Shown here piece after piece: positions 1-64,000 of a stretch of DNA of 64,000 nt (positions are counted from its first letter, which is position 1; every line of letters begins with the position of its first letter). Below the pieces are notes generated by a model, which was given only the letters and a program-made list of their open reading frames with translations, ran no database searches and was not told the DNA's origin. This DNA comes from Pontiella agarivorans. GTDB taxonomy: Bacteria > Verrucomicrobiota > Kiritimatiellia > Kiritimatiellales > Pontiellaceae. The stretch lies in the NCBI RefSeq assembly GCF_034531395.1, contig NZ_JARVCO010000010.1, positions 992,001 to 1,056,000 on the forward strand, read 5' to 3'. The position numbers and the translations under genes were made by a program.

Positions 1-78
1 CGGTACAAACTTGAAATTCCGTGGACGGCCCGGCTGATTAATGTGCTGGGTATCCGTCGCAACCGTTCGTTGCGGTAA
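1..78 (+). CDS. C-terminal end of an unidentified protein (partial)
   Basis: Frame 1 is open from the window edge and ends at a TAA at 76-78, giving 25 residues that finish in a basic tail (RRNRSLR). The gene begins outside the window. The fragment is too short to assign to a family. It could also be a chance open frame, but the 140-base gap before the next gene fits a real gene end. Confidence 0.4.
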   Translation, partial: RYKLEIPWTARLINVLGIRRNRSLR

Positions 79-219
79 CTGTTATATCGAGAACTCACGC
101 TCTGCATTGTGGTTTGATGCTTTCAGGGGAGAATTCCAAAGGCTGAAAAACGGTGTTGTTGAGAGGTAGTTTGAACATAGCCTTGAAACGTGTGTCTGAT
201 GAGCCTATAAGGATTTCAT

Positions 220-651
220 ATGAATAAGGCCCGTCCATTCAGCGCAATGAAAAGCCGCCGGCAAAAGCTGGCGGTATCTTCGTTGGTGCTCGGCGCTTTT
301 CTTTTCACTGTTCTGATTAACTGCATGTGCGGCCCGTACTGTGCGCAGACCGCCGCTGAAGATGGATTGGCGAAGCCGGTGCAGAACGGCTGTTGTTCAA
401 CCCATGCTCCCGCATCGGAACACAGTTGCTGTAAACATAAAGCCGGTGAAACGCATTGCGATGAGGATATCGCAGAGCATGCGCTCGAACTTTCAAATCC
501 ATCCGTTCCGGTTGCTGTTCCGGCAACGGCGATTGTTGAGATGGTGTTTTTTGAGCCGTTTAAAAATGCGGTCTTTCATGTGCCGGTTGTGTGCCGTTAT
601 AAAGAGCACGCCCCTCCGAACTATATTCAGTTTCAATCCTTCCTGATCTGA
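220..651 (+). CDS. Small cysteine/histidine-rich exported protein
   Basis: The product has 143 residues. ATG at 220 is preceded by AAGGA at a good distance; an inner ATG at 247 is possible. After a basic N-terminus a hydrophobic stretch (about residues 20-36) should act as a signal or anchor. The middle carries many Cys and His residues (CMCGPYC, NGCCSTH, HSCCKH, ETHCDED), which suggests metal binding. The C-terminus ends in a hydrophobic FQSFLI. Small Cys-rich proteins ending this way are often found just upstream of efflux systems, and here an HlyD/ABC export operon follows within 75 bases. No family can be named with confidence. A metal-related sensor or accessory role is an inference. Confidence 0.7.
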   Translation: MNKARPFSAMKSRRQKLAVSSLVLGAFLFTVLINCMCGPYCAQTAAEDGLAKPVQNGCCSTHAPASEHSCCKHKAGETHCDEDIAEHALELSNPSVPVAVPATAIVEMVFFEPFKNAVFHVPVVCRYKEHAPPNYIQFQSFLI

Positions 652-724
652 TTTTCTCCTGTCGTTCTTCGGAATGTGCTGCAGGTGAACTATGCCTGCG
701 TTAACAGGAAACCAGGATCAGATA

Positions 725-2125
725 ATGGAACACGATTTGTCAAAAACCATGGCGGAATTTCCATCCGCCGGAAAAAAACAGACTCATGGAGAGCGATTTC
801 GGCCTCTGCTGCTCGCGGCTGTATTGCTGGCCGCTATGGTGCTGTTGCTCGGGATTATTTTCCGGGCACAGCTGACTCCGGCCGTGCCGGTAGAGACGGC
901 GCGCGTCATGCTGCTCGAACAGGAGGAGGGCGGGACGCAGGTTTCCGTTTCCGGAACTCCGCAATTGCTTTTTCAGGCGTCGGGATGGGTGGAGCCCGAC
1001 CCGTGGCATGAGAGTATTGCGGTTAAAACCGACGGCTATGTCGAGGAGGTTTTTGTCCGGGAAGGGGACGCGGTTACCAACGGCCAGATGCTCGCCCGGC
1101 TGGATCCGGCGGATCATCAACTGGCCTTGGCCGAAGCCGATGCAAATGTGCGGAAGCAGGAGGCCGTGCTGAATTCCAAAAAAAGTATTGCCGATGCAGA
1201 GCTGAAGCAGGTTGAGGCGGCGCGGTTCAAGGTGGAGGCCGCCGTGGCCCGGCTGACCCGCGAACGCGATACCTCTGAACGCTATGCCAACTCTTCGCCG
1301 GGTGTGATTTCCCATGCCGACCGCGTGTCGGCGGAGCAGGCGGTGGTTGAATTCGAGGCCGAGGAAAAAGCGGCACGCGCAGGGCTGACGGCACTCGAAG
1401 CACGAGCGGTTGCTGCGGAAGCTGAAATTAAGGTCGCCGCCGCAGCGCTGGCATCGGCTAAAGAGCAGCGGGCAATGGCCCGCCTGGCATTGGATCGGAC
1501 CGTTGTCCGGTCGACAATGGACGGGATTATTTTACAGCGATTTGTGAAGCCGGGCGATAAACGTGTGGTGATGTCGGATGATCCGCACAGCGCACATATT
1601 GCCGAAGTGTATAATCCCGAAAAACTGCAGGTCCGGGTCGATGTTCCGCTTTCCGAGGCAGGAAAGCTGCAGGTTGGGCAACCTGCAAAAATCACCACGG
1701 CCATGCTACCGGGGCGTACGTTTGAGGGGCGGGTGATCAGCATTACCGGCCAGGCCGACCTGCAGCGGAATACATTGCAGGCCAAGGTGGCGATCAGCGA
1801 GCCTGACCCGCGTATGCGGCCGGATGTGCTCTGCCGTGTGGAGTTTTATGGGGTTCCGGTTTCCGGCGTATCCGGTGCGGTTTCCGCCTCGGGATATTCG
1901 CTGTGGATTCCTCAGTCCGCTCTGCAGTCGGATGCCGCGGAGCAGCCGGTATGGGTTGTGGATCCGCTAAACGGCGTAGCGGAGCAGCGCATGGTTAAAC
2001 TGACCGGAGCGGTTAAAGAAGGTTTTCGCGGTGTTTCAACAGGCGTGCGGGCCAATGAAAAGGTCATTGTACAGGCCGAAGGTAAACTGGCCGAAGGTGT
2101 AAGGGTGAAGGAGATCAGCAAATGA
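725..2125 (+). CDS. HlyD-family periplasmic adaptor of an ABC exporter
   Basis: This is a membrane fusion protein of about 466 residues that would link an inner-membrane ABC transporter to the outer membrane or support periplasmic substrate delivery. It has one N-terminal transmembrane helix (about residues 25-45), a first biotinyl-lipoyl-like half (GWVEPDP...VREGDAVTNGQ), a long Ala/Glu/Lys-rich coiled-coil hairpin, the second lipoyl half (STMDGIILQRFVKPGD) and a beta-barrel region. I chose ATG 725 because AGGA lies 7 bases upstream; ATG 692 in the same frame is the alternative. Its stop overlaps the next gene by four bases (ATGA), so it is translated with the ATPase and permeases. The substrate is unknown; the Cys-rich neighbour hints at metal or redox stress. 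Confidence 0.9.
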   Translation: MEHDLSKTMAEFPSAGKKQTHGERFRPLLLAAVLLAAMVLLLGIIFRAQLTPAVPVETARVMLLEQEEGGTQVSVSGTPQLLFQASGWVEPDPWHESIAVKTDGYVEEVFVREGDAVTNGQMLARLDPADHQLALAEADANVRKQEAVLNSKKSIADAELKQVEAARFKVEAAVARLTRERDTSERYANSSPGVISHADRVSAEQAVVEFEAEEKAARAGLTALEARAVAAEAEIKVAAAALASAKEQRAMARLALDRTVVRSTMDGIILQRFVKPGDKRVVMSDDPHSAHIAEVYNPEKLQVRVDVPLSEAGKLQVGQPAKITTAMLPGRTFEGRVISITGQADLQRNTLQAKVAISEPDPRMRPDVLCRVEFYGVPVSGVSGAVSASGYSLWIPQSALQSDAAEQPVWVVDPLNGVAEQRMVKLTGAVKEGFRGVSTGVRANEKVIVQAEGKLAEGVRVKEISK

Positions 2126-2820
2126 GTGAACATAATCGTATTTTGATTAAGTGCCGGAATCTGACGAAGCACTATAAAAAGGGCAGCCGGCTGGTGACCC
2201 CGCTGGAAGGGCTCGATCTGGATGTGCAGCAGGGTGAGTTTCTGGCACTGATGGGCCCGTCGGGATCGGGCAAAACAACCCTGTTGAATCTGATGGCCGG
2301 CATTGACCAGCCGAGCGAGGGCCTGCTGGAGGTCTGCGGCGAAGAAATCGGTAAACTTTCGCGCAGCCGGCTGGCGCGCTGGCGGGCGGCGAACGTGGGG
2401 TATATTTTTCAGCTTTATCATTTAGTCCCGGTTCTGACGGCATTTGAAAATGTGGAGCTTCCGCTGCTGCTCAGCAATATGTCGCGTCGGGAACGGCGGG
2501 AGCGGGTGGAGCATACGCTCGCGCTGGTCGGACTCGACGGCCGTATGCACCATTTCCCGAAAGAGCTCTCCGGCGGTCAGGAGCAGCGTGTGGCGATTGC
2601 GCGGGCGCTGGTGACTTCGCCCGATCTGCTGGTGGCTGATGAACCGACCGGTGACCTCGATCGCGAGGCTGCGGATTCGGTATTGCAGCTGCTGCATCAG
2701 CTGGTGACAGAATATGGGAAAACGATTGTGATGGTCACCCACGACCCGCGTGCCGCCGAGCGTGCTCATCGTCTGCTGCATCTGGAAAAAGGGCGGCTGC
2801 TTGAAACGGAGGCCGGCTGA
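2122..2820 (+). CDS. ABC transporter ATP-binding protein, MacB/LolD type
   Basis: The product has 232 residues, normal for this family. It hydrolyses ATP to drive the two FtsX-type permeases encoded next. Walker A is MGPSGSGKTT near residue 46, the signature is LSGGQEQRVAIARAL (usually GGQQQR, so one changed residue) and Walker B is LLVADEPTGDLD. It overlaps the adaptor gene by 4 bases and its own stop overlaps the next start (TGATG). This layout is typical of mechanotransmission-type ABC systems (MacB, LolCDE and related exporters). Confidence 0.93.
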   Translation: MSEHNRILIKCRNLTKHYKKGSRLVTPLEGLDLDVQQGEFLALMGPSGSGKTTLLNLMAGIDQPSEGLLEVCGEEIGKLSRSRLARWRAANVGYIFQLYHLVPVLTAFENVELPLLLSNMSRRERRERVEHTLALVGLDGRMHHFPKELSGGQEQRVAIARALVTSPDLLVADEPTGDLDREAADSVLQLLHQLVTEYGKTIVMVTHDPRAAERAHRLLHLEKGRLLETEAG

Positions 2821-3971
2821 TGTTTGTGAAGCTTTTTCGATTATTGGTGCTGGCGGGAAAACAGCTGATCCGGCACCGGGTGAGGACGTTGCTGACGTTG
2901 CTGGGTGTGGCGTCGGGGATGTTTCTGTTTACGACGGTGCAGACGATGCAGCGTTCGCTGGATAAATCGACCCGGATGACGGCGTCGGATACCACGCTGG
3001 TGGTTTACCGGGAAAACCGTTTCTGTCCGGAGACGAGCCGGCTGCCGGAATTTTATCTCGATGAAATTGCCCGGATTGACGGAGTGCGCGAGGTGATTCC
3101 CGTAAAGATTGCTGTGAGCAACTGCGGGGCGAGCCTGGATGTGGTGACGTTCCGAGGGGTGCCTGCGGACCGGCTTTCCGGTTATGCCCCTGAAATGAAT
3201 ATTCTTGAGGGGTCATATGAAGCCTGGCGGAATCGCGATGACGGAGCGCTGGTCGGTAAAGAGCTGGCGGCGAAGCGCGGGCTGAAACCCGGCGATGCCT
3301 TTGAGGCGGCCGGCGTGCGCGTGGTGGTTTCGGGTATTGTGGATTCGCCGCTGCCGCAGGATAACAGCGTGGCGTATGTGCATCTTCCGTTTATCCAGCA
3401 GGCGTCGAAGCACGGTCTCGGAATTGTGACGCAGTTCAATGTGCGCGTGAATGCAGGCGAGGATCTTGAAGCGGTTTCGGACCGGATCGATGAACGGTTC
3501 CGCAGCGAGACCGAGCCGACGGCAACCCAGCCGGAAAAGGCCTTTTTTGCGCAGACGGCGCGCGAACTGATTGATCTGATCAGCTTTACACGCTGGATCG
3601 GGCTGGGTGCGGTGCTGGCGGTGCTGGGACTGATCGGTAATGCGGTGCTGCTGGTGGTTCGCGGCCGTGTAAAGGAAAATGCCATTCTGCAGACCATTGG
3701 TTTTCCCGGAGTGGCCGTGGCCTACATGGTGGTTTGTGAAGGTGCGCTGCTTGGATTCGGAGGCAGTCTGCTGGGGGTTGGCCTGGCGACACTTTTCCTG
3801 AAACTGCGGGGGCTCTCCTTCGGGAATGAAGGTCAGGTAATGGCGCTGCTGCCGGATGCACAGGTGCTGCTCACTGGAATGAGTCTGGCATTGATTCTGG
3901 GTATGGCGGCTTCGCTGGTGCCGGCGTGGACGGCGATGCGCCGTCCGATTGTTGAAAGTCTGAGGAGCTGA
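2820..3971 (+). CDS. FtsX/MacB-type ABC permease, first subunit
   Basis: The protein has 383 residues. An N-terminal transmembrane helix follows RHRVRTLLTLLGVASG (about residues 20-45), then comes a large periplasmic domain (about 50-250) and three C-terminal helices (about 260-380), the usual FtsX fold. It starts on the stop codon of the ATPase gene and ends two bases before the second permease. Separate paired permeases of equal length suggest a heterodimer, as in LolC/LolE, rather than a MacB homodimer. Confidence 0.9.
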   Translation: MFVKLFRLLVLAGKQLIRHRVRTLLTLLGVASGMFLFTTVQTMQRSLDKSTRMTASDTTLVVYRENRFCPETSRLPEFYLDEIARIDGVREVIPVKIAVSNCGASLDVVTFRGVPADRLSGYAPEMNILEGSYEAWRNRDDGALVGKELAAKRGLKPGDAFEAAGVRVVVSGIVDSPLPQDNSVAYVHLPFIQQASKHGLGIVTQFNVRVNAGEDLEAVSDRIDERFRSETEPTATQPEKAFFAQTARELIDLISFTRWIGLGAVLAVLGLIGNAVLLVVRGRVKENAILQTIGFPGVAVAYMVVCEGALLGFGGSLLGVGLATLFLKLRGLSFGNEGQVMALLPDAQVLLTGMSLALILGMAASLVPAWTAMRRPIVESLRS

Positions 3972-3973
3972 TT

Positions 3974-5125
3974 ATGCTGCCGTTTGGATATGCAATACGG
4001 AATCTGATGCGCGATCCGATGCGCCTGCTGCAGGCGGTGCTCGGCAGTGGACTGGTGGTGCTGATGGTCATGATTGCCGCGGCAATCAATAATGGAATGA
4101 CCGGAGTGCTGTCGGCGTCGGGATCCGAGGAAAATGTGATTCTGCTCGGAGCCGGTTCGGAAGAGAGTGTGCTGCGCAGTGAAATTTCGGAGCGCACTGC
4201 GGGAATCGTTGAATCGAGTATTACCGGATTGGAAGAGACGGCCGGCGTGCGTGCGGTTTCGCCGGAAATTCATCAGATGATCTATATTTCGGTAAATTCC
4301 AAGGATCGGAAACAGGCCTTTGTTCGCGGTGTGACCCCGCAGGCGCTGATGGTGCATCAGGAGGTCTCGGTGCAGGAGGGCCGCTATCTGCGTCCGGGGC
4401 AGGTGCTGGTCGGGCGGCTGGCCTGGCGCAGGCTGGGGCTTCCGGAGGACGCACTGCAACCGGGAAAGGAAATCCGCATAGAGGATTCGACGATGACGAT
4501 TGCCGGCATTTTTTCCGCGCCGGGCACGGTGATGGAATCCGAAATCTGGATGGATATCAACGACCTGCGTTCGATGAGTCAGCGCGAGCATCTGAGCTGT
4601 GTGGTGGTACGGCTGGGTGACGGCGAATTTGAAGATATTGACCTGTTCACGAAACAGCGGCTGGATCTGGAGCTCGGAGCGTTGCGCGAGAGTGATTATT
4701 TCGCAAAAATCGCGGCGTTTTATGCGCCGATTCGTGGGATGACCTGGGTGACGGCCCTGCTGATTGCTACGGGAGCACTGCTCGGCGGGCTCAATACGCT
4801 CTATGCCGCATTTGCGCCGCGCATTCGGGAAATCGCCACCCTGCAGGCGATCGGCTATGGACGCCGGGCGATTATGTTTTCGCTGATTCAGGAATCCACG
4901 ATTGCCGCATTGAGCGGGGCGCTGCTGGCTTCGTTTGCAGCGATCGGATTGCTGGACGGGATTGCGGTTTCGTTTTCGATCGGCAGTTTTATTCTGCGCG
5001 TTTCGCCATCGGTGGCGGCGGCGGGATTAATCACCGGTTTAGGGCTGGGACTGATCGGGGCCATACCGCCGGGGCTCCGGTGTCTGCTGCCGCCGCTGCC
5101 GAGTGCGCTGCGGTCAGCGGGATAG
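3974..5125 (+). CDS. FtsX/MacB-type ABC permease, second subunit
   Basis: It is also 383 residues long, with the same plan as the preceding permease: an N-terminal helix (about 20-42), a periplasmic domain with an FtsX-like MacB_PCD region, and three C-terminal helices including RIREIATLQAIGYGRRAI, the conserved cytoplasmic coupling segment. It is the last transporter subunit of the operon. One TTCC-N7-GGAA palindrome (4297-4311) lies inside the gene. Confidence 0.9.
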   Translation: MLPFGYAIRNLMRDPMRLLQAVLGSGLVVLMVMIAAAINNGMTGVLSASGSEENVILLGAGSEESVLRSEISERTAGIVESSITGLEETAGVRAVSPEIHQMIYISVNSKDRKQAFVRGVTPQALMVHQEVSVQEGRYLRPGQVLVGRLAWRRLGLPEDALQPGKEIRIEDSTMTIAGIFSAPGTVMESEIWMDINDLRSMSQREHLSCVVVRLGDGEFEDIDLFTKQRLDLELGALRESDYFAKIAAFYAPIRGMTWVTALLIATGALLGGLNTLYAAFAPRIREIATLQAIGYGRRAIMFSLIQESTIAALSGALLASFAAIGLLDGIAVSFSIGSFILRVSPSVAAAGLITGLGLGLIGAIPPGLRCLLPPLPSALRSAG

Positions 5126-5231
5126 TTTTCAGACAGGATGATTTTACAACCACAAAAACAGGAGAGGGCACGAGAAGTCCGGGGACTTGTTTTTGTGGCC
5201 GGAAAAATGAAGTGGATAAATGGAGAGTACA

Positions 5232-5756
5232 ATGAAGAAGATTATGGGAATGGGATTTGTAGCCGGTGTTCTGCTGATTGCCGGATGTGGAAAAAAAGAT
5301 GCAAGTGTCCAGGTATTGGAAATAGAAATTCCGGATGTGTTTGTCTCGGAGCCCATTGACGGTGAACCGACGGCGATTCCGGAAGCACGTAAGGCCAAGG
5401 CCGGCGATAAAATTGTTCTGTCCGGACTGGTTATGGGGGTACACCATCCGTTTGTGGAAGGGCGCGGCGTTTTTGTGCTGGGAGATGACGGCACGCTGGA
5501 ACCGTGCGATGCCAAAGGCGATGATCATTGTCCGACGCCGTGGGATGCCTGCTGCGATCCGGCAGAACTCAAGCAGGCGGGTACAGTGACGGTCCAGGTG
5601 CTCGGCGATGATGGAAAACCGATCCGAACCGGACTCAAAGGAGTCAATGGATTGGCTGAACTCAGCCGCGTTACCGTTTCCGGAACCGTGGCAGAAAATT
5701 CATCGCCGGCAGCTTTTATCGTCAATGCCAAAGCCATTCATGTGGCAGAACGGTAA
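5232..5756 (+). CDS. Lipoprotein with CPTPWDxCC motif, possible OB-like fold
   Basis: The protein has 174 residues. ATG 5232 has GGAGAG directly upstream, so it is preferred over the in-frame ATG at 5220. The signal peptide ends in a lipobox, LLIAGC, giving lipid attachment at the cysteine. The mature part resembles a small beta-barrel (GDKIVLSGLVMG ... VTVQVLGDDGKP ... VTVSGTVAE) and contains GDDHCPTPWDACCDP, which I recall only as a motif of uncharacterised planctomycete and verrucomicrobial proteins. It lies 106 bases behind the ABC exporter on the same strand and may act with it. The function is unknown. Confidence 0.8.
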   Translation: MKKIMGMGFVAGVLLIAGCGKKDASVQVLEIEIPDVFVSEPIDGEPTAIPEARKAKAGDKIVLSGLVMGVHHPFVEGRGVFVLGDDGTLEPCDAKGDDHCPTPWDACCDPAELKQAGTVTVQVLGDDGKPIRTGLKGVNGLAELSRVTVSGTVAENSSPAAFIVNAKAIHVAER

Positions 5757-5863
5757 AAAAAAGGGTACGGATACCCCGTGCCGAAGTCATGTTTGTAAAG
5801 AGGTGGATTGACGACTGAACGTTTTTGGTGTTCCCTTTGTCTCTGCTTACAACCCATTGATTT

Positions 5864-6219
5864 GGGGGCGACTGGTTTCGACGGGTAGGTTGAAGCTTCA
5901 GTGGCGTGTCGAGGTTGGTCTCCAGGCCTCGTAAAAAGGAGCCCAAAAAACATAAATGCTGACGAAAGTTACGCACTGGCTGCATAAATGCGCCACGTCT
6001 CTACCCTGATACCTGCTAAGGGATAGAGGCGACGACAGCGGGTTAAGGCCAATACCGGGGATCCGGGTTGCGGCTCGAAAATCATAACAGGATTCTAGCG
6101 ACCCAAGTGGCCCCGTCGGGGGGCAGCGACGGCGGCGAATCTTTTAATCCCCGACTACACACGTAGAAGCTGTCGTGACTCTTATTCGGACGGGGGTTCA
6201 ACTCCCCCCGCCTCCACCA
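5864..6219 (+). ncRNA. ssrA: Transfer-messenger RNA (tmRNA), one-piece
   Basis: The 5' end GGGGGCGACTGGTTTCGACG and the 3' end CGCCTCCACCA form the tRNA-like half: GGGGGCG pairs with CGCCTCC (one G-U), and the T arm reads GGGGGTTCAACTCCCCC. CCA is encoded. The length of about 356 bases is normal. The tag frame is 5958-5987, GCT GAC GAA AGT TAC GCA CTG GCT GCA TAA, encoding ADESYALAA. The bases TAAAT just before GCT match the UA at -5/-4 that positions the resume codon, so GCT (Ala) is the likely resume codon. The RNA rescues stalled ribosomes and tags the product for proteolysis. Confidence 0.97.
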
Positions 6220-6290
6220 TCCTTCGCCAGGGCTTCGGCCGGCAAGCCAAAGACCTGACGAAGGATGTCCGCCATAGCTTTAGTGAAGGG
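6218..6290. repeat. Imperfect hairpin repeat directly after tmRNA
   Basis: CATCCTTCG near 6218 pairs with CGAAGGATG near 6262, with AGG/CCT as an inner stem, followed by TGTCCGCCATAGCTTTAGTGAAGG. I recall very similar CGAAGGA/TCCGCCATAGC elements as dispersed intergenic repeats in several bacterial phyla. It begins on the last base of the tmRNA, so it may also help form the RNA 3' end. Confidence 0.55.
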
Positions 6291-6643
6291 GGCTTGGTAA
6301 ATCCGGGAAAAGAGAAAGAGTCATGCATTATACCCTGTTTGATTACTTCTCGGTATAAGCACTCGTAGTGCAGAATCTCCGAAGTTTCACCACATAGGAC
6401 ACAGAGGAACACGGAGGAAGGACTCTGTGTTCTCCGAGTCCTCTAGCGGAGAGGGTGCTAAAAATATACTTGGATGTTTTAGCAAGTGGTATTACATCTA
6501 CTTTATCCGAAGCCTTGCCAATTCCGACCCAACCTGTATCGGCCTGACGGATGACCTTAAAACCGGCTTAATCTAGCCCAATGATGTCGTTGATGCAGTA
6601 TCTGTGGGCGTCGGGAGCGGTTTTATGCGGAGATGCGCCTGAA
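6291..6643. other. Stretch without a convincing gene, includes a GxxExxY-like flank repeat
   Basis: There is no open frame with a ribosome site here. At 6388-6452 there is a CACAGAGGAACACGGAGGA element facing a partial complement (ACTCTGTGTTCTCCGAGTCC). Repeats of this wording are common around GxxExxY-type small genes in environmental bacteria, but no such gene is present. The rest shows nothing I can name. It may be decayed DNA between tmRNA and the next gene. Confidence 0.4.
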
Positions 6644-6898
6644 TCATGAACGGCTTTTTCCCCGGTGGGCCTTGGAGGTGCGTTTGAAGTCCCGTGTGCG
6701 GTCTGAGTAGCACTGTTGATGGATCTTCACTATGTTGTCGACGTGATCGTCGGACAGGTTGTTGATGGTCTGGTTCATCTGTTCGGCGGGCAGGTGTCTG
6801 AGTGCATTAAGCGGGCAGTCGTCGGGCGCGTTGCTGAATGGGCATTCAAGAGTCAGTCCTTTGATCCAGATCCGCTTATTCAAGGGTGTGAATTTCAT
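6644..6898 (-). CDS. Small protein with CP-x(6)-CPL motif
   Basis: The product has 84 residues. The start has an excellent AAGGAG seven bases upstream on the minus strand, which argues that this is a real gene. The pattern ECPFSNAPDDCPLNALRHLP, then QMNQTINNLSDDHVDNIV and a Cys/basic tail, looks like a conserved small-protein type I recall from Verrucomicrobiota and Lentisphaerota without known function. The two Cys-Pro pairs could bind metal. It is flanked by non-coding DNA and has no operon partners. Confidence 0.65.
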   Translation of the reverse strand: MKFTPLNKRIWIKGLTLECPFSNAPDDCPLNALRHLPAEQMNQTINNLSDDHVDNIVKIHQQCYSDRTRDFKRTSKAHRGKSRS

Positions 6899-7036
6899 GC
6901 GCTATCTCCTTTTTATCCAATGACGGAATTATAAGGAGATTGGAAAAACAGACAAGATATAAATTATGAAGTGAAAAAGAAATAATTTGTGAAATTAATA
7001 CATTAATAAATATTATTCAGTTTCATGTGTTGGCAG

Positions 7037-7333
7037 TCAGGCTTCCATAATTTCTTCCAGTATGTGGAGAATTTCGGGGATGTCATCGCGGGTGACGGCC
7101 GACAGCCATATTTTCTGAGGGTAGATCATGATGTTGGGGCCGGCATCGCAGACGCCGAGGCATCCGCAGTCGGACACGCGAACGAAGAGTTTCCAGCCGC
7201 GTTCGCGGATTTCGTTTTTGAGGATGGTTTTCAGGTCGGGATCGACCTCGTGTCCGCAGGATTTTCGTCCGTCGGTGCGTGATTTATTACAGATGAAGAG
7301 ATGGGCTTTGTAGCGGGATTTTTTGATCTGCAT
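7037..7333 (-). CDS. [2Fe-2S] thioredoxin-like ferredoxin
   Basis: The product has about 98 residues. ATG 7333 has AGGAG nine bases upstream; ATG 7351 is an alternative start. Cysteines in HLFICNKSR, KSCGHE and SDCGCLGVCDAGP match the thioredoxin-like 2Fe-2S ferredoxin family (as in the 24-kDa NuoE C-domain and shethna-like ferredoxins). IMIYPQKIWLSAVTRDD is also typical. It is a soluble electron carrier whose partner is not visible here. Confidence 0.85.
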   Translation of the reverse strand: MQIKKSRYKAHLFICNKSRTDGRKSCGHEVDPDLKTILKNEIRERGWKLFVRVSDCGCLGVCDAGPNIMIYPQKIWLSAVTRDDIPEILHILEEIMEA

Positions 7334-7529
7334 GATGTGTTGCTCCTGCATAGTTTTAATACCCTCTTATAATGATCATCTATTGAATAAATAAAAGGTT
7401 AATACGCGTTTTTTTAGGGTCGGATATGAGTTGAGCGATTGACGGTGTATAGTGGAGCGGGTAATTTGGCGCAGAATCTGCATTTTATGTAAATGCGATG
7501 GAACGGGAGAGCCAATTTTTAAGGTCCGC

Positions 7530-8858
7530 ATGTTTGGTTGGAAAAAGACAGTCAGGGAGAGCGAAGCGCTGCCGCCGCCAACGGGGGTGGCAGAAATCGT
7601 ATTCTGTATTTACGACGATAAAAAGCGGCTGAAGCATCGGTTTTCCGCCCGTTCGGGGTTGGAGGCGGAGCAACGGTTTCGCTTTCTGCAGGAGCCGGAG
7701 GGAGCCATGGAGCATGTTTTGCTGGCTGAAGCGGCAGGGAGTTATCGGCCGGTATCCATGCAGTTTGCTTATGATGCCGGGAGGAACAGTTATCTGCACA
7801 TTCTTCCGTTCGAACAGCAAAGGGGGAAGTGGTTCTTCTGTTCTGTTCAGATTGGGGTGGAACGGGCGGATACTGATTCAGGCGGGGCGCAGTTTGCGGC
7901 GGCCCTGAGGGATCGCCGAGTCGGGCTCATTCTGGCCAACGGGGAGAACGAGGTTGTCTCGACGAGCTCGGAGCTTCCGGATGCCTTTGGGTATTCGGCA
8001 GAGGTGTTACAGGGGTTGCGCCTTTCGGAACTTTTCAGTGAATCGGATCTGCGGCTGATGCTGCAGGGGGAAGCGGATACCCATCAGCCGGTGCTGAACG
8101 GGACATTTCATGGTCTGGATGGGACGAAACGTGATGTTGAAGTGAGAAAATATTCTGCACCGGATGATTACGCGCTTTATGCGGTTGCTGATGTGACGCG
8201 GGCTCAACTGAATGAGGAGATTACGGCAGTTACAACGCGCGAGCGGCGTCGCATCGGGCAGGATTTGCATGACTCAATCGGGCAGTTGTTGACCGGGATC
8301 AGCCTGCTGAGCCGGTCGCTGGCCAACAGTCTGCAGCGGGCGGGCAGTGCGGACCATGAAGATGCGGTGCAGATTTCTGAACTGGCGGATGATGCCAGTA
8401 ATCAGATCCGTCAGATTTCGCGGGGGCTGATGCCGATGGAGGTGGTGAGTCGTGGCCTGTATCCCTCGCTTCGTGAACTGGCCAGGACGGTCCGGGAGAG
8501 TTGTGGCGTGGCGTGCGAGGCGGTTATTGATGAGGAGCTGTCATTTAGTGATGGTGCGGTGGAGACGCACTTGTATCGTATTGCGCAGGAAGCGGTGAAT
8601 AATGCGGTGCGCCATTCTGGTGGAAACCGTATTGTGCTTCATCTTTCTGCCGTGAACGGTAATCCCCAGCTTGAAGTTCATGATAACGGAAGGTGGCGGA
8701 ATATTATGGAATCAGGCGGCGGGATCGGGCTCAAAACGATGGAGTACCGCGCATCGGTTATTAATGGTCAGCTGAAAATCGGCCGGGTTGAAAACGGGGG
8801 CACGAGTGTGGTGTGCCGGCTCAAGGCAGAAGACGTTCTGGAAACAAAGGTGATTTAA
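7530..8858 (+). CDS. Histidine kinase, NarX/DegS (HisKA_3) type
   Basis: It has about 442 residues from ATG 7530, which has AAGG five bases upstream; a GTG start at 7452 lacks a ribosome site. There is no transmembrane helix, so it should be cytoplasmic. An N-terminal unassigned region (about 1-130) is followed by a PAS-like segment (about 135-230), then the dimerisation box RERRRIGQDLHDSIGQ with phospho-acceptor His247 and a HATPase_c domain (IAQEAVNNAVRHSG, then HDNGRW and GGGIGLKTME). The DxGxG box is altered to DNGRW. The response regulator follows after two bases, so they form a cognate pair. Confidence 0.92.
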   Translation: MFGWKKTVRESEALPPPTGVAEIVFCIYDDKKRLKHRFSARSGLEAEQRFRFLQEPEGAMEHVLLAEAAGSYRPVSMQFAYDAGRNSYLHILPFEQQRGKWFFCSVQIGVERADTDSGGAQFAAALRDRRVGLILANGENEVVSTSSELPDAFGYSAEVLQGLRLSELFSESDLRLMLQGEADTHQPVLNGTFHGLDGTKRDVEVRKYSAPDDYALYAVADVTRAQLNEEITAVTTRERRRIGQDLHDSIGQLLTGISLLSRSLANSLQRAGSADHEDAVQISELADDASNQIRQISRGLMPMEVVSRGLYPSLRELARTVRESCGVACEAVIDEELSFSDGAVETHLYRIAQEAVNNAVRHSGGNRIVLHLSAVNGNPQLEVHDNGRWRNIMESGGGIGLKTMEYRASVINGQLKIGRVENGGTSVVCRLKAEDVLETKVI

Positions 8859-8860
8859 GA

Positions 8861-9553
8861 ATGACGGCAAAAAAAACGAAGAAACCGGGAACGGGAAAAA
8901 AACAGGTCTATCTGGTGGATGATCACCCGATTGTGCGGCAAGGGCTGATCAAGCTGATTGAGCAGGAGGCTGCGCTGGAAGTGTGCGGTGAGGCCGGGAG
9001 TGTGTCGGAGGCGCTGGCTGAAATTCAGGATGTTGAACCCGACGTGGTTCTGGTGGATATTTCACTGGAAGACTCCAATGGACTTGAGCTGATCAAAACG
9101 ATCGATGACCTCGGGCTGAAAATTCCGACGCTGGTGCTTTCAATGCACGATGAATCGCTTTATGCCGAGCATGCACTGAAAGCGGGGGCAAGCGGTTATG
9201 TGATGAAACAGGCGGCGGCGACCACACTGGTGCAGGCGATTGAAAAAGTGCTCGACGGCGAAATTTATGTGAGCAAGGCCATGTCTTCACATATGCTGAA
9301 GATGGCCTTCCGTAGCGGCGGGGAGAAAAGCCGCGGCGGCACAGAGGCCTTGAGCCTGCGCGAGCTGGAGGTTTTCGAGCTGATCGGTCGCGGAAATTCT
9401 ACGCGTGAAATTGCTGAGCAGTTGAATCTGAGCGTAAAGACGATTGAGACCTATCGTGCACATATCAAGGATAAGCTGCATCTGCGCAGCGGTACAGAGC
9501 TGATGCAGAAAGCGATCCATTGGGTGGAGAATGAATCGCACCGGATCAATTGA
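8861..9553 (+). CDS. LuxR/NarL-family response regulator
   Basis: The product has 230 residues. ATG 8861 lies two bases after the kinase stop, with AAAGG upstream. The receiver domain shows the acidic pair in YLVDDHPIVRQG, the phospho-acceptor Asp66 in VVLVDISLED, and K in YVMKQ. The C-terminal LuxR helix-turn-helix is LSLRELEVFELIGRGNSTRE with LSVKTIETYRAH. It likely regulates transcription after phosphorylation by the kinase. The pilus operon starts about 300 bases downstream and is a plausible target, but this is inferred from position only. Confidence 0.93.
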   Translation: MTAKKTKKPGTGKKQVYLVDDHPIVRQGLIKLIEQEAALEVCGEAGSVSEALAEIQDVEPDVVLVDISLEDSNGLELIKTIDDLGLKIPTLVLSMHDESLYAEHALKAGASGYVMKQAAATTLVQAIEKVLDGEIYVSKAMSSHMLKMAFRSGGEKSRGGTEALSLRELEVFELIGRGNSTREIAEQLNLSVKTIETYRAHIKDKLHLRSGTELMQKAIHWVENESHRIN

Positions 9554-9854
9554 GATCCGCCCGTTTCAGTGTCTGCAAGGTCATTTCCGGCTATCAGGAA
9601 TTCCCCTATAGCCGGGGTTCCGTTTCCCCTAATTCATTTCCGGGGGGTTTTACCATAGTTCTTTTCAGTTGTTGCCCGTCTTGTGGATCTGAGTAGTTGG
9701 CGTAAGTTAAGTGGGTGGCAGGGAGCTTTCACCGAAAAGGGCATCGTATGGTATGGAAGAGTTTCGGGTGCGGGTTCTATTTGGAAAAGGGCTGCGGTTG
9801 TTACGGCCGGGTAGATGCTTCATCCGGTGTGTGCCCAATAATAAGGAGAAAGTC
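9554..9854. promoter_or_regulatory. Upstream region of the pilus operon with TTCCCCTA direct repeats
   Basis: These 300 bases lie between the response regulator and the secretin gene. TTCCCCTA occurs at 9601-9608 and again at 9624-9631, a spacing of 23 bases, with G runs between and after them that can form small hairpins (CCCC...GGGG). This may be a regulator site or part of a leader. I see no clear -35/-10 pair. The secretin frame is open upstream to 9711, but that part has no ribosome site. Confidence 0.35.
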
Positions 9855-11585
9855 ATGATTAAGCAGTTGAATACATCACGCGTACTGCGCTCTCCGGCGG
9901 GAGTGTTCGTTTTTCTCGTGTGGGTGCAAATGGGGGCGGTTGCGCAGGTGGCTTCAGAGGCGGGGGAGGCCCGTACGCAGATAATCGAGCCGGAAACGAA
10001 TAATATCAAAGCCTCGGAATATGTCTCTATTAATGTCAAAGATGCCAATATTGCTGAAGTGCTGAAAGCGTATTCCCTGCAGACGGGACAGAGTATTGTG
10101 GTTGGGCCCGACGTGGTTTCCGACAGTGTGAATGTGCGCCTGAATAATATTCCGTGGGAAGAGGCGCTTGATGTTATTCTGAAGCCTTACGGTTTTGGAT
10201 ATCGTGTGGTCGGCGATACCATCGTGATCAGCAAGTTGGAAAATATTGTGACTGTTGAAGGCATTGAACCGCTGGTTTCCGAGGTCTTCCGCCTCGGTTA
10301 CCGGGATGCGTATGATATACAGGCGATCATCGAGGCGCAGCTGAGTGCGCGCGGAAAATACACGATTCTCGAAACCAAGAGTCTGCCGGGATGGGAGTTC
10401 GGTGGCGAAGGATCGAGCAGTGGTGCGGCGACTGAGGGCGGTGTGCGTCAGCGCAGGGTGCGAGAAGAAATCCGAAAAAGTAAAACCATTGTTGTGACCG
10501 ACGTGCCTTCGGCGATCACCAAAATTGAAAAAATTATTAAAAAGATTGATGTGATGCCGGAGCAGGTTCTGATTGAGGCGAAATTTCTTGAGATCTCGAA
10601 GGGGGCCGGATCGGATATCGGATTGGATTATGTTCAAGGGTTGGAAAATGTTGATGACTCCCTGCAGAGCAGCGGGAGTTCGCTTCAGCCGCAATCCGTA
10701 AACTCGGATGTTCTGAAAGTACTCAACAGTGTGTCCGGTTATCCCAATCCGCTGAATACGGCGGCCGCCGGCGGTTACGGAATGGATGAAGGGTTGCGTC
10801 TGTCGCATGCCCTTATCGGGGACTGGGGAGCGGAAATGCTCTTCAAATTTATTGCTCAGGACGATGATTCCAACATTCTTTCCGCACCGCGCGTATTGAC
10901 TTTGAATAATCAGGAAGCGGCGATTTTGGTTGGCGAAAAATTTCCAATTATTGAATCGCAGAACAACACTGGAAGCGGAAGCTCGATAACATCTACGAGC
11001 CTGGACTATTATGAAAACATCGGTATTCAGTTGAATGTAATCCCGCAGGTGTGTGCAGATGAGTATGTGAATATGATTGTGCACCCGGCGGTCAGTCAGA
11101 TTCAGGGGTATGAATCAGGATTGGTTACCGCCGGATCGGATGTTCAGTCCGGTACGCGCTATCCCATCCTCGACATCCGTGAGGCGGAGACCCAGATTAT
11201 GATCAAAAGCGACCAGACCGCTATCATCGGGGGCCTCCAGGAAGAGCGGGATAAAGAGATTATCAAAAAAATTCCGATCCTCGGTGATATACCTTTTCTG
11301 GGTCGCCTGTTCCGTCGCGAAACCCTTTCCAAAGAGAAGATCGATCTGCTCATTTTTATCAAGGCATCGGTTGTGGATACTGAATCCTATCAGATGGACT
11401 CCGCTGCGGCGCATGCCCGCCGGGTCAAGCTTATGGAACTTGATCTGCTGCAGCCGGATGTCGCCGATAAGGCGGTCTCGAATCCGGCTGAAACCGCGGC
11501 CTCTGTGAGGGACAGTGCGCAAATTCTGGCTTTGGTTCAGGATAAGAATTCCACGATGACGACTAATGCACCGACTACAAAATGA
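9855..11585 (+). CDS. Secretin (PilQ/MshL/GspD-type outer-membrane channel)
   Basis: The product has 576 residues. ATG 9855 has AAGGAGA five bases upstream. A signal peptide (about 1-34) precedes an STN-like domain (SINVKDANIAEVLKAYSLQT, about 55-130), a secretin N-domain with KTIVVTDVPSAITKIEKIIK, and the C-terminal secretin domain with ILSAPRVLTLNNQEAAILVG and KKIPILGDIPFLGRLFRR. Fifteen-subunit-type outer-membrane pores of this family let pili or secreted proteins pass. Being first in an operon with PilM/N/O-like genes, it is closer to PilQ/MshL than to a classical GspD. There is no AMIN domain. Confidence 0.92.
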   Translation: MIKQLNTSRVLRSPAGVFVFLVWVQMGAVAQVASEAGEARTQIIEPETNNIKASEYVSINVKDANIAEVLKAYSLQTGQSIVVGPDVVSDSVNVRLNNIPWEEALDVILKPYGFGYRVVGDTIVISKLENIVTVEGIEPLVSEVFRLGYRDAYDIQAIIEAQLSARGKYTILETKSLPGWEFGGEGSSSGAATEGGVRQRRVREEIRKSKTIVVTDVPSAITKIEKIIKKIDVMPEQVLIEAKFLEISKGAGSDIGLDYVQGLENVDDSLQSSGSSLQPQSVNSDVLKVLNSVSGYPNPLNTAAAGGYGMDEGLRLSHALIGDWGAEMLFKFIAQDDDSNILSAPRVLTLNNQEAAILVGEKFPIIESQNNTGSGSSITSTSLDYYENIGIQLNVIPQVCADEYVNMIVHPAVSQIQGYESGLVTAGSDVQSGTRYPILDIREAETQIMIKSDQTAIIGGLQEERDKEIIKKIPILGDIPFLGRLFRRETLSKEKIDLLIFIKASVVDTESYQMDSAAAHARRVKLMELDLLQPDVADKAVSNPAETAASVRDSAQILALVQDKNSTMTTNAPTTK

Positions 11586-11628
11586 ATAATCCGGAAACAT
11601 TAAAGCTCGTAGTAAAGGACTGCACGGA

Positions 11629-13338
11629 ATGATTATCGACCAACTCAGCGAAATGATGATTCGGAGCGGCCGGGTCGGTACGCCGGAACTGGAAAAGGCT
11701 CTGTCGATCCAGGAGGAGACTGACCAGGTTCTTACGGATATTCTGATTCGTGAAGAACTGGCATCGCCGGAAGATATTGCGCGGACTTTTTCCGACCTGC
11801 TGAATATCCCGTATCTGGAACTGGGGGAGGAATTTCATCTTCAACGTGATGAATATGACATGATTCCTGAGTCGGTGGCCCGCCGTTTCTGCCTGATTCC
11901 TCTCGTGAAAGAGGAAGGAGTGGCGATTACGGTGGTGATGAAAAATCCGCTGGATATGGATGCGGTGGATACGGTGCGGTCGCTGACATCGTTTGAAATT
12001 CACAAGGCCGTCAGCACTGAGGCGAAAATCAAGGCGGTTATCGACAAATGCTATCGTGAAGAAGCCTATGTTGAAGCCGGACTTCAGGATATTGTTGATG
12101 TTGAAGCCGCAGGAAAAAACGGCGGGCTTGAAACCAGCCTCGGGGATGTGGATCAGCTTATTGTTCATGCCAACGATGCTCCCGTGGTCCGTTATGTAAA
12201 CCTGCTGTTGATGGAGGCGGTTCGTGACGGTGCATCGGATATTCATTTTGAACCGGGCGAGCACAGCTGCACGGTGCGCCTGCGTATTGATGGAACGCTG
12301 CATCCGGTCACTCCCCCGCCGAAATCGTTGTATCAGGCGATTATCACCCGAATCAAAATTCTGTCTGAGATGGATATTGCGGAACGTCGTCTCCCGCTGG
12401 ATGGACGGTTCAAGTTTAAATTTTCCGGGCGGGTTGTTGATGTGCGTGTTTCTTCGATGCCGCTGGTTTTCGGGGAGAAAGTGGTGATGCGTATTCTGGA
12501 TAAGCAGAGTCTGCTGCTCGATCTGGAGGATATCGGCTTTGAAGGCGAAAACCTCAAACGTTTCCGGGAGATCCTCGGTATGCCGAACGGGATTGTTCTG
12601 CTTACGGGACCGACGGGATCGGGAAAAACGACGACGTTATACAGTGCCCTGCAGATTCTGAAAAGCCCGACCCGGAATGTCCAGACGGTGGAAGATCCGG
12701 TGGAATATCTGATTGAAGGTATCAACCAGATGCCGACGCGGCCGAAGATCGGGCTGACTTTTGCAGAATGTCTTCGCCATATTCTGCGTCAGGATCCGGA
12801 TGCGGTCATGATCGGTGAGATCCGCGATGCAGAGACCGCCGAGATCGCCATGCGGGCTTCGCTGACCGGTCATCTTGTTTTGAGCACGCTGCATACAAAT
12901 GATGCGACATCGTCGTTCAGCCGTCTGCGCGATATAGGGATCCCATCCTATCTTACGGCGGCTACGATGCGCCTTATTATTGCTCAGCGGCTTGTGAAAA
13001 CGATCTGTCCAAACTGTAAAACGATTTATCAGCCGGACGCCGGCGAGCTGGAGTGGGTTAAGCCGATCTATCCGGATGCGCAGGACTGGACCTATTATCA
13101 TGGAAAAGGGTGCAACCACTGCCGTAACAGCGGGTTGAAGGGCCGCCGTGCTATTTTTGAGTTTATGGAGATTTCTCCGGCGATCCGGGAAATGGTGCAC
13201 GATGAGGTTGATGATCTTACGTTGCGACGGAAAGCGGTAGAGAGCGGTATGCAGACGCTGGCGGAAAACGGATTCCAGCGTGTGCGTGAGGGACAGACCA
13301 CGATCGGTGAAGCGATCAACGTTTGTGTGGTTGAATAA
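11629..13338 (+). CDS. Type IV pilus/type II secretion assembly ATPase (PilB/GspE)
   Basis: The product has 569 residues. An N-terminal MshEN-like domain (about 1-150) is followed by the ATPase core with Walker A GPTGSGKTT at residues 327-335, Walker B-type DPDAVMIGEIRDAETAE and a His box. Near the C-terminus a four-Cys zinc motif (CPNCK ... GCNHC) is present, as in PilB and GspE. It powers pilin extrusion from the inner-membrane platform. It lies 43 bases after the secretin and 13 before the platform protein. Confidence 0.95.
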   Translation: MIIDQLSEMMIRSGRVGTPELEKALSIQEETDQVLTDILIREELASPEDIARTFSDLLNIPYLELGEEFHLQRDEYDMIPESVARRFCLIPLVKEEGVAITVVMKNPLDMDAVDTVRSLTSFEIHKAVSTEAKIKAVIDKCYREEAYVEAGLQDIVDVEAAGKNGGLETSLGDVDQLIVHANDAPVVRYVNLLLMEAVRDGASDIHFEPGEHSCTVRLRIDGTLHPVTPPPKSLYQAIITRIKILSEMDIAERRLPLDGRFKFKFSGRVVDVRVSSMPLVFGEKVVMRILDKQSLLLDLEDIGFEGENLKRFREILGMPNGIVLLTGPTGSGKTTTLYSALQILKSPTRNVQTVEDPVEYLIEGINQMPTRPKIGLTFAECLRHILRQDPDAVMIGEIRDAETAEIAMRASLTGHLVLSTLHTNDATSSFSRLRDIGIPSYLTAATMRLIIAQRLVKTICPNCKTIYQPDAGELEWVKPIYPDAQDWTYYHGKGCNHCRNSGLKGRRAIFEFMEISPAIREMVHDEVDDLTLRRKAVESGMQTLAENGFQRVREGQTTIGEAINVCVVE

Positions 13339-13351
13339 TCAGAGTCAGGAT

Positions 13352-14617
13352 ATGCCACTTTTCAGTTATATTGCGAAAACAAATGAAGGACAGGAGGTCC
13401 GGTCCTCGCTGGAGGCCGGGACGCGTCTGGAAGCGTTGGAGTCGCTTCGTAAAAAAGGACTAACCGTTATTGATCTTTTCAATGCCGAAGAGAAAGCTCG
13501 GCCGGCGGCGGGTGCTTCGACTGAGGCGCTGAAATTGGCTTCTCCATCAGGAAAGCCGCGCCGGAGCTTTTCTTTTTCTTCCAAAGTCAAGATGACGGAC
13601 CTGGCTGTTTTCTGCCGTCAGCTGGCCATTTCGGTAAATGCCGGGGTTCCGTTGCGTGATGCGATTGAGGGTATCGGGATGGAGCTCGAGCAGCCGGTCC
13701 TTAAGCGTGTCAGCCGGGATATGGTTCAGCAGCTTCATGACGGACAGAGCTTTTCTGAGGTAATCCGCCGTCATCCGAAAGTGTTCAACGAAATGTTCTA
13801 CGGGTTGGTCAAGGTGGCGGAGGAATCGGGAAAACTTCCTGAAACCCTGAGCCAGCTGGCTTCCTATCTGGAACGTGCGGACCGCTTGCAGCGTCGTATC
13901 CGTGCATTAGCGGCTTATCCGGTTTTTATCGGCATTTTTTTCTTGGTGATTTGTCTGATTATGACGCTGTTTATTCTGCCGCGCTTTACAGAGATTTTCA
14001 GTGGTCTGGGTGCCGAGCTTCCGGTTTTCACGAAAATTATTTTTTCGGTGAATACCTTCTTCGTGGATAATTTTCTGTTGATTCTAATCGGGGTGTCGTT
14101 GTTGGTGATGTCATTGGTTTTTTATGGACGCAGCTCTTCAGGCTCGTACCGCAAGGATCTGATCAAGCTGAAGGCTCCTTATGCCGGGGGCTGCCTGAAA
14201 AAATATATACTGGCCCGTTTCTGTCGCAGTCTGGCGATTATGGTGAACAGCGGGGTGCCCATTTCAAACGCCCTCGAAATCTGTGCGCATGCCACAGGCA
14301 ACCAGTTGCTGAAGCGCAACGTGATGGGGGTGCGTGAAATGATTATGACGGGTAACCGGATTTCCGCCAGTCTGGATAAGGCGGGGATTTTTCCAGGACT
14401 GATTGTGCGTATGGTCGCGGTTGGGGAGGATTCCGGACAGTTGCCGGAGGTGCTCGATAATGTGTCGGAACTGTATGAGGATCAGGTAGAGGTTTCTATC
14501 ATGACAACTATGGCGCTGTTCGAACCCTTGATCATCTGTGTGTTCGGAGCCTTTATTCTGATACTGGTTCTTGCGATTTATCTGCCGATTTTCACGGTTT
14601 CCATGAATATGAGATAA
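13352..14617 (+). CDS. Inner-membrane platform protein (PilC/GspF)
   Basis: The product has 421 residues from ATG 13352; the frame is open upstream but overlaps the ATPase gene. Two GspF domains (FCRQLAISVNAGVPLRDAI and FCRSLAIMVNSGVPISNAL) flank membrane segments near residues 190-215 and 240-265, with a last helix near the C-terminus. This is the canonical three-helix platform that the ATPase rotates. The ribosome site is weak (AGGA very close to ATG), consistent with translational coupling to the ATPase gene. Confidence 0.95.
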   Translation: MPLFSYIAKTNEGQEVRSSLEAGTRLEALESLRKKGLTVIDLFNAEEKARPAAGASTEALKLASPSGKPRRSFSFSSKVKMTDLAVFCRQLAISVNAGVPLRDAIEGIGMELEQPVLKRVSRDMVQQLHDGQSFSEVIRRHPKVFNEMFYGLVKVAEESGKLPETLSQLASYLERADRLQRRIRALAAYPVFIGIFFLVICLIMTLFILPRFTEIFSGLGAELPVFTKIIFSVNTFFVDNFLLILIGVSLLVMSLVFYGRSSSGSYRKDLIKLKAPYAGGCLKKYILARFCRSLAIMVNSGVPISNALEICAHATGNQLLKRNVMGVREMIMTGNRISASLDKAGIFPGLIVRMVAVGEDSGQLPEVLDNVSELYEDQVEVSIMTTMALFEPLIICVFGAFILILVLAIYLPIFTVSMNMR

Positions 14618-14631
14618 ACGGAAGGGGGCAT

Positions 14632-14727
14632 ATGACTTCTGAAAGTGAGCGATTACGAAGAGAGCAATACATACAAACGGATAAACTGAGTGTGGGTAAG
14701 GGGGCCCGCAGAGTCGAATGTAAATAA
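14632..14727 (+). CDS. Possible 31-residue leader or small protein before the pilin gene
   Basis: ATG 14632 follows AAGGGGG. The frame runs 31 codons (MTSESERLRR ... RVECK) to TAA 14725-14727, 21 bases before the pilin start. It is charged, lacks hydrophobic segments, and has no recognisable family. It could be a small protein, a translated leader that affects pilin expression, or chance. Confidence 0.3.
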   Translation: MTSESERLRREQYIQTDKLSVGKGARRVECK

Positions 14728-14748
14728 GGTAATGACAAGGAGAATACT

Positions 14749-15168
14749 ATGAAAAACATGAAGCAGAAAAAAGCAGGTTTCACGCTCGTAGAGCTGATGG
14801 TAGTTGCCATTATTGTGGCTATTCTGGCAGCGGTTGCTATTCCGCTGATGACGGGGAATACTGATCGGGCCATTGCAACAGAGGCCCAGGCCGGCTGCGG
14901 CACAATAGGGACAGCCATCCGGATGGCCTCGGTAGAGGGAACCGCAGTATCTTCCGGTATGGAACTCGATAGTCTTCCGGGTATTAGCAACGGGGATTTG
15001 ACCGGAAATTACTATAATCATGGTGATTACAGCCTTGTATCCTATACCGCCAACAATGAGTATTCCGTCTCGGCTGCGGCAAATGCGACCAAGGGTGGTG
15101 TTTTTGTTCAGATGAACGTGACGCCCGAAGGAACAACATGGGCTTACGAAGAACCTGACGCAGAGTAA
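14749..15168 (+). CDS. Major type IV pilin/GspG-like pseudopilin
   Basis: The product has 139 residues. It has a perfect AAGGAG ribosome site. The short leader MKNMKQKKAG is cut before FTLVELM by a prepilin peptidase, followed by the hydrophobic helix MVVAIIVAILAAVAIPL with Glu at +5. The globular part has one Cys only, so no pilin disulfide loop. The strong ribosome site and a terminator-like hairpin just behind it suggest higher expression than its operon neighbours, which fits a major subunit. Confidence 0.93.
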   Translation: MKNMKQKKAGFTLVELMVVAIIVAILAAVAIPLMTGNTDRAIATEAQAGCGTIGTAIRMASVEGTAVSSGMELDSLPGISNGDLTGNYYNHGDYSLVSYTANNEYSVSAAANATKGGVFVQMNVTPEGTTWAYEEPDAE

Positions 15169-15183
15169 TCTGGTCTATTCAGC

Positions 15184-15222
15184 AGCCCCTCCTTCCCGGA
15201 CTGAGCGAAGGACGGGGCTTTT
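15184..15222 (+). terminator. Hairpin after the pilin gene
   Basis: AGCCCC-T-CCTTC pairs with GAAGG-AC-GGGGCT across a short loop, and TTTT follows. The stem is interrupted by a small bulge, so it is likely a partial terminator that lets some transcripts continue into pilM. Confidence 0.65.
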
Positions 15223-15247
15223 ATAACCCCGGAAGCGGAGCTAATCA

Positions 15248-16195
15248 GTGAGTGGTGTGAGCAGAGAAAACATTGCCGGTATCAATATTGCCGACGGTGT
15301 GGTGAGTGTGTCACGAATCGTTCGGCGGGGCCGTCATAAAATTGCGTTAACGCATGGTGGCTGGATGGAATATGCGCCGGATGCTTCGGAGGATGAAATC
15401 ATTCGGGTGATTGGTCAGCTCTGGAAAAAAACGCGCATGCCGACCCGTACGGTGTGTGTCGGTCTGCATACCCGTTCGCTCTGTCTGAAATATTTTAAAT
15501 ATCCGGATCTTGCGCCGCGCGAGCTCGCCTCGGCATTGAATCTGGAGGCCGAAGAATCGTTGCAGCTTCCTCCGGAGGAAATTGCTTTGGACTGGCATCT
15601 GAACCGACCGAAGAATGATCCCTATACCCAGTTGGGGGAGCAACTGCATGGGATGATGGTAGCGGTTTCGAAGAACGAAGTTAATCAGCAGTTGAATCTG
15701 TTGAAAAAGGCGGGACTCTTTCCGGTGATTACCGATGTGGGCTGCACCTCGCTTTGCAATCTGTTTCTGGCTTTGCGCGGCGATAAAGTGAATGAAAACA
15801 ATGCGGTCTGTGTGGTTAATCTGGCGCGCTACAGCGCAGATATCTCTATTTTGTACAACGACCATTATATTTATCCGCGAACCATCATTTCGCGTTCAGC
15901 CGAATGGTCGAGTAAACTGCAGTATCTGATCGAGAATATCTCCGATGCGTTGCTTTATTATCATGTGAAAGTCGATAAAACACCGGTTACGCAGTTGGCC
16001 CTTACCGGGTTTGTGCCTAAGGAGCCGGAGTTTGTTGCCCAAATACATGATACGATCGGGTTGCCTACGGAAGTGTGGAGTCCGCTCAAAGACGATCATT
16101 TCATTGTATCGCATAAGGTAAGGTCAACGAAGCATCGTGATGTGATCTCCCCGCTGATGACTACCAGTCTTGGACTGGGACTGAGGAACACCTGA
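15248..16195 (+). CDS. pilM: PilM-like actin-fold assembly protein
   Basis: The product has 315 residues. The start is GTG 15248 with GGAG seven bases upstream. The sequence begins NIAGINIADGVVSVSRI, an FtsA/PilM-type nucleotide-binding opening. It carries ELASALNLEAEESLQLPPEE, the segment common in PilM proteins, and VTDVGCTSLCNLF (interdomain region). PilM is a cytoplasmic ATP-binding protein that binds the N-terminus of PilN. It is followed by PilN/O/P-like genes in the usual order. Confidence 0.88.
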   Translation: MSGVSRENIAGINIADGVVSVSRIVRRGRHKIALTHGGWMEYAPDASEDEIIRVIGQLWKKTRMPTRTVCVGLHTRSLCLKYFKYPDLAPRELASALNLEAEESLQLPPEEIALDWHLNRPKNDPYTQLGEQLHGMMVAVSKNEVNQQLNLLKKAGLFPVITDVGCTSLCNLFLALRGDKVNENNAVCVVNLARYSADISILYNDHYIYPRTIISRSAEWSSKLQYLIENISDALLYYHVKVDKTPVTQLALTGFVPKEPEFVAQIHDTIGLPTEVWSPLKDDHFIVSHKVRSTKHRDVISPLMTTSLGLGLRNT

Positions 16196-16293
16196 TGAAG
16201 CTGTTTTTAAATCATATCTTTTCAGGGCGTGGAAAAAAGGGTTTGGGTTCTGGCGTTGGAAGCCGCATCCGGGAGTTTGATCATGGCTGCTGA
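16195..16293 (+). CDS. Possible 32-residue overlapping small frame between pilM and the pilN-like gene
   Basis: ATG 16195 overlaps the pilM stop (TGATG) and runs 32 codons to TGA 16291-16293, which overlaps the start of the PilN-like gene at 16283. It is basic and Gly-rich (SGRGKKGLGSGVGSR). This is the layout of a coupling leader. It could equally be chance. Confidence 0.25.
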   Translation: MKLFLNHIFSGRGKKGLGSGVGSRIREFDHGC

Positions 16294-16873
16294 TTTCAAA
16301 ATTAATTTAGCCAAGGACCTGACGAGTACACATGAGGAGCGTGTCCGTTTTTATAACGGCATGTTGATTTATCAGGCGGTCTGCGCCATACTCTTAGTGC
16401 TGGTGGCCTATCTGGCCAGTCTGAACTTGACCACGTTCCTGGCGAACAAAGCGGAACAGCGTGAAATTCTGGCGACTACGGAAGCGGTTCACGGGATTTC
16501 TAAAAGTACTTTCAGAAATCCGCAGGCAGCTTATAACGAGCTGGATGCCTATTCGCGCAGGATTGATTCGCTGAGACATCTGCTGGGCCGGCGGATTCAA
16601 CTGTTGCCGATTGTTTATAATCTTTTCCTTGAACTTCCCGAAGGGGTGGCCTTGCAAAGTCTGTCGGCAGATACGGCTTTGCTTTCATTCGGCTTGGTGA
16701 TGCCGTCACCTACAGCGGATGCTGATGCGGTGAAGGAACTGCGTGCGGCCTGGGAGCGTAACGAAGAGTTGATGCGGCGCGTGTTGAGTATCCGCCCGTT
16801 GACCGGAGAGCGCCGTACGGTCGGCGACCAATCAATGGTCTATATGCAGTTCGAATGCGTTTTAAAAAAGTAG
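16283..16873 (+). CDS. PilN-like inner-membrane assembly protein
   Basis: The product has about 196 residues from ATG 16283, which has GGGAG seven bases upstream; a GTG at 16229 in the same frame is possible. The N-terminus MAADFKINLAKDL is like the PilN motif (I-N-L) that docks on PilM. A transmembrane helix (about 30-52) follows, then a periplasmic coiled coil and small alpha/beta domain. Position between pilM and the PilO-like gene supports the call more than the sequence alone does. Confidence 0.75.
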   Translation: MAADFKINLAKDLTSTHEERVRFYNGMLIYQAVCAILLVLVAYLASLNLTTFLANKAEQREILATTEAVHGISKSTFRNPQAAYNELDAYSRRIDSLRHLLGRRIQLLPIVYNLFLELPEGVALQSLSADTALLSFGLVMPSPTADADAVKELRAAWERNEELMRRVLSIRPLTGERRTVGDQSMVYMQFECVLKK

Positions 16874-16879
16874 GACAGA

Positions 16880-17431
16880 ATGGATCTTGGAAAATTTAAA
16901 TCCAGTCGCGGAAGACTGATGGGTTGGGTAATTATTCCGCCGTTATTAATCGTAGGAATCGGGTTAACCTCGTTTGCCTTGAAACTGCAGTCTGAATGGC
17001 AGTTGGAGAGAACTCGGGTGCTGGCCGATCTGCTGCCGCGTGTGAACTATGCGCGGAAGGCGGCTCAGGAGCTGATGGTGCGTTTCAGGGAATCGGAATC
17101 GGGATCCATTAAAACGGAAGATGAACTTATTTCGTTTCTTCAGAACGCCGCTCAGGCTGCGGGGTTTACGGTGGATAACCTGAAAGTGGATCGCCGTTCA
17201 TCGGAAACAGGCGCGAATGTTCCCATTTTGTCGGCCCGTGTTCGGGGGACCGGAACCCTGCTATCCGTGCAGAATTTTATGGGCGATGTCAGTTCGCGTC
17301 AGTATCTGCTTTCCGAGACGTCTGTTGAGCTCAGTCAAAGCGGAATGACGGAAGGTGAGGATACCTGTCGCGCAGAGATCACCTTTGAGCTGATCCTATT
17401 CCAAACGGGAAAAACGGGCGGAGGTGCGTGA
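16880..17431 (+). CDS. PilO-like assembly protein
   Basis: The product has 183 residues. A short cytoplasmic N-terminus is followed by one transmembrane helix (about 14-33), a coiled-coil region and a C-terminal domain with FLQNAAQAAGFTVDNLKV and LLSVQNFMGDV, which resembles the PilO/GspM fold. It would form a periplasmic frame with the PilN-like protein. It starts six bases after the preceding stop. Confidence 0.72.
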   Translation: MDLGKFKSSRGRLMGWVIIPPLLIVGIGLTSFALKLQSEWQLERTRVLADLLPRVNYARKAAQELMVRFRESESGSIKTEDELISFLQNAAQAAGFTVDNLKVDRRSSETGANVPILSARVRGTGTLLSVQNFMGDVSSRQYLLSETSVELSQSGMTEGEDTCRAEITFELILFQTGKTGGGA

Positions 17432-17432
17432 T

Positions 17433-17975
17433 ATGAGCGCGAGTGTTCGGAAGATTCAGATGACGGCCCCCTATAAAGAAGAGACGGTAACAGTACCTGC
17501 TGTTATTACGGCCCTGCTTATCGTGATGATTGCTGTGCCGCTGGTGCTGTGGATCATCAAAATAAACGATGCCGGTACACGTGCCGCCAGTCGCGTAAAA
17601 TATGAAGCGCTTATTGCTGAAGTCGAAAACGACAGCCGGATGGTGAATGCATTCTTGAGCGATAATGCAGCTGAACTGGAGGCCATACGCATCGCCCGGC
17701 AGGCCCCGGTCGTGACGCTGATTGTTCCTGAAGTGGTCATTGTGGACGAACGGGAAAATCAGACGGTACAGCCGTTGAACGTAGAGCTGGACGGGATTTA
17801 CTGGAGTGTCAGAAATCCGCTCGCCGGAATGAATGGAGAAATGTACAGCGTGGGGGATGTCATTCAAGGCTATGAAATCGTGCAGATCGATAAGTTATCA
17901 GTCCGCTTCATAGCTCCCGATGGATCCCCGGTTGTGAAAGAGATGTATGAAGATCTGCTCAACAGCCAAAAGTAG
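17433..17975 (+). CDS. PilP/GspC-like periplasmic linker protein
   Basis: The product has 180 residues from ATG 17433, with GGAGG eight bases upstream. One transmembrane helix (about 20-42) leads to a periplasmic part. The last 80 residues (LDGIYWSVRNPLAGMNGEM then YSVGDVIQGYEIVQID) match the HR/PilP-type domain that contacts the secretin. It has a signal anchor instead of a lipobox, unlike classic PilP and more like GspC. Confidence 0.72.
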   Translation: MSASVRKIQMTAPYKEETVTVPAVITALLIVMIAVPLVLWIIKINDAGTRAASRVKYEALIAEVENDSRMVNAFLSDNAAELEAIRIARQAPVVTLIVPEVVIVDERENQTVQPLNVELDGIYWSVRNPLAGMNGEMYSVGDVIQGYEIVQIDKLSVRFIAPDGSPVVKEMYEDLLNSQK

Positions 17976-18402
17976 AACACGTCGCGGCTTTTCGCTGATC
18001 GAGATCATGGTGGCCGTCCTTATTCTGGGGGTGCTGGCGATTGGCGGAGCTGCGCTGATGCAGCGGACAGGAATAACGGTCACCGAGCAGAAACATAAGC
18101 GGATTGCGTTGGAGACAGCCAATCGCCGGCTGGAGCAATTGAGAGCTCAGCCGTACGAATTTTTAAACGATGGTCCTGTCGGTGCGGTACGTTATGCTTC
18201 TGTCCGGTATGCTGATGGATCATACCGGATCGTTCAGGATCAACCTGAGGAGACGGTTTCCATTAATGGTTCAGAGCGTCCGGTGTATGTGGAACTGGTG
18301 CGGTTCAGTGAAACCGTGCCTGAGCGTGAATTTGTTCAGGCAACCGTATATGTGGAATATCGGGATGGTGAAACCGTATCGCTCAGAACCATTCTGAGAT
18401 AA
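17947..18402 (+). CDS. Minor pilin/pseudopilin, PilV/GspI type
   Basis: The product has 151 residues. It overlaps the preceding gene by 29 bases. The leader ends RRG before FSLIEIMVAVLILGVLAIGG, a type III signal with Glu at +5. The remainder (ETANRRLEQLRAQPYEF) is like GspI/PilV. It probably belongs to the pilus tip complex. Confidence 0.88.
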   Translation: MKICSTAKSRTRRGFSLIEIMVAVLILGVLAIGGAALMQRTGITVTEQKHKRIALETANRRLEQLRAQPYEFLNDGPVGAVRYASVRYADGSYRIVQDQPEETVSINGSERPVYVELVRFSETVPEREFVQATVYVEYRDGETVSLRTILR

Positions 18403-18406
18403 GGTA

Positions 18407-19801
18407 ATGATGGAACTGTTATGTCATGAAAAAAAACGTGGTGCGGTCCTTCCTGCTGTGCTTCTCGTCATGATATTGATCAGTGTTATCGGGCTGGGAC
18501 TGATGAGGCTGGCGTATACCGATTCCACCGAAACGGCTCGGTTGCGGAACCGGTATCAGGCTTTCTGGCTTGCGGAAGCCGGGTTGCGTGAGTTTGCGGC
18601 TGTAGTGGCGGTACCAGAAAATTACACCCAGCTGGAGTTTGTCGGGCCTGCTCCGGGCCTGGTGGGTCCGGATGTGATGCGCCGTACGTTTCCCGGTTTC
18701 GGAGGCTATTCAATTGATGTGTCTGCAGATCCGCAGAATCCGGTCAGCAGTCTGAAGCGGTATACCGTGATATCCACCGGGACTGCGTTGGACGGGGAAA
18801 CGGTTCGTATCGAGTTGCAGGCGGAAACTGCGACTTTCGGAATGTTTTCTTATTCGTCTCACAGTGAGCAGAATATTAATTTCGATACCGACGATGTCAT
18901 TGGTCAGGATATGGATGATCTTGATCAGAATGGGATGTTGCAGACAGACGACCAATTGCACATCACCGGCTCACCTGACTTTTGGGCGGCGGTCCGGTCC
19001 GCTTCCGGCACGGTTGATTACAATGATGGGCGACTGGGGCAGTATATCGATCCTGCAGTATTTCATAACGGACTGGATCTTGGCGTAGACAAGCTGGATT
19101 TCAGCCAGCAGAACTTCGATCAGATCAAGGAGCAGGTTCCTGTGTCCGACCGCCTTCCCGGAGACTATGCCGTGACATTTGTGGATAATCTCTACGTGTT
19201 GGAAAATAAAGCAACCGGAAGCGTTTCCACCAATTATATTTCTTCGCTCGGGACAGCAAATGAAGAGCGGGTCATTTACGTTACAGGAGATGTGGAGGTA
19301 AAGGGCAACGTCGGGACCTCGGTCAGTGTGGCGGCCGAGGGGTCGGTATACATTGTTGATGACCTGGTTTATACATCATCCATTCCGTATGGGCACCATA
19401 CAGAGTGGCCTTCGTCATATGCACCGGACGATGACGAAGTACTGGGTTTATTTTCAAATAAACGGGTTCAGATATCCGAAGGCTGGAATATCGGCGATGT
19501 GGATATTCATGCAACGATTCTGGTCACGGAATACGAAGGGGGCACAGAGCTCGGAGAATGGGAGGAGACCTACAGCGGTTTCGGTGCTGAATGGGATGGC
19601 TCCGGTCAATACGACTATAATTCTTCGTACGGCAGGATTTACCTGTACGGCAGTCTCAGTAATTACCGTCGTTCGGCGGTGGGGCTGGTTGGGGGAAAAG
19701 GGTATATCAAGTATTATTTCTATGATCCGCGGCTGAGGCGGAACCCGGCCCCCGGGACGCCTCTTACGGGGTATGAGTTTTCCGAATGGAGGATGCTGTG
19801 A
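18407..19801 (+). CDS. Large minor pilin, PilX/GspK-like
   Basis: The product has 464 residues. The N-terminus KKRGAVLPAVLLVMILISVI and LAEAGLREFAAVVA match PilX/GspK-type proteins that replace the Glu+5 pilin signal. The large C-terminal part has polymer-like beta segments (VIYVTGDVEVKGNVGTSVSV, with VAAEGSVYIVDDL following), suggesting a surface-exposed beta-helix. It is much longer than standard PilX. Stop and next start overlap. Confidence 0.78.
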   Translation: MMELLCHEKKRGAVLPAVLLVMILISVIGLGLMRLAYTDSTETARLRNRYQAFWLAEAGLREFAAVVAVPENYTQLEFVGPAPGLVGPDVMRRTFPGFGGYSIDVSADPQNPVSSLKRYTVISTGTALDGETVRIELQAETATFGMFSYSSHSEQNINFDTDDVIGQDMDDLDQNGMLQTDDQLHITGSPDFWAAVRSASGTVDYNDGRLGQYIDPAVFHNGLDLGVDKLDFSQQNFDQIKEQVPVSDRLPGDYAVTFVDNLYVLENKATGSVSTNYISSLGTANEERVIYVTGDVEVKGNVGTSVSVAAEGSVYIVDDLVYTSSIPYGHHTEWPSSYAPDDDEVLGLFSNKRVQISEGWNIGDVDIHATILVTEYEGGTELGEWEETYSGFGAEWDGSGQYDYNSSYGRIYLYGSLSNYRRSAVGLVGGKGYIKYYFYDPRLRRNPAPGTPLTGYEFSEWRML

Positions 19802-20034
19802 TGCATGGATTATTTCGTCAATACGCACTCTTAGGCGTTGTGATAATAATCAGTGTCGGCTGCATGGTGGCTGCCATTCATACCTTTCTTACGATCAGCG
19901 GGCCACAGGAGGAAACGCCGATATTTGATAACCGGGGCATGTTTGAACCCAAAGCGGATCCTGCGCCGCCGGGCGGGGAGCCCGGACTGAAGTGGGATAC
20001 GGACCGCTCGGCGGACGAGGATGGACTGACGTGA
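19801..20034 (+). CDS. Small single-helix membrane protein of the pilus operon
   Basis: The product has 77 residues from ATG 19801, which shares a base with the preceding stop and has GGAGG eight bases upstream. A transmembrane helix (about 8-32) is followed by an acidic, Pro-rich tail (PAPPGGEPGLKWDTDRSADE). No family recognised. Coupling on both sides indicates a genuine operon member. Confidence 0.6.
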   Translation: MHGLFRQYALLGVVIIISVGCMVAAIHTFLTISGPQEETPIFDNRGMFEPKADPAPPGGEPGLKWDTDRSADEDGLT

Positions 20035-20522
20035 ATGCTTTGAAATCCAGATCCGGGTTTACACTCATTGAATTAATGATGGCGATGCTGGCCGGAGTGG
20101 TTCTGGCGGTAACGGTATTTGCCATGCTGATCTCGCAGCATCGCGCTCTGGAAAATAATTCGCAGTCCCTGAAGATGCAGCGTGATGCATCTCTGGCGCT
20201 GGCGATGATCGGCCGCGAGATCCGGCAGTCGCGGATTGAAGATATCCTGATCGATGGAGTCCGATTCACGGAAGATCCGTATGCCGCCGGAAGCCGGTTG
20301 GATTTTGATGCTGCGGTAACGCGCACCAACCCGGTTTCCGTATATGTATCCGGCAATCAGTTGCTTGCGGAGACGCCGGCCATCACACTGGTCGAAGACT
20401 GGCTCACTGGTTTTACTGTCGATTTTACAGAAGGGCCCGCCGTTGATGTGGCCTTGAGACTGGATGCGGGAAACCGGGTGGGACAACTCCTTATACGAGG
20501 CACTTTTGTCCCCCGGAACTGA
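20031..20522 (+). CDS. Minor pilin, PilW/GspJ type
   Basis: The product has 163 residues from GTG 20031, overlapping the preceding stop. The signal is SRSG before FTLIELMMAMLAGVVLAVTV. RDASLALAMIGREIRQSR is typical of PilW/GspJ. It is the last gene of the operon and converges with parC, separated by 21 bases. Confidence 0.85.
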   Translation: MNALKSRSGFTLIELMMAMLAGVVLAVTVFAMLISQHRALENNSQSLKMQRDASLALAMIGREIRQSRIEDILIDGVRFTEDPYAAGSRLDFDAAVTRTNPVSVYVSGNQLLAETPAITLVEDWLTGFTVDFTEGPAVDVALRLDAGNRVGQLLIRGTFVPRN

Positions 20523-20543
20523 CCGGCCGAAAGCATAATCGGC

Positions 20544-22643
20544 CTAGAGCAAAACCCCTTCCGGCATGGCGCCGGCATCGTCCGGATCCCACCATCGTCC
20601 CGGCTCGGTTCCGATATATTTAATGCTTTTCGTCGTCATACGGTTGCCGCGGCTTTTCACACTTTTCACCGCGATATCGGACGGGGTGAATTTCTGCTGG
20701 TGGATGCGCTGACCTTTGGCCGGATTATACTTCACGTAAATGGACTCCGGAGTGCCGTCAACCAGCAGTTTCAGTTTCGATTTTTCACCCAGGCTCATGT
20801 AGTACTCGCGGTTCATGATGGCTCCGCCGATTTTGAAGCGCTTCAGGTAGGTGATCCGGGCGTCGGTATAGACGCAGGTATACTGTTTATCGCGATCATA
20901 GATTTCAACGCGTTCAAGGTTGCCGTCGACAAAGATTTTTTCCGGAGGTTGAATGACCTTGTACTGCCCGTTTTTCAGAATAATCAGCAATTTGTCGAGT
21001 GAGGAGCACTGCAGAATTTCCTCTCCTTTCACGTTGGTTCCGATATAGCCGTTTTCATCCTGTTTGATCGACAGCTCCGAGGCCGTCAGTTCGCGTACAT
21101 CCGCCTCTTTGAAGCTGGTGGATTCGGTGCGGCGCGGGTATTGATCTTTGTACTCTTTGATCAAACGTTTGATATAGCGGATGGTGTATCCATTGAGGCC
21201 TTTGAGGTCTTTTTCCACCTGATCCAGCTCGGCCAGAATCGCTTCAATATCCTTGCGGTTCTTCTCGATGTCGAATAAGGAGATGCGCTTGATTCGTACC
21301 CCCAGCAACATCTCAATATCGTCATCAACAATTGCCCGTTTAAGCTGATTTTTGAACGGGTCGAGTCCTTTGTAGATTGCTTTATAAACCGCTTCATATG
21401 TTCTGCACTGTTCAATTTTTTTATAAATACGGTTTTCAACAAAGATCTGCACGAGGGTCTTGTTGTGGAAATCATCAAGCAGTTTGGCCTGCTTCAGTTT
21501 CAGCTCGCCATCCAGAATCCGGAGCAATTGCTGAACATTTTCGCGCAGCACTTCATCCACATTCATTTCCACCGGCCGGTTGTTGCGCAGGCAGATCAGG
21601 CGGCTGGAAACGGAGGTCTCGCATTTAGTGAACGCATAAAGGGTTTCGATCGCTTTTTCCTGCGATGCACCCTGAGTCAGCGTGAGCTCGATTTCGACTT
21701 TCTCTGCCGTAAAATCGTCGATGGCCCGAACCGGAACTTTTTTCTTTTTCACGGCATCTTCAATAGAGTTCGTCAGCGATTCGGTTGTAACGCCGTGCGG
21801 CAGTGCGGTAATGACCACGCGGTTGTTTTTTCGGGGTTCAATTTTGGCCCGCAGCTTAACCTTACCGTTGCCTTTATTGTATTCGGAAACATCCATCAGA
21901 CCGCCGGTCTGAAAATCCGGCAGCAGGTTCAGCTCAACCGGTGAACGCTTTTTTTCCCGGAGAATCTCAATCTGTGCTTCGAGCAGCTCGATAAAGTTAT
22001 GCGGAAGAATGCTGGTGGAAAGGCCGACGGCAATACCGTCCGCGCCGAGCATGAGCATCAGAGGAAGTTTACACGGCAGCGTGACCGGTTCCTTGTTGCG
22101 GCCGTCATAGCTGGCAATCCACTCCGTCAATTCCTTGTTGAAAATTTCGTTGCGGGCGAGGGGGGTCAGGCGGCACTCAATATAACGCGAAGCCGCCGCT
22201 CGGTCGCCGGTGAACAGATTGCCGAAGTTCCCCTGGCCCTCAATCAGATACCGTTTGTTGGTCAGCGTCACCAGCGCATCGGCGATGGAGGCGTCGCCAT
22301 GCGGGTGGTACTGCATCGTGTGGCCGACAATGTTAGCCACTTTGATAAAGCGTCCGTCATCTTTCTCTTTCAGCGCATGGAGGATGCGGCGCTGCACCGG
22401 TTTGAGGCCGTCCTCCAGTGCCGGAATCGCCCGGTCGCAAATTACATACGAGGCATACTGGAGGAAGTTGAAATCCACCAGACTTTTCAGTGGGCCGTGC
22501 TCATCATGCAGGGGCGTAAATTCCTCGGTCTCGCTTGCGGTGTCCGGTGCCGGAGTTTCCTCGTTTCCAGGGTCTGGAATCGTCCCGTTATTCTGAGGTT
22601 CTTCAAACAGTTCCGGCTCTTCGTCTTTTTTCTTTCGTGCCAT
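20544..22643 (-). CDS. parC: DNA topoisomerase IV subunit A
   Basis: The product has 699 residues. It cuts and rejoins the DNA segment during decatenation. A disordered acidic leader (about 1-45) precedes the core YASYVICDRAIPALEDGLKP, HPHGDASI and the active-site Tyr154 in AASRYIECRLT. The order parE then parC, 14 bases apart, and the short C-terminal region (no clear GyrA beta-pinwheel boxes) favour ParC over GyrA. A TTCCA-N5-TGGAA palindrome lies in the disordered leader (22565-22579). Confidence 0.88.
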   Translation of the reverse strand: MARKKKDEEPELFEEPQNNGTIPDPGNEETPAPDTASETEEFTPLHDEHGPLKSLVDFNFLQYASYVICDRAIPALEDGLKPVQRRILHALKEKDDGRFIKVANIVGHTMQYHPHGDASIADALVTLTNKRYLIEGQGNFGNLFTGDRAAASRYIECRLTPLARNEIFNKELTEWIASYDGRNKEPVTLPCKLPLMLMLGADGIAVGLSTSILPHNFIELLEAQIEILREKKRSPVELNLLPDFQTGGLMDVSEYNKGNGKVKLRAKIEPRKNNRVVITALPHGVTTESLTNSIEDAVKKKKVPVRAIDDFTAEKVEIELTLTQGASQEKAIETLYAFTKCETSVSSRLICLRNNRPVEMNVDEVLRENVQQLLRILDGELKLKQAKLLDDFHNKTLVQIFVENRIYKKIEQCRTYEAVYKAIYKGLDPFKNQLKRAIVDDDIEMLLGVRIKRISLFDIEKNRKDIEAILAELDQVEKDLKGLNGYTIRYIKRLIKEYKDQYPRRTESTSFKEADVRELTASELSIKQDENGYIGTNVKGEEILQCSSLDKLLIILKNGQYKVIQPPEKIFVDGNLERVEIYDRDKQYTCVYTDARITYLKRFKIGGAIMNREYYMSLGEKSKLKLLVDGTPESIYVKYNPAKGQRIHQQKFTPSDIAVKSVKSRGNRMTTKSIKYIGTEPGRWWDPDDAGAMPEGVLL

Positions 22644-22657
22644 GTTCTAAACTTTCC

Positions 22658-24481
22658 TTACATCATTTCAGCATCAATGACGAGATTGTCCATGATGTAC
22701 TCCCGCCGTTCCGGCGTATTTTTGCCCATGTAGAAATTAATCACTTCAGAGACGGAGTGATCGCCGTCGATCGAGACCTGGGTCAGCCGGATGGTTTTCT
22801 CGCCGATAAAGTCCTTGAACTCGCCCGGCGAAATTTCGCCGAGTCCTTTAAATCGTGTGATCTCTGCGCCGCGCCCCAGTTCTTCCAATGCCTGGACACG
22901 CTCCTCTTCGGAATAACAGTAGAGCGTTTTCTTTTTGTTCCGTACTCGGAAAAGCGGCGTTTCCAGAATTTTAAGGTGGCCTTCCCGGACGAGCGATTCA
23001 AAGAACCGAAGAAAGAAGGTAATCATCAGGTTGCGGATGTGCAGGCCGTCAACGTCGGCGTCGGTGGCAAGGATGACGTGGTTGTAACGCAGGTTATCAA
23101 TATTTTCTTCAATATTGAGGGCCCGCATCAGGTTGTAGATTTCCACATTTTTATAGAGCGCATCGCGCTTCAGATCGCAGACATTAAGCGGCTTGCCTTT
23201 CAGCGTGAAAATCGCCTGGTGGTTGGCATCGCGGCAGGAAACCAGCGATCCGGCGGCCGACTGACCCTCGGTAATGAAAATCTGGGATTCCAGTCCCTTA
23301 TTTTTTTCCCGGTTGTAGTTGTGTTTACAGTCTTTGAGCTGCGGGATGCGGATGGAAACCGATTTGGAGCGCTCGCGCGCGAGTTTTTTGACGGAGTTGA
23401 GTTCTTTACGCAGCTTCTGCGTTTCTTCAATTTTTCCGATCAGTTTTTTCGCTTCGGCTGTATTGCGGTGCAGACTGTCGGAAACCGCCTGCGAAATCTG
23501 AGCCACCAGGTCGGAGCGGATTTCGGAATTACCCAGCTTGTTTTTCGTCTGGCTTTCGAAAATCGGTTCTTTCAGGCGGATGGCTACCGCACCGAGCACC
23601 CCTTCGCGCACATCATCGCCGGAGAACTTTTTGCTGGCGAAGTCATTAATGCCGCGCAGCAGGCCTTCCCGGAATGCGGAAAGATGGGTGCCGCCGTCGG
23701 ACGTGAACTGGCCGTTGACAAAGGAATAATATTCTTCGGAAAAACGGTTGGTGTGGGTGAAGGCGAATTCCAGCGTTTTATCCGAGTAGTGGAACGGCGG
23801 GTAGATTTTTTCATACTGGCTTTCATCGCGGATCAGGTCGAGCAGGCCGCCTTTGCAATGATATAGCTCGCCGTTGAACCAGATTTTCAGTTTGGGATTC
23901 AGATAGGCATAAAAACGCAGGCGCCGAGCCAGATGATCCGAGTTGAATTTATAGTTTTTAAAGATGTCGGGATCCGGCGAAAAGGCCACAAATGTGCCGT
24001 TCGGCTCTGTGGTTTTGCCCTTTTCTTCGCGCACCAGATTGCCCAGTGCAAATTCCGCCTCGACAAATTTTCCATCGCGATGCGAACGGACCAGAAAATA
24101 GGTCGAGAGCGCATTCACCGCTTTTGTTCCGACCCCGTTCAGTCCGACCGAAAACTGAAAAACATCGTCGTTATATTTGGCCCCCGTATTGATTTTCGAA
24201 ACACAGTCGACCACCTTGCCCAGCGGAATGCCGCGTCCGAAATCGCGGATCGTTACCATATCGTCTTCAATCGAAACATCGATCCGGTCGCCGTGCCCCA
24301 TAATGAATTCATCAATGCCGTTATCGATCACCTCTTTAACAAGAATGTAGATCCCGTCATCATAATGCGCACCGCTGCCTGTACGGCCGATATACATGCC
24401 CGTACGCAGACGGATGTGCTCCAGCGACGACAGCGTCTTGATTTTGTCTTCAGTGTATTCGATCTTTTTTTTGGCAGCCAT
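22658..24481 (-). CDS. parE: DNA topoisomerase IV subunit B
   Basis: The product has 607 residues from ATG 24481; an in-frame GTG lies 24 bases earlier. It provides the ATPase that drives strand passage. GHKL motifs: KEVIDNGIDEF, RDFGRGIPLG and GLNGVGTKAVNAL. TOPRIM motifs: ITEGQSAAG and ATDADVDGLHIRNL. GyrB-family proteins normally have EVxDNAxDE; here Ala is replaced by Gly. First gene of a two-gene operon with parC. Confidence 0.9.
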   Translation of the reverse strand: MAAKKKIEYTEDKIKTLSSLEHIRLRTGMYIGRTGSGAHYDDGIYILVKEVIDNGIDEFIMGHGDRIDVSIEDDMVTIRDFGRGIPLGKVVDCVSKINTGAKYNDDVFQFSVGLNGVGTKAVNALSTYFLVRSHRDGKFVEAEFALGNLVREEKGKTTEPNGTFVAFSPDPDIFKNYKFNSDHLARRLRFYAYLNPKLKIWFNGELYHCKGGLLDLIRDESQYEKIYPPFHYSDKTLEFAFTHTNRFSEEYYSFVNGQFTSDGGTHLSAFREGLLRGINDFASKKFSGDDVREGVLGAVAIRLKEPIFESQTKNKLGNSEIRSDLVAQISQAVSDSLHRNTAEAKKLIGKIEETQKLRKELNSVKKLARERSKSVSIRIPQLKDCKHNYNREKNKGLESQIFITEGQSAAGSLVSCRDANHQAIFTLKGKPLNVCDLKRDALYKNVEIYNLMRALNIEENIDNLRYNHVILATDADVDGLHIRNLMITFFLRFFESLVREGHLKILETPLFRVRNKKKTLYCYSEEERVQALEELGRGAEITRFKGLGEISPGEFKDFIGEKTIRLTQVSIDGDHSVSEVINFYMGKNTPERREYIMDNLVIDAEMM

Positions 24482-24844
24482 AGGCCTAAATTCCTCTGAA
24501 ACCACAAGATATGGATATAAATTGACTAATAACCCACAAAACCTAGCAATTCACCCCGGCCCCTTCAAGCGGATCGCCCAATTTTCCATCTGCGGTCCAA
24601 AGCGGTTCCTTGATCGGAGGCGCTCAATCACACCCTTTAAATGTGAATGGATGATAAAAGCGGCCGAAGAGGAAAACAGTTCCGGGGGCGGGGCGTGCTT
24701 TACTTACGGATCAGGATATTTACAATACTTTAATCTGTTTAGTGAAAATGGGGTGTACGGTTTGATTTTTTTGTGCGTGGTTGCATTCAGGTTATTGTCG
24801 CGGGGTGCGACGGGCGGAGGATGAACAGGATTTGATGTTGAGCA
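24482..24844. other. Intergenic region between divergent parE and the 3D-domain gene
   Basis: No convincing gene. A 57-codon frame (24651-24824, plus strand) has one hydrophobic segment (YGLIFLCVVAFRLL) but no ribosome site. The region must hold promoters for both neighbours; I cannot place them. Confidence 0.35.
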
Positions 24845-25393
24845 ATGGGGCGTAAACGAAAACATGCAAAGTCGGTGCGCCGTCTTTTTTCCAGACATTG
24901 GAAATTGCTCTGTGTTGGACTGGCGGTTTACTGGTTTCTATTGGAGGGCCGGTTTTATTTTCCGAAATTTCCGCGGCCGCCGGAAGGGGTTCAGCCCATC
25001 GAGGTGGAAATGAAAACGACGTCGTACTGTCATTGCCGGAAATGCTGCTCCTACCACTGGTTTCTGTTTATTCCTTTTCAGAAAACCGGTCCCTTCAGTT
25101 TTCGCCTGAAGCATATCGGGATCACCTCTTCAGGCAAAACTGCACGGCCGGGAACCCTTGCAGCGGATATTTCAGTTTATCCGTACGGAACGGTGATGTA
25201 TGTGCCGGGCTATGGTTACGGCGTAGTGGAGGATACGGGCGGGGCGGTTAAAGGGCATCATATTGATCTGTACCGGCCGAATCACTGGTTTGCGCGCGCC
25301 TGGGGAGTTCAGGAAAAAAGAGTTAAAGTCTGGCTTCCGCCGAAGCCGGTGGCACAGCACGAGGATGAAGAAGGAATTAAGATTGCCGAATAA
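24845..25393 (+). CDS. 3D-domain (DPBB, MltA/RlpA-like) membrane-anchored protein
   Basis: The product has 182 residues. An N-terminal signal anchor (about 18-38) leads to a periplasmic domain. The three conserved Asp of 3D domains are visible: TLAADISVYPYG, VVEDTGGAVKG and HHIDLY. The family binds or cleaves peptidoglycan glycan strands (MltA, YabE/Rpf-like). The domain is preceded by a Cys-rich insert (YCHCRKCCSYHW), which is not usual and might bind metal. A TTCCA-N5-TGGAA palindrome (24889-24903) lies in the first codons. Confidence 0.82.
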   Translation: MGRKRKHAKSVRRLFSRHWKLLCVGLAVYWFLLEGRFYFPKFPRPPEGVQPIEVEMKTTSYCHCRKCCSYHWFLFIPFQKTGPFSFRLKHIGITSSGKTARPGTLAADISVYPYGTVMYVPGYGYGVVEDTGGAVKGHHIDLYRPNHWFARAWGVQEKRVKVWLPPKPVAQHEDEEGIKIAE

Positions 25394-25438
25394 AGAGCAT
25401 TGTTTTATAAGGATTAAAATCTTAAACGGAGGATTACG

Positions 25439-26044
25439 ATGAAAAAGTGGGCAGTACTGGGATTCACCGCACTGGCAGCAGTTTCGACATCATTAGCAGA
25501 ATCAAAATTTCCAATGCGGGTGGATATCGATGTTTCGAGTAAAACACGCATGGAAAAAATGGGTGCCGGCATGGACGGAGAAGTGAAGGTCGAAAAAGTG
25601 CAACTGCGAGTGAAGGTGCGCAAATCCGGAGGATCAAATTCCGCAGATCCGGTTACGGCAGAGTTGTATGTGATCGGCAAGCAACTCCAGACGGGGTATT
25701 ACGGAGTGATTGATGTGATTAAGCAGGAGCACCATTTTGATTCAAAAAATGATAATTCCTTCGAGTTTGAGAGCAAAATGTATTCGCTGCCGCGTACCAG
25801 CGGAAATGTCAATGTGGGCGGAACTTATGAAACCTATTTGGTAGTCATTGCCGATAAGGATGGAGCGGTCATTGATGCCCGCTCCGGCCGCCACATCAAA
25901 GACAAGGGAATTGCCTTTATTCGTGAACTGGGGCCGAAAACCCTGTTTGATCGCGATGGTAACGTGATCGGTAAATTCAAACCGAATCGAGAAGGTTTCT
26001 CGGCTGCTGCTGCCGCAGCGATGAATCCGGGGAACAATTACTAA
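25439..26044 (+). CDS. Exported protein of unknown function
   Basis: The product has 201 residues. GGAGG precedes ATG. A signal peptide (about 1-20, cut after SLA) leads to a beta-rich mature part (KVEKVQLRVKVRKSG, then ETYLVVIADKDGAVIDARSG) with a low-complexity Ala stretch near the C-terminus. I do not recognise the family. It ends before a strong terminator, so it may be co-transcribed with the 3D-domain gene 45 bases upstream. Confidence 0.7.
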   Translation: MKKWAVLGFTALAAVSTSLAESKFPMRVDIDVSSKTRMEKMGAGMDGEVKVEKVQLRVKVRKSGGSNSADPVTAELYVIGKQLQTGYYGVIDVIKQEHHFDSKNDNSFEFESKMYSLPRTSGNVNVGGTYETYLVVIADKDGAVIDARSGRHIKDKGIAFIRELGPKTLFDRDGNVIGKFKPNREGFSAAAAAAMNPGNNY

Positions 26045-26063
26045 TTCATTTTGAAAACTTTTT

Positions 26064-26090
26064 AAAAGCGGCCTGTCGGCCGCTTTTTTT
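26064..26090 (+). terminator. Rho-independent terminator
   Basis: A perfect 10-bp stem, AAAAGCGGCC with GGCCGCTTTT, loop TGTC, followed by TTT. It ends the transcript of the exported protein. Confidence 0.92.
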
Positions 26091-26093
26091 GGT

Positions 26094-26108
26094 TTCCGGT
26101 CCTTGGAA
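26094..26108. repeat. Intergenic copy of the TTCC-N7-GGAA palindrome
   Basis: TTCCGGTCCTTGGAA directly after the terminator at 26064-26090 and before the tRNA. One of the few copies outside genes. Confidence 0.6.
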
Positions 26109-26184
26109 GAACAAAAGCACGAAAGTCGCCTTGCGTTACCGGTATCGGTTCCGGTATGAATACCGACCGCTTTTTATGCGTTAA

Positions 26185-26261
26185 GGGCTCATAGCTCAGT
26201 CGGTCAGAGCAGGAGACTCATAATCTCTTGGTCGGGGGTTCAAGTCCCTCTGAGCCCACCA
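26185..26261 (+). tRNA. tRNA with CAT anticodon (Met or lysidine-type Ile)
   Basis: 77 bases with encoded CCA. Acceptor stem GGGCTCA/TGAGCCC, D arm GCTC...GAGC, anticodon stem GGAGA/TCTCT with loop CTCATAA (anticodon at 26219-26221), T arm GGGGGTTCAAGTCCCTC. The anticodon-arm and variable region (AATCTCTTGGTC) look like the Ile2 type read with lysidine, but elongator Met cannot be excluded by eye. Confidence 0.95.
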
Positions 26262-26266
26262 ACTTC

Positions 26267-26296
26267 AAGGTCAGCCCTTTCCGGCTGACCTTTTTT
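26267..26296 (+). terminator. Terminator of the tRNA transcript
   Basis: AAGGTCAGCC pairs with GGCTGACCTT (10 bp, six-base loop), followed by TTTT. It sits six bases after the tRNA CCA end. Confidence 0.9.
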
Positions 26297-26326
26297 GTGG
26301 TGAGTCTCATCCCGGCAGGATTTGTC

Positions 26327-27472
26327 TTAATGCTTACCGTGGTTTTTTCGGTAATCGCGGGGGGACATCCCGGTAGCTTTTCTGAAAGCAAAACTGAGAT
26401 AATTATAGGATGACAAACCGCAGGCTTCGGCGATTTCCTGCATGGAGAGGTCGGTTTCTGCTAGAAGTTTTCTTGCTCGGTTAATACGTAGTCTCCGGAT
26501 TTCCTCTGCGGGGGTGCGGCCGAATGTTTTTTTGAACTGATGTTCGAGTGAACTGCGTGCCATAGGTACTGCTTTCAATACATCATTAATGGTGATCGAC
26601 TCATATGCATGTTCTTTCATAAAGCCGATTACCTTGCGGAGCCGATCATCTTCCACCGCGAGCGTGTCGGTGGATAGGCGTTCCTTTACACCGACCGGAG
26701 GAAAAAAGAGAATGTCGTTAGGGACTGTTTCACCATTCATCATTCGGTCCAGCAGTTTTGCCGCGTGATAACCGACTTGTTTCATGGGCGATAACACTCC
26801 CGATAGAGACGGGTAGCAGGCGTTGCAGAGAAAATCATCGTTATTGGCTGCAAGAATGGCCACATCATGCGGTACGGGAATATCGGCAAGCATGCAGGCA
26901 TCCACTATTGATCGAGCATAGCCATGGCCCCAGGAGACAATCCCGATGGGTTTGGGTAAGGCGTGAAGCCACTTGGTAAGCGGAATGAACAGTTCACGGT
27001 CTGTCCCGTCATATTCAAATTTGGGACAGGCGGTCAGCCCCCGTTCCTTTAAAACGTTCTCGAAGTGATCGGCATATTCAATTGCGTTGGCGTAAATGGT
27101 TGGTCCAACAAATGCCATATTCCGGAATCCCCGCTGAATATAGTGGTCGACAGCGAGTTGAACACCAATCCGGTCATCGGTTCTCAGGTTTGGAGCGGAA
27201 AAGCCCTCAACCTTTGAATCCGCAATATTAATGACTGGTTTTCCTGTGGCGACGAGTTGCTCGGCAAGCTCCTGGGTACAGACCTGCGCAATATAGCCGT
27301 CACAAGCAACTCCTTCGTTAACGGCATCAATATTGAGCGGAAGACCTGGTTTCATGCGGAGTTGCCAAGGGCCTACCTCGCGCTCATAAGACATGACTCC
27401 TTCAATGGTATCACGTCCCCAGGCCGAGTTTGCTATGATGAGGAGGCCCACCTGCCAAATCTTCTTACTCAT
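26327..27472 (-). CDS. XylR-type regulator: sugar-binding domain plus AraC helix-turn-helix
   Basis: The product has 381 residues. The first 275 resemble a LacI/periplasmic-binding fold (VGLLIIANSAWGRDTIEGV, DRIGVQLAVDHYIQRGFRN, DVAILAANNDDFLC). The last 100 are a two-HTH AraC domain (INDVLKAVPMARSSLEHQFK, AEACGLSSYNYLSFAFRKAT, MSPRDYR). This arrangement, as in E. coli XylR, is very common beside sugar-utilisation genes in Verrucomicrobiota. It is divergent from the secreted-protein gene at 27682 and two inverted repeats lie between them, so it probably controls both. Confidence 0.9.
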   Translation of the reverse strand: MSKKIWQVGLLIIANSAWGRDTIEGVMSYEREVGPWQLRMKPGLPLNIDAVNEGVACDGYIAQVCTQELAEQLVATGKPVINIADSKVEGFSAPNLRTDDRIGVQLAVDHYIQRGFRNMAFVGPTIYANAIEYADHFENVLKERGLTACPKFEYDGTDRELFIPLTKWLHALPKPIGIVSWGHGYARSIVDACMLADIPVPHDVAILAANNDDFLCNACYPSLSGVLSPMKQVGYHAAKLLDRMMNGETVPNDILFFPPVGVKERLSTDTLAVEDDRLRKVIGFMKEHAYESITINDVLKAVPMARSSLEHQFKKTFGRTPAEEIRRLRINRARKLLAETDLSMQEIAEACGLSSYNYLSFAFRKATGMSPRDYRKNHGKH

Positions 27473-27478
27473 TAATAA

Positions 27479-27496
27479 CCTATAAAATCGTATAGG
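27479..27496. promoter_or_regulatory. Palindrome next to the regulator start codon
   Basis: CCTATA-N6-TATAGG, perfect, 6 bases upstream of the regulator ATG on its strand. A candidate autoregulatory operator. Confidence 0.45.
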
Positions 27497-27538
27497 AATA
27501 AAATCAAGGGTTTTGGAAAATATCTAATATTAAAGATG

Positions 27539-27563
27539 CGATTACCAGTATTCGCAGTAATCG
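27539..27563. promoter_or_regulatory. Inverted repeat, candidate operator of the secreted-protein gene
   Basis: CGATTAC-N11-GTAATCG, perfect 7-bp arms, lying between the regulator and the divergent gene at 27682. The size and position suit an AraC/XylR-type dimer site. Confidence 0.5.
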
Positions 27564-27681
27564 TTCTCTGTTTATTTCGACCATCGGAAGTGGGTAGCTC
27601 GCGGGAACTGATTGTAAACGGAGATGCCCGGGGAGACGTTAATGCATGGAGCGATCCGATAAGAATCGGGAGGTAAATAAG

Positions 27682-29655
27682 ATGAAGAGCGGCATAATAA
27701 AAAAAAGATATGCAGTACTGGGAGCTTTGGTGCTGACAGGAATTGCAGCACAAGCTGTAGTGGTGAATTTTACGGCGGGTGAGGGATACACAAATGGCGT
27801 ACTTAATGGCCAGCAGAGCTGGGTTACCAGTGCAGATGTTCCGGTAGATTCAAATGCCGGGACTGTAGGGGGGCATGTTGTTTCCAATCGCACAGGTATG
27901 GGATATGTTATCGGTATTTATGGAAGTGACGGGGTCGATGTCGCTATTTATGACAAATATCAAACCTCGATCGATTTTACGTTTGGCGAAGGCTATAACG
28001 ATAATTTCGTGACCAACGGACTGGGGCCGGCAGATGACGGATATTATGATCCGGCTCAGGGTTTTAAAACGGCTACGCAAGGGAAACCGATTATCAATGC
28101 CAGTCTGTATGGCGGGAGTACCAACGGAGCGGAAAATATTGAGGCTGGACTGGTTCGTAATGGCGGTACCGGTTACAAATTCCGTATGTATGAAACCTCT
28201 TGGGAGGATTTCGGCTGGGACGGTACATCGGCTAAGCCGTGGCCCCCGACGTATGAGTCCGGAGCGGTCGCCAGTGACCTTGTGGGTATCAGTGTGGGTG
28301 ACGGGGACTATATCAGTGATATGCTGAGAATTACTCTTACGGTTACGCGGGGAGCCAATGTGAATGATTGGGCCATAAAAGCGCAGTTATTCAATTTGGA
28401 CAGTGAGGCTCCGGATGTTGCCCTCATTGAAGCATCGTGGATTGGGGTAACGCATACCAACCTGTATGACGCGACTCAGATGTTCGGGGGATTCGGAAAC
28501 GGGCAGTCGGACAGCAATGGATTGATGCATAACCGTACGATTCATAAGTTGACGTTCGAGGCCTTTAAGGCTCCTGAAAACTTTGTTTTGTGGGGGGGGA
28601 CGGATATCATCAACGGTTCTGATACCAACATTAATCTTTCGCCCGAAGTGACACGCTGGAGAATGCCGCTTAGAGGTTTCAATAATAAAACCTATGTTGC
28701 GGGTACTGAATCCAGTCCGACCAACAGTGCATATTATCCGAATAGAGCCGGCCGTTCTCCAAACTTCAATTTTACGCTGAACTGGAACTGGGGAGATATG
28801 GAAGTCCGCGACGTTGATGAGTGGAATCCGGGTGACAATGTGGACTATATCTCGGTGAATCATGGCGGAAATTCTGCTGCACACTCAACCAACTTTGAAG
28901 CGATGGTTGTTTGGGAGGAATTTCTCACGGATCCCTCGAAGTTGGAATCTCTTGGCGCAGGCATACGGACATCAGATATCTATGTTTCGGATCACAGTAT
29001 TTTCCGTTTCATTTTTCAGGGGGCAGACGGAGAGTGGTATGCTTCTGAAGAGCAGGTGGTTCCGGACCGGACCGGAAGCGATTGGGACGCATTTGGTGAC
29101 TATACGATCGGGAATGTTGCGGCAGCAACATGGTATGAGTTTTCACCGCTGGTAAACGGTACTGCGACCGTAGGCGTCGCAACGTCAGCTGTTTTGGATG
29201 ATATACAGGCCGTCGGAATATGGTTGAAGCGCACCGGCCCTGAGGCTCAGTTCGGATACGGCTTCGATATTAATTCGTTCAGTGTTCGGGGACGTTCGGG
29301 GTCGCTTTATCAAGATTGGTCGGATGCGTATGCGTTGATCGGGGGGCAGAATGCCGATGAAGACGGTGATGACCTGAACAACTACAGCGAATGGGTGTTT
29401 GGAGGCAATCCGACCAATGCTGCCGATGTTGGTACACGGCCAGTCCTGGATGTGAAAACTGGAAATTATGCGTATGAGCTGGTGGGTGATGAAAAAGTAA
29501 CGGTTCACATTCAGACCCGCGATGATCTGATTATTGGAGACTGGGAGTCCATTTATACCAATACGGTATCATTCGATGACGGCATTATGCATGCGTATAC
29601 AAACAATGTAGGAACGGAAGCTGCGAAGAAATTTATCCGTATCTCTGTTGATTAA
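27682..29655 (+). CDS. Large secreted surface protein of unknown function
   Basis: The product has 657 residues from ATG 27682 (GGGAGG upstream). A signal peptide (about 1-25, ending AAQA) is followed by long beta-rich regions. Near the C-terminus there is a calcium-loop-like segment, GGQNADEDGDDLNNYSEWVF, then GGNPTN, common in secreted proteins of this phylum, and a final small domain ending FIRISVD. No catalytic motif recognised. A decayed paralogue follows directly. Regulation by the divergent XylR-type protein is likely. Confidence 0.72.
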   Translation: MKSGIIKKRYAVLGALVLTGIAAQAVVVNFTAGEGYTNGVLNGQQSWVTSADVPVDSNAGTVGGHVVSNRTGMGYVIGIYGSDGVDVAIYDKYQTSIDFTFGEGYNDNFVTNGLGPADDGYYDPAQGFKTATQGKPIINASLYGGSTNGAENIEAGLVRNGGTGYKFRMYETSWEDFGWDGTSAKPWPPTYESGAVASDLVGISVGDGDYISDMLRITLTVTRGANVNDWAIKAQLFNLDSEAPDVALIEASWIGVTHTNLYDATQMFGGFGNGQSDSNGLMHNRTIHKLTFEAFKAPENFVLWGGTDIINGSDTNINLSPEVTRWRMPLRGFNNKTYVAGTESSPTNSAYYPNRAGRSPNFNFTLNWNWGDMEVRDVDEWNPGDNVDYISVNHGGNSAAHSTNFEAMVVWEEFLTDPSKLESLGAGIRTSDIYVSDHSIFRFIFQGADGEWYASEEQVVPDRTGSDWDAFGDYTIGNVAAATWYEFSPLVNGTATVGVATSAVLDDIQAVGIWLKRTGPEAQFGYGFDINSFSVRGRSGSLYQDWSDAYALIGGQNADEDGDDLNNYSEWVFGGNPTNAADVGTRPVLDVKTGNYAYELVGDEKVTVHIQTRDDLIIGDWESIYTNTVSFDDGIMHAYTNNVGTEAAKKFIRISVD

Positions 29656-29734
29656 TTTGTACTGATCAACCATTCATGAATGGGGAGCTCTGCTCACGCG
29701 GGGCTCCCTGAAATATAGGCTTTTTGCCGTACTG

Positions 29735-30226
29735 TTGAAAAGAGCTCTACGGACCCATTTAACTGGGGTGACTGACTCCGGATGTTTTCTGAATGTTTCT
29801 TTTTTCAATACCAACGATGTCCATGCTTCCGGGATTCGGCTGAATGCTTCAGTTTGCCGCTACAGTACCGATTACTGCATCAATCTGTATAGGAACTGGG
29901 GCAGCTGGAATGCTCATCCGGAATATACTTCCGGAGATGGAACATCCGGCAGAATACCGGGAGCATAGTTCGGAATTGATCGGAAGCACTCGGATACCAA
30001 CAGTGCAGGTATGCGCTTAACCATGGCTATGATTGTCAGGGAAACTTCCGATGAATGGATACTTAAAATCTCCCTGTACAATCTGGATCACGCGAATCCG
30101 GAGCAGGTTATTACGGAGTTTTATACCTCCGGTTTGATGTTCAATAATTCAGGACGGCTTTTCGGAGGATTCGGCGGCGGAGATAAATCTGAACTGTTTT
30201 TCAGGTTAAATCTGTCGCGACCATGA
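29735..30226 (+). pseudogene. Decayed partial copy of the preceding secreted-protein gene
   Basis: One frame runs from about 29735 to 30226, interrupted by a single TAG at 29966-29968. Its translation parallels residues about 130-270 of the 27682 gene: LYRNWGSWN matches MYETSWEDFGW; MRLTMAMIVRETSDEWILKI matches LRITLTVTRGANVNDWAIKA; SLYNLDHANPEQVI matches QLFNLDSEAPDVAL; RLFGGFGGG matches QMFGGFGNG. No start, signal peptide or C-terminal part is left. It is a remnant of a tandem duplication. Confidence 0.75.
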
Positions 30227-30353
30227 GGGGAAAGATGTGAATAAACGCATATTTAATACGCGGGTACATATATTCCGATGTGCACAGGGAAGATAGAACA
30301 GAAACTAGAGCTGGAGAAGCTCTGTAAATGAAGATTAAAAAAGGAAGGGCAAA

Positions 30354-31124
30354 ATGAAGCAAAATGCAGTAATTACAATAGCGCTTGCTGTTGCCGGGCT
30401 GGCACAGGCCAATCTGTTGAACAACACGTTCACCGATCACAATAACAATGACCACGCTTTTTCTCTGACCGATACCGGTTGGGGGGCCAAGGAATACTGG
30501 AAGCAAAGTGCTGGCGGTGGTTTGGAATCAAGTGTGCCAAACTGGGATTCCGACGGAGCCAATGCTTTTGGTGTGATGCAGGTAATTTCGGTCGGGGCCA
30601 ATGCAGGATCCGATCTGGTGCTTAGTTTTGACTGGACACCGGCTGCAACGGCGACTTCGAATGCTTCGTTGAGCGTTGATTATCAGCTGGTGGGCTGGAC
30701 TGTCGGGCAGACGCCGGATGCTGCTGATAAGATGTTTTCCGGGATTAATTTCTATAATAGCGTTATTGCAGGAGCGAACATTGCCGGAAATACATCTATG
30801 GCATATGACTTTTTGGACGGTGATGTTCCGTGGGTTCACTCGTCAGGAAATGCATATCCTTCCATTCGTCAGGCGACCTCGGCTGCAGGGACAACGTTTT
30901 CGGTGAATTCAACTAACAGCGTAGCCATCAATGGACTGACTGATTTAAGTGACTATGACTACATTGGTGTGCGCTTCACGATTAACTCTAATGGTGATGC
31001 GGGCAATGTCGGTGCAACCATTGAAAATATCAGTCTCGTTGCCATTCCGGAACCGGCCACGCTGGGCATGGTGGCTTTTTTCGGTGGTTCCGTGCTGTTT
31101 ATCCGCCGTCGTTTCATGATGTGA
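30354..31124 (+). CDS. PEP-CTERM sorted surface protein
   Basis: The product has 256 residues with an N-terminal signal peptide (about 1-19, ending AQA). The C-terminus is the tripartite sorting signal: PEPATLGMV, a hydrophobic helix AFFGGSVLF and the basic IRRRF. Such proteins are processed by exosortase and displayed or released with the exopolysaccharide. The mature part is beta-rich with a LLNNTFTDHNNNDHAFSLTD opening, without a domain I can name. No exosortase is in this window. Confidence 0.85.
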   Translation: MKQNAVITIALAVAGLAQANLLNNTFTDHNNNDHAFSLTDTGWGAKEYWKQSAGGGLESSVPNWDSDGANAFGVMQVISVGANAGSDLVLSFDWTPAATATSNASLSVDYQLVGWTVGQTPDAADKMFSGINFYNSVIAGANIAGNTSMAYDFLDGDVPWVHSSGNAYPSIRQATSAAGTTFSVNSTNSVAINGLTDLSDYDYIGVRFTINSNGDAGNVGATIENISLVAIPEPATLGMVAFFGGSVLFIRRRFMM

Positions 31125-31147
31125 TTTTTCCAACATCGAAAATAAAA

Positions 31148-31169
31148 AGGGCGTTCATTTGAACGCCCT
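31148..31169 (-). terminator. Hairpin with U-run on the minus strand
   Basis: AGGGCGTTCA pairs with TGAACGCCCT (10 bp, two-base loop). The plus strand has AAAAA before it, so the transcript from the minus strand ends in UUUUU. It could serve the decayed transposase and, less well, the PEP-CTERM gene. Confidence 0.7.
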
Positions 31170-31205
31170 CAGACTGTTGATAAACCCCGTCATTTTGGCG
31201 GGGTT

Positions 31206-32020
31206 CTTCTATTTTCGGATTCAGCAGAATACTTCTGATGTTGCACGCGGATTTTCCGGCCACTGGAATAAGGGCCGTTCAAGGGCATTCAGGCGGGGAC
31301 ACAGGCGGTTTATGAGGCCGGATATATGTGCCCGCAACCGTTTGCGTCCTTCCCGGTCCAGGAGCAGGGCGATTTTTTTGATGTTCTGGGCGCAAGCCGC
31401 CATGAGGCATTGTTTCTGAACCTTATCTATTCCCCGGAAGCGCGCATAGCGGTGGTCGTTGACGGCTTCTTTATGCTTTTCCCAGATGTGGCGGGTGATC
31501 ACTTACTGATGGGCGCGGCTGGTGGTGCATTCCTTCAGCCGGGGGCAGTTCGCGCAGATGGAGGATCGGATTTATATTCGTGGTGACCTTCGCAGTTGGT
31601 GGTGGAGTAGCTAAGTACCTTCCCTTCGGGGCAGAGGTAGCCATCGTAATGTTCGTCGTAGGTGAAGTCGCGCTTTTTGAGTATGCCGGGTTTGCCCATG
31701 GGGCGTTTACAGGGCATGACGCCGTAGATGCGGCGCTCAGAAAGTCCTTTGCAGATGGCGGCGGTGTTGTAGCCGGAATCCACGCCGAGGGCATCGAGTT
31801 GTTCGGTATAGGATCTGACCGATTCGCTCACCTGCTTTTTCGTGAATTTGATTTTATTGGCATTGGCCTTCAGATGAGTTGAATCGGTGTAGAGTGTTTT
31901 GCCATCGATGAGCTTATGCTTTATCGCCTGCGTGACAATGTCGTCGAATATTTCCTGATCGATGCCGGTCACCTGAGTTGATAACTGCCGTATTCTTCAG
32001 GGTTGATCGGGAACACATTA
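31206..32020 (-). pseudogene. Decayed IS1182-like DDE transposase
   Basis: Minus-strand fragments align in order with an IS1182-type transposase: VFPINPEEYGSYQ, IFDDIVTQAIKHKLIDGKTL, TDSTHLKANANK (first catalytic Asp), GVDSGYNTAAICKGLSERRI (second Asp), CPEGKVLSY, a frameshift near 31565, ICANCPRLKECTTS, a stop codon near 31505, then ITRHIWEKHKEAVNDHR directly joined to YARFRGIDKVQ. The normal segment between the last two, which carries the catalytic Glu (VERSFADAK type), is missing. The N-terminal part is also absent. Confidence 0.8.
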
Positions 32021-32023
32021 GAG

Positions 32024-32065
32024 GCTCCTGAATAAATCCTTCGTTCTGCGTTCGGACTCAGGAGC
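32024..32065. repeat. Inverted repeat beside the transposase remnant
   Basis: GCTCCTGA (32024-32031) and TCAGGAGC (32058-32065) enclose 26 bases, and TTTTT follows on the plus strand. It may be an old terminator or an end of the former element. No matching end was found on the other side. Confidence 0.4.
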
Positions 32066-32243
32066 TTTTTGGGCGTGACCGTTGGCGGAAACCGAGCCGA
32101 TCCGGAATGAGCCCCTGTACGTAATGATACCGGGATAATCGCCGTATAATGCAGCCCGGGATGCTGTATAAAGAGATAAAAGAATGACTGCTTAGCTGTT
32201 TTTCGTTCGGCGTCCTGTCTGGAGGTCAGCAGGCTATCCCGCT
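32066..32243. other. Non-coding remainder of the eroded region
   Basis: No open frame with a ribosome site and no recognisable repeat. Together with the neighbouring pseudogenes it makes a roughly 2.9-kb stretch (29656-32510) with only one intact gene. Confidence 0.4.
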
Positions 32244-32462
32244 TCAGGTCTGGTTATTCGGCATTGTATACAGGCCTGTGCAACGATCTTTTTGCAGGCG
32301 ACCGAATAGGTGCCGCTGTCTGACGGTGCGTTGCTCTCGTACTTTCCGCATCAGAACGCATTTGCCAGAGCCCTTTTCGAGTTCGAGTGCCGTTACACGG
32401 TTGCTGATCAATCGTCCGGGATTTACTGGAAGTTTTTTTTTGTTCTTTTTTTGTCCGGGCAT
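32244..32462 (-). CDS. Possible small basic protein
   Basis: The product has 72 residues from ATG 32462, which has GGGAG about six bases upstream on the minus strand. It is strongly basic (MPGQKKNKKKLPVNPGR, MRKVREQRTVRQRH). No family recognised. Its location in an eroded region and overlap with the promoter area of the next operon make it doubtful. Confidence 0.3.
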   Translation of the reverse strand: MPGQKKNKKKLPVNPGRLISNRVTALELEKGSGKCVLMRKVREQRTVRQRHLFGRLQKDRCTGLYTMPNNQT

Positions 32463-32510
32463 CCTCTTCTCCCTCAACAGGATAGATTCGGTCGTATTTT
32501 TCGGATCGGG

Positions 32511-32538
32511 TTGTCTTGAGAATTATCCAATGTATAGT
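32511..32538 (+). promoter_or_regulatory. Probable sigma-70-type promoter of the four-gene surface operon
   Basis: TTGTCT at 32511-32516 and TATAGT at 32533-32538 are separated by 16 bases. The predicted transcript would start near 32545, about 55 bases before the ATG at 32600. Confidence 0.5.
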
Positions 32539-32599
32539 GCCTAAATGCGGTTTCTTTTGTGAAGTATGGAGACATAAAACAGGCGAGGAATTGGAAATC

Positions 32600-34180
32600 A
32601 TGAAACTGGGTATGTTATTGGGTGTGCTGGTTGGTCTGGGAGGACTGTCGGGGGTGATGGCGGCGGAACCGCTGTGGAAAGTGGAAACGTGGGAGGCGGG
32701 CCGACAGCTGGTCTGGGCGAATCCCGGAACGAGCGGTGAAATCAGCGAGGCCTCCAATTGGAAAGAAAACGGTAAAACCGCGACTGCACCGCCGGACCGG
32801 AATACGGATATTCTGCTGCCCGGGGCTGAAAAATATTATGTGGTGAAGGGTTCGCGTAATAATCAGGTCCGTCATGTGGTGATTGAGAAAAATGCCGAGC
32901 TGAAGGGAAAGCACCGCAACGAGCTGGAGATCTGGGGCAATGTGGATGTGAAGGAAGACGGCTGGATTCATTTCATTTCAATCCGCGGCGATAAGGATAC
33001 CTATTTTAATATCGAGGAGTCGGTTTTTCCGGGCGACGGCCGGGTATATCGGCACTGTTCAAAAAATCCGCCGAAGGAAAAATGCTGTAATTCACAGATT
33101 TCCCACAAGTTTCAGATTTGCAAAATCGGCACCAAATCAGTGGAGTTTCTGAGTAATGTGGGCGTGAGCGACGAGGTGATGCTGCAGCACGGGAAATGTA
33201 TTATCAGCGGCGATTTCCGGTTCAGCGGGGCAACCAATAAGGGCGCGTTCGAGGTGTATGACGGCGGAATTCTTGAAATTCAATCAGGGGGCCGTCTTGC
33301 TCCGTTTATCAACGATAACCGAAAAGCGGTTTATAATGTGAATATCTATCGCAACGGTGTGCTGCAGGCGGGTTCTCCGGAGCGGCCGCTGACGGAGGAT
33401 GCGTATCTGTGTCTTGGTTTTGCCGTGAATGACAAGCCCGGGCGTTCCGGGCTGTATGCCGCGCTGGGTTCGATGATTCGGGTCTATTCCGAAAATCCGA
33501 AAAAGGCGAGGCTGGTGGTGACCTCGATTACATCGGTGGATGATTTTACCGATGGACAGGGCCGTGAAGTGGGTCGCGCCAGCGAGCGGGCGGACGATGA
33601 AAAAGGGGTGATGCTGCAACTGGCTGGGGATGTGCTGCTCGACGGTGTGCATTTCGACTATCTTGCAGAAGACGGCATCGGCCTGTTTGATGAAGATGTC
33701 GCAAAAACCTGGAAAAATGTGACGTTCGGCAAAAAGTGTGCTTCTTCCTCCCCCCGGAATCTGATTGCGGAAATGAAGGCCGATCCCAATTCATATTATC
33801 ACGGGCGCGGTGACCAGCGGTCGGAATACGGGCTCACGATGAAGGCGATGGCCTCCATGAATCAGCTGCTCGGTGAATATGAACCCTTTCAGCTGAAAAC
33901 GACGCCGGAAAATACAACGATCCGCAAAGTGGGCAAGGGCAATAACCAGATTGAAACCCCGGTGGCGGTTATTTTTGATGAGCCGATCGAGGTTGAAGTG
34001 AAAACCAGAGTCCCGGGGGCAAAAATCCGGTATACGACGGATGGCACAGAACCGACGGCGAAATCGCCGGCCTACACCCGGCCGATTAAATTGGCGAAAA
34101 CAACGAAGCTGACGGTCAAGGCCTATAAAAAAGGCGTGGGCTTCAGTCCGACTTACACCACGACCTATGTCATTCAATAG
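32600..34180 (+). CDS. Secreted beta-solenoid-like protein with chitobiase/hexosaminidase C-terminal domain
   Basis: The product has 526 residues from ATG 32600; the frame is open further upstream but without a ribosome site. A signal peptide (about 1-21, ending VMAA) precedes a long beta-rich part with repeated short strands (VVIEKNAELKGKHRNELEIW, FEVYDGGILEIQSGGRLAP) as in surface beta-helices. The last 60 residues are a CHB_HEX_C-type domain (IRYTTDGTEPTAKSPAYTRP, then KAYKKGVGFSPTY). This domain usually decorates secreted or surface proteins. First gene of an operon whose second gene starts 12 bases later. Confidence 0.75.
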   Translation: MKLGMLLGVLVGLGGLSGVMAAEPLWKVETWEAGRQLVWANPGTSGEISEASNWKENGKTATAPPDRNTDILLPGAEKYYVVKGSRNNQVRHVVIEKNAELKGKHRNELEIWGNVDVKEDGWIHFISIRGDKDTYFNIEESVFPGDGRVYRHCSKNPPKEKCCNSQISHKFQICKIGTKSVEFLSNVGVSDEVMLQHGKCIISGDFRFSGATNKGAFEVYDGGILEIQSGGRLAPFINDNRKAVYNVNIYRNGVLQAGSPERPLTEDAYLCLGFAVNDKPGRSGLYAALGSMIRVYSENPKKARLVVTSITSVDDFTDGQGREVGRASERADDEKGVMLQLAGDVLLDGVHFDYLAEDGIGLFDEDVAKTWKNVTFGKKCASSSPRNLIAEMKADPNSYYHGRGDQRSEYGLTMKAMASMNQLLGEYEPFQLKTTPENTTIRKVGKGNNQIETPVAVIFDEPIEVEVKTRVPGAKIRYTTDGTEPTAKSPAYTRPIKLAKTTKLTVKAYKKGVGFSPTYTTTYVIQ

Positions 34181-34192
34181 GAATTTTACAGC

Positions 34193-36163
34193 ATGAAATG
34201 TAAACGTATTTTTATATGCGGTCTGGCCGCATTACTCAGCACCGGTGCGGTGCAGGCGGTAATCAACCCGGCGCTGCAGCCGGATGTCTACTTTACGAAA
34301 TATGATAATGTGCTGGTTCTGCGGCTCGATGAAATTGATGCCGATGCCGGGGTGCTGTCATGCGCTGTGGTGGAGGTGCTCAAAGGGGCGTATCAGCCGC
34401 AAGAATCGATCGAAATCACGTTCGCCGGTGTGATGAAAAGTCAAGTGGCTGAGCGGGTTTCGGCCGGGGTTTTTGAAGTCGGGAAAGCATTTCCGGTTTT
34501 TGCGGGAAAGCCGAGCCGCCGGAAATCCAAACGTCAGGTCCGTATGTATTTCGATGAATTTTTTGTCGGTGAAGTGCTGGAACCCGGCCGGCTTCAGATC
34601 GGGGTTTCTGACGGATCGGAAAAGGATTCCGAAGGCCGTGCGGTCAATACGCTGGCCGGCATTTACTGCGGCATGACCGGGGAGCTGATCCAAATGCTGA
34701 AAGATATGGCGGCGGGGTCGGATTATTATCCGCGCAAAGCTTACGTGAAATTTAAACCCGACATGCTGATCAGTCAGCTCCAGGGATCGGTTGAAGGGGC
34801 GGCTATGTTTGATCTGAACGGAGACGGCATGGAAGATCTTGTGGCGTGTTCGCCGATGGGCGACCGTGTGTTTCTGCAGGTGGAACCGATGCAGTTTTCC
34901 GATGCCACTGAAAAGCTGGGCATCACGTCGGCTTCCGTCAGCTGTTCCGCGGCCGATGTTGATTGTGACGGGCTCGCCGATCTGATGCTGGGCTCCACCA
35001 TTTACAGAGGTGTTTTCGATCAGACCTATCGGCTGGAAAAGACGGATTGGCTGAACGTGGAAAATGCGGCCGCCCTGAAAAGTGCATCCTTTGTTGAGCT
35101 CAACGGGGATGGGTTTCCGGACGTGGTGATCAGTTATGAAGGCGGGGGATTGCAGGCCCTGCTGAATCCGGGCGGCGCCGGCGAATTTGCTGCGCTTTCC
35201 GCCGGACTTCCAGACACTGGAAACGGCTATATCGTGGCCGGCGACTGGAACGGTGATGCCCGCACGGATCTGTTCTATTCCGAAGGACGGGGCCACTTTC
35301 TGGTACAGGATGAAAACGGCGGGTTCCAATCGTTGGAACATGATATTGATTTTTCCTTCCGTACCGGCGTGGATGAAGTCGGAAAAACCGGCGCCGGTAT
35401 TTTTATGCCGACGTATCGGCAGGATCGGATGGATCTGGTGGTGCCGATTGAAAAGGACTGGCTGATTATCGAAAACCGCGATGGTGTTCCAACGGATACT
35501 ACCCGGTACGGTAACGAAATCAGTGAGGGGTCCGATTATCATCTGGCGACCGTTTATGCCGATCTCAATGTCGATGGCTACATGGATATCTACACGGTCT
35601 GCGATCAGCGGAAAGAAAACCGGTATATCATCAATCGGGGATACGGGTCCTATATGCATGCTAAAGTGCATGTGGATGAAAAACCGCTTTTCAAAGGGCC
35701 GGCCCATGGTTCGGGCGGGCGTTCGCTTGCGGTGGGCGATGTCAATGATGACGGCGCGCCGGACCTGCTGATCGGTAACGAGTCGGGGCAGGTTTTTCTG
35801 ATTATCAACGATACGCTGTCGATGCGGGTGGAAGGCGAGCTGCTGACAAAAGATGAACAGCGTCTGTTGCATGTGGCGCTCTGCTCGGTCCGGGTACTCG
35901 GACCGAAAGGGGTTGTCGGGGCCAAGGTTCGTCTGCTGGATGAATCCGGAAATGCCGTCTGCCGAAAAGATCTGGGCGGTAATACGGCCACGGGCTGCAG
36001 CAGTCCGGATACGGTCTGTTTTGCCGTGCGCCGGCCGGGAAAATATACGGTGAATGTTGAATACGCTGACGGGCATGTGCGCAATGAGGATGTGGAGCTG
36101 ATCCAAACTGAACGCGCATCGATTGTGGTTGAACGTGGGGATGCTGATGATGCTGCCTGGTGA
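34193..36163 (+). CDS. Exported FG-GAP (VCBS/integrin-type) repeat protein
   Basis: The product has 656 residues. A signal peptide (about 1-23) leads to an N-terminal domain ([20 protein letters not shown] onward, about 35-190), then at least six FG-GAP-type calcium loops: [50 protein letters not shown] and [10 protein letters not shown]. These form a beta-propeller as in integrin alpha chains. A small C-terminal beta domain follows ([20 protein letters not shown]). Its stop overlaps the start of the PQQ-type gene, so the two are coupled. No enzymatic motif seen. Confidence 0.82.
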
Positions 36164-37769
36164 TGTTGCTGTTGTTCCGATTTTTGTAAATGCAGGCGCG
36201 GCGCTGTTGCCGGCTATGGCGGCGGGAATCGCCACGTTTTTTGCCCTGCTGTTCAAGCCCCGGGCGCTGCTGAAAGCGTGTAAGGAAAAACCGCTGATTC
36301 CGCTGGGGGTTCTGCTGGTGATCGGCGGAGTTTGGGCTGCGGTAAAATTCCGGCCGTCTCATGGCGGTGCGCCTGTTGCCGCAGAAACAACCCGCTCCCC
36401 TGCACAGACCGGATCCGTGTATATCGACTGGACGGAAGTGGCGCTCCAAAGCATTAAAGCCAGAGCCCGCGGTGAACTGAAATCGGTTCAGCCCCGGCCG
36501 TCGGTTGCATTGCAAACGGCCGGTGTTGAAGAACCGGTGATGTTCCGGGGCGGCTCGGCCCGCCTCGGGGCAAGGGGGGCTGCGCCGGAGGGCGAGCTGA
36601 AACTGGTGTGGGATTATTATCCGAGCTGGGTGGATGATGACGGCTCGGTGGAAGTGGTCGATTCCGCCATGATGCTTTCGAGTCCTGCCGTTTTCGGTGA
36701 CCGGATTTATTCGGCTTCGTGTGAGCTCGATCCGCCGGACAGTTACGGCATTGTCTTTTGTGTGAATGCGGGTTCCGGTGAGACCATCTGGTCGATTGAT
36801 CAGGTGGAAGGCGAAGAGCTGATGGGTTTTTTCAGTTCGCCTGCGGTTACGGCCGATGGAAAATATGTGCTGATCGGCCAGGGCCTGCACCCCGACACCA
36901 ACTGTCGGTTGATCTGCATCGATGCGGAAAAGGGGGAGGTGCACTGGACTGTGCAGAGTGAACTGCATATTGAAAGTTCGCCGGCCATTGAAAACGGGGT
37001 GGTTTACGTCGGAGCCGGTGCCATTGAAGATCCGGCTACGCATAAACCGGTCAGCCACACCGGCTATGTGATGGCCATCCGTATTGAAGACGGTAAAGAA
37101 CTTTGGCGGCACGATGTGGCCGACCCGGAAAGTTCTCCGATTGTGAAAGACGGCGTGGTGTACATCGGCAGTGGATTTAACGGAAAAGCGGTTGTGGCCC
37201 TGCGGGTGGAGGAAGAGCTTGAGGGGCAGCCGCGCGAAATCTGGCGAACCGAAACGCCGTATCCGATTACAGGGGCGGTAACGCTGGTGGACGATATCGT
37301 CATCGTCGGCGGCGGTAACGGTGATTTTGTGTTCCGCGATCCCGATCCCGCCGGTGTGGTGATGGCTCTCGATGCGAAAACCGGAAAAGTCAGATGGTCG
37401 ACCGCGATGCCTGATGCGGTACTCGGTGCTGTGGCAGCCGGAAAATATTTGATTGCCCCTGTGGCAGCCGGTCGTGTGATGGCCCTCGATCCGTCGACGG
37501 GCAATACGGTCTGGTCAACGGCCGTCAGCGGTCAGGCTCCGGTGCTGGCCGGCGCGTCGATTGCCGGCGATGTGGTTTATGCGGTCAGTCACGATGGCTA
37601 TCTGGCCACCCTATCCCTTGAGACCGGGGAGGTGCTGGATAAAATCTACATCAACGACCGAACCCGTCCGGGGGAGCAGGGGCTTTCAATCAGTTCGCCG
37701 ATGATTCAGGACGGCCGGATTTATGTGGGCAGTGAAACCGGGGGACTTCGCTGTTATGAAGGATCGTAG
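36141..37769 (+). CDS. Membrane-anchored PQQ-like beta-propeller protein
   Basis: The product has about 542 residues; ATG 36141 is chosen, with 36147 and 36150 as alternatives. Two N-terminal transmembrane helices (about 8-35 and 44-62) are joined by a short basic loop ([12 protein letters not shown]). The rest is periplasmic: repeated blades [57 protein letters not shown] and [13 protein letters not shown], as in BamB and PQQ dehydrogenases. No PQQ-binding disulfide pair is evident, so it is more likely a scaffold or sensor than an enzyme. It overlaps the dikinase gene by 14 bases. Confidence 0.82.
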
Positions 37770-40700
37770 TGCATTCGTTCTCCCGCTTTTTCAGTCCACC
37801 GATGTGGAGCAGGTCGGCGGAAAGGCGGTCAATCTGGCCAAACTGATGCAGGCCGGTCTGCCGGTTCCCGATGGTTTTGTGATCACTGCCGATGCGTTTC
37901 GTACCTCGGCCGACGGCCTCGTATCGAGCGCATTGGCTGATGAAATCCGGACCGCTCTGGCCGGTTTGAACGGGCGGCGTTTTGCGGTGCGCTCTTCAGC
38001 CACGGCCGAGGATATGGCCGGGGCCTCCATGGCCGGTCAGTATGACACCTTTTTGAATGTGCAAACGGCCGAAGAGGTCATTGCCGCTGTGGAGAAGTGC
38101 TGGAGCAGTGTGCGCTCCTCCCGCACGGAAGTTTATCTTTCGGAGTACGGCATTGATTTGAATGAAGTGGCCATGGCCGTGGTGGTGCAGCAGCAGGTTT
38201 CGGCCGAGGTTGCGGGGGTGCTTTTCACTGTTGATCCGCAGAATGGGTCGCGCGAAAACATGCTGATTGAGGCGACGTGGGGGCTGGGTGAAATGCTGGT
38301 TTCCGGCGAGGTGCAGCCCGATGTCATCTGTGTTTCCGCGGATGCTGATCGAGTGCTGTCATACGATGTTGCCGAAAAAAAATATGCGATCTATCCCGGC
38401 GGTTCGGGGATAGAAGCTGTTCCTGAAGCATTGCGGAAACAGGCCTGCCTGAAGTTTGAACAGATCGCGCGACTGCGGGAACTCGGATGCCGCGCGGAAG
38501 CGCATTTCGGCGCACCGCAGGATATTGAGTGGGCTGTGGAAGAGGGCGTCGTGCTGATGCTGCAGGCGCGGCCGATTACCACGCTGGCTGAAACGGATTG
38601 CTATAACCGGCTGCTGAAAGAAACCCGGGATTATCTTTTCCAGCGTCTGGAAAACGGCGGCGGTTTCTGGGTGCGTCATAATCTGGGGGAAACGCTGCCG
38701 CATCCGACACCGTTGAGCTGGAGCCTGATTTCGCATTTTATGTCGGGTCGCGGCGGATTTGGAACCATGCACGAACGGCTCGGTTTCTCGCCGGGTGCCG
38801 CAGTGCGGAATCGCAGTTTCCTGGACCGCATCGGCGGTGAAATTTATATGGATTGCTCGCTGATGACGGAGATGTTTTCGGACAACTATCCGTTTGCCTA
38901 TGACCCGGAGCTGCTGCGCCGTGATCCCGATGCCGCCCAGAATCCGCCAACCCTCCCGAAAGGCCGCCTGCGGGCCATCGGCGATGCGGCAAAGCTGGCG
39001 CGGAAAGCCGCTTCAAAAATTGAAACACGGACCGAAACACTCGATCGGGAGTTTGATGAGGACTATGTGCCGAAGGTGCTGGCGTGGTCGGAAAAACAGG
39101 AGGCGCTGAATCTTCCGGAGTTTGGAAATGAAGAGTTGATTCAGCTGTGGCGCGAACAGACCGAAACGGTGCTGGATGATTTCGGGGCAATGGCGTTTCT
39201 GCCGAGTATGGTTGAAGCGGTGGCGATGGAGGAACTGCGTCAGATTCTCAACGAGGAGCTCTGGAATGAAGAGCCCGACGAAGTGATTTCCACGCTTTGC
39301 GTCGGTACGGTTCCGGACCGGACGATGGCCGGAAATCTGGATCTGAAACGGCTCGATACTGAAACGTGGATTGAGCAATACGGTTTCCGCGCGCCGGCCG
39401 AATTCGACCTGGCATCGCCGCGCTGGCGCGAGCGTCCGGATGAGGTGGTGCAGCTGGCCGCACAGCTGGATGATATCGATCTGGAGCAGGTGCATCGTGA
39501 ACGCACGCAGGCGGCGGAAGAATGCATGAACCGTTTGCACCGCGAGTTGGAACCTGATGTTTTTAATAAAATAAAAACGGCTTCAGATGTGGTTCAGCGC
39601 TACCTGCGCTTTCGCGAAGACGGTAAATTCTACCTCATGCGGGCCTACAGTGTTTTGCGTTTAACCGCACTCGAATTCGGGCGTCGGCTGCAGCTGGGGG
39701 ACGATATCTTTTTCCTCCAGCCGACTGAAATTTTCCAGGCATTGGAAACCGGTTTTGTCCCGCTGGATCAGGTTGCGAAGCGTAAACTGGAATATGCCGT
39801 GGAACAGCGGATTCAGGTGCCGCATGTTATCGAGGCCGATGATATTCCACAGTTTGGAACTGCACCGGTTCGAGCCGATGGACCGACTCTGGATGCGCAT
39901 TCGGTATCGAGTGGTCTGGTTGAAGGATCTGTTGAAATTGTGCACTCTCCCGAGGCCGGACATCATTTTCCCGCGGGGGCGGTTCTGGTCTGTCCGTCGA
40001 CCGATCCTTCGTGGACTCCGCTGTTCGCAAAAGCGGGCGGTCTGGTGCTGGAACGCGGGGGAGCGCTTTCGCACGGGGCGGTGGTTGCTCGTGAAATGGG
40101 CCTGCCGGCGGTGGTGCTGGACGGTGCCACGGAATTGCTGGAGCAGGGCGAGTTGATTACGGTGGATGCCCAGCGCGGGTGTATTTACCGCGCAGGTGCG
40201 GAGCCGATTGAGCATACGGATGTTCCGCGGAGCGAAACTCCGCCGCCGGCGGGAAGCAAAGAGGCCGCCGCAAACCGGATGGGACTGGTGGCTGCGATTC
40301 TGTGGGGGGGGCTGCTGGCTCTGGTTTTCCTTCTTCCGCCGCGGCTGCTTCACGATCCGTTGTTTGGAATTCTCGATGCGCTTCTCTGGCCGCTGGTTCG
40401 CGGCGCGGGCATGGTCGGAACGGTGGCGGTGGTTGCCGGGGTGTTCGGGCTGCTTCCAATCCTTGGACAAAAACTACTGACGGACAATGATCGTCTGTTT
40501 GTGGCAAAGCGACGGTCGGGCCGCTTGCGTAAAGCCGCCGCCGGACTGCCGGCCGACAGTGAACGGCGCAAAAAAATGGAAGCGTTGGCCGCACCGGTTA
40601 CAACGCGGATTCTGAAAGCATCGATGGTGCCGCTGGCGCTGATTCTCGGTCCGATGATTCTGGTTTTCATGTGGTTTCCCGCTCGGGTGGACCCGGCGTC

Positions 40701-41292
40701 GTGGAATGCGTCTCCGGGGCGTATGGTGAGTATCGTGGCGGAAGTGGATGGCGAATGTGCGGAGCCGGTTTCGTTGGCGGTGGCGGAGCCATTGACACTT
40801 GATTCAGAGTCGGTGCAGACGCTGCCGCCGATTCGTGCAGAACTCGAAATGATCCGCGTCGGCTGGCAGCAGGGCAGTGCCATGCCGGAGCTGCCCTGGG
40901 AGGTGCAGGCGGCGGGCGAGCAGGTGCGGAAAACCATGCTGGCCAGTTTAAATGCCTATCTCAGAAACGGGGTGCCGCCGCAGAAACTCACGTGGCTGAT
41001 TCAAGTGCCGGAAACGGCGGAGGGCGCGTTCCCGGTTTCGTTGCGGATCGGTGATGTTGCTGAAACGGAGTTTAACCTCGTATTCGGGAAAAGTGTTCCG
41101 CCGGAACCCTCTGCCTGGCTGGAGGTTTCGGAGCAGGTGGTTTCTGTGACGGTGAATTATCCGCGGGCGCTGCAGAAGGCGTCTTTCTTTACTCTTCCGG
41201 GCACGAAGAAGGATCTCGGTTGGCTGGGCGTCTATCTGCTGATTTATCTTCCGGTTATGTTTGGATCGAAGTTTCTGCTGCGGGTCCCCTGA
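37756..41292 (+). CDS. Dikinase (rifampicin phosphotransferase/PEP synthase-like) fused to a DUF106/EMC3-like membrane module
   Basis: The product has 1178 residues from ATG 37756, inside the end of the preceding gene. Residues about 1-300 are the ATP-binding domain ([48 protein letters not shown]). About 305-690 is a middle domain of the rifampicin-phosphotransferase kind ([19 protein letters not shown]). About 720-820 is the swivelling phospho-His domain with His773 in [20 protein letters not shown]. The PEP/pyruvate barrel of true PEP synthase is absent. From residue 842 on there are two hydrophobic helices, a basic helix ([14 protein letters not shown]), another helix ([16 protein letters not shown]), about 170 soluble residues and a last helix ([20 protein letters not shown]). 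That tail resembles archaeal DUF106/EMC3 proteins of the Oxa1/YidC superfamily. Dikinases of this type transfer a phosphate from ATP to an acceptor, giving AMP; the acceptor here is unknown. The fusion is surprising and the membrane assignment is less certain than the kinase part. Confidence 0.82.
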
Positions 41293-41416
41293 TTCTTCTC
41301 CTTCGGAGAGGGAAGTGGCGCAAATGTATACTCCTTCTGCGGGGCAGGACGTATTCCGGTCTGTTCATTGCTTATACCTTGGATGTTGAATTTCAACGAT
41401 TGAATGAGGTGTGGCG

Positions 41417-44398
41417 ATGAAACGTGTGTGGATGATGTGTGCGGGCCTGGTGCTGACTGCGGGTGCGGAGAATATGGATTTGCGGGGGCTGTGGACTTTT
41501 GACGACGGCACCGGAACGCAGATTACCGATGCATCGGGCAACGGTAATATCGGTTTTGCGCAGGGCGTAAAGTGGGATAAGGGCGTAAACAATGCCGGTC
41601 TGCTGTTTAATTCGGGCGGATTTGTGAATGCCGGTAACGATTCCAGCCTGAGTCCGGCGGAGGGTCTTACGGTCGAAGCCTGGGTGAAAATGTGGAATCT
41701 GCCTTACAAAAACTATCCGGAAATTATTACGAAAAAAGGGTCCTATGCATTCCGGTTTGCGCCGGGCGGTAAACTTTCGATTGAACTGATGGTCGACGGG
41801 CAGGCGGTTGAACTGACCTCCCGCCGGACTGAGTGGCCGAACAGTGTGTGGACGCATGTGGCGGCGACGTATGACGGTGAAACGCTTGCGCTGTATACCG
41901 ACGGCGTGAAAGATGCGGAAAAGAAGGTTTCGGGAAAAATCGATAAAAGCCGCTCGAGCCTGGTGATCGGTTCGACGGATGGGAAATCGCGCGTGCCCGG
42001 TCGTATGGATGAGGTCCGCGTGGCGGGTCGCGGATGGAGTGCGCAGGAAGTTTATGATTCCTATCACGAAGGTGCGTATCAGGTGGCGCGTGAGGACAGC
42101 ACATTTCCTCAGTTTTTTGAGAAGAAAAACCGGCGTGTTCCTGAGATGGCGGTTCCCGGATTTATCTGGATCGATGCCGAGGATTTTTCCGATTACGGCG
42201 GCTGGAGCATGGATACGCAGTTTGTGCCGCAGATGGGTTCCCCGTATCTGCTGGCCGCCGGTATCGGAAATCCGGTGAAGGATGCGGTGACCACATTGAC
42301 GGTGCCGGAAGCCGGAACCTACCGGATCTGGGTGCGGTCGAAAAACTGGCTGAAGGAGCATGCACCGGGGACTTTCAAGGTTGCTGTAAATGGAAAGACG
42401 CTGGAAAAAACATTCGGAGCCGAGGCGAGCGGAAAGTGGGTCTGGGAAGATGGCGGAACGGTGAAGCTGGAGAAAGGCGATGCCGCACTGGCCCTGCATG
42501 ACCTGACCGGGTTTTACGGCCGTTGCGATGCGATCGTGCTGACTTCCGATGAAAAATATACGCCGCCGGCGGAACTGCAGGCCTATAAAAACGAACGCGC
42601 CCGACTGACCGGTCAGTCGCTGGAGGCAACATTCAAAGGGGACTACGATGTGATTGTGGTTGGTGCAGGCGTGGCCGGAATCAATGCCGCTATTTCATCG
42701 GCACGAACAGGGGCAAAAACTGCGCTGATTCAGGATCGCCCAATGATCGGCGGTAACAACAGCCTGGAGCTGGGGGTGGTGGTTTCCGGACCGGCCAACC
42801 ATGGCAAACCGAATATGCGCGAGAGCGGACTGAATGAGGAAATCGGGCGGGTTCGGGCTTATAATTATCACGGAAAATGGAGCCGCGGGGCAGAGCTGGT
42901 GGCGGCGGCCGAAACCAACTTAACGATTTTTCTGAATACCCATGTCAATGAAGTGGAGATGGATGGAAGTACAATTAAGGCGGTGAAGGCGTTTAATATG
43001 GTGGATGGTTCGCGCACCCGCTATACCGCGAAACAGTTCATCGATTGCACAGGCGATGGCTGGCTGGGGTATTATGCCGGAGCTGAATATCGTCATGGGC
43101 GTGAGGCGCGGTCGGAATTCAACGAAAGTCACGCTCCGGAACAGGCCGACCATATTACGATGAGCGGCTGTCTGATGACCGGGCATACGCTGTCGTACAA
43201 CACGAAGAAGGAAAAAACGCCGCAGCCGTATTCCGGTTCGGAGTGGCTGTGGGATCTGCGCCCGAATGGAAAAAATCTGGAGGCGCGCAACGGATTTGAA
43301 GGCAGCCACACCTATGGACGCTGGTGGCATGAAAATGTAGGTGAAACGGATGACCTGTGGGATCCGGAAAATACGCGCGACGAGCTGATTGTTCTGAACC
43401 TGAGTTACTGGAACTGGATTAAGAACTATTCTTCGGTAAAGGATGAGGCGGCGAACTATCGTCTGACGATTATCCCGATCGGCAATGCCAAGCGGGAAAC
43501 GCGCCGTTTGGTGGGGGATCATATTCTGACGCAGGACGATGTGCTTTCTGCGCGGAAGTTTGAGGATGCGGTGGCCACCGGCGGCTGGTCGCTGGATGTT
43601 CACCATCCAAAGGGAATCTGGTCGGAAGAGGGGCCGTTTGATTTCAATACGCAGGCTCCGGCCAATCCGCTGCCATTCCGCATTCTGTATTCCAGAAATA
43701 TTAACAATCTGCTGTTTGCCGGGCGCCAGGTTTCGGCCACCCATGTGGCTTTGGGCAATGTGCGCGTTCAGGGCACTACGGGCGTGCTGGGTCAGGCGGT
43801 GGGCACCGCTGCGGCGATGTGTACAGCGAAGGGGATCAATCCGCGTGAATTATACCGAAGTTATATTAAGGAGCTGCAGCAACAGCTGATTAAGGATGAC
43901 CAGTATATTATCGGTCTGAAAAATGAAGATCCGGCTGATCTGGCACGTCATGCAACGGTCTCCGCTTCCAGTTTCATGGCCGGCGGTGAGCCCGGACAGG
44001 TGATCAACGGAATGAGCCGGATTGTCGGGAAAAAGAAAAACATGTGGATGTCTGATCCGGCGCAGCCGATGCCGCAGTGGCTGGAACTGGATTTTGGGCA
44101 GGCCAAAAGAATGAATGCCATTTATGTGACGCTGGATACTGATTTAAATGACAAGCGGCATGCATCCTGGGAATTTAAGGAGAGTGAACGTTTTGTGCCG
44201 GAAAGTATTCGCGAGTATTCGGTGAAGGTGCTGGTGAATGGACGCTGGCAGACGGTCGCTGAGGTGGAAGATAATTTTCAGCGTCGTCGGATTCACCGTT
44301 TCCCGTCGCTGGAGGTTTCCAAAGTCCGGATTCATGTGCAGCGGACCAACGGCGATAAATCGGCCCGGATCTTTGAGGTGCGGGCGTATAACGAATAG
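41417..44398 (+). CDS. Secreted multidomain FAD-dependent oxidoreductase with LamG and discoidin-like domains
   Basis: The product has 993 residues from ATG 41417. A signal peptide (about 1-18) precedes a LamG/concanavalin-like domain ([20 protein letters not shown], then AWVKMWNL and [17 protein letters not shown], about 22-215). Next is a carbohydrate-binding-like region (about 240-395), then an FAD_oxidored domain with the Rossmann motif [20 protein letters not shown], the flavin segment [14 protein letters not shown] and [18 protein letters not shown]-terminal F5/8-type (discoidin-like) domain follows ([20 protein letters not shown]). Related proteins are frequent in polysaccharide-degrading PVC bacteria and probably oxidise sugars or remove substituents. 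A terminator follows. Confidence 0.85.
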
Positions 44399-44421
44399 TC
44401 ACATGATACAGAATCTGTGAG

Positions 44422-44456
44422 AAGCCTCCGCCTGTACCGGGCGGCGGCTTTTTTTT
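44422..44456 (+). terminator. Rho-independent terminator
   Basis: AAGCC-T-CCGCC pairs with GGCGG-C-GGCTT (one mismatch), then TTTTTT. It ends the FAD-oxidoreductase transcript. Confidence 0.88.
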
Positions 44457-44561
44457 CGTATACCTGAAAGGAACGATATTTTTGATCGGACAGACGATTT
44501 CTTATTGCCAGTTGCACCTTGTCTGTTTACGTTCTCAGTTCTCAGGAAACAGGAGATTCAA

Positions 44562-45893
44562 ATGAAAATACGATACCCCGCTCTCGTTCTGGCCGCTGTT
44601 GCCGGAGGTGCCATGGCGCAGAATCCGCTGGTCACCCACATGTATACGGCGGACCCGACCGCCCGCGTTTTCAATGATACGCTGTATATTTATCCTTCGA
44701 GTGATCAGGTTCCGCCGGAGGGAAGAAAGGCCAACGATTTCTGTATGCCGGGGTATCGCATGTTCCGTCTCGATGGCGGGGCGACGTGGACGGATGTCGG
44801 TCCGGTGCTGGATCAGAATGAGGTGCCGTGGGGTAAAAAAAACTCATTTGCGATGTGGGCACCGGACTGCATCGAAAAGGATGGGAAATATTATTATTAT
44901 TTTCCGGCGGCTCCGCTGGATGGTTCGGCTTTCCGCCGTATCGGGGTGGGGGTGTCCGATTCTCCGGAAGGCCCGTTTGAATGGGAGCCGCACTATATCG
45001 AGGGGGTGAAGGGGATCGATCCGGGGCTGTTCGTCGATGATGATAACAGGGCCTATCTCTATTTCGGCGGCGGACATGAACTGTTTGTGGTCCCGCTGAA
45101 AGACAACATGAAGGAAATCGCCGCGCCGCCGAAAAAGATCGAGCATCTGCCGACAGGCTATAAGGAAGCCTCTTTTATGTTTAAGCGGAACGGCATTTAC
45201 TACATGACCTTTGCGCATACCTTCCCGCAGGAGGGGTATACGATCGGTTATGCCACATCGGATTCACCGATGGGGCCGTTTGTATACGGCGGAAAAATCA
45301 TGGACAACATCGGTAACGGCACCAACCATCATTCCATCACCAAATACAAGGGACAGTGGATTCTGTTCTATCATTGGTGGGATATCAGCGGATTCAATAA
45401 ACTGCGCTCCATGCGGGCGGATTATCTGCAGTTTCATAAAGACGGCAGTATTCTGAAGGTGAAGCCGACCCTTCGGGGTATTGGTACGCCGGGGCTCGGT
45501 GAGCTGATTCAGGTTGATCGGTATAATGAAATCAACGGCTGCGAAACGGCTTTCCTTGAAAAGGACGGTTATCGCGGCTGGATGGTGACCGAAACGAAAC
45601 CGAACAGCCATGTCCGTTTTGATCGCGTAAACTTTACCGGTGCGAAAAAAATCCAGGCCCGGATCGCCTGCGGGCAGACCTTCGGGAAATTCGAAATCCG
45701 GCAGAATCATGTGTGGGGGAAACTGCTGGCGGAATTTCCGGTGCATCATACCGGCGGATGGAACCGCTGGGAAACCATCGAGGCGGAAATCAAAGAGCCG
45801 ATTGACGGGGTGCATAATCTGGTGGTGGTGTTCAAGCCGGATTGGGGCGGCACCAAGCTGGTTAATCTCGACTGGCTGAAGCTCACTGAATAG
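44562..45893 (+). CDS. Secreted glycoside hydrolase family 43 with CBM6-like domain
   Basis: The product has 443 residues from ATG 44562 with AGGAG upstream. A signal peptide (about 1-19, ending AMA) precedes a five-bladed GH43 propeller. The three catalytic acids can be placed: general base Asp31 (TADPTARVF), pKa-modulating Asp153 (KGIDPGLFVDDD) and general acid Glu202 (GYKEASFMF). The C-terminal 130 residues (FDRVNFTGAKKIQARIA, then GWNRWETIEAEI) look like a CBM6. Likely acts on arabinan, xylan or arabinogalactan side chains in the periplasm or outside; the exact substrate cannot be told. Confidence 0.9.
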   Translation: MKIRYPALVLAAVAGGAMAQNPLVTHMYTADPTARVFNDTLYIYPSSDQVPPEGRKANDFCMPGYRMFRLDGGATWTDVGPVLDQNEVPWGKKNSFAMWAPDCIEKDGKYYYYFPAAPLDGSAFRRIGVGVSDSPEGPFEWEPHYIEGVKGIDPGLFVDDDNRAYLYFGGGHELFVVPLKDNMKEIAAPPKKIEHLPTGYKEASFMFKRNGIYYMTFAHTFPQEGYTIGYATSDSPMGPFVYGGKIMDNIGNGTNHHSITKYKGQWILFYHWWDISGFNKLRSMRADYLQFHKDGSILKVKPTLRGIGTPGLGELIQVDRYNEINGCETAFLEKDGYRGWMVTETKPNSHVRFDRVNFTGAKKIQARIACGQTFGKFEIRQNHVWGKLLAEFPVHHTGGWNRWETIEAEIKEPIDGVHNLVVVFKPDWGGTKLVNLDWLKLTE

Positions 45894-45906
45894 AACATTT
45901 TCTGAC

Positions 45907-45935
45907 GGAAGCCGCGCGGGAAGGCGTCGGCTTCC
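45907..45935. terminator. Hairpin after the GH43 gene
   Basis: GGAAGCCG pairs with CGGCTTCC over a 13-base loop. There is no T-run, so it is a weak or factor-assisted terminator. Confidence 0.45.
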
Positions 45936-45960
45936 GGTCCTGCATTACCCCATTCCTGCA

Positions 45961-45988
45961 TTGTTTTCCCGCCGCTGGACGTTATGCT
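45961..45988 (+). promoter_or_regulatory. Probable promoter of the S8 peptidase gene
   Basis: TTGTTT at 45961-45966 and TATGCT at 45983-45988, spacing 16. The expected start of transcription (about 45995) coincides with the second ATG of the gene, and no ribosome site precedes it, so the message may be leaderless. Confidence 0.45.
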
Positions 45989-45991
45989 CTC

Positions 45992-47296
45992 ATGATGAAA
46001 ATTTTCCCGGTCATTGGAGCGCTGCTGCTGGTTTTTTCGGTTCAGGCGGCTACGTTGCGGATTGAAGGTGAAGAGGCGTGGCTGAAGTCGGAGGGTACGC
46101 CGCTTTCAAAAATTCTCTTTCTGTTTGAACAGCGGGGGGCCGAAGTGCTGATTGATCCCGCGCTGGAACTCGGGCGGGTAACCGGTGAGTGGGAGGGGGC
46201 GAAGGTGGAGCGCCTGATTGCCCAGCTCGTCAGCCCGAACAGTTATTCGGTGCAGTGGAAACGCGTAAACAGTCCGCTGGGCGAATTTTATCAGGTTTCC
46301 TCGATTCGTGTATTCGGAGACCGGGCTTCGGCCGCAAAACGTCTTTCCGAACCCGGTCGTGTGCTGGATGTGGTGGAGGGCACCAACGGTGTGAAGTATG
46401 TGCGCGGCGAAATTCTGGTGGGATTCAGGGAGGGGTCAACCGTTAAAGAGCTCAGCCAGCTGCTGAGGATGCTGAACGGGACCGTCGTGGAAGTGATTAA
46501 CCCGCCGGGTATTTATCGGATTCGATTGAATGATGATCTCAGTGTTGAAGAAGCGCTGGCCATTGCGGCAGCTCTGGAAGGGGTTGATGCGGCGGAGCCG
46601 AATCTGGCCTATTCGAATGCGGCTATGCCCACCGTTCCCATCTCCGGAACGCACGCCGGCATTAATCTGGGGCTGGCTCCCGGCGAAACCGCCATTGCCG
46701 TATTCGACTCCGGTCTCGATCCGGTGTATGCCGATATGGACTTTATCCGCGGTTCCTGGGATGCGCTGAATCCGGGCGGGGAAATGGATGATCCGACCGG
46801 GCATGGGACGCTGGTTTCGCTCATTGCATCCGGCGCCATTACGCCGCAGGGCGAAGAAACCGGTAACACGGGGGCGCCCGTGCTGGCGGTGAAGGTATTT
46901 GATGAAAACGGCATGACTTCGTCGGATGTGCTCATGAGCGCCATCAACTATGCTCTCGCTTCAGATGTTGATGTGATCAACCTCAGTTTCGGAACCTATG
47001 AAGACGTCGGGTTTCTGGAAAATGCGGTGGAGTATGCCGCATCGCAGGGGATTGCGATTTTTGTGGCCAGCGGCAATGACGGGCTGGATGTGGCGGTCAA
47101 TCCGGCGGCGAACCCGGTCACGGTTTCGGTCGCGGCTACGGACGGGAGCGGTCACGTCGCGGGGTATTCCAACACGGCTGCCGATACCTATGCTTCCGGC
47201 ACGGTGGAGTTTGACGGGAAAGTGTACTACGGCACCTCATTCGCCTCGCCGCGCACGGCATACGAATATGCGACGCGTGCAGGGGAAGGTCAGTAA
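45992..47296 (+). CDS. Exported subtilisin-like (S8) peptidase
   Basis: The product has 434 residues. A signal peptide (about 1-19) and an N-terminal prodomain region with a fervidolysin-type segment (YVRGEILVGFREG, VVEVINPPGIYRIRL) precede the catalytic domain. The triad is Asp239 (IAVFDSGLD), His271 (TGHGTLVS) and Ser416 (GTSFASPRTA), with the oxyanion Asn in ASGNDG. The protein stops only 18 residues after the catalytic Ser, shorter than usual, so the end may be truncated. It converges with the cyclopropane synthase gene, overlapping by 7 bases. Start at 45992 or 45995. Confidence 0.85.
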   Translation: MMKIFPVIGALLLVFSVQAATLRIEGEEAWLKSEGTPLSKILFLFEQRGAEVLIDPALELGRVTGEWEGAKVERLIAQLVSPNSYSVQWKRVNSPLGEFYQVSSIRVFGDRASAAKRLSEPGRVLDVVEGTNGVKYVRGEILVGFREGSTVKELSQLLRMLNGTVVEVINPPGIYRIRLNDDLSVEEALAIAAALEGVDAAEPNLAYSNAAMPTVPISGTHAGINLGLAPGETAIAVFDSGLDPVYADMDFIRGSWDALNPGGEMDDPTGHGTLVSLIASGAITPQGEETGNTGAPVLAVKVFDENGMTSSDVLMSAINYALASDVDVINLSFGTYEDVGFLENAVEYAASQGIAIFVASGNDGLDVAVNPAANPVTVSVAATDGSGHVAGYSNTAADTYASGTVEFDGKVYYGTSFASPRTAYEYATRAGEGQ

Positions 47297-48516
47297 ATCT
47301 CTTCCGCTGGACGAGCCAGCGTCAGGTGGAGGGTATTGGTGAAACGGGTCTGGAAACCGGCTTCGCAGTAGCAGAGGTAATAGAGCCATTTCCGCTGGAA
47401 GGCTTCGTCGAATCCGAGATCCCGCAATTCCTGTTTCCGGTCTTCAAAGGCATAGCGCCAGCGGCGCAGCGTTTCGGCATAATCGATTCCGATATTTGAA
47501 AGCTGTTCGACGGTAAACCGCGAGGATCGGGTCATGGCCTTATTCAGCTCCGTCAGTGAAGGCAGCATGCCGCCGGGAAAAATATGTTTTTGAATCCAGT
47601 CAGGGTTGGCGCGGTAGGCATCGTAGCGCTGATCCGGAATGGTGATGACCTGCAGCACGACGCGACCGTTCGGTTTTAAAAGCTGATCGCAGGTTTTGAA
47701 AAAGGTGCCGTAATAGGCGTGTCCCACTGCTTCCAGCATTTCAATGGAAACGATCCGGTCAAACTGTCCGTCAAGATCGCGGTAGTCCTGCAGCTGAATG
47801 TTCACCTGATTCTCCAGTCCTTCCGAGTGTACACGGTTCCGGGCAAAATTGTACTGCTCTTCGGAAAGGGTTATGCCGGTGACGCGGCAGCCGGTACGTT
47901 TGGCCGCTTCGATGGCAAAACCGCCCCAGCCGCAGCCGATTTCCAGGATGTGATGTTCCGGTCGGATGGCAGCGTGTTCAATCAGCGTGTCCATTTTATT
48001 CAATTGGGCCGCTGCCAGGGAGTCCTCCGGATTCCGGAAAATCGCGCAGGAATACATCATGGTTTCGGGATCGAGGAACAGGCGGTAGAAGGCGTTGCCC
48101 AGATCATAATGCGCGTGAATATTCCGGCGGCTGCCTTCGCGCGTATTTTTATTTTTCGCATGTCCGACCATGTGAACAACACGTTTAGCGATGGCCGTGG
48201 TCAGCCCGCTTTTTTTCAGGGCGTCGATGTTGTGGATAAAAAGTTCCAGAACCCCTGTGAGATCATTGCTGTCCCAATCGCCGTCGGACCACGCTTCGCC
48301 AAGCCCGATATTGCCGCCGAGAACGAGACGGCTGAAAAAACGATGGCGAATCACACGAATCCGTTTTTCCGGAGTCCGGTCGCCGTAATGATGCTCGGTA
48401 CCGTCCGGCCGTTCGATGACCAAATGGCCCCGGTTGATATTTTTCAGGTGTCCGTCGATCAGGTTAAAGCATCGCTGTTCCAGAGCGGTGAGGGGGGCTT
48501 TTTCCAATGTATTCAT
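47290..48516 (-). CDS. cfa: Cyclopropane-fatty-acyl-phospholipid synthase
   Basis: The product has 408 residues. It transfers a methylene group from S-adenosylmethionine to unsaturated acyl chains of membrane phospholipids. The SAM site is ILEIGCGWGGFAIEAA. Family motifs include HAHYDLGNAFY-like NIHAHYDLGNAFYRLFLD, MMYSCAIF, EMLEAVGHAYYGTFF, WIQKHIFPGG and RRWRYAFE. Last gene of the sigma-factor-led operon, one base after the DUF1365 gene. The same locus holds a second, more divergent member, so the two probably have different acyl targets or chemistry. Confidence 0.92.
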   Translation of the reverse strand: MNTLEKAPLTALEQRCFNLIDGHLKNINRGHLVIERPDGTEHHYGDRTPEKRIRVIRHRFFSRLVLGGNIGLGEAWSDGDWDSNDLTGVLELFIHNIDALKKSGLTTAIAKRVVHMVGHAKNKNTREGSRRNIHAHYDLGNAFYRLFLDPETMMYSCAIFRNPEDSLAAAQLNKMDTLIEHAAIRPEHHILEIGCGWGGFAIEAAKRTGCRVTGITLSEEQYNFARNRVHSEGLENQVNIQLQDYRDLDGQFDRIVSIEMLEAVGHAYYGTFFKTCDQLLKPNGRVVLQVITIPDQRYDAYRANPDWIQKHIFPGGMLPSLTELNKAMTRSSRFTVEQLSNIGIDYAETLRRWRYAFEDRKQELRDLGFDEAFQRKWLYYLCYCEAGFQTRFTNTLHLTLARPAEEIY

Positions 48517-48517
48517 C

Positions 48518-49267
48518 TTATGCAGCTCCTTTGATGGTGTTCGGATCTGCGGGTGCGGGCTTACGGAAAACCTGCAGTTTCTTTCTGTAGTGGAGAATGG
48601 CGGCCTGGACGAGGATGCGCGGCATGGTGAGGGCGGCGGTGAAGGGATGGGGCAGTACCGTTTTCCAGAGGTTGGAAGTCGTTAGTTCCCGGCCGGTCCC
48701 CCACAGGGCGGCATCCAGAACCGTTTGCTCATTGCGGATCAGCCGGATACCGATGCGCAGCTGCTCGCCGGGCTCGGAAAAGGTGAATTCATAGTGGCCG
48801 TCCATGGGGTTGAAGGGCGAGACGTGAAAGCGTTTGCTGTGGCGGCATTTTACGGGAAAGGTGCCGTCGGATTTCATGATGTAGAGATGCCGCTCTTTAA
48901 AGGTGTTGTTGACCTCCGCCACCATACAGACCGGCCGGTCGTCGGCATTCAGACAATAGTAGAAACTGACCGGGTTGAACACCCGGGCCATGAAGCGGGC
49001 AACGGTCACGAGCACAATGCGCTCGACCTTGGATACGTCGATATATTCGGCAAGACGTTCCCGGAAACCGCCGGCTCCGGTGAGATAGTCGGAATCCCGG
49101 AGACTGACCGGTTTCCAGTGGTTGTACCCGAAGCCGCGAACCTGTCGGTTCAGTGCCGGAAGTTCACTCAGGTCAATGGCGTAGAAATAGAATGGAAATG
49201 TAAATTCATGACGTACCGGAGAGCGCCGCGCGTGCCTCATTTTTCCGCTGTAGATCCGGCTCTTCAC
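48518..49267 (-). CDS. DUF1365 family protein
   Basis: The product has 249 residues. It matches the DUF1365 type: MKSRIYSGKMRHARRSPVRH, YYCLNADDRPVCMVAEVNNT and FNPMDGHYEFTF. The family has no proven activity but is repeatedly found between an FAD amine-oxidase-like gene and a CFA synthase, as here. Its start overlaps the FAD gene stop by four bases. Confidence 0.9.
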   Translation of the reverse strand: MKSRIYSGKMRHARRSPVRHEFTFPFYFYAIDLSELPALNRQVRGFGYNHWKPVSLRDSDYLTGAGGFRERLAEYIDVSKVERIVLVTVARFMARVFNPVSFYYCLNADDRPVCMVAEVNNTFKERHLYIMKSDGTFPVKCRHSKRFHVSPFNPMDGHYEFTFSEPGEQLRIGIRLIRNEQTVLDAALWGTGRELTTSNLWKTVLPHPFTAALTMPRILVQAAILHYRKKLQVFRKPAPADPNTIKGAA

Positions 49268-50517
49268 AGTTCCATTCCCATGGCGTTGGCGATTTCGACG
49301 GCTGAACGCACGGCATCTTCATGAAACCCGTTGCCCATATAACTTCCCGCAAACCAGGTGTGGTTGCTGCCGTTGAGGGCTTTAAGCGCATTGCGGCTTT
49401 TCAGGGCGTCGCGGGTGTACATGGGATGCGTGTAATTAAACTCGGCAATAATGCCTTGAGGTTCTTCGGGCAGGTTCAGCGAAACAAAATACGGGTTTTC
49501 GGTTTCCAATCCCTGGAGGCGGTTCATGTCGTAGGTCAGGCAGGTACGCTGGTTTTCCAAACGTTGGAAATTCCATGAGCTCCAGACGTTGCGCAGCGGC
49601 GGCATGACGGAGGGGTCGGTATGCAGCAGGGTGCGGCTGACCGTGTACTGCCAGCAGCCGAGCAGGGCCTGTTCTTCGGCGGAAGGATCGCGCAGCAGTT
49701 TAATCGCATCATCGGCATGCGTGGCGATAATAACCTCGTCGAACGACTCCGCTTCAATCCCGCCGAAAAAAATCTGAACTCCGTGATCTCTCCGTATACC
49801 GGAGATGTTGGTTCCGGTCCGGATTTCCACCTGATTCCACTCCTGTTTCATTTTGTCTATGTAGGATGAACTGCCGCCGACGACGGTGCGCCATTGCGGA
49901 CGGTCATTGAGGGTGAGGAGTCCGTGGTTATGAAAAAACTGCAGGAAACTCTGAGCCGGAAACTGAAGCATTTCTTCGCAGGGGGTGGACCAGATGGCCG
50001 AGCCCATGGGAATGATGTGATGGTCAATAAACGCCTGTCCGAATCCGTTCCGGTTCAGGTAATCCCCGAAGGTTTCATCGGCCAGTGCGGGGTGAGTGCG
50101 GTCCGCTTCGGCCGTTTTAAAAAAGCGCAGGGTATCTTTCACCATCCGCAGGAACATCGGAGAAACCAGATTCCGGCGTTGGGCAAAGAGGCCGTTGAGG
50201 CCGGTGCCGCAATACTGCAGACCGGAAGGGCGGTCGTAGTAGCCGAAAGTCATATCGCTATCGCGCAGCTCAACATCGAGTTTGGCCAGCAGTTTGGAAA
50301 AGAGGGGGTAGTTGCGGTGGTTCATTACAATGAAACCGGTGTCGATCGGCGTTCCGGCATCGGGGCCGCCGGAAATCGTGACCGTGTTGGTATGGCCGCC
50401 GAGCCGGTTTTTTTCTTCAATCAGCGTCACCCGGTGTTTCCGCTGCAGAATATGTGCCGCCGTAAGCCCTGCAACGCCCGAGCCGATTACGGCTATTTTT
50501 TTCACTCCGTTATTCAT
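49264..50517 (-). CDS. FAD-dependent amine-oxidase-like protein
   Basis: The product has 417 residues. The N-terminal dinucleotide site is IAVIGSGVAGLTAAHIL followed by LIEEKNRLGGHTNTV. The C-terminus has the second FAD contact TWFAGSYMGNGFHEDAV. Similar to the protoporphyrinogen/amine-oxidase-type proteins of CFA/DUF1365 clusters, assumed to modify fatty acyl chains. Overlaps its neighbours by four bases on both sides. A TTCCA-N5-TGGAA copy (49555-49569) lies inside. Confidence 0.9.
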   Translation of the reverse strand: MNNGVKKIAVIGSGVAGLTAAHILQRKHRVTLIEEKNRLGGHTNTVTISGGPDAGTPIDTGFIVMNHRNYPLFSKLLAKLDVELRDSDMTFGYYDRPSGLQYCGTGLNGLFAQRRNLVSPMFLRMVKDTLRFFKTAEADRTHPALADETFGDYLNRNGFGQAFIDHHIIPMGSAIWSTPCEEMLQFPAQSFLQFFHNHGLLTLNDRPQWRTVVGGSSSYIDKMKQEWNQVEIRTGTNISGIRRDHGVQIFFGGIEAESFDEVIIATHADDAIKLLRDPSAEEQALLGCWQYTVSRTLLHTDPSVMPPLRNVWSSWNFQRLENQRTCLTYDMNRLQGLETENPYFVSLNLPEEPQGIIAEFNYTHPMYTRDALKSRNALKALNGSNHTWFAGSYMGNGFHEDAVRSAVEIANAMGMEL

Positions 50518-51065
50518 AGGGATTTCCGGTTGAGCATTGCTCGTTTCATACTGCGGCTGCTGGGTCGTTCGCCCAGCCAGACCGCAAAGTAGGCATTTGC
50601 AAAATCATCGCCGGAAATGGTCGTTACCGTTTCATCATTAAACGCGTAAATGAGACCGGTTCCGGGCTTGTGAAGAATTGAAGCCACGGAGCCGCTTCGT
50701 CCGTCTCGGAAGGCATTGTGCAGCATTTCAATTCTGGGAAGCAGCCGTTCAAACGTTTCCGGGGCGAGGTTTTTTTTCAGCGTTTGATTGGCCACGCGGA
50801 TCATATGTTTTTTCGGGGTATCGCGGTAATAATGAATATCAATCTGCTTCGGTACGTCGGTCAGGATCCGGGCCACGTGATTGGTGTCGGCCACATAAAG
50901 CGCCCCGACATAGATATTGAAAATAAAACCTTTCCGCAACAGCCCTGCGCCGTTGAGCTGCAGACCGTCGCGTGCCGGAGGCAGTTCGATGCCGCCAACG
51001 TTGGCCGAATAAGCGGTGCTGCAGAACAACAGGGCAAGCAGTGCGGTCTGGATCCGTTGTTTCAT
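50514..51065 (-). CDS. Exported chalcone-isomerase-like protein
   Basis: The product has 183 residues with a signal peptide (about 1-20, ending AYSA). GAGLLRKGFIFNIYVGALYV and the spaced HYYRDTPKKHMI fit the chalcone isomerase-like (CHI-like) family, whose members bind fatty acids. In this setting it may carry or shield lipids in the periplasm. Confidence 0.8.
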   Translation of the reverse strand: MKQRIQTALLALLFCSTAYSANVGGIELPPARDGLQLNGAGLLRKGFIFNIYVGALYVADTNHVARILTDVPKQIDIHYYRDTPKKHMIRVANQTLKKNLAPETFERLLPRIEMLHNAFRDGRSGSVASILHKPGTGLIYAFNDETVTTISGDDFANAYFAVWLGERPSSRSMKRAMLNRKSL

Positions 51066-51583
51066 TGAATGTGCTGCGACTGGTCTACGGGAATCAGTTT
51101 GCCGGTTTCAAAGCCGAGTTCGCCTGCGCGTTGAACCATGGCGGTATACGTTTCCTCGGTAAGCTGCGGTTCGCGGGCGAGCAGCCACAAATAGTTATAG
51201 GACCCCGCTGTTACGATGGCGCGCGAATAGTCGTCATCGAGAGAGATGATTTTATAGGAACCGTAAAACGGTTTGAAGAAGCTGACTTTCAGCCAGCCCT
51301 CGGAAGGCGGCCCTTTCAGTTTTGCGTGCGCTTCGGCCTTTTTCCATTCCTGCTTTTCATCGATGTAACCTCTGTTGATGACACTGATGCTGCCGTCCTG
51401 GTTGAGGGAATAGGTCGCTGTTACATTGCTCATGCCTTCTTCAAAGCCGTGGGGGAAACGGGCAATCTCGTACCACACGCCCATGTAGCGTTCCGGTTCG
51501 AAACCGGAAATCACATCGAGGTCTTTGGTTGAATTGCATCCTGCAATCAGCAGGACACACAGTCCGATCCATTTCAGTTTCAT
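51062..51583 (-). CDS. Lipocalin lipoprotein (Blc-like)
   Basis: The product has 173 residues. Lipobox LIAGC gives a lipid-anchored protein. The lipocalin opening is [18 protein letters not shown], followed by [17 protein letters not shown] and [16 protein letters not shown]. Bacterial lipocalins bind fatty acids or lysolipids and are induced by membrane stress. Overlaps both neighbours by four bases. Confidence 0.93.
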
Positions 51584-52146
51584 GGGGTGTTCAGCTCCTT
51601 TTCAACGGCCGCGATGAGGGCGGTGTCCTGCGGTTTGGTCCGGCTGCCGAAGCGACCGACGATTTCGCCGCTGCGGGATATCAGGAACTTGTTGAAGTTC
51701 CACGAAATTTTTCCGCCGTGCTCGGGATTGGTTTCCTTTGAGGTGAGATAGGTGTAAAGCGGATGCTGATCGTTTCCTTTGACGGAAATTTTTCCAAACA
51801 TCGGAAACGTTACGCCGTAGTTCAGTTTGCAGAACGAAGCGATCTCTTCATTCGATCCCGGTTCCTGCTTCAGGAAATCATTGGAAGGGAACCCGAGGAT
51901 CTCGAAACCCTGATCCCGGTAGGTTTCATAGAGGGTCTGCAGGCCGTCATACTGACCGGTAAAACCGCATTTGCTGGCGGTGTTGACGATAAGCAGTGCT
52001 TTGCCTTTGTAGGCTTCCAGTTTTACGGTTTCGCCGGAAATGGTTTCCGCGGCAATGTCATATATTGAATTCACATGATTCTCCTTTTCTGCGGTAGAGC
52101 ATCCGGCGAGGCCGAGCGTGAGGGTGAGCAGTGCGGCATAGTTCAT
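51580..52146 (-). CDS. Lipoprotein glutathione-peroxidase-type enzyme
   Basis: The product has 188 residues. The N-terminal lipobox LGLAGC directs it out of the cytoplasm, unusual for this enzyme family. Catalytic Cys is in [16 protein letters not shown], with the Gln/Trp/Asn tetrad partners ([16 protein letters not shown]). It reduces peroxides, probably lipid hydroperoxides, using thioredoxin-like donors. The placement in a lipid-modifying operon fits membrane repair. Confidence 0.93.
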
Positions 52147-52748
52147 TTTTCGAGTCCTTTCTCAATACGGTCTTTCACCAGGCGCGTCCAGTATCCGACG
52201 ATGGGCAGCCGGTCCATCATAGCCGTTGCGTCCCAGTAGTCCTGCTGGAAGACAATCTTTCCGCTTCGGTTGAAGCGCACCTGCGAAATGCCGATGGTTT
52301 TGATTTGCTCCCCTTGGGCGGCTTTCGATTCGAGTTCCATGGTCCAGCGTGCAAAATAATCGATGCCGCTGCGCTGTATGGAATCCACTGTGAATGTACA
52401 GGATTCGACGGGCTCGGCCATCACCAGAAAATAGTGTTCGATGTTATCGATGCCTTCCACAATATGAAAGGGATCGCCGAACCAGGCCTCGTCGGCATAG
52501 AGGCCGCGAACGCCTTCTTTAATGGCGTCATAGCTGTATTCCGCATAAAAATCAGTAAAGCGTTTCAGGGCCTTTTTTTCGGTCGCGGCATCCATGGGGG
52601 ACAGGTCGGCTGTTTCCTGAACTTTTGCCGTGTTTCGAGACCAGTCGGGAGAGCGGTCTTTTGATTGGCTGGTGCAGCCGGTCATGGTTAGTGCTCCGAT
52701 CACGATAATTCCTAGCGTTTTTCCAACAGGTAATGGGCAACGTACCAT
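52143..52748 (-). CDS. SnoaL-like (NTF2-fold) lipoprotein
   Basis: The product has 201 residues. The start overlaps the upstream methyltransferase gene by 37 bases; AGGCGAGGA stands directly before ATG. Lipobox LTMTGC. The domain [20 protein letters not shown], then [19 protein letters not shown] and [13 protein letters not shown], is NTF2/SnoaL-like. Members are seen in similar sigma-factor/CFA clusters. The ligand is unknown. Confidence 0.83.
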
Positions 52749-53731
52749 TCCTCGCCTCCTTCAAATGAAAACAGTTCCTCGCAGGCCATAAAGAAAATGC
52801 GCCACCGCCCGAACTGCAACCGGGCCTCCTCCGCCCCGAGAGCGCGTTCGAGTACGGCGATGGCGTATTGAGAATTTATGTCGATGCGGTCCAGCCAGGC
52901 GCGCAGCGTTTTGGCATAGTGCTGTCCATTCACGCGCCACATGCGGTTCACCACCATATTGCGGTTGGTGAGTGTGAGCAGGTTTTCGGAAGGCATCATC
53001 CCTTCCTGAAAGAAGTGTTCCGCCATCCAGTTGACTTCGCCGGAGTCGTTGAAAAGATAGGCCAGCTCGCGGTTGACGAAAATATGAACGAACAGTTTTC
53101 CGTCATTTTTAAGCCAGTTGCTGATTCGTCGCAGCAGCTCGGGCCAGTTGCGCATGTGTTCAAACATTTCGATGGAAACAACGCGGTCGAAACGCTGCGC
53201 AATCATGAAGTCATTCATATCGGCCGTAATGACTTCCAGATTCGGTAAGCCGCGGGCATCAATAAATTTTTTCTGCGTCCGGGAATTGGATACCGCCACA
53301 ATACGCGAATTCGGGTATTGCTGGGCCATCCAGAGGGAGAGGGAACCCCAGCCGCAGCCCAGCTCGAGAATATCCATGCCGTCAGTCAGGCCGGCCCGTC
53401 TGCAGGTGAGCTCCAGCATGGCTTCTTCCGATTCGGTCAGGGTGTTTTCGGCCACCGGCCAGTAGCCGCAACTGTATTTCAGATGTCCTCCCATGAAGAG
53501 CTGAAACAGATCGGCCGGAACTTCATAATGCTGCTCGTTGGCTGTGTTTGTGGCTACTGCCACCGGAGCCCGATCCATCATATCCCTGAACCGGAAAACG
53601 GATTCGAGCTGGTCGGCCGCCGATGCCTTCGATTCCATTTTGATGCGGTCTCTCAGCAGCTTTCGTATCCCTGCGCGAATTGCCGCATCCGGCATGCGTC
53701 CTTTTTCAGCAAGTTCCATTAAATCAATCAT
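52712..53731 (-). CDS. CFA-synthase-like S-adenosylmethionine methyltransferase
   Basis: The product has 339 residues. SAM site ILELGCGWGSLSLWMA; further motifs NEQHYEVPADLFQLF, YSCGYWP, VVSIEMFEHM and HYAKTLRAWLDRID. It belongs to the divergent branch of the cyclopropane-synthase family (plant coclaurine N-methyltransferase-like and bacterial proteins that methylate unsaturated fatty acids). In Rhodobacter-type furan fatty acid synthesis a related methylase works with a desaturase, so that path is a candidate, not shown. Confidence 0.88.
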   Translation of the reverse strand: MIDLMELAEKGRMPDAAIRAGIRKLLRDRIKMESKASAADQLESVFRFRDMMDRAPVAVATNTANEQHYEVPADLFQLFMGGHLKYSCGYWPVAENTLTESEEAMLELTCRRAGLTDGMDILELGCGWGSLSLWMAQQYPNSRIVAVSNSRTQKKFIDARGLPNLEVITADMNDFMIAQRFDRVVSIEMFEHMRNWPELLRRISNWLKNDGKLFVHIFVNRELAYLFNDSGEVNWMAEHFFQEGMMPSENLLTLTNRNMVVNRMWRVNGQHYAKTLRAWLDRIDINSQYAIAVLERALGAEEARLQFGRWRIFFMACEELFSFEGGEEWYVAHYLLEKR

Positions 53732-53774
53732 ATTTAATCTCCAGTGCTGCGTGTTCGAGGCGGAGGGAGAAACC

Positions 53775-54578
53775 TTACGCGGTTTTTTTCTTTTTCGGCC
53801 AGGGGATCAGGATGGGCGTGGTTTCCTGATATTCGCGATAGGCTTTTCCCCGTTTGGCCAGCGATTCGCGTTCCACGTGCGGAATCCCGGTCAGCTTCAT
53901 CAGAAACAGATACATGGCCGACGGACCGATCAGTGTGAGGGCGAATCCGGACGTGCCGACGCCGAGGAAGAGATAGGCAAACCAGTGGGCCCATTCGAAA
54001 AAATAGTTGGGATGCCGCGAGCAGTTCCACAGTCCGTCACGACAGACTTTTCCGGCATTGGAAGGTTTTCGGCGGAACTGCGCCAGCTGGTAGTCCGCCA
54101 GCCACTCGCCGCCCATCGCGGTCAGCCATGTGAGCAGAGCCAGCAGATCGAAAATGGACAGGTGCGGCATGGTTTTGGAGGCTCCGGCGAGAAAAGGGAG
54201 GGCAAAAAGAACCACGAGCAGCGACTGCGAGGTGAAAAAAATGAAAAACCAGGCATGGGCTTTCCGGCCCCAGTGGGCCCGGAGTCGCTGGTAGCGCGAG
54301 TCCTCTTTTTCACAGAGTATGCGATCCCTGAGAATATACAGTACGAGGCGCAGTGACCATAGGCCGCCCATGGTTCCGAGCAGGATGCGGCGGGGCAGCC
54401 AGCCTTCGCCGATGATAGCCGCATAGACGGCCATGACGCCGACGCCGGCCGTCCAGCCGATGTCGACCACGCCGGCATCGCGCCTTATAACCTGTATGAT
54501 CCACAGCAGCGAGAAGGCCGTGAAAGAACCGATGAAACCGTGCAGCAGCATGGGGGAAAAATACGGGAGTGTTTCCAT
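53775..54578 (-). CDS. DUF1295 family membrane protein (steroid reductase/ICMT-like)
   Basis: The product has 267 residues with about six transmembrane helices. DAGVVDIGW near the N-terminus and GLWNCSRHPNYFFEW, then HVERESLAKRGKAYREYQET near the C-terminus, are characteristic of DUF1295 and relatives that use NADPH or SAM on lipids. The start overlaps the desaturase stop by one base. Confidence 0.9.
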   Translation of the reverse strand: METLPYFSPMLLHGFIGSFTAFSLLWIIQVIRRDAGVVDIGWTAGVGVMAVYAAIIGEGWLPRRILLGTMGGLWSLRLVLYILRDRILCEKEDSRYQRLRAHWGRKAHAWFFIFFTSQSLLVVLFALPFLAGASKTMPHLSIFDLLALLTWLTAMGGEWLADYQLAQFRRKPSNAGKVCRDGLWNCSRHPNYFFEWAHWFAYLFLGVGTSGFALTLIGPSAMYLFLMKLTGIPHVERESLAKRGKAYREYQETTPILIPWPKKKKTA

Positions 54579-55444
54579 CAGGGCTTTCTTTCTGTCAGCA
54601 CACTGCGGGGTGGCTCACGGATTCCCCACACCAGGCCGACCCGCTGCAGTGCCCGCAGGATCCAGTAGCTTAAATCGATTTCCCACCATTGGAAGCCCTG
54701 CCGCGTGCTGACGGCATAGCGATGGTGATTGTTGTGCCAGCCTTCGCCCATGGCCACCAGACCGAGGACCCAGTTGTTGCGGCTGTCGTCCGCGACATCG
54801 TAGCGCCGCCGGCCGTGCAGGTGGGCCACTGAATTAATACAGAAGGTCACGTGGTAAACGGCAACCGTACTCAGGAAAAAACCGTAAAAAACAAACTGCC
54901 AGCCTGACACGCCGAGCGTCGGGAAAAGAAGGTTCAATACACTGCCCGCGCCCAGCAGCAGGATCGCTAGAGCAAAAGCGGGAATATAGGGGTGGCGGTT
55001 AAGCCACAGCAGTTCCGGATATTTTGAAAAATCCTTAACCCGGTTCAGGTCGGTTTCACACAGCTGGCGGTTCATGACCCAGCCGATATGCGCCCACCAG
55101 AAGCCGTGATGGCGAGGGGAGTGTACATCGTCTTCCGTGTCGGAATTCATATGGTGCATACGGTGGTGGCTCGCCCACCAGAGTGGATCGCGCTGTGCCG
55201 CTGTGGTGCCGAGCAGGGCAAGCACAAACTGAAAGGTGCGGCTGGTCTGATAGGTCTTGTGGGAAAAATAGCGGTGATATCCCGCAGTCAGGGCAAAAAC
55301 ATGCAGTACGTACATGAGGACGAAAATGAAGAATGCCGGCCAGCCGCCGGGGACAAAGAAAACGCCGGCGCATGCAAGATGCATGAACAGCAGGGGGATG
55401 CTGAAGCCGGGACGGCCGGCGGATTTTTCTGACGGGGTCTTCAT
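54578..55444 (-). CDS. Acyl-lipid/acyl-CoA delta-9-type fatty acid desaturase
   Basis: The product has 288 residues. The three His boxes that bind the di-iron centre are HRYFSHK, HHRMHH and HNNHH, with hydrophobic helices between them. It introduces a double bond into acyl chains, providing the substrate for the CFA-type enzymes of the operon. The start overlaps the anti-sigma gene by four bases. A TTCC-N7-GGAA copy lies at 54680-54694. Confidence 0.93.
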   Translation of the reverse strand: MKTPSEKSAGRPGFSIPLLFMHLACAGVFFVPGGWPAFFIFVLMYVLHVFALTAGYHRYFSHKTYQTSRTFQFVLALLGTTAAQRDPLWWASHHRMHHMNSDTEDDVHSPRHHGFWWAHIGWVMNRQLCETDLNRVKDFSKYPELLWLNRHPYIPAFALAILLLGAGSVLNLLFPTLGVSGWQFVFYGFFLSTVAVYHVTFCINSVAHLHGRRRYDVADDSRNNWVLGLVAMGEGWHNNHHRYAVSTRQGFQWWEIDLSYWILRALQRVGLVWGIREPPRSVLTERKP

Positions 55445-55698
55445 TCGGAATCCCGAAGGGCCTTCTGCATTCTTTTCCGGGCCTCATCCGAAAGGTGGAA
55501 TGCGGGTTCGACATCGCCGGCCTCTTCGTGTTCGAGATAGTTTTTCATCCCCTTCTGCATATCCACGACCTGCGAGTGATATTCTCCGCACATGACACAC
55601 AGCTTGATGTGAATAAACATCGGTATACGGCGCCACCACGGCAGTTCATAGTAGCGGTGGTTCGCCAGCGCTTTTGCAACTTGTTTACAGGCAATCAT
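55441..55698 (-). CDS. Zinc-type (ZAS) anti-sigma factor
   Basis: The product has 85 residues. The motif HIKLCVMC is the Hx3Cx2C of zinc-associated anti-sigma proteins, with a preceding His. There is no transmembrane helix, so it would act in the cytoplasm and may sense oxidation. It lies 16 bases after the sigma-factor gene and presumably holds it inactive. It lacks the C-terminal cupin of Rhodobacter ChrR. Confidence 0.8.
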   Translation of the reverse strand: MIACKQVAKALANHRYYELPWWRRIPMFIHIKLCVMCGEYHSQVVDMQKGMKNYLEHEEAGDVEPAFHLSDEARKRMQKALRDSE

Positions 55699-55714
55699 GG
55701 TTTTGATACTCCGT

Positions 55715-56278
55715 TTATCTCGTCCAGTTCGCTTCCAGGCAGCCTTTGAGCTGTGTCCGGGCGCGATGGAGGACGACCCACAGATTGTTCGGCTTCAGTT
55801 TCAGTTCCTTACAGATTTCTTCTGTGGTCCATCCCTCCAGTTCCCGGAGCGTGAACGCCTGACCCATGACGTCCTTAAGTTTGGACATGCACCCGTAGAA
55901 GACTTCCCAGAATTCTTTTTGCTGATAAGCATGTTCCGGATCGAATTTCCATTCCGGCGGATGCTGAGTCGGAATGCCGAAGGCCTTGAATTTGAGGCTG
56001 TCGAGGATTTCTTTGCCGTCGGCGTCATCCACCGCCACTTCGCGTGAGGCTTTGCGGATATAATCCACCACCTTATGCCGCAGAATGCCGCGGAGCCAGT
56101 ATCGCACCGGCGTTTTTCCATCATATCGTTCGAGGGCCTTGAAACCGGCCAGAAAGGTTTCCTGAACCGCGTCCTCGGCGGCCGCCCGGTTCCGCAGGCG
56201 CACAAAGGCGAACTGGAACAGATAGTCACCGTGTTCAGAAATCCACTCTTCGGGATTCGCTATTTCTTGATCAGTCAT
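55715..56278 (-). CDS. ECF-type RNA polymerase sigma factor
   Basis: The product has 187 residues. Region 2: YLFQFAFVRLRNRAAAEDAV, then QETFLAGFKALERYDGKTPV and RYWLRGILRHKVVDYIRK. Region 4: GQAFTLRELEGWTTEEICKE with NLWVVLHRARTQLK. It heads a 12-gene operon and probably turns it on itself when the anti-sigma factor lets go. No promoter motif stands out in the short space to the hairpin at 56332-56360, and no ribosome site is clear. Confidence 0.92.
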   Translation of the reverse strand: MTDQEIANPEEWISEHGDYLFQFAFVRLRNRAAAEDAVQETFLAGFKALERYDGKTPVRYWLRGILRHKVVDYIRKASREVAVDDADGKEILDSLKFKAFGIPTQHPPEWKFDPEHAYQQKEFWEVFYGCMSKLKDVMGQAFTLRELEGWTTEEICKELKLKPNNLWVVLHRARTQLKGCLEANWTR

Positions 56279-56331
56279 AACGCCAGTTTATTTCCTGAAG
56301 GGGTAAATGGCAAATGCTTGCACCATAAAAG

Positions 56332-56360
56332 GTGCGGCTTCCAATGTCCGGAAGCCGCAC
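56332..56360 (-). terminator. Terminator of the fasciclin gene
   Basis: GTGCGGCTTCC pairs perfectly with GGAAGCCGCAC around a 7-base loop. On the minus strand it is followed by CUUUU. The centre of the stem-loop is also one copy of the TTCC-N7-GGAA palindrome (56339-56353). Confidence 0.85.
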
Positions 56361-56410
56361 CCGGTGCACGCCAAGGGAGTAAACGTGCGTTGATGTTGAT
56401 GGGATCCGTA

Positions 56411-58048
56411 TCAGAACCAGGGAATCAGTACGGTGTCGATGACATGAACGGTGCCGTTTTCAGCCTCGATGTCCGGGGCAATGACTTCGGAACGGTTGAT
56501 GTAGGGCACCCCGTTTTTCAGTCGCGGGTAGATGGTGCGGCCGCTGGCGGTTTTGAGTGAACGTTCGGCAAAGACTTCTTCGGCGTTCAGGTCGCCGGGA
56601 ACCACATGGTAGAGCAGCACCTGTTCAAGATATTTCGGATTGCGGACCAGGAAGTTGAGCAGCCACGACGGCAGTTTTTCGAAGGCATCGTCGGTCGGCG
56701 CAAATACCGTGAACGGTCCGTCGCCGCGCAGCACTTCATCCAGACCGGTGGCCTGCAGGGTACTGACCAGCGTGGTAAACTGACCGGCGGCAATCGCAGT
56801 GTCCACGAGATCCGGCATTTCCTCAGGAATCAGTACGGTGTCGATGACGTGAATGATGCCGTTTTCTGCTTTGATATCGGTAATGATGATTTTGGAATTG
56901 TTAATGAAAACCCCGTCTGCGGTCACATTCACCTTAACCTCTTCTCCGAGCAGGGTGGTGAGGCGTTCCTTCATCACGACATCCGCCGCGTCCAATCGTC
57001 CATCCACCACGTGATAAAGCAGGATGTTTCCAAGATCCGGATTTTCCAGCAACTCCTCGGCGGTGATATCCAGCGCGGTCAGCAGGGCGGCGAAGGCATC
57101 GTCGGTCGGGGCAAACACGGTCAGTGGACCTGCCCCGTTAAGCGCATCCACCAGACCGGCTTTCTGTACTGCGGCAACGAGTGTTTCGAAGCGGCCGTCA
57201 TTCACGGCGATCTCGACGATGGAGGGAAGGGTGGGCGGAAGGAGCACGGCATCGATTACATGAATGATTCCATTGGACGCTTCGATATCTGCAATGATGA
57301 CTTTGGAATCATTGATGAACAGATCGCCGCCGTTGAGTGACACATTGACGTCTTTTTCAAGCAGGGTTTCGAGCAGGGTTTCGACAGCAACCGCATCGCC
57401 GTTCAGAGCGGCAGGCAGAACGTGATAGAGCAGAATTTCCTTGAGATTCGGCAGGTTGAGCAGTTCTTCGTCGGTCAGGCCCAGTGCCGCAAAAGCATCA
57501 TCGGTTGGGGCAAACACCGTGTAGTCACCGGGCAGACTCAGCGTTTCGGCCAGGCCTTCCTGTACCACGGCGGCGACGAGCTTGGTGAAGCGGCCGTCGT
57601 TGATGGCGATTTCCGCAATGCTCGGCAGATTTTCATAGCCCACATAAACCGGGGCATAGGTCAGCCAACGGTAGCGTTTATAGGGCATCAGTTCCTCTTT
57701 AAATGCGCCGACGGTGGTCTCCGCCTCAGTATTCAGCGGCTGGCCTTTATCGCTTTCGTTAAAGCGGGCCGCAAGTTTGAGCGGGGCATCGTCCGGCGCA
57801 TGGTTGAGGGCATAGGTCCGGGCAAATGCACGGCCGTAGCGATCGAAGCGGAAATTCGACACGGTTTTGAAGGTTTCCCCTCCGTCCCACGAGATGCTCA
57901 GCGAGCCTTGTCCGCCATCCCGGAACACCTCCATGGTGTCTTCGTCCAGTGCATGCAGAATGGTGTAATACAGGGGGGAGGCCAATGCTCCGACCGTCAT
58001 GGCGCAGAATGCCACAAGTACGGCCATCATTTTTCGATACATCTTCAT
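56411..58048 (-). CDS. Exported protein with three fasciclin (FAS1) domains
   Basis: The product has 545 residues from ATG 58048 (AAGGAG upstream). A signal peptide (about 1-23) and a unique N-terminal domain (about 25-130) precede three FAS1 repeats, each with a block such as GDYTVFAPTDDAFAAL, LTVFAPTDDAFAAL and FTVFAPTDDAF, and a final block with NGIIHVIDAVLLPP or NGTVHVIDTVLIPW. FAS1 domains mediate adhesion or lipid interaction; fasciclin genes have been seen with ECF/ChrR-type regulons. It lies on the same strand, 85 bases behind the SRPBCC gene and before the sigma-factor operon. Confidence 0.92.
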   Translation of the reverse strand: MKMYRKMMAVLVAFCAMTVGALASPLYYTILHALDEDTMEVFRDGGQGSLSISWDGGETFKTVSNFRFDRYGRAFARTYALNHAPDDAPLKLAARFNESDKGQPLNTEAETTVGAFKEELMPYKRYRWLTYAPVYVGYENLPSIAEIAINDGRFTKLVAAVVQEGLAETLSLPGDYTVFAPTDDAFAALGLTDEELLNLPNLKEILLYHVLPAALNGDAVAVETLLETLLEKDVNVSLNGGDLFINDSKVIIADIEASNGIIHVIDAVLLPPTLPSIVEIAVNDGRFETLVAAVQKAGLVDALNGAGPLTVFAPTDDAFAALLTALDITAEELLENPDLGNILLYHVVDGRLDAADVVMKERLTTLLGEEVKVNVTADGVFINNSKIIITDIKAENGIIHVIDTVLIPEEMPDLVDTAIAAGQFTTLVSTLQATGLDEVLRGDGPFTVFAPTDDAFEKLPSWLLNFLVRNPKYLEQVLLYHVVPGDLNAEEVFAERSLKTASGRTIYPRLKNGVPYINRSEVIAPDIEAENGTVHVIDTVLIPWF

Positions 58049-58133
58049 GGTACATCTCCTTGTTTTTTGTGAAGTGCCTTCGGCCCCGTGCCTCGGGCGA
58101 ACAGCTTTTGTTCGAAGTGCAGGGTTAAACCTT

Positions 58134-58631
58134 TCAGCCGGCCTGCACTTTTTCTGATGCATGCAGATTGATGATGCTTTCTGAACCGAGTAATTCGCGG
58201 AGTCGCACTTCCCGGAACGCGAAAATACGATCAAGGGTTCTGCGGATGAAAAGGGCGTGGGCCAGTCTGCCGACCGGGCCGAAAGGGACTTCGTATGTCA
58301 CGCGATCGATGAACATTACCCCCTGTTTCACGGGGCGGATTTCGTGGTAGTGATACCAGAGTTTATAAGGACCGATCTTCTGTTCATCCACGAACGAGGT
58401 GCCGGGAACAATGTGCTTGAGTTCACTGAGCCATGGGGTTTTTCCAAACAGTGGAAGTTGCACCCGGTACTCCACCAGCATGCCTTCGGTCATTTGATCA
58501 GGCAGATCCGAGACGATCTCGAATGCCATATCATCGGGGGTGATGTGATTGAGGTTGGCGGGGGAGCGGATAAAGTTCCAGGCCTCTTTCATCGTGGTGC
58601 TGACGGTTGTTTCCTTATAAAGCGTATACAT
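58134..58631 (-). CDS. SRPBCC (polyketide cyclase/START-like) family protein
   Basis: The product has 165 residues. The pattern TMKEAWNFIRSPANLNHITP, then VEYRVQLPLFGKTPWLSELK and GPVGRLAHALFIRRTL, is typical of SRPBCC proteins in sigma-factor/CFA stress clusters. The fold binds hydrophobic ligands. A TTCCA-N5-TGGAA palindrome lies inside (58442-58456) and a second copy lies just upstream of the start (58654-58668). Confidence 0.85.
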   Translation of the reverse strand: MYTLYKETTVSTTMKEAWNFIRSPANLNHITPDDMAFEIVSDLPDQMTEGMLVEYRVQLPLFGKTPWLSELKHIVPGTSFVDEQKIGPYKLWYHYHEIRPVKQGVMFIDRVTYEVPFGPVGRLAHALFIRRTLDRIFAFREVRLRELLGSESIINLHASEKVQAG

Positions 58632-58653
58632 CGGATTCTCCAGAGGTTGAATT

Positions 58654-58668
58654 TTCCAATGTTCGGAA
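58654..58668. repeat. Intergenic copy of the TTCC-N7-GGAA palindrome
   Basis: TTCCAATGTTCGGAA, 23 bases upstream of the SRPBCC gene start, in a position where it could affect transcription. See the tandem array at 61584 for the full list of copies. Confidence 0.6.
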
Positions 58669-58704
58669 GTGCTGCGGAAACCTTACCGGTGAGGACACAA
58701 AAAA

Positions 58705-58730
58705 AACACCCTGCGTGGAAACAGGGTGTT
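58705..58730 (-). terminator. Terminator behind the PpiC gene
   Basis: AACACCCTG pairs with CAGGGTGTT (9 bp, 8-base loop). The plus strand has A-runs on the left and TTTTT on the right, so it can work both ways; its place fits the end of the minus-strand PpiC gene. Confidence 0.88.
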
Positions 58731-58756
58731 TTTGAACGTCGGGTTATTAAACCGAA

Positions 58757-59833
58757 TCAGCTCTGGATCTCTTCGATCGTGGCGCTGTCGCGCAGGCTTT
58801 TAATGTATTCCTGCACTGCCTGCTGTTTTTTCTGGCCGCTCAGATAAGCCATAATCTGTTCTTTGGCTTCTTCGAACGGAACCGTTCCCGGTTCGGAGCG
58901 TTCAGTGACCTTGATGATGTGATAACCGAACTGCGTTTCAATAATATCGCCCACTTCGCCGACTTCCTGCGTGAAAGCCGCCACTTCGAATTCCGGAACC
59001 ATCTGTCCTTTTCCAAAGGTGCCGAGCGATCCGCCCTGAGCTTTGCTCGGGCAGCCGGAGTGTGTGGATGCGGCATCTTCGAAAGAGATCTTTCCGGCAA
59101 TGATGTCGGCACGGATCTGTTCAAGCTCCGCTTTAAGCTCGGCTTTCTGCACATCGTTGGTTGCGGTATCGGTTTTGATCAGAATATGGGAAGCAGCAAC
59201 GCTTTCCTGTTTTTCGAAGTTCTGCGGATTGGAATCGTAGAATTCCTGAGCTTCTTCCGCCGTAGCCTCGGGAACGCCTACCGTTTTGGTTTCGAGGAAT
59301 TTGCGGGTTTTCAGATCGTTGGCGATATTCTCTTTCAGCTCTTCCATGGTGGTGCCCTGTGCGGCCAGAGCGGCTTCGAGGGTCTGTCCCGGGGGAATGC
59401 GGCCCTGCAAAGAGGAAATAGCTTCATCAATTTCGGCAGCACTGACGGTTACATCGGCCTGGGCAACGGCGGCATCAATCAGCTTTTTTGTGATCAGGTC
59501 GTTTTTAATTTGTTCGTACATCTGTCCCTGAATCTGCGGAAGCTGCTGCGGATTCACACGGCCCTGCAGCTGCTGCATGGCGATATTCATCATTTCAAGG
59601 ATTTCGCCGCGGGTGATATCTTCACCGTTTACACGGACCACAACCGCGGTCGGATCCTGAGTCAGCGGATTGGCCTGTACGGGTTCTGCAAAGAGGTCTT
59701 CTGTTGCACTGAGGTCAACCGGTTCCGGAGCCGGTGCTGCGTTTGCGTCGTCTTCCTTGCAACCGATCATAAGCAGGGCGGCGGCCATCGGAAGAATCAT
59801 CAAGGTCTTCTTGTTTACCAAATTGTCGAACAT
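58757..59833 (-). CDS. Parvulin-type peptidyl-prolyl isomerase lipoprotein (PpiC/SurA-like)
   Basis: The product has 358 residues. Lipobox LLMIGC. A SurA-N-like chaperone region (about 60-195) includes RGEILEMMNIAMQQLQG. A parvulin domain follows: ASHILIKT, FEDAASTHSGCPSKAQGGSL and GQMVPEFEVAAF, then TQFGYHIIKVTER. It helps fold outer-membrane or periplasmic proteins. AAGGAT lies eight bases upstream of ATG. Confidence 0.93.
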   Translation of the reverse strand: MFDNLVNKKTLMILPMAAALLMIGCKEDDANAAPAPEPVDLSATEDLFAEPVQANPLTQDPTAVVVRVNGEDITRGEILEMMNIAMQQLQGRVNPQQLPQIQGQMYEQIKNDLITKKLIDAAVAQADVTVSAAEIDEAISSLQGRIPPGQTLEAALAAQGTTMEELKENIANDLKTRKFLETKTVGVPEATAEEAQEFYDSNPQNFEKQESVAASHILIKTDTATNDVQKAELKAELEQIRADIIAGKISFEDAASTHSGCPSKAQGGSLGTFGKGQMVPEFEVAAFTQEVGEVGDIIETQFGYHIIKVTERSEPGTVPFEEAKEQIMAYLSGQKKQQAVQEYIKSLRDSATIEEIQS

Positions 59834-59963
59834 CGTTCTTGATCCTTTCTTGGAGTTTCAACTAATACACCGCACCGGCGTACATGCGGCATGAAGGGCG
59901 CATAGTGTTCGCTGCGGACATGAATGTCAACGAAATCAGACGCTTTTGAAGGGGAGCCGTTCA

Positions 59964-60311
59964 ATGTTAAATCGTGAAGTTTTAAAGGAATTCCGGTGCA
60001 CGGGCTGCGGAGATTGCTGCCGCTGGGGCGGTTTTGTGCTGTTGACGGATTCGGATATTCAGAACATGGCCGATCACCTGGGATTGAGCGAAGGCGAATT
60101 CATTGAAAAACACACGCGTCTGGCTCCGAACCGAAAACAACTTGCGCTGCTGGATCAGGCCGACGGCAGCTGCGAATTTCTCGAAGGGGACCGTTGCCGG
60201 GTGTATGAAGCGCGTCCGGAGCAGTGCAGCTCCTTTCCGTATGCCTGGAGTGTGCCCCAGGGCTGTCCGGAATTGGACCGCCTTTCGGCCGAACAGAAAA
60301 ATGTTGAATAG
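59964..60311 (+). CDS. YkgJ-family cysteine cluster protein
   Basis: The product has 115 residues from ATG 59964 (GGGGAG upstream). FRCTGCGDCCRWGG, then CEFLEGDRCRVYEARPEQC and SSFPYAWS, give the metal- or iron-sulfur-binding pattern of the CxxCxxCC family. The biochemical role is unknown. A palindrome and the fabZ-lpxA pair follow. Confidence 0.88.
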   Translation: MLNREVLKEFRCTGCGDCCRWGGFVLLTDSDIQNMADHLGLSEGEFIEKHTRLAPNRKQLALLDQADGSCEFLEGDRCRVYEARPEQCSSFPYAWSVPQGCPELDRLSAEQKNVE

Positions 60312-60326
60312 AGGGCCTTTAATCCC

Positions 60327-60341
60327 TAGCGTTTAACGCTA
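60327..60341. promoter_or_regulatory. Palindrome upstream of fabZ
   Basis: TAGCGTT-T-AACGCTA, perfect 7-bp arms, followed by ATTTTATT and then the fabZ ribosome site (AAGGAG). It could be a regulator site or a weak terminator for the upstream gene. Confidence 0.45.
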
Positions 60342-60366
60342 ATTTTATTAACACAAGGAGAGCGTC

Positions 60367-60801
60367 ATGAGTGTAATGGACATTAACGATATTATGGGGA
60401 TTCTGCCGCATCGGTATCCCTTTCTGCTGGTTGACCGCATCGTGGAACTGGATCTGGAGAACCAGAAGATTGTCGGCTACAAAAACCTTACATTCAATGA
60501 ACCCTACTTTCAGGGCCATTTTCCCGGCGAACCGATTATGCCGGGGGTGAAGCAGCTCGAAGCCATGGCTCAGGTTGCCGGCATTCTGTTGAACAAAGTC
60601 AAGGATCGCGAAGGAGCCATTGCTTATTTCATGGCAATCGATAAAGCCAAGTTCCGCCGCAAAGTGGTGCCGGGCGACTGCCTGCGCATGGAAATTGAGA
60701 TCACCCGCATGCGTTCGCGCATGGCGACCGTTACCGGCAAAGCCTATGTCGGAGAGGAAATTGCCAGTCAGGCCGAGCTGATGTTCGGCTACGGGGCGTA
60801 A
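60367..60801 (+). CDS. fabZ: 3-hydroxyacyl-[acyl-carrier-protein] dehydratase
   Basis: The product has 144 residues, normal for FabZ. It removes water from 3-hydroxyacyl-ACP in fatty acid elongation. Active-site motifs: LPHRYPFLLVDRI and FQGHFPGEPIMPGVKQLEAM (catalytic His and Glu). Three bases separate it from lpxA, the usual neighbour, since both draw on hydroxyacyl-ACP. Confidence 0.97.
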   Translation: MSVMDINDIMGILPHRYPFLLVDRIVELDLENQKIVGYKNLTFNEPYFQGHFPGEPIMPGVKQLEAMAQVAGILLNKVKDREGAIAYFMAIDKAKFRRKVVPGDCLRMEIEITRMRSRMATVTGKAYVGEEIASQAELMFGYGA

Positions 60802-60804
60802 ACC

Positions 60805-61581
60805 ATGGCGGATATCCACCCGACCGCCATTGTGGCCGATGGGGCTCAGATTGCGGATGACGTCGTCATCGGGCCGTACTGCACCGTCAGTGCCGAAGCC
60901 GTTATCGGCAGCGGCACCAGGCTGATCTCACATGTGGTGATTGAAGGGAATACCACGCTGGGCCGGAACAACACCGTCTCTCCTTTTGCCGTGCTCGGCG
61001 GAAAAACCCAGGACCTCAAATTCAAAGGCGGCAATCCCGGTGTGAGAATCGGGGACAATAATACGATCCGCGAATACGTCACCGTCAATGCCGCCACGAA
61101 CGACAGTGCCTATACGGTCGTCGGTAATGACTGCCATATTCTCGCTTATTCCCATATTGCACACTGCTGCGAAATCGGTAACGGCGTGGTGATTGTGAAT
61201 GCCTGCCAGATTGCCGGTCATGTGATCATTGAAGATTATGCCACCATTGAAGGTTCAGTGGGCATTGTGCAGTTTATGCGGGTCGGGTCTATGGCCTATA
61301 TCGGTGCCATGTCAAAGATCACCAAGGATGTTCCGCCCTACATGATCGGACACGGCGACCCGATTGCCGTGCGCAGTTTCAACCGCATCGGCATGGAGCG
61401 TCGCGGGGTTTCGGAAGAGGGACGGAAGGCCGTTAAAGAAGCGTACCGTATTCTCTATCGCCAGGACGGACTCAACACGTCCGATGCCCTCGACCGTATT
61501 GAGGCCGACGTGGAGCAGACGCCCGAAATCGTTCACCTGCTCGAATTCTGCCGAGCTTCCGAAAAGGGCATTGCCCGCTAG
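60805..61581 (+). CDS. lpxA: UDP-N-acetylglucosamine acyltransferase
   Basis: The product has 258 residues. It starts lipid A synthesis by moving a 3-hydroxyacyl chain onto UDP-GlcNAc. The left-handed beta-helix hexapeptides are visible (IHPTAIVADGAQIADDVVIG, YCTVSAEAVIG), as are the catalytic His region SHIAHCCEIGNG and the C-terminal helical part. Its presence shows that the organism makes lipid A, so it has a Gram-negative type envelope. Confidence 0.96.
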   Translation: MADIHPTAIVADGAQIADDVVIGPYCTVSAEAVIGSGTRLISHVVIEGNTTLGRNNTVSPFAVLGGKTQDLKFKGGNPGVRIGDNNTIREYVTVNAATNDSAYTVVGNDCHILAYSHIAHCCEIGNGVVIVNACQIAGHVIIEDYATIEGSVGIVQFMRVGSMAYIGAMSKITKDVPPYMIGHGDPIAVRSFNRIGMERRGVSEEGRKAVKEAYRILYRQDGLNTSDALDRIEADVEQTPEIVHLLEFCRASEKGIAR

Positions 61582-61583
61582 GC

Positions 61584-61649
61584 TTCCAATGGCTGGAAAA
61601 TTCCAGAGGCTGGAACTTTCCGGGCCCTGGAAGTTTCCTGGGTTTGGAA
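61584..61649. repeat. Four-copy tandem array of the TTCC-N7-GGAA palindrome
   Basis: Copies start at 61584, 61601, 61618 and 61635, an exact 17-base period, each TTCC-N7-GGAA. Single copies of the same palindrome lie at 769, 4297, 22565, 24889, 26094, 31254, 35208, 35324, 38638, 39733, 39845, 48663, 49555, 51792, 54680, 56339, 58442, 58654 and 62227 (15 bases each). Thirteen of the 23 have the full TTCCA-N5-TGGAA core. About one TTCC-N7-GGAA is expected by chance in 64 kb. Confidence 0.85.
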
Positions 61650-62029
61650 GCGGCGGTTTCACGTTGCTTGAACTGCTGGTGGTGCTGCTTATCATCGGTA
61701 TTCTGATCAGTCTCGGCACCGGGGGATATAGTCTGGCCCGGCGTTCCGCCAAAGAAGGGCAGGCCAAAGCGGATATTGAACTGCTCCGTAATGCCCTCGA
61801 AGAGTATCGCGTGGAATATGGAAGTTATCCGCCGTCGGTCGGGCCCGTGGCGGTGGTTACCAATGTACTGAGCCCATTCGTCAACGGGGATCTGCAGAGC
61901 GTTGATCCGTGGGGGCGACCCTATCTGTACAGCACCAACCGCTTCGGCTATTCTGTTTTTTCGCAGGGGATTGATCCGGAGGATGACGCGGACAATATCG
62001 ATCCCTCCCGTGCAGGATACGGATTATGA
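61589..62029 (+). CDS. Type II/IV pseudopilin with a repeat-derived leader
   Basis: The product has 146 residues from ATG 61589, which lies inside the first palindrome copy. The prepilin signal is GSGG before FTLLELLVVLLIIGILISLG. The leader of about 23 residues (MAGKFQRLELSGPWKFPGF) is encoded entirely by the tandem repeat and is longer than usual. The mature part (EGQAKADIELLRNALEEYRV, DPWGRPY) is GspG-like. Its stop overlaps the next pseudopilin start (ATGA). No ribosome site of its own, so it may be coupled to lpxA. Confidence 0.82.
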   Translation: MAGKFQRLELSGPWKFPGFGSGGFTLLELLVVLLIIGILISLGTGGYSLARRSAKEGQAKADIELLRNALEEYRVEYGSYPPSVGPVAVVTNVLSPFVNGDLQSVDPWGRPYLYSTNRFGYSVFSQGIDPEDDADNIDPSRAGYGL

Positions 62030-62514
62030 AAACGCGTGGATTCACATTAATTGAACTGCTGGTCGTTATGGTTATCCTCGGCCTGTTGCTCACGCTGGGC
62101 TCCAAAGGGCTCCGTGCCGCACGAATCAGTGCAAAGAAGGCTAAAGCGCATGTGGAAATGAAGGCCATCGAAACCGGTGTGATGGCCTACTTCAATAAAT
62201 ATGGAAAGCTGCCCGCGCCCGATTCGTTCCAGGGTTTGGAAGATTACAGCGACAGCGCCGGCATCTTCCGTGTCATCACCGGAAAAGATGAAGGACTGAA
62301 TCCGGCAAAAATTGTTTTTCTGGAATCGCAGCGCGAAACGGCCGGCGTTTTTACAGATCCATGGGGTGCACAATATCAGGTGGTGCTCGATACCGACTAC
62401 GACGGATTTGTTGAAATCAACGACATACGGGCATCGCGAAAAACAGGTGCAGTTTCCACCGGGTTGTACGACGTGACCGGAAATACAAACGATCTCCTTT
62501 TCAGCTGGCGCTGA
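62026..62514 (+). CDS. GspG-like pseudopilin
   Basis: The product has 162 residues. A short leader MKTRG is cut before FTLIELLVVMVILGLLLTLG, Glu at +5. The C-terminal part has TDPWGAQYQVVLDTDYDGFV, typical of the calcium-binding GspG end. Overlaps the preceding gene by four bases. These two pseudopilins are separate from the large operon at 9855-20522 and could serve a type II secretion system elsewhere. Confidence 0.9.
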   Translation: MKTRGFTLIELLVVMVILGLLLTLGSKGLRAARISAKKAKAHVEMKAIETGVMAYFNKYGKLPAPDSFQGLEDYSDSAGIFRVITGKDEGLNPAKIVFLESQRETAGVFTDPWGAQYQVVLDTDYDGFVEINDIRASRKTGAVSTGLYDVTGNTNDLLFSWR

Positions 62515-62617
62515 TGTTCCGGATGTTTGAAAAGCCGGAATCTTTCTTTGAACAAATCAACTGGGCTGCACTCTAAAACTCCGTCTTTGAAAACCGATAA
62601 ACGACAAGGAGTATAGA

Positions 62618-64000
62618 ATGCGTGTTGTGAAATACCTGACGGCCGGTGTTGCGGCTGTTGCATTATTCGGGGCTGTACCGGCGGAGGCCGGAAAAGCTGC
62701 GCTGGAGCAGACGGGAAATGCATTTGCTGAAGTGGCCGAAGAGGCTCTGCCTGCGGTAGTTTTTATTGATGTAGAAACCACTGTGGAAATGCCGGCGAGT
62801 CAATACCGGAATCCGTTTGAAGAATTTTTCGGGCGCGGTTACGGCGGCTATCAGAGAGGGCCGGAGACGCGCGAATATCATCAGCGCGGTCAGGGTTCCG
62901 GTTTTATTATTTCGAAAGACGGTTATATTCTCACCAACAACCATGTGGTGAACGATGCCGATAAAATCACGGTCACGCTGGGCGACGGCCGGGAATTTGA
63001 TGCTCAGCTGATCGGTACCGATCCTAAAACTGAAGTTGCGCTGATCAAGATTGACGGCGACGACGAGCTTCCGGTGGTTTCTCTGGGTAATTCCGATGAA
63101 CTGCGGGTGGGCGAATGGGTGATTGCTGCGGGGAATCCTTTCGGTCTTTCGCAGACGATCACCGCCGGCATTGTCAGCGCCAAGGGACGGGATGAAACCA
63201 ATATTGCCGAATATGGAAACTTTATCCAGACCGACGCCGCGATCAACCCGGGAAATTCCGGCGGGCCGCTGCTGAATATTGACGGTGAAGTGGTCGGCAT
63301 TAACACCGCCATTTATACCCGCAGCGGCGGCTACATGGGCATCGGTTTTGCGATTCCCATCAATCAGGCGGTCAATATCAAGGATCAACTCATCAAATAC
63401 GGCAAGGTGTCGCGCAGCGTGCTCGGTGTTTACCTGCAGGAGGTTGATGAAGATCTCGCAGCCACGTTCGGACTGGAGCAGAAAGGCGGTGTGCTGATCA
63501 ATCAGGTGGTTGAGGGTTCTGCGGCCGAAGAGGCCGGGATTAAAGGCGGCGATATTGTGGTTGGAATGAATGGGAAGCCGGTTGTGAAACTGCACGCTTT
63601 CCGTAATCGGGTTGCCAATACCCCGCCGAATTCAAAAATTGAGCTGAAGGTGTTCCGCGACGGAAAATATATCGAGATTTCAGCCATCACGAAAGAGATG
63701 GAAAGCGATGATTCCGGCGCGGTTCAGGTTGACGACAGCACCTTTGATAAACTCGGTATATCAGTGGAAAGTATGGAAGGCGATACCGCCCGCCGCATGG
63801 GATATGAGGATATCGAAGGGGTGATCATCACCGAGGTTGAGCAGGGCAGTGCGGCCTGGAACGCCGGACTGCAGCCCGGACAGGTAATCACCACGGTCAA
63901 CCGCAAGCCGATCGATTCGGTCAAAGCCTTCAAAAAAGCCGTTTCGGAAAATGAAGGTCATCGCATTCTCTTCCTGATTACCGACGGCCGGGTCTCCCGA
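62618..64000 (+). CDS. HtrA/DegP-type serine protease (partial, runs past the window)
   Basis: At least 461 residues from ATG 62618 (AAGGAG upstream); the frame is open to the edge. A signal peptide (about 1-26) precedes the trypsin-like domain: His109 (TNNHVV), Ser214 (GNSGGPLL) and, at the exact DegP spacing for the catalytic Asp, Glu139 (DPKTEVALIK). The family nearly always has Asp there. Two PDZ domains follow (about 270-365 and 385-461), the second cut by the window end. Role: periplasmic quality control protease or chaperone. Confidence 0.93.
   Translation, partial: MRVVKYLTAGVAAVALFGAVPAEAGKAALEQTGNAFAEVAEEALPAVVFIDVETTVEMPASQYRNPFEEFFGRGYGGYQRGPETREYHQRGQGSGFIISKDGYILTNNHVVNDADKITVTLGDGREFDAQLIGTDPKTEVALIKIDGDDELPVVSLGNSDELRVGEWVIAAGNPFGLSQTITAGIVSAKGRDETNIAEYGNFIQTDAAINPGNSGGPLLNIDGEVVGINTAIYTRSGGYMGIGFAIPINQAVNIKDQLIKYGKVSRSVLGVYLQEVDEDLAATFGLEQKGGVLINQVVEGSAAEEAGIKGGDIVVGMNGKPVVKLHAFRNRVANTPPNSKIELKVFRDGKYIEISAITKEMESDDSGAVQVDDSTFDKLGISVESMEGDTARRMGYEDIEGVIITEVEQGSAAWNAGLQPGQVITTVNRKPIDSVKAFKKAVSENEGHRILFLITDGRVSR

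Follow-up and report, generated by a model that had tools for sequence, protein, structure and literature searches.

A membrane-anchored PQQ-like propeller encoded with a putative RPH-type phosphotransferase, and usually a DUF106/EMC3-type protein, in several bacterial phyla

The phosphotransferase RPH inactivates the hydroxyl compound rifampin, its substrate, and the functional residues of RPH-Lm are K22, R117, T136, E297, the pair 666/667, and H825 (PMC4844700). The RPH-Lm structures (PDB 5hv1/5fbs) show an ATP-grasp domain, a substrate domain, and a C-terminal phosphohistidine swivel, in that order. HpeI, a two-component RPH-like kinase of hydroxyphenylethanone breakdown, serves aromatic catabolism (9goj; PMC12167813). 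On the membrane side, DUF106/EMC3 proteins are insertases or relatives of insertases; DUF106 has been treated as archaeal, with EMC3, TMCO1, and GET1 as its eukaryotic descendants (PMC8887752, PMC8675477). In EMC1 and BamB, a PQQ-like β-propeller operates alongside a protein of membrane biogenesis.

We analyzed a stretch of 64,000 nucleotides (the window; contig positions 992001-1056000) from the 4.4-Mb genome of Pontiella agarivorans. As originally predicted, the window holds four open, co-directional reading frames in a row, with gaps of +12, −23, and −14 bases. Pfam matches were CHB_HEX_C_1 (3e-16), FG-GAP_3 (5e-26), PQQ_2 (6e-36), PPDK_N (2e-77), and PEP-utilizers (7e-23). The features, in window positions, are these:

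32600-34180 (+): CHB gene, encoding 526 aa; a Sec signal peptide is followed by a long conserved N-terminal region (family A7) and, at the C terminus, a CHB_HEX_C_1/Fn3_assoc domain
34193-36163 (+): FG-GAP gene, encoding 656 aa; after the signal peptide, an N-terminal domain specific to the system (A6, residues 23-185) and then FG-GAP repeats
36141-37769 (+): PQQ-like propeller gene, encoding 542 aa; a BamB-like propeller behind a pair of N-terminal membrane helices
36165-36350 (+): two-helix anchor at the N terminus of the propeller protein (residues 9-38 and 52-70), bearing the conserved [AG]-V-[VI]-P-[IV] motif
37756-41292 (+): fusion gene, 1178 aa, gap −14; putative RPH-type phosphotransferase plus DUF106/EMC3-type membrane tail
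37768-38610 (+): ATP-grasp domain, residues 5-285; K23, R79, T98, and E258 correspond to RPH-Lm K22, R117, T136, and E297
38653-39390 (+): CENT, the system-specific part of the substrate domain, residues 300-545; in the genomes searched, found only in this system
39613-39618 (+): R620-E621, counterpart of the apex pair 666/667 in RPH-Lm
39880-40212 (+): phosphohistidine swivel domain, residues 709-819; His773 (40072-40074) corresponds to RPH-Lm His825
40279-40335 (+): extra membrane helix, residues 842-860, not in standalone DUF106 proteins
40351-40686 (+): DUF106/EMC3 core, residues 866-977; helices H1 and H4, with a helical hairpin on the cytosolic side between them
40705-41172 (+): Ig-like β-sandwich inserted between H4 and H5, with a predicted periplasmic location
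41221-41280 (+): H5, the final membrane helix (residues 1156-1175), with the consensus GWLxVYLLAYLPxM

The CHB and FG-GAP proteins each have one N-terminal, signal-peptide-like hydrophobic segment; all four hydrophobic helical regions of the fusion protein lie in its tail. The propeller gene starts at an internal ATG, with a gap of −23 to the FG-GAP gene. Its product is nearest to BamB in sequence, and an identification as EMC1 has no support beyond E = 0.002 for EMC1_N, below the cut-off; unlike both EMC1 and BamB, it is anchored by two N-terminal helices. An initial description of three propeller or solenoid proteins was apt for the FG-GAP and PQQ proteins, which belong to propeller families, and loose as to the CHB protein. 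A promoter at 32511-32538 had also been put forward as an argument for coupling. The site is a 9/12 match, and the region holds seven such sites compared with 6.3 expected from shuffled sequence; we therefore dropped it. Antisense to the FG-GAP gene lies a 632-aa open frame (34358-36256, −), probably a by-product of codon use.

The kinase part of the fusion resembles RPH in domain order, catalytic residues, and fold. A model of residues 4-814 aligned with RPH 5hv1 over 703 residues (Z 32.5, rmsd 5.9, 29% identity). The ATP-grasp domain carries the Lys, Arg, and Thr equivalents, the central domain has the RPH fold with an apex Arg/Glu pair, and the swivel domain holds the catalytic His, followed by the DUF106 tail and no PEP/pyruvate domain. 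K23, R79, T98, E258, R620-E621, and H773 were invariant in an alignment of 15 fused members; with the catalytic residues all kept, both half-reactions look intact. Residues and modeled fold together make kinase chemistry of the RPH type quite probable. Several differences from RPH-Lm should be set against this likeness. Region 300-545 had no credible match, to RPH or otherwise, in a sequence search of the PDB, although it does match RPH in the full-model fold comparison; DUF106 is fused to the kinase or encoded beside it; the propeller is a constant partner; and the fusion is not known to act on rifampin. HpeI shares the ATP-grasp type (9goj, Z 27) and differs in its role in aromatic catabolism and in having no known membrane partner.

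Pfam found no DUF106 match in the window protein or in its tail alone. A profile of 16 fused tails (A3) matched the archaeal DUF106 protein MJ0480 (5c8j) at E = 6e-9, with a second, weak match to the last helix, and a profile of 15 standalone proteins from loci with separate kinase and DUF106 genes (A8) matched it at E = 1e-6. PF01956 (EMC3_TMCO1) was matched by 14 of the 15 standalone proteins, the protein of locus L073 scored above the PF01956 cut-off, and the fused and standalone profiles aligned over nearly their full length (hhalign probability 98). The tail model (pLDDT 89.8; helices 39-81, 84-102, 109-150, and 328-348 in tail-model numbering) has the long helices and hairpin of the DUF106 family, that is, a three-helix core with a cytosolic helical hairpin. 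The matches in a fold search with the whole tail were taken up by the Ig-like insert (best Z 7.2) and say nothing about the membrane core. By these profile comparisons, assignment of the tail to the DUF106/EMC3 branch of the Oxa1 superfamily holds up, and with the RPH residues and fold match it bears out the earlier call of an RPH-DUF106 fusion.

The tail proteins share H1, the cytosolic hairpin, H4, and H5 with its GWL/Y motif with MJ0480, EMC3, and TMCO1 (PF01956). They differ in being bacterial, in the Ig-like insert of ∼155 residues between H4 and H5, in their link to a kinase, and in occurring alongside an ordinary YidC. The fused tail also has one helix (the first) more than standalone DUF106 proteins, presumably because a cytosolic kinase must precede an H1 that starts outside. 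A separate ordinary YidC was found in all eight system genomes checked, ruling out a role as YidC replacement.

A propeller-profile scan that took one genome from each species recovered 16 close family loci, spread over Pontiellaceae, other Kiritimatiellia, Lentisphaerota, Akkermansiaceae, other Verrucomicrobiota, and Planctomycetota; Pontiellaceae bacterium B12227 carries the closest relative of the window's cluster. In every one of these loci the propeller is followed by the kinase fusion, except in L014, where the contig ends inside the propeller and a fused gene sits at the edge of another contig of that genome. Matches to PF01956 revealed a second architecture, with kinase and DUF106 as separate genes 3' of the propeller and often FG-GAP first. 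This split order (FG-GAP, propeller, kinase, DUF106) is collinear with the fused form and typical of most Planctomycetota loci. A search with the central region of the kinase added many further loci. Counting loci with more than 600 bases upstream of the kinase, the propeller was directly upstream on the same strand in 46/46, commonly with a 4-base overlap; 15 of these loci came from the propeller search and 31 from the kinase central domain or DUF106 profile. DUF106 was directly downstream of the kinase in 22 of the 28 split loci with room for it, and lay between propeller and kinase in L135. The kinase central region was present in 10 of 288 genomes of the window's phylum and in 34 of 343 Planctomycetota, and at ∼10% of the sampled Planctomycetota genomes the system is not a rarity.

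The exported proteins co-occur with the kinase as well. The FG-GAP N-terminal domain was found in seven of the 288 phylum genomes, all among the 10 with the kinase central region (p = 4e-12), and strong matches to the CHB N-terminal family in six, five of which are exactly the genomes with an intact fused form (p = 4e-10); both values overstate independence, as the genomes are related. A strong CHB-family match at G007:C30:1167-2069 (L178) is in a genome without a kinase match. We discarded the CHB protein as a universal part, since among system loci it was seen only with the fused form. In genomes G015 and G154, the CHB and FG-GAP genes are found apart from the propeller and kinase genes, either elsewhere on the contig or on a different one. 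This points to two modules, and the two proteins may accordingly be partners or clients and not subunits.

The gene order thus recurs across several phyla; the genes are not scattered in relatives, an outcome foreseen as counting against the original prediction, and neither is their co-occurrence at chance level. We have very little doubt that the system is real and functionally coupled. Sequence comparison shows a conserved system built around a membrane-anchored PQQ-like propeller and a phosphotransferase of the RPH type; a DUF106/EMC3-type membrane protein is usually present as well, exported FG-GAP proteins often are, and exported CHB proteins often accompany the fused form.

A tree built from the central region places one branch (support 100/99) between the fused and the split sequences, and on this tree a single change separates the two forms. 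Within the fused clade the phyla are intermixed, a pattern suggestive of horizontal transfer, although caution is due because metagenome bins make up most of the records. Variants further define the core. In loci L159-L162, a compact kinase of ∼670 aa accompanies a propeller with the same N-terminal anchor motif, and none of the genomes checked held a DUF106 gene at any position; the system can therefore do without the membrane protein. The L011 protein (4469-6934; = L027) adjoins a propeller and keeps the central and tail regions, with no recognizable ATP-grasp or swivel domains, hinting at a structural role; it is the only member to lack the catalytic domains. From these variants, the constant core is the propeller plus the substrate domain, with the membrane protein usual.

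Our tentative best explanation of the whole, held at less than even confidence, is an AMP-forming phosphorylation of a lipophilic hydroxyl substrate that involves an EMC3-like groove, the propeller, and exported partners. The kinase domains would be cytosolic and would transfer phosphate from ATP onto His773, releasing AMP and Pi, after which the phosphate would swing to a hydroxyl of an organic substrate in the central domain. Given the kinase's link to a membrane protein from a groove-forming superfamily, the substrate would probably be lipophilic or membrane-bound, for example a lipid alcohol. Protein insertases scramble lipids (PMC10491306) and RPH acts on a hydroxyl (PMC4844700), which favors a membrane-associated hydroxyl substrate; that a lipophilic substrate is handled by the groove itself we regard as possible and rather doubtful. 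The DUF106 bundle might present the substrate or let the phosphorylated form change leaflet, the propeller could dock the product on the outer side, and the FG-GAP and CHB proteins may act on or receive a modified envelope or carbohydrate component. All four proteins might then form one envelope-spanning machine, as first proposed. A metallophosphoesterase gene lies beside the system in L017, L019, L022, L024, L139, L141, and L156, and an acylphosphatase gene in L138 and L150; phosphatase-family neighbors in these nine loci, a minority, would fit a cycle of phosphorylation, movement, and dephosphorylation. The DUF106-less third variant, L011/L027 with its missing catalytic domains, and the distant FG-GAP and CHB genes count against this explanation. 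On the unlikely side, we also entertain that bacteria of the PVC group have an EMC-like envelope machine whose EMC3-family protein, propeller, and AMP-forming phosphohistidine kinase would flip a phosphorylated lipid or energize insertion. If true, this would be the first Oxa1-superfamily protein permanently coupled to a phosphotransferase.

The chief alternative is an insertase that resembles the EMC and has a kinase as regulator. DUF106 would be a true insertase for a few client membrane or exported proteins, the propeller an outer-side chaperone, and the phosphotransferase a regulator or energy input. The known function of DUF106/EMC3 proteins as insertases or their relatives (PMC8887752, PMC8675477) speaks for such a machine, as does the parallel between propeller plus EMC3-like protein and EMC1 plus EMC3, the EMC1 propeller being a possible chaperone in the eukaryotic EMC. 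The ordinary YidC present in 8/8 genomes makes a specialized role plausible, and the L011/L027 member keeps its tail without catalytic domains. However, the propeller is closest to BamB, with the EMC1 propeller at only E = 0.002, and the third variant does without DUF106. We also know of no insertase that needs an AMP-forming dikinase, and overall we consider a dedicated insertion machine unlikely.

That RPH inactivates rifampin (PMC4844700) and HpeI works in aromatic catabolism (9goj, PMC12167813) raises the prospect of a detoxification or catabolic kinase, anchored because its xenobiotic or aromatic substrate is hydrophobic, with propeller and FG-GAP proteins as accessories. This would leave the invariant propeller partner and the DUF106 partner unexplained, and the central region 300-545 lacks an RPH match by sequence, making the idea improbable. 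Equally improbable is an accessory function in polysaccharide use, with the cluster inside carbohydrate-use loci and the kinase phosphorylating a sugar or glycolipid. The operon is flanked by genes for an AraC-type regulator with an XylR/LacI-like sensor domain (26327-27472, −) and a GH43-CBM6 glycosidase (44505-45893, +), and GH123 and recurrent LacI-like and sulfatase-like genes adjoin several homologous loci; yet such genes are abundant in these genomes and vary by locus, and no transporter or sugar-processing gene recurs among loci. That unrelated genes came to be packed together by chance is the default view of any unusual operon, and the window by itself could not exclude it. This view is refuted for propeller and kinase by the adjacency in 46/46 loci and very unlikely for FG-GAP (p = 4e-12; 4e-10 for CHB), and overall its probability is negligible.

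In a literature search limited to non-subscription papers, we found no paper combining DUF106 with PQQ and phosphoenolpyruvate synthase, no report of DUF106 proteins in Planctomycetota, and no paper joining an RPH-type kinase to an Oxa1-superfamily protein, each of the individual domains being known. Within that literature, the original prediction of an undescribed system is supported. A DUF106 branch among PVC bacteria, with an operon of its own and coexisting with ordinary YidC, is relevant to how insertases evolved. It also provides a tractable system for asking whether the Oxa1-superfamily fold moves non-protein cargo.

Finally, we noted several features around the operon and its homologs. 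Just 5' of the operon, a 145-aa frame (31535-31972, −) appears by eye to be an IS1182-like transposase fragment, with no Pfam match; it would fit recent mobility of the region. Directly 3' lies a gene (41411-44398, +) for a large FAD-dependent oxidoreductase that also carries LamG and F5/8 type C domains. Elsewhere in the window, at 9711-14617 (+), the translations resemble by eye a secretin, an ATPase, and an inner-membrane platform protein, as in type II secretion or type IV pili. In L020 (3368-5169) and L026 (1560-3382), the four-gene operon is preceded by two small genes that look by eye like an ECF sigma factor and its regulator.

Follow-up and report, generated by a model that had tools for sequence, protein, structure and literature searches.

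An RPH-type dikinase fused to an EMC3/DUF106-like membrane module and encoded beside a beta-propeller protein in Pontiella agarivorans

In the window, the whole stretch of 64,000 nucleotides of Pontiella agarivorans DNA that was analysed, an intact dikinase is fused to a membrane tail. This fusion is confirmed as a real feature of the window, and the gene was found at full length also in nine other genomes of the source organism's phylum. Together with a conserved operon that encodes a propeller protein, the fusion points to an undescribed membrane machine, and no earlier description of the combination of dikinase, EMC3-like module and propeller was found in the open-access literature, subscription papers and preprints being outside the search. 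Both halves of what an earlier note had read from the letters, a dikinase of the RPH type lacking the barrel and a tail of the DUF106/EMC3 type, are supported. The features are collected in Table 1. The fusion frame can also be read from a more upstream ATG at 37723, but the start at 37756 is preferred because the N-terminus conserved among the homologues fits it.

Table 1. Features of the fusion gene and its operon in the window.
Feature	Position	Strand	Remarks
Fusion gene, RPH-type dikinase and EMC3/DUF106-like membrane module, 1178 aa	37756..41292	+	
ATP-grasp (PPDK_N) domain, residues 1-282	37756..38601	+	Pfam, alignment to RPH
Acceptor (middle) domain, residues 283-735	38602..39960	+	C-terminal half matches RPH rifampin-binding domain
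Swivelling phosphohistidine domain, residues 738-808	39967..40179	+	His773 codon 40072-40074
TM0, extra TM helix, residues 842-860	40279..40335	+	Hydropathy; in fused tails, without counterpart in the split ones examined
TM1 (Oxa1 H1), residues 885-908	40408..40479	+	Hydropathy, profile alignment
Charged cytosolic helical hairpin (Oxa1 H2/H3), residues 909-955	40480..40620	+	
TM2 (Oxa1 H4), residues 956-974	40621..40677	+	Hydropathy, profile alignment
Periplasmic domain in TM2-TM3 loop, residues 986-1146	40711..41193	+	Predicted Ig-like beta-sandwich with helical insert
TM3 (Oxa1 H5), residues 1153-1175	41212..41280	+	GWLGVYLL matches MJ0480 ALGWLGWYIL
Partner gene, N-terminal TM hairpin and periplasmic PQQ/BamB-type beta-propeller	36123..37769	+	Coordinates of longest reading; alternative ATG start at 36141-36150
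Optional partner, exported FG-GAP (integrin-type) propeller	34193..36163	+	
Optional partner, exported protein with CHB_HEX_C/Fn3-associated C-terminus	32600..34180	+	

Residues 1-820 had been described as a dikinase without the pyruvate-binding barrel, and Pfam bears this out, with PPDK_N at 1.8e-77, PEP-utilizers at 7.7e-23 over the swivelling domain and no barrel. The order of ATP-grasp, acceptor and C-terminal His swivel without a TIM barrel, as well as the essential residues, are shared with RPH of L. monocytogenes (5fbs/5hv1) and with PRK06241-type dikinases. In the alignment, Lys23, Arg79, Glu258, Gln270 and Arg272 of the ATP-grasp domain correspond to RPH Lys22, Arg117, Glu297, Gln309 and Arg311, Arg620-Glu621 of the acceptor domain to Arg666-Glu667, and His773, the proposed phosphohistidine, to His825. 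Lys22, Arg117, Arg666, Glu667 and His825 are essential in RPH (PMC4844700), and their equivalents are identical in all 21 intact kinases (that of the window and 20 others); Thr136, also essential in RPH, is kept in 19 of them. None of the ATP-binding residues checked is missing, those equivalent to Glu297, Gln309 and Arg311 being likewise present in 21/21. The reaction predicted from the sequence is ATP + acceptor-OH + H2O to AMP + Pi + acceptor-phosphate, via phospho-His773. PTS enzyme I has a homologous His domain, to which a weak TIGR01417 match points.

Judged by its sequence, the window kinase is built like RPH, yet is placed outside the rifampin phosphotransferase equivalog, as the cut-off of the NCBIfam model RIF_Ptrans_rph is not reached (354 bits versus 999). 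RPH is the sole significant PDB match of the C-terminal half of the acceptor domain (7.8e-17), while the N-terminal half cannot be aligned to RPH and carries a motif of its own, WVxHNxGETLPxPTPLTW. RPH also lacks the membrane module and the propeller partner that belong to this system. A further relative is HpeHI, a two-component dikinase with RPH-type chemistry and its domains on separate genes (PMC12167813). In HpeHI the ATP-grasp domain is split from swivel and acceptor; here the membrane module is the part that is split or fused.

The C-terminal ~340 residues are hydrophobic as claimed; hydropathy shows four TM segments, of which the second is separated from the third by a charged, helical stretch. 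Their likeness to DUF106/EMC3 proteins is greater than expected by chance. In a phmmer search of the PDB with the window tail alone, the single match up to E 10 was the archaeal DUF106 protein MJ0480 (0.029, colinear), which is also the best PDB match of a profile of 11 fused tails (E 6.4e-10) and tops the PDB for all three EMC3-like family profiles (6.4e-10, 2.8e-5 and 3.3e-4). The alignment takes in TM1, the hairpin and TM2; TM3 is colinear and weak by itself. Pfam gives no match for the window tail, and EMC3_TMCO1 (PF01956) is matched by 3 of the 11 fused tails (best 8.8e-4) and by 8 of 11 split proteins (best 1.3e-8), in which the EMC3-like module is a gene of its own after the kinase gene. 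Two of the split relatives lie above the PF01956 cut-off (30 and 35 bits versus 27.1), and fused and split tails are homologous along their length (E 1.7e-12). Grouping of the tail with archaeal DUF106/EMC3 is thus a sequence-based assignment that these profiles support.

By hydropathy of the 11 fused tails and two split proteins, a 3-TM core is predicted, with a cytosolic hairpin after TM1 and no H4-H5 TM hairpin, preceded in the fused tails by one extra predicted TM. The predicted helices of this core resemble those of MJ0480 and of eukaryotic EMC3/TMCO1 (PF01956), from which the present proteins differ in being bacterial, in the Ig-like domain in the H4-H5 loop, in the kinase fusion and, in the fused form, in the additional N-terminal TM. 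YidC and DUF106/EMC3 form one superfamily by structure comparison (PMC8675477). The tail is nevertheless unlike YidC (PF02096), since the YidC-specific TM hairpin is absent and there is no profile similarity, hhalign against two YidC sequences giving no meaningful match (E 0.26). A separate, normal YidC gene lies elsewhere in the same genome. At the cytosolic end of TM1 the split proteins have an invariant Arg and the fused tails an invariant Gln; the fused form therefore shows no counterpart of the positive residue that is conserved in the YidC groove. Two AlphaFold models of the tail, built from an alignment of two rows (the window and L006), reached pLDDT 56 and 62, with the periplasmic domain alone usable and the TM part of low confidence. 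Foldseek with these models returned nothing at E <= 0.001, and a Get1 match at Z 7.3 in one low-confidence model is within noise. As the TM core was not resolved from this two-row alignment, the Oxa1 fold rests on the sequence profiles.

The genetic partners had been named as propeller proteins, which Pfam confirmed. The PQQ-propeller gene, in its longest reading, shares 14 bp with the fusion gene, and the order 2-TM PQQ-propeller, dikinase, EMC3-like module is kept in 22/22 loci of the phylum: 10 fused, 11 split and one (L024) fused without phosphotransfer domains. The fused form is confined to one side of a tree branch with support of 100/100. In L024 the propeller, acceptor domain and tail are kept, but ATP-grasp domain, His domain and Arg620-Glu621 are gone; some member may thus work without phosphotransfer. 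The system is patchy, occurring in about 2% of 388 genomes, and also inside one genus. In split operons, a partner of ~870 aa has several PQQ_2 stretches and a weak EMC1_N match (0.0013). The TM-hairpin segment of the propeller protein has no Pfam match, and the identification of the propeller as EMC1 was discarded (18 bits, under the cut-off), PQQ/BamB being the main match. An apparent transposase remnant is located upstream of the operon (31535-31972).

Since the parts are linked in an operon and by fusion, we argue for their physical association: dikinase, EMC3-like 3-TM core and propeller protein would form one complex. EMC6 sits beside EMC3 and GET2 beside GET1, and the TM hairpin of the propeller protein, which is conserved, would lie beside the EMC3-like core in much the same way. 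Outside, propeller and Ig-like domain may recognise or hold a substrate or partner, while the EMC3-like groove would give a lipid, or another amphipathic compound with a hydroxyl group, access to the acceptor domain at the cytosolic face, where it would be phosphorylated. The earlier note had suggested a lipid, a glycan precursor, an exported compound or a drug as possible targets. A lipophilic alcohol is the preferred candidate substrate, since the acceptors of known RPH-type dikinases are hydrophobic compounds with a hydroxyl group and superfamily insertases scramble lipids. Lipid scrambling is reported to be a general property of protein insertases (PMC10491306). That a cytosolic dikinase in a membrane complex phosphorylates a hydroxyl acceptor which reaches it through, or is bound to, the EMC3-like module is the reading we favour, with a chance slightly short of even. 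The phosphodiesterase-family enzymes encoded beside the third EMC3-like family were counted for it, and L024, the Gln for Arg in the fused tails and the low-confidence TM model against it.

The same parts might instead make up a protein biogenesis machine, in which the EMC3-like core and the propeller would, like EMC, insert or chaperone certain membrane or exported proteins, the co-encoded FG-GAP protein perhaps among them, while the dikinase would modify a client or regulate the complex. RPH-type dikinases are known to us for small-molecule and not for protein substrates, and this, the strictly conserved kinase active site (21/21), the general YidC already in the genome and the patchy distribution make it unlikely. 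In its favour stands the analogy, and no more than analogy, with EMC, where an EMC3-type core is likewise combined with propellers and beta-sandwich parts across the membrane from the cytosol and EMC1 bears two lumenal propellers (PMC7785296), comparable to the ~870-aa PQQ_2 partner; moreover, EMC3 is able to act as an insertase (PMC8887752) and L024 does without phosphotransfer. In contrast to EMC, a kinase is part of the present system, among whose parts no homologue of EMC2, EMC5 or EMC6 was noticed, and the propeller here is of the generic PQQ/BamB type.

Group translocation, in which propeller and Ig-like domain would capture a periplasmic hydroxyl compound and phosphorylation would trap it inside once it had crossed by way of the EMC3-like module, would be an ATP-driven analogue of uptake by the PTS. 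We know of no small-molecule transporter in the Oxa1 superfamily, and at the loci examined no dedicated catabolic gene is conserved beside the operon, so that we hold this for quite improbable, even if parts on both membrane sides are joined to a kinase with a PTS-enzyme-I-homologous His domain and low-KM scavenging dikinases exist (HpeHI, PMC12167813). The tail could also be a mere anchor or scaffold for a kinase that inactivates a membrane-soluble drug or handles an ordinary metabolite near the membrane. The nearest characterised architecture is indeed that of a resistance enzyme, RPH, and the patchy presence within one genus and the transposase remnant would fit; we nevertheless give this little credence, because the conserved charged hairpin, TM motifs, periplasmic domain and own-gene form are more than a plain anchor needs and the propeller always accompanies the tail. 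Least probable by far is that the EMC3 likeness is a chance match of TM and coiled-coil segments in an unrelated membrane domain. A designed coiled-coil protein does match the fused-tail profile (3e-4), and the missing Pfam match of the window tail and the low-confidence TM models agree with this, but MJ0480 ranks first with each of three family profiles, the alignments covering TM1, hairpin and TM2, and standalone relatives exceed the Pfam cut-off.

Returning to the membrane phosphotransfer complex, a wider and rather doubtful extension would be that the EMC3-like Oxa1 proteins of this phylum, in dikinase and propeller operons as in phosphodiesterase-family operons, are not general insertases and form the membrane-embedded centre of machines for phosphoryl transfer, which would couple phosphorylation to the handling of lipids or other compounds across the inner membrane. 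With a dikinase fused to an EMC3-like core, it can be tested directly whether a groove of the Oxa1 type is able to serve an enzyme for small molecules or lipids instead of protein insertion, and bacterial DUF106/EMC3-type members in conserved operons bear on the age and abilities of that branch. The literature covered describes DUF106/EMC3-type Oxa1 proteins of archaea and eukaryotes, and for bacteria YidC; in an evolutionary study, the archaeal set was taken from PF01956 after removing non-archaeal sequences named EMC3 and TMCO1 (PMC8675477).

Outside these loci, plasmid records matched the C-terminal half of the acceptor domain only, inside ordinary RPH/PEP-synthase-like genes. No relative of the tail was found on viral contigs, and PADLOC found no match to a defence system among the operon proteins. 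An 836-aa frame, L025, was a chance match and was left out of the family. A scan of genome contigs with the single tail as query gave one Pontiellaceae locus, and the PF01956 matches in L031 and L032 are real genes adjoining a kinase.

The operon is conserved among the loci found in this phylum, and the fusion recurs within it. When 388 phylum genomes were searched, the fusion was found in eight (the window's own included), together with one degraded relative; a search of close relatives gave two more fusions, and a profile built on two standalone EMC3-like proteins detected additional standalone loci. Ten loci are fused, 11 are split, with the EMC3-like module as a separate gene, and one (L024) is fused without the catalytic domains. 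Profile annotation gave the same order in every locus, a propeller with an N-terminal TM hairpin, then the kinase, then the EMC3-like module, the propeller being truncated at a contig end in L048 and only weakly matched in L074. The hairpin is common to both forms; most split loci encode a longer propeller protein, of about 860-930 aa, and the two of these that were tested each have several PQQ_2 stretches. Fused and split modules aligned across the core and loop domain (1.7e-12), and one branch (support 100/100) separates the two forms in a tree built from the kinase's acceptor and His domains; three genomes (G015, G154 and G312) carry both. An FG-GAP propeller gene adjoins the fused loci of the window, L017, L018, L019, L029 and L030 and the split loci L049, L072, L073 and L075; it is therefore an optional component.

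Coordinates of the features described
Location	Position	Strand	Feature
Window	31535-31972		Upstream of operon: apparent transposase fragment (translation judged by eye)
Window	37756-41292	+	Fusion gene
Fusion protein	residues 1-282		PPDK_N ATP-grasp domain (Pfam)
Fusion protein	residues 738-808		PEP-utilising swivel domain with His773 (Pfam)
Window	41411-45893		Downstream: FAD oxidoreductase with laminin-G and F5/8 domains, then GH43 with CBM6
Window	47290-50517	-	Cluster resembling cyclopropane-fatty-acid synthase, DUF1365-like protein, FAD amine oxidase (by eye)
L024	4469-6934		Fused gene without catalytic domains
L074	10067-12964		Second split system of G342: GSK for GGK, Ala at RPH Thr136, shortened propeller gene
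L076	9839-10680		G350 protein, from which the third EMC3-like family was traced

The fusion gene is an uninterrupted reading frame of 1178 residues. Its best PDB matches (1.8e-80) were 5fbs/5hv1, deposited as 'phosphoenolpyruvate synthase', which we take to be L. monocytogenes rifampin phosphotransferase (RPH), the numbering agreeing with PMC4844700. The dikinase with a phospho-His773 proposed in the earlier note was borne out, as both Pfam domains were found and His773 aligned with RPH His825, the phosphate carrier (PMC4844700). Lys23, Arg79, Thr98, Glu258, Gln270, Arg272, Arg620 and Glu621 aligned with RPH Lys22, Arg117, Thr136, Glu297, Gln309, Arg311, Arg666 and Glu667, respectively. Mutating Lys22, Arg117, Thr136, Arg666 or Glu667 abolishes rifampin inactivation by RPH, and Glu297 is dispensable (PMC4844700). 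The ATP-binding residues, which the earlier note had singled out for checking, are present, and all nine mapped positions were identical in 21/21 intact kinases except Thr98, replaced in two (Ser in L022, Ala in L074). Judged by sequence, the dikinase is complete. The C-terminal half of its acceptor domain matches the rifampin-binding domain of RPH (7.8e-17); the N-terminal half found no match to RPH in the alignment and has a motif of its own, WVxHNxGETLPxPTPLTW, conserved among relatives, so rifampin is not expected as the acceptor. The protein scored far under the cut-off of the RIF_Ptrans_rph model.

The tail alone (~340 residues) had no Pfam match, and phmmer against the PDB up to E 10 gave a single match, the archaeal DUF106 protein MJ0480 of M. 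jannaschii (0.029), with additional colinear pieces at TM3. A profile from 11 tails strengthened it to 6.4e-10, in agreement with the DUF106/EMC3 resemblance noticed earlier; part of this signal could be coiled-coil, because a designed coiled coil was the next match (3.3e-4), but the aligned region takes in TM1, the hairpin and TM2. The tail is EMC3-like in sequence. Among split proteins, 8/11 matched EMC3_TMCO1 at E <= 0.01, those of L072 and L048 exceeding its cut-off (35.3 and 30.1 bits vs 27.1). Hydropathy predicted TM0, TM1, TM2 and TM3, and the putative topology would run from the kinase inside through TM0, TM1, a hairpin inside, TM2, a periplasmic domain and TM3 to a C-terminus inside. 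Structure prediction gave a usable model of the periplasmic domain, as an Ig-like beta-sandwich (pLDDT about 78), but no reliable one of the TM part. An ordinary YidC is encoded elsewhere in the genome, and a two-sequence YidC profile gave no alignment with the tail.

L024 retains the propeller partner, acceptor domain and tail and has lost the ATP-grasp domain, His domain and catalytic Arg-Glu pair, its gene starting immediately behind the propeller stop. Because the locus was taken from a draft assembly, the loss may be an assembly error, although the junction appears clean; if the loss is genuine, the membrane part would work apart from phosphotransfer or use a borrowed kinase. The L074 system may be decaying.

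A third EMC3-like family (L076, L089-L095) aligned with both others (2.8e-10 and 2.3e-18); MJ0480 was the sole PDB match of its profile (3.3e-4), and a Pfam scan of four members gave no match. Its loci contain no dikinase, and its genes lie mostly downstream of two type I phosphodiesterase family genes (Pfam match about 1e-30 in the one pair tested), the first membrane-anchored by a glycine-rich TM segment, YIGPGAG, the second apparently bearing a signal for export. Bacterial EMC3-like proteins therefore recur next to phosphoryl-transfer enzymes, which mildly supports a phosphate-ester or lipid role. We propose that propeller, kinase and EMC3-like module would form a complex, its parts in a given orientation in the membrane, in which the EMC3-like groove would be used and the acceptor would be a lipophilic compound. 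Alternatively, the system might be an EMC-like biogenesis complex or perform group translocation, or the tail might be a plain membrane anchor.

Every part is from a known superfamily, and the combination appears to be undescribed: in the open-access literature, DUF106 is discussed as a family of archaea with kinship to eukaryotic EMC3, and no description of a dikinase joined to it was found. The genes downstream of the window's operon have similar counterparts beside the L017 operon and different ones beside that of L029.
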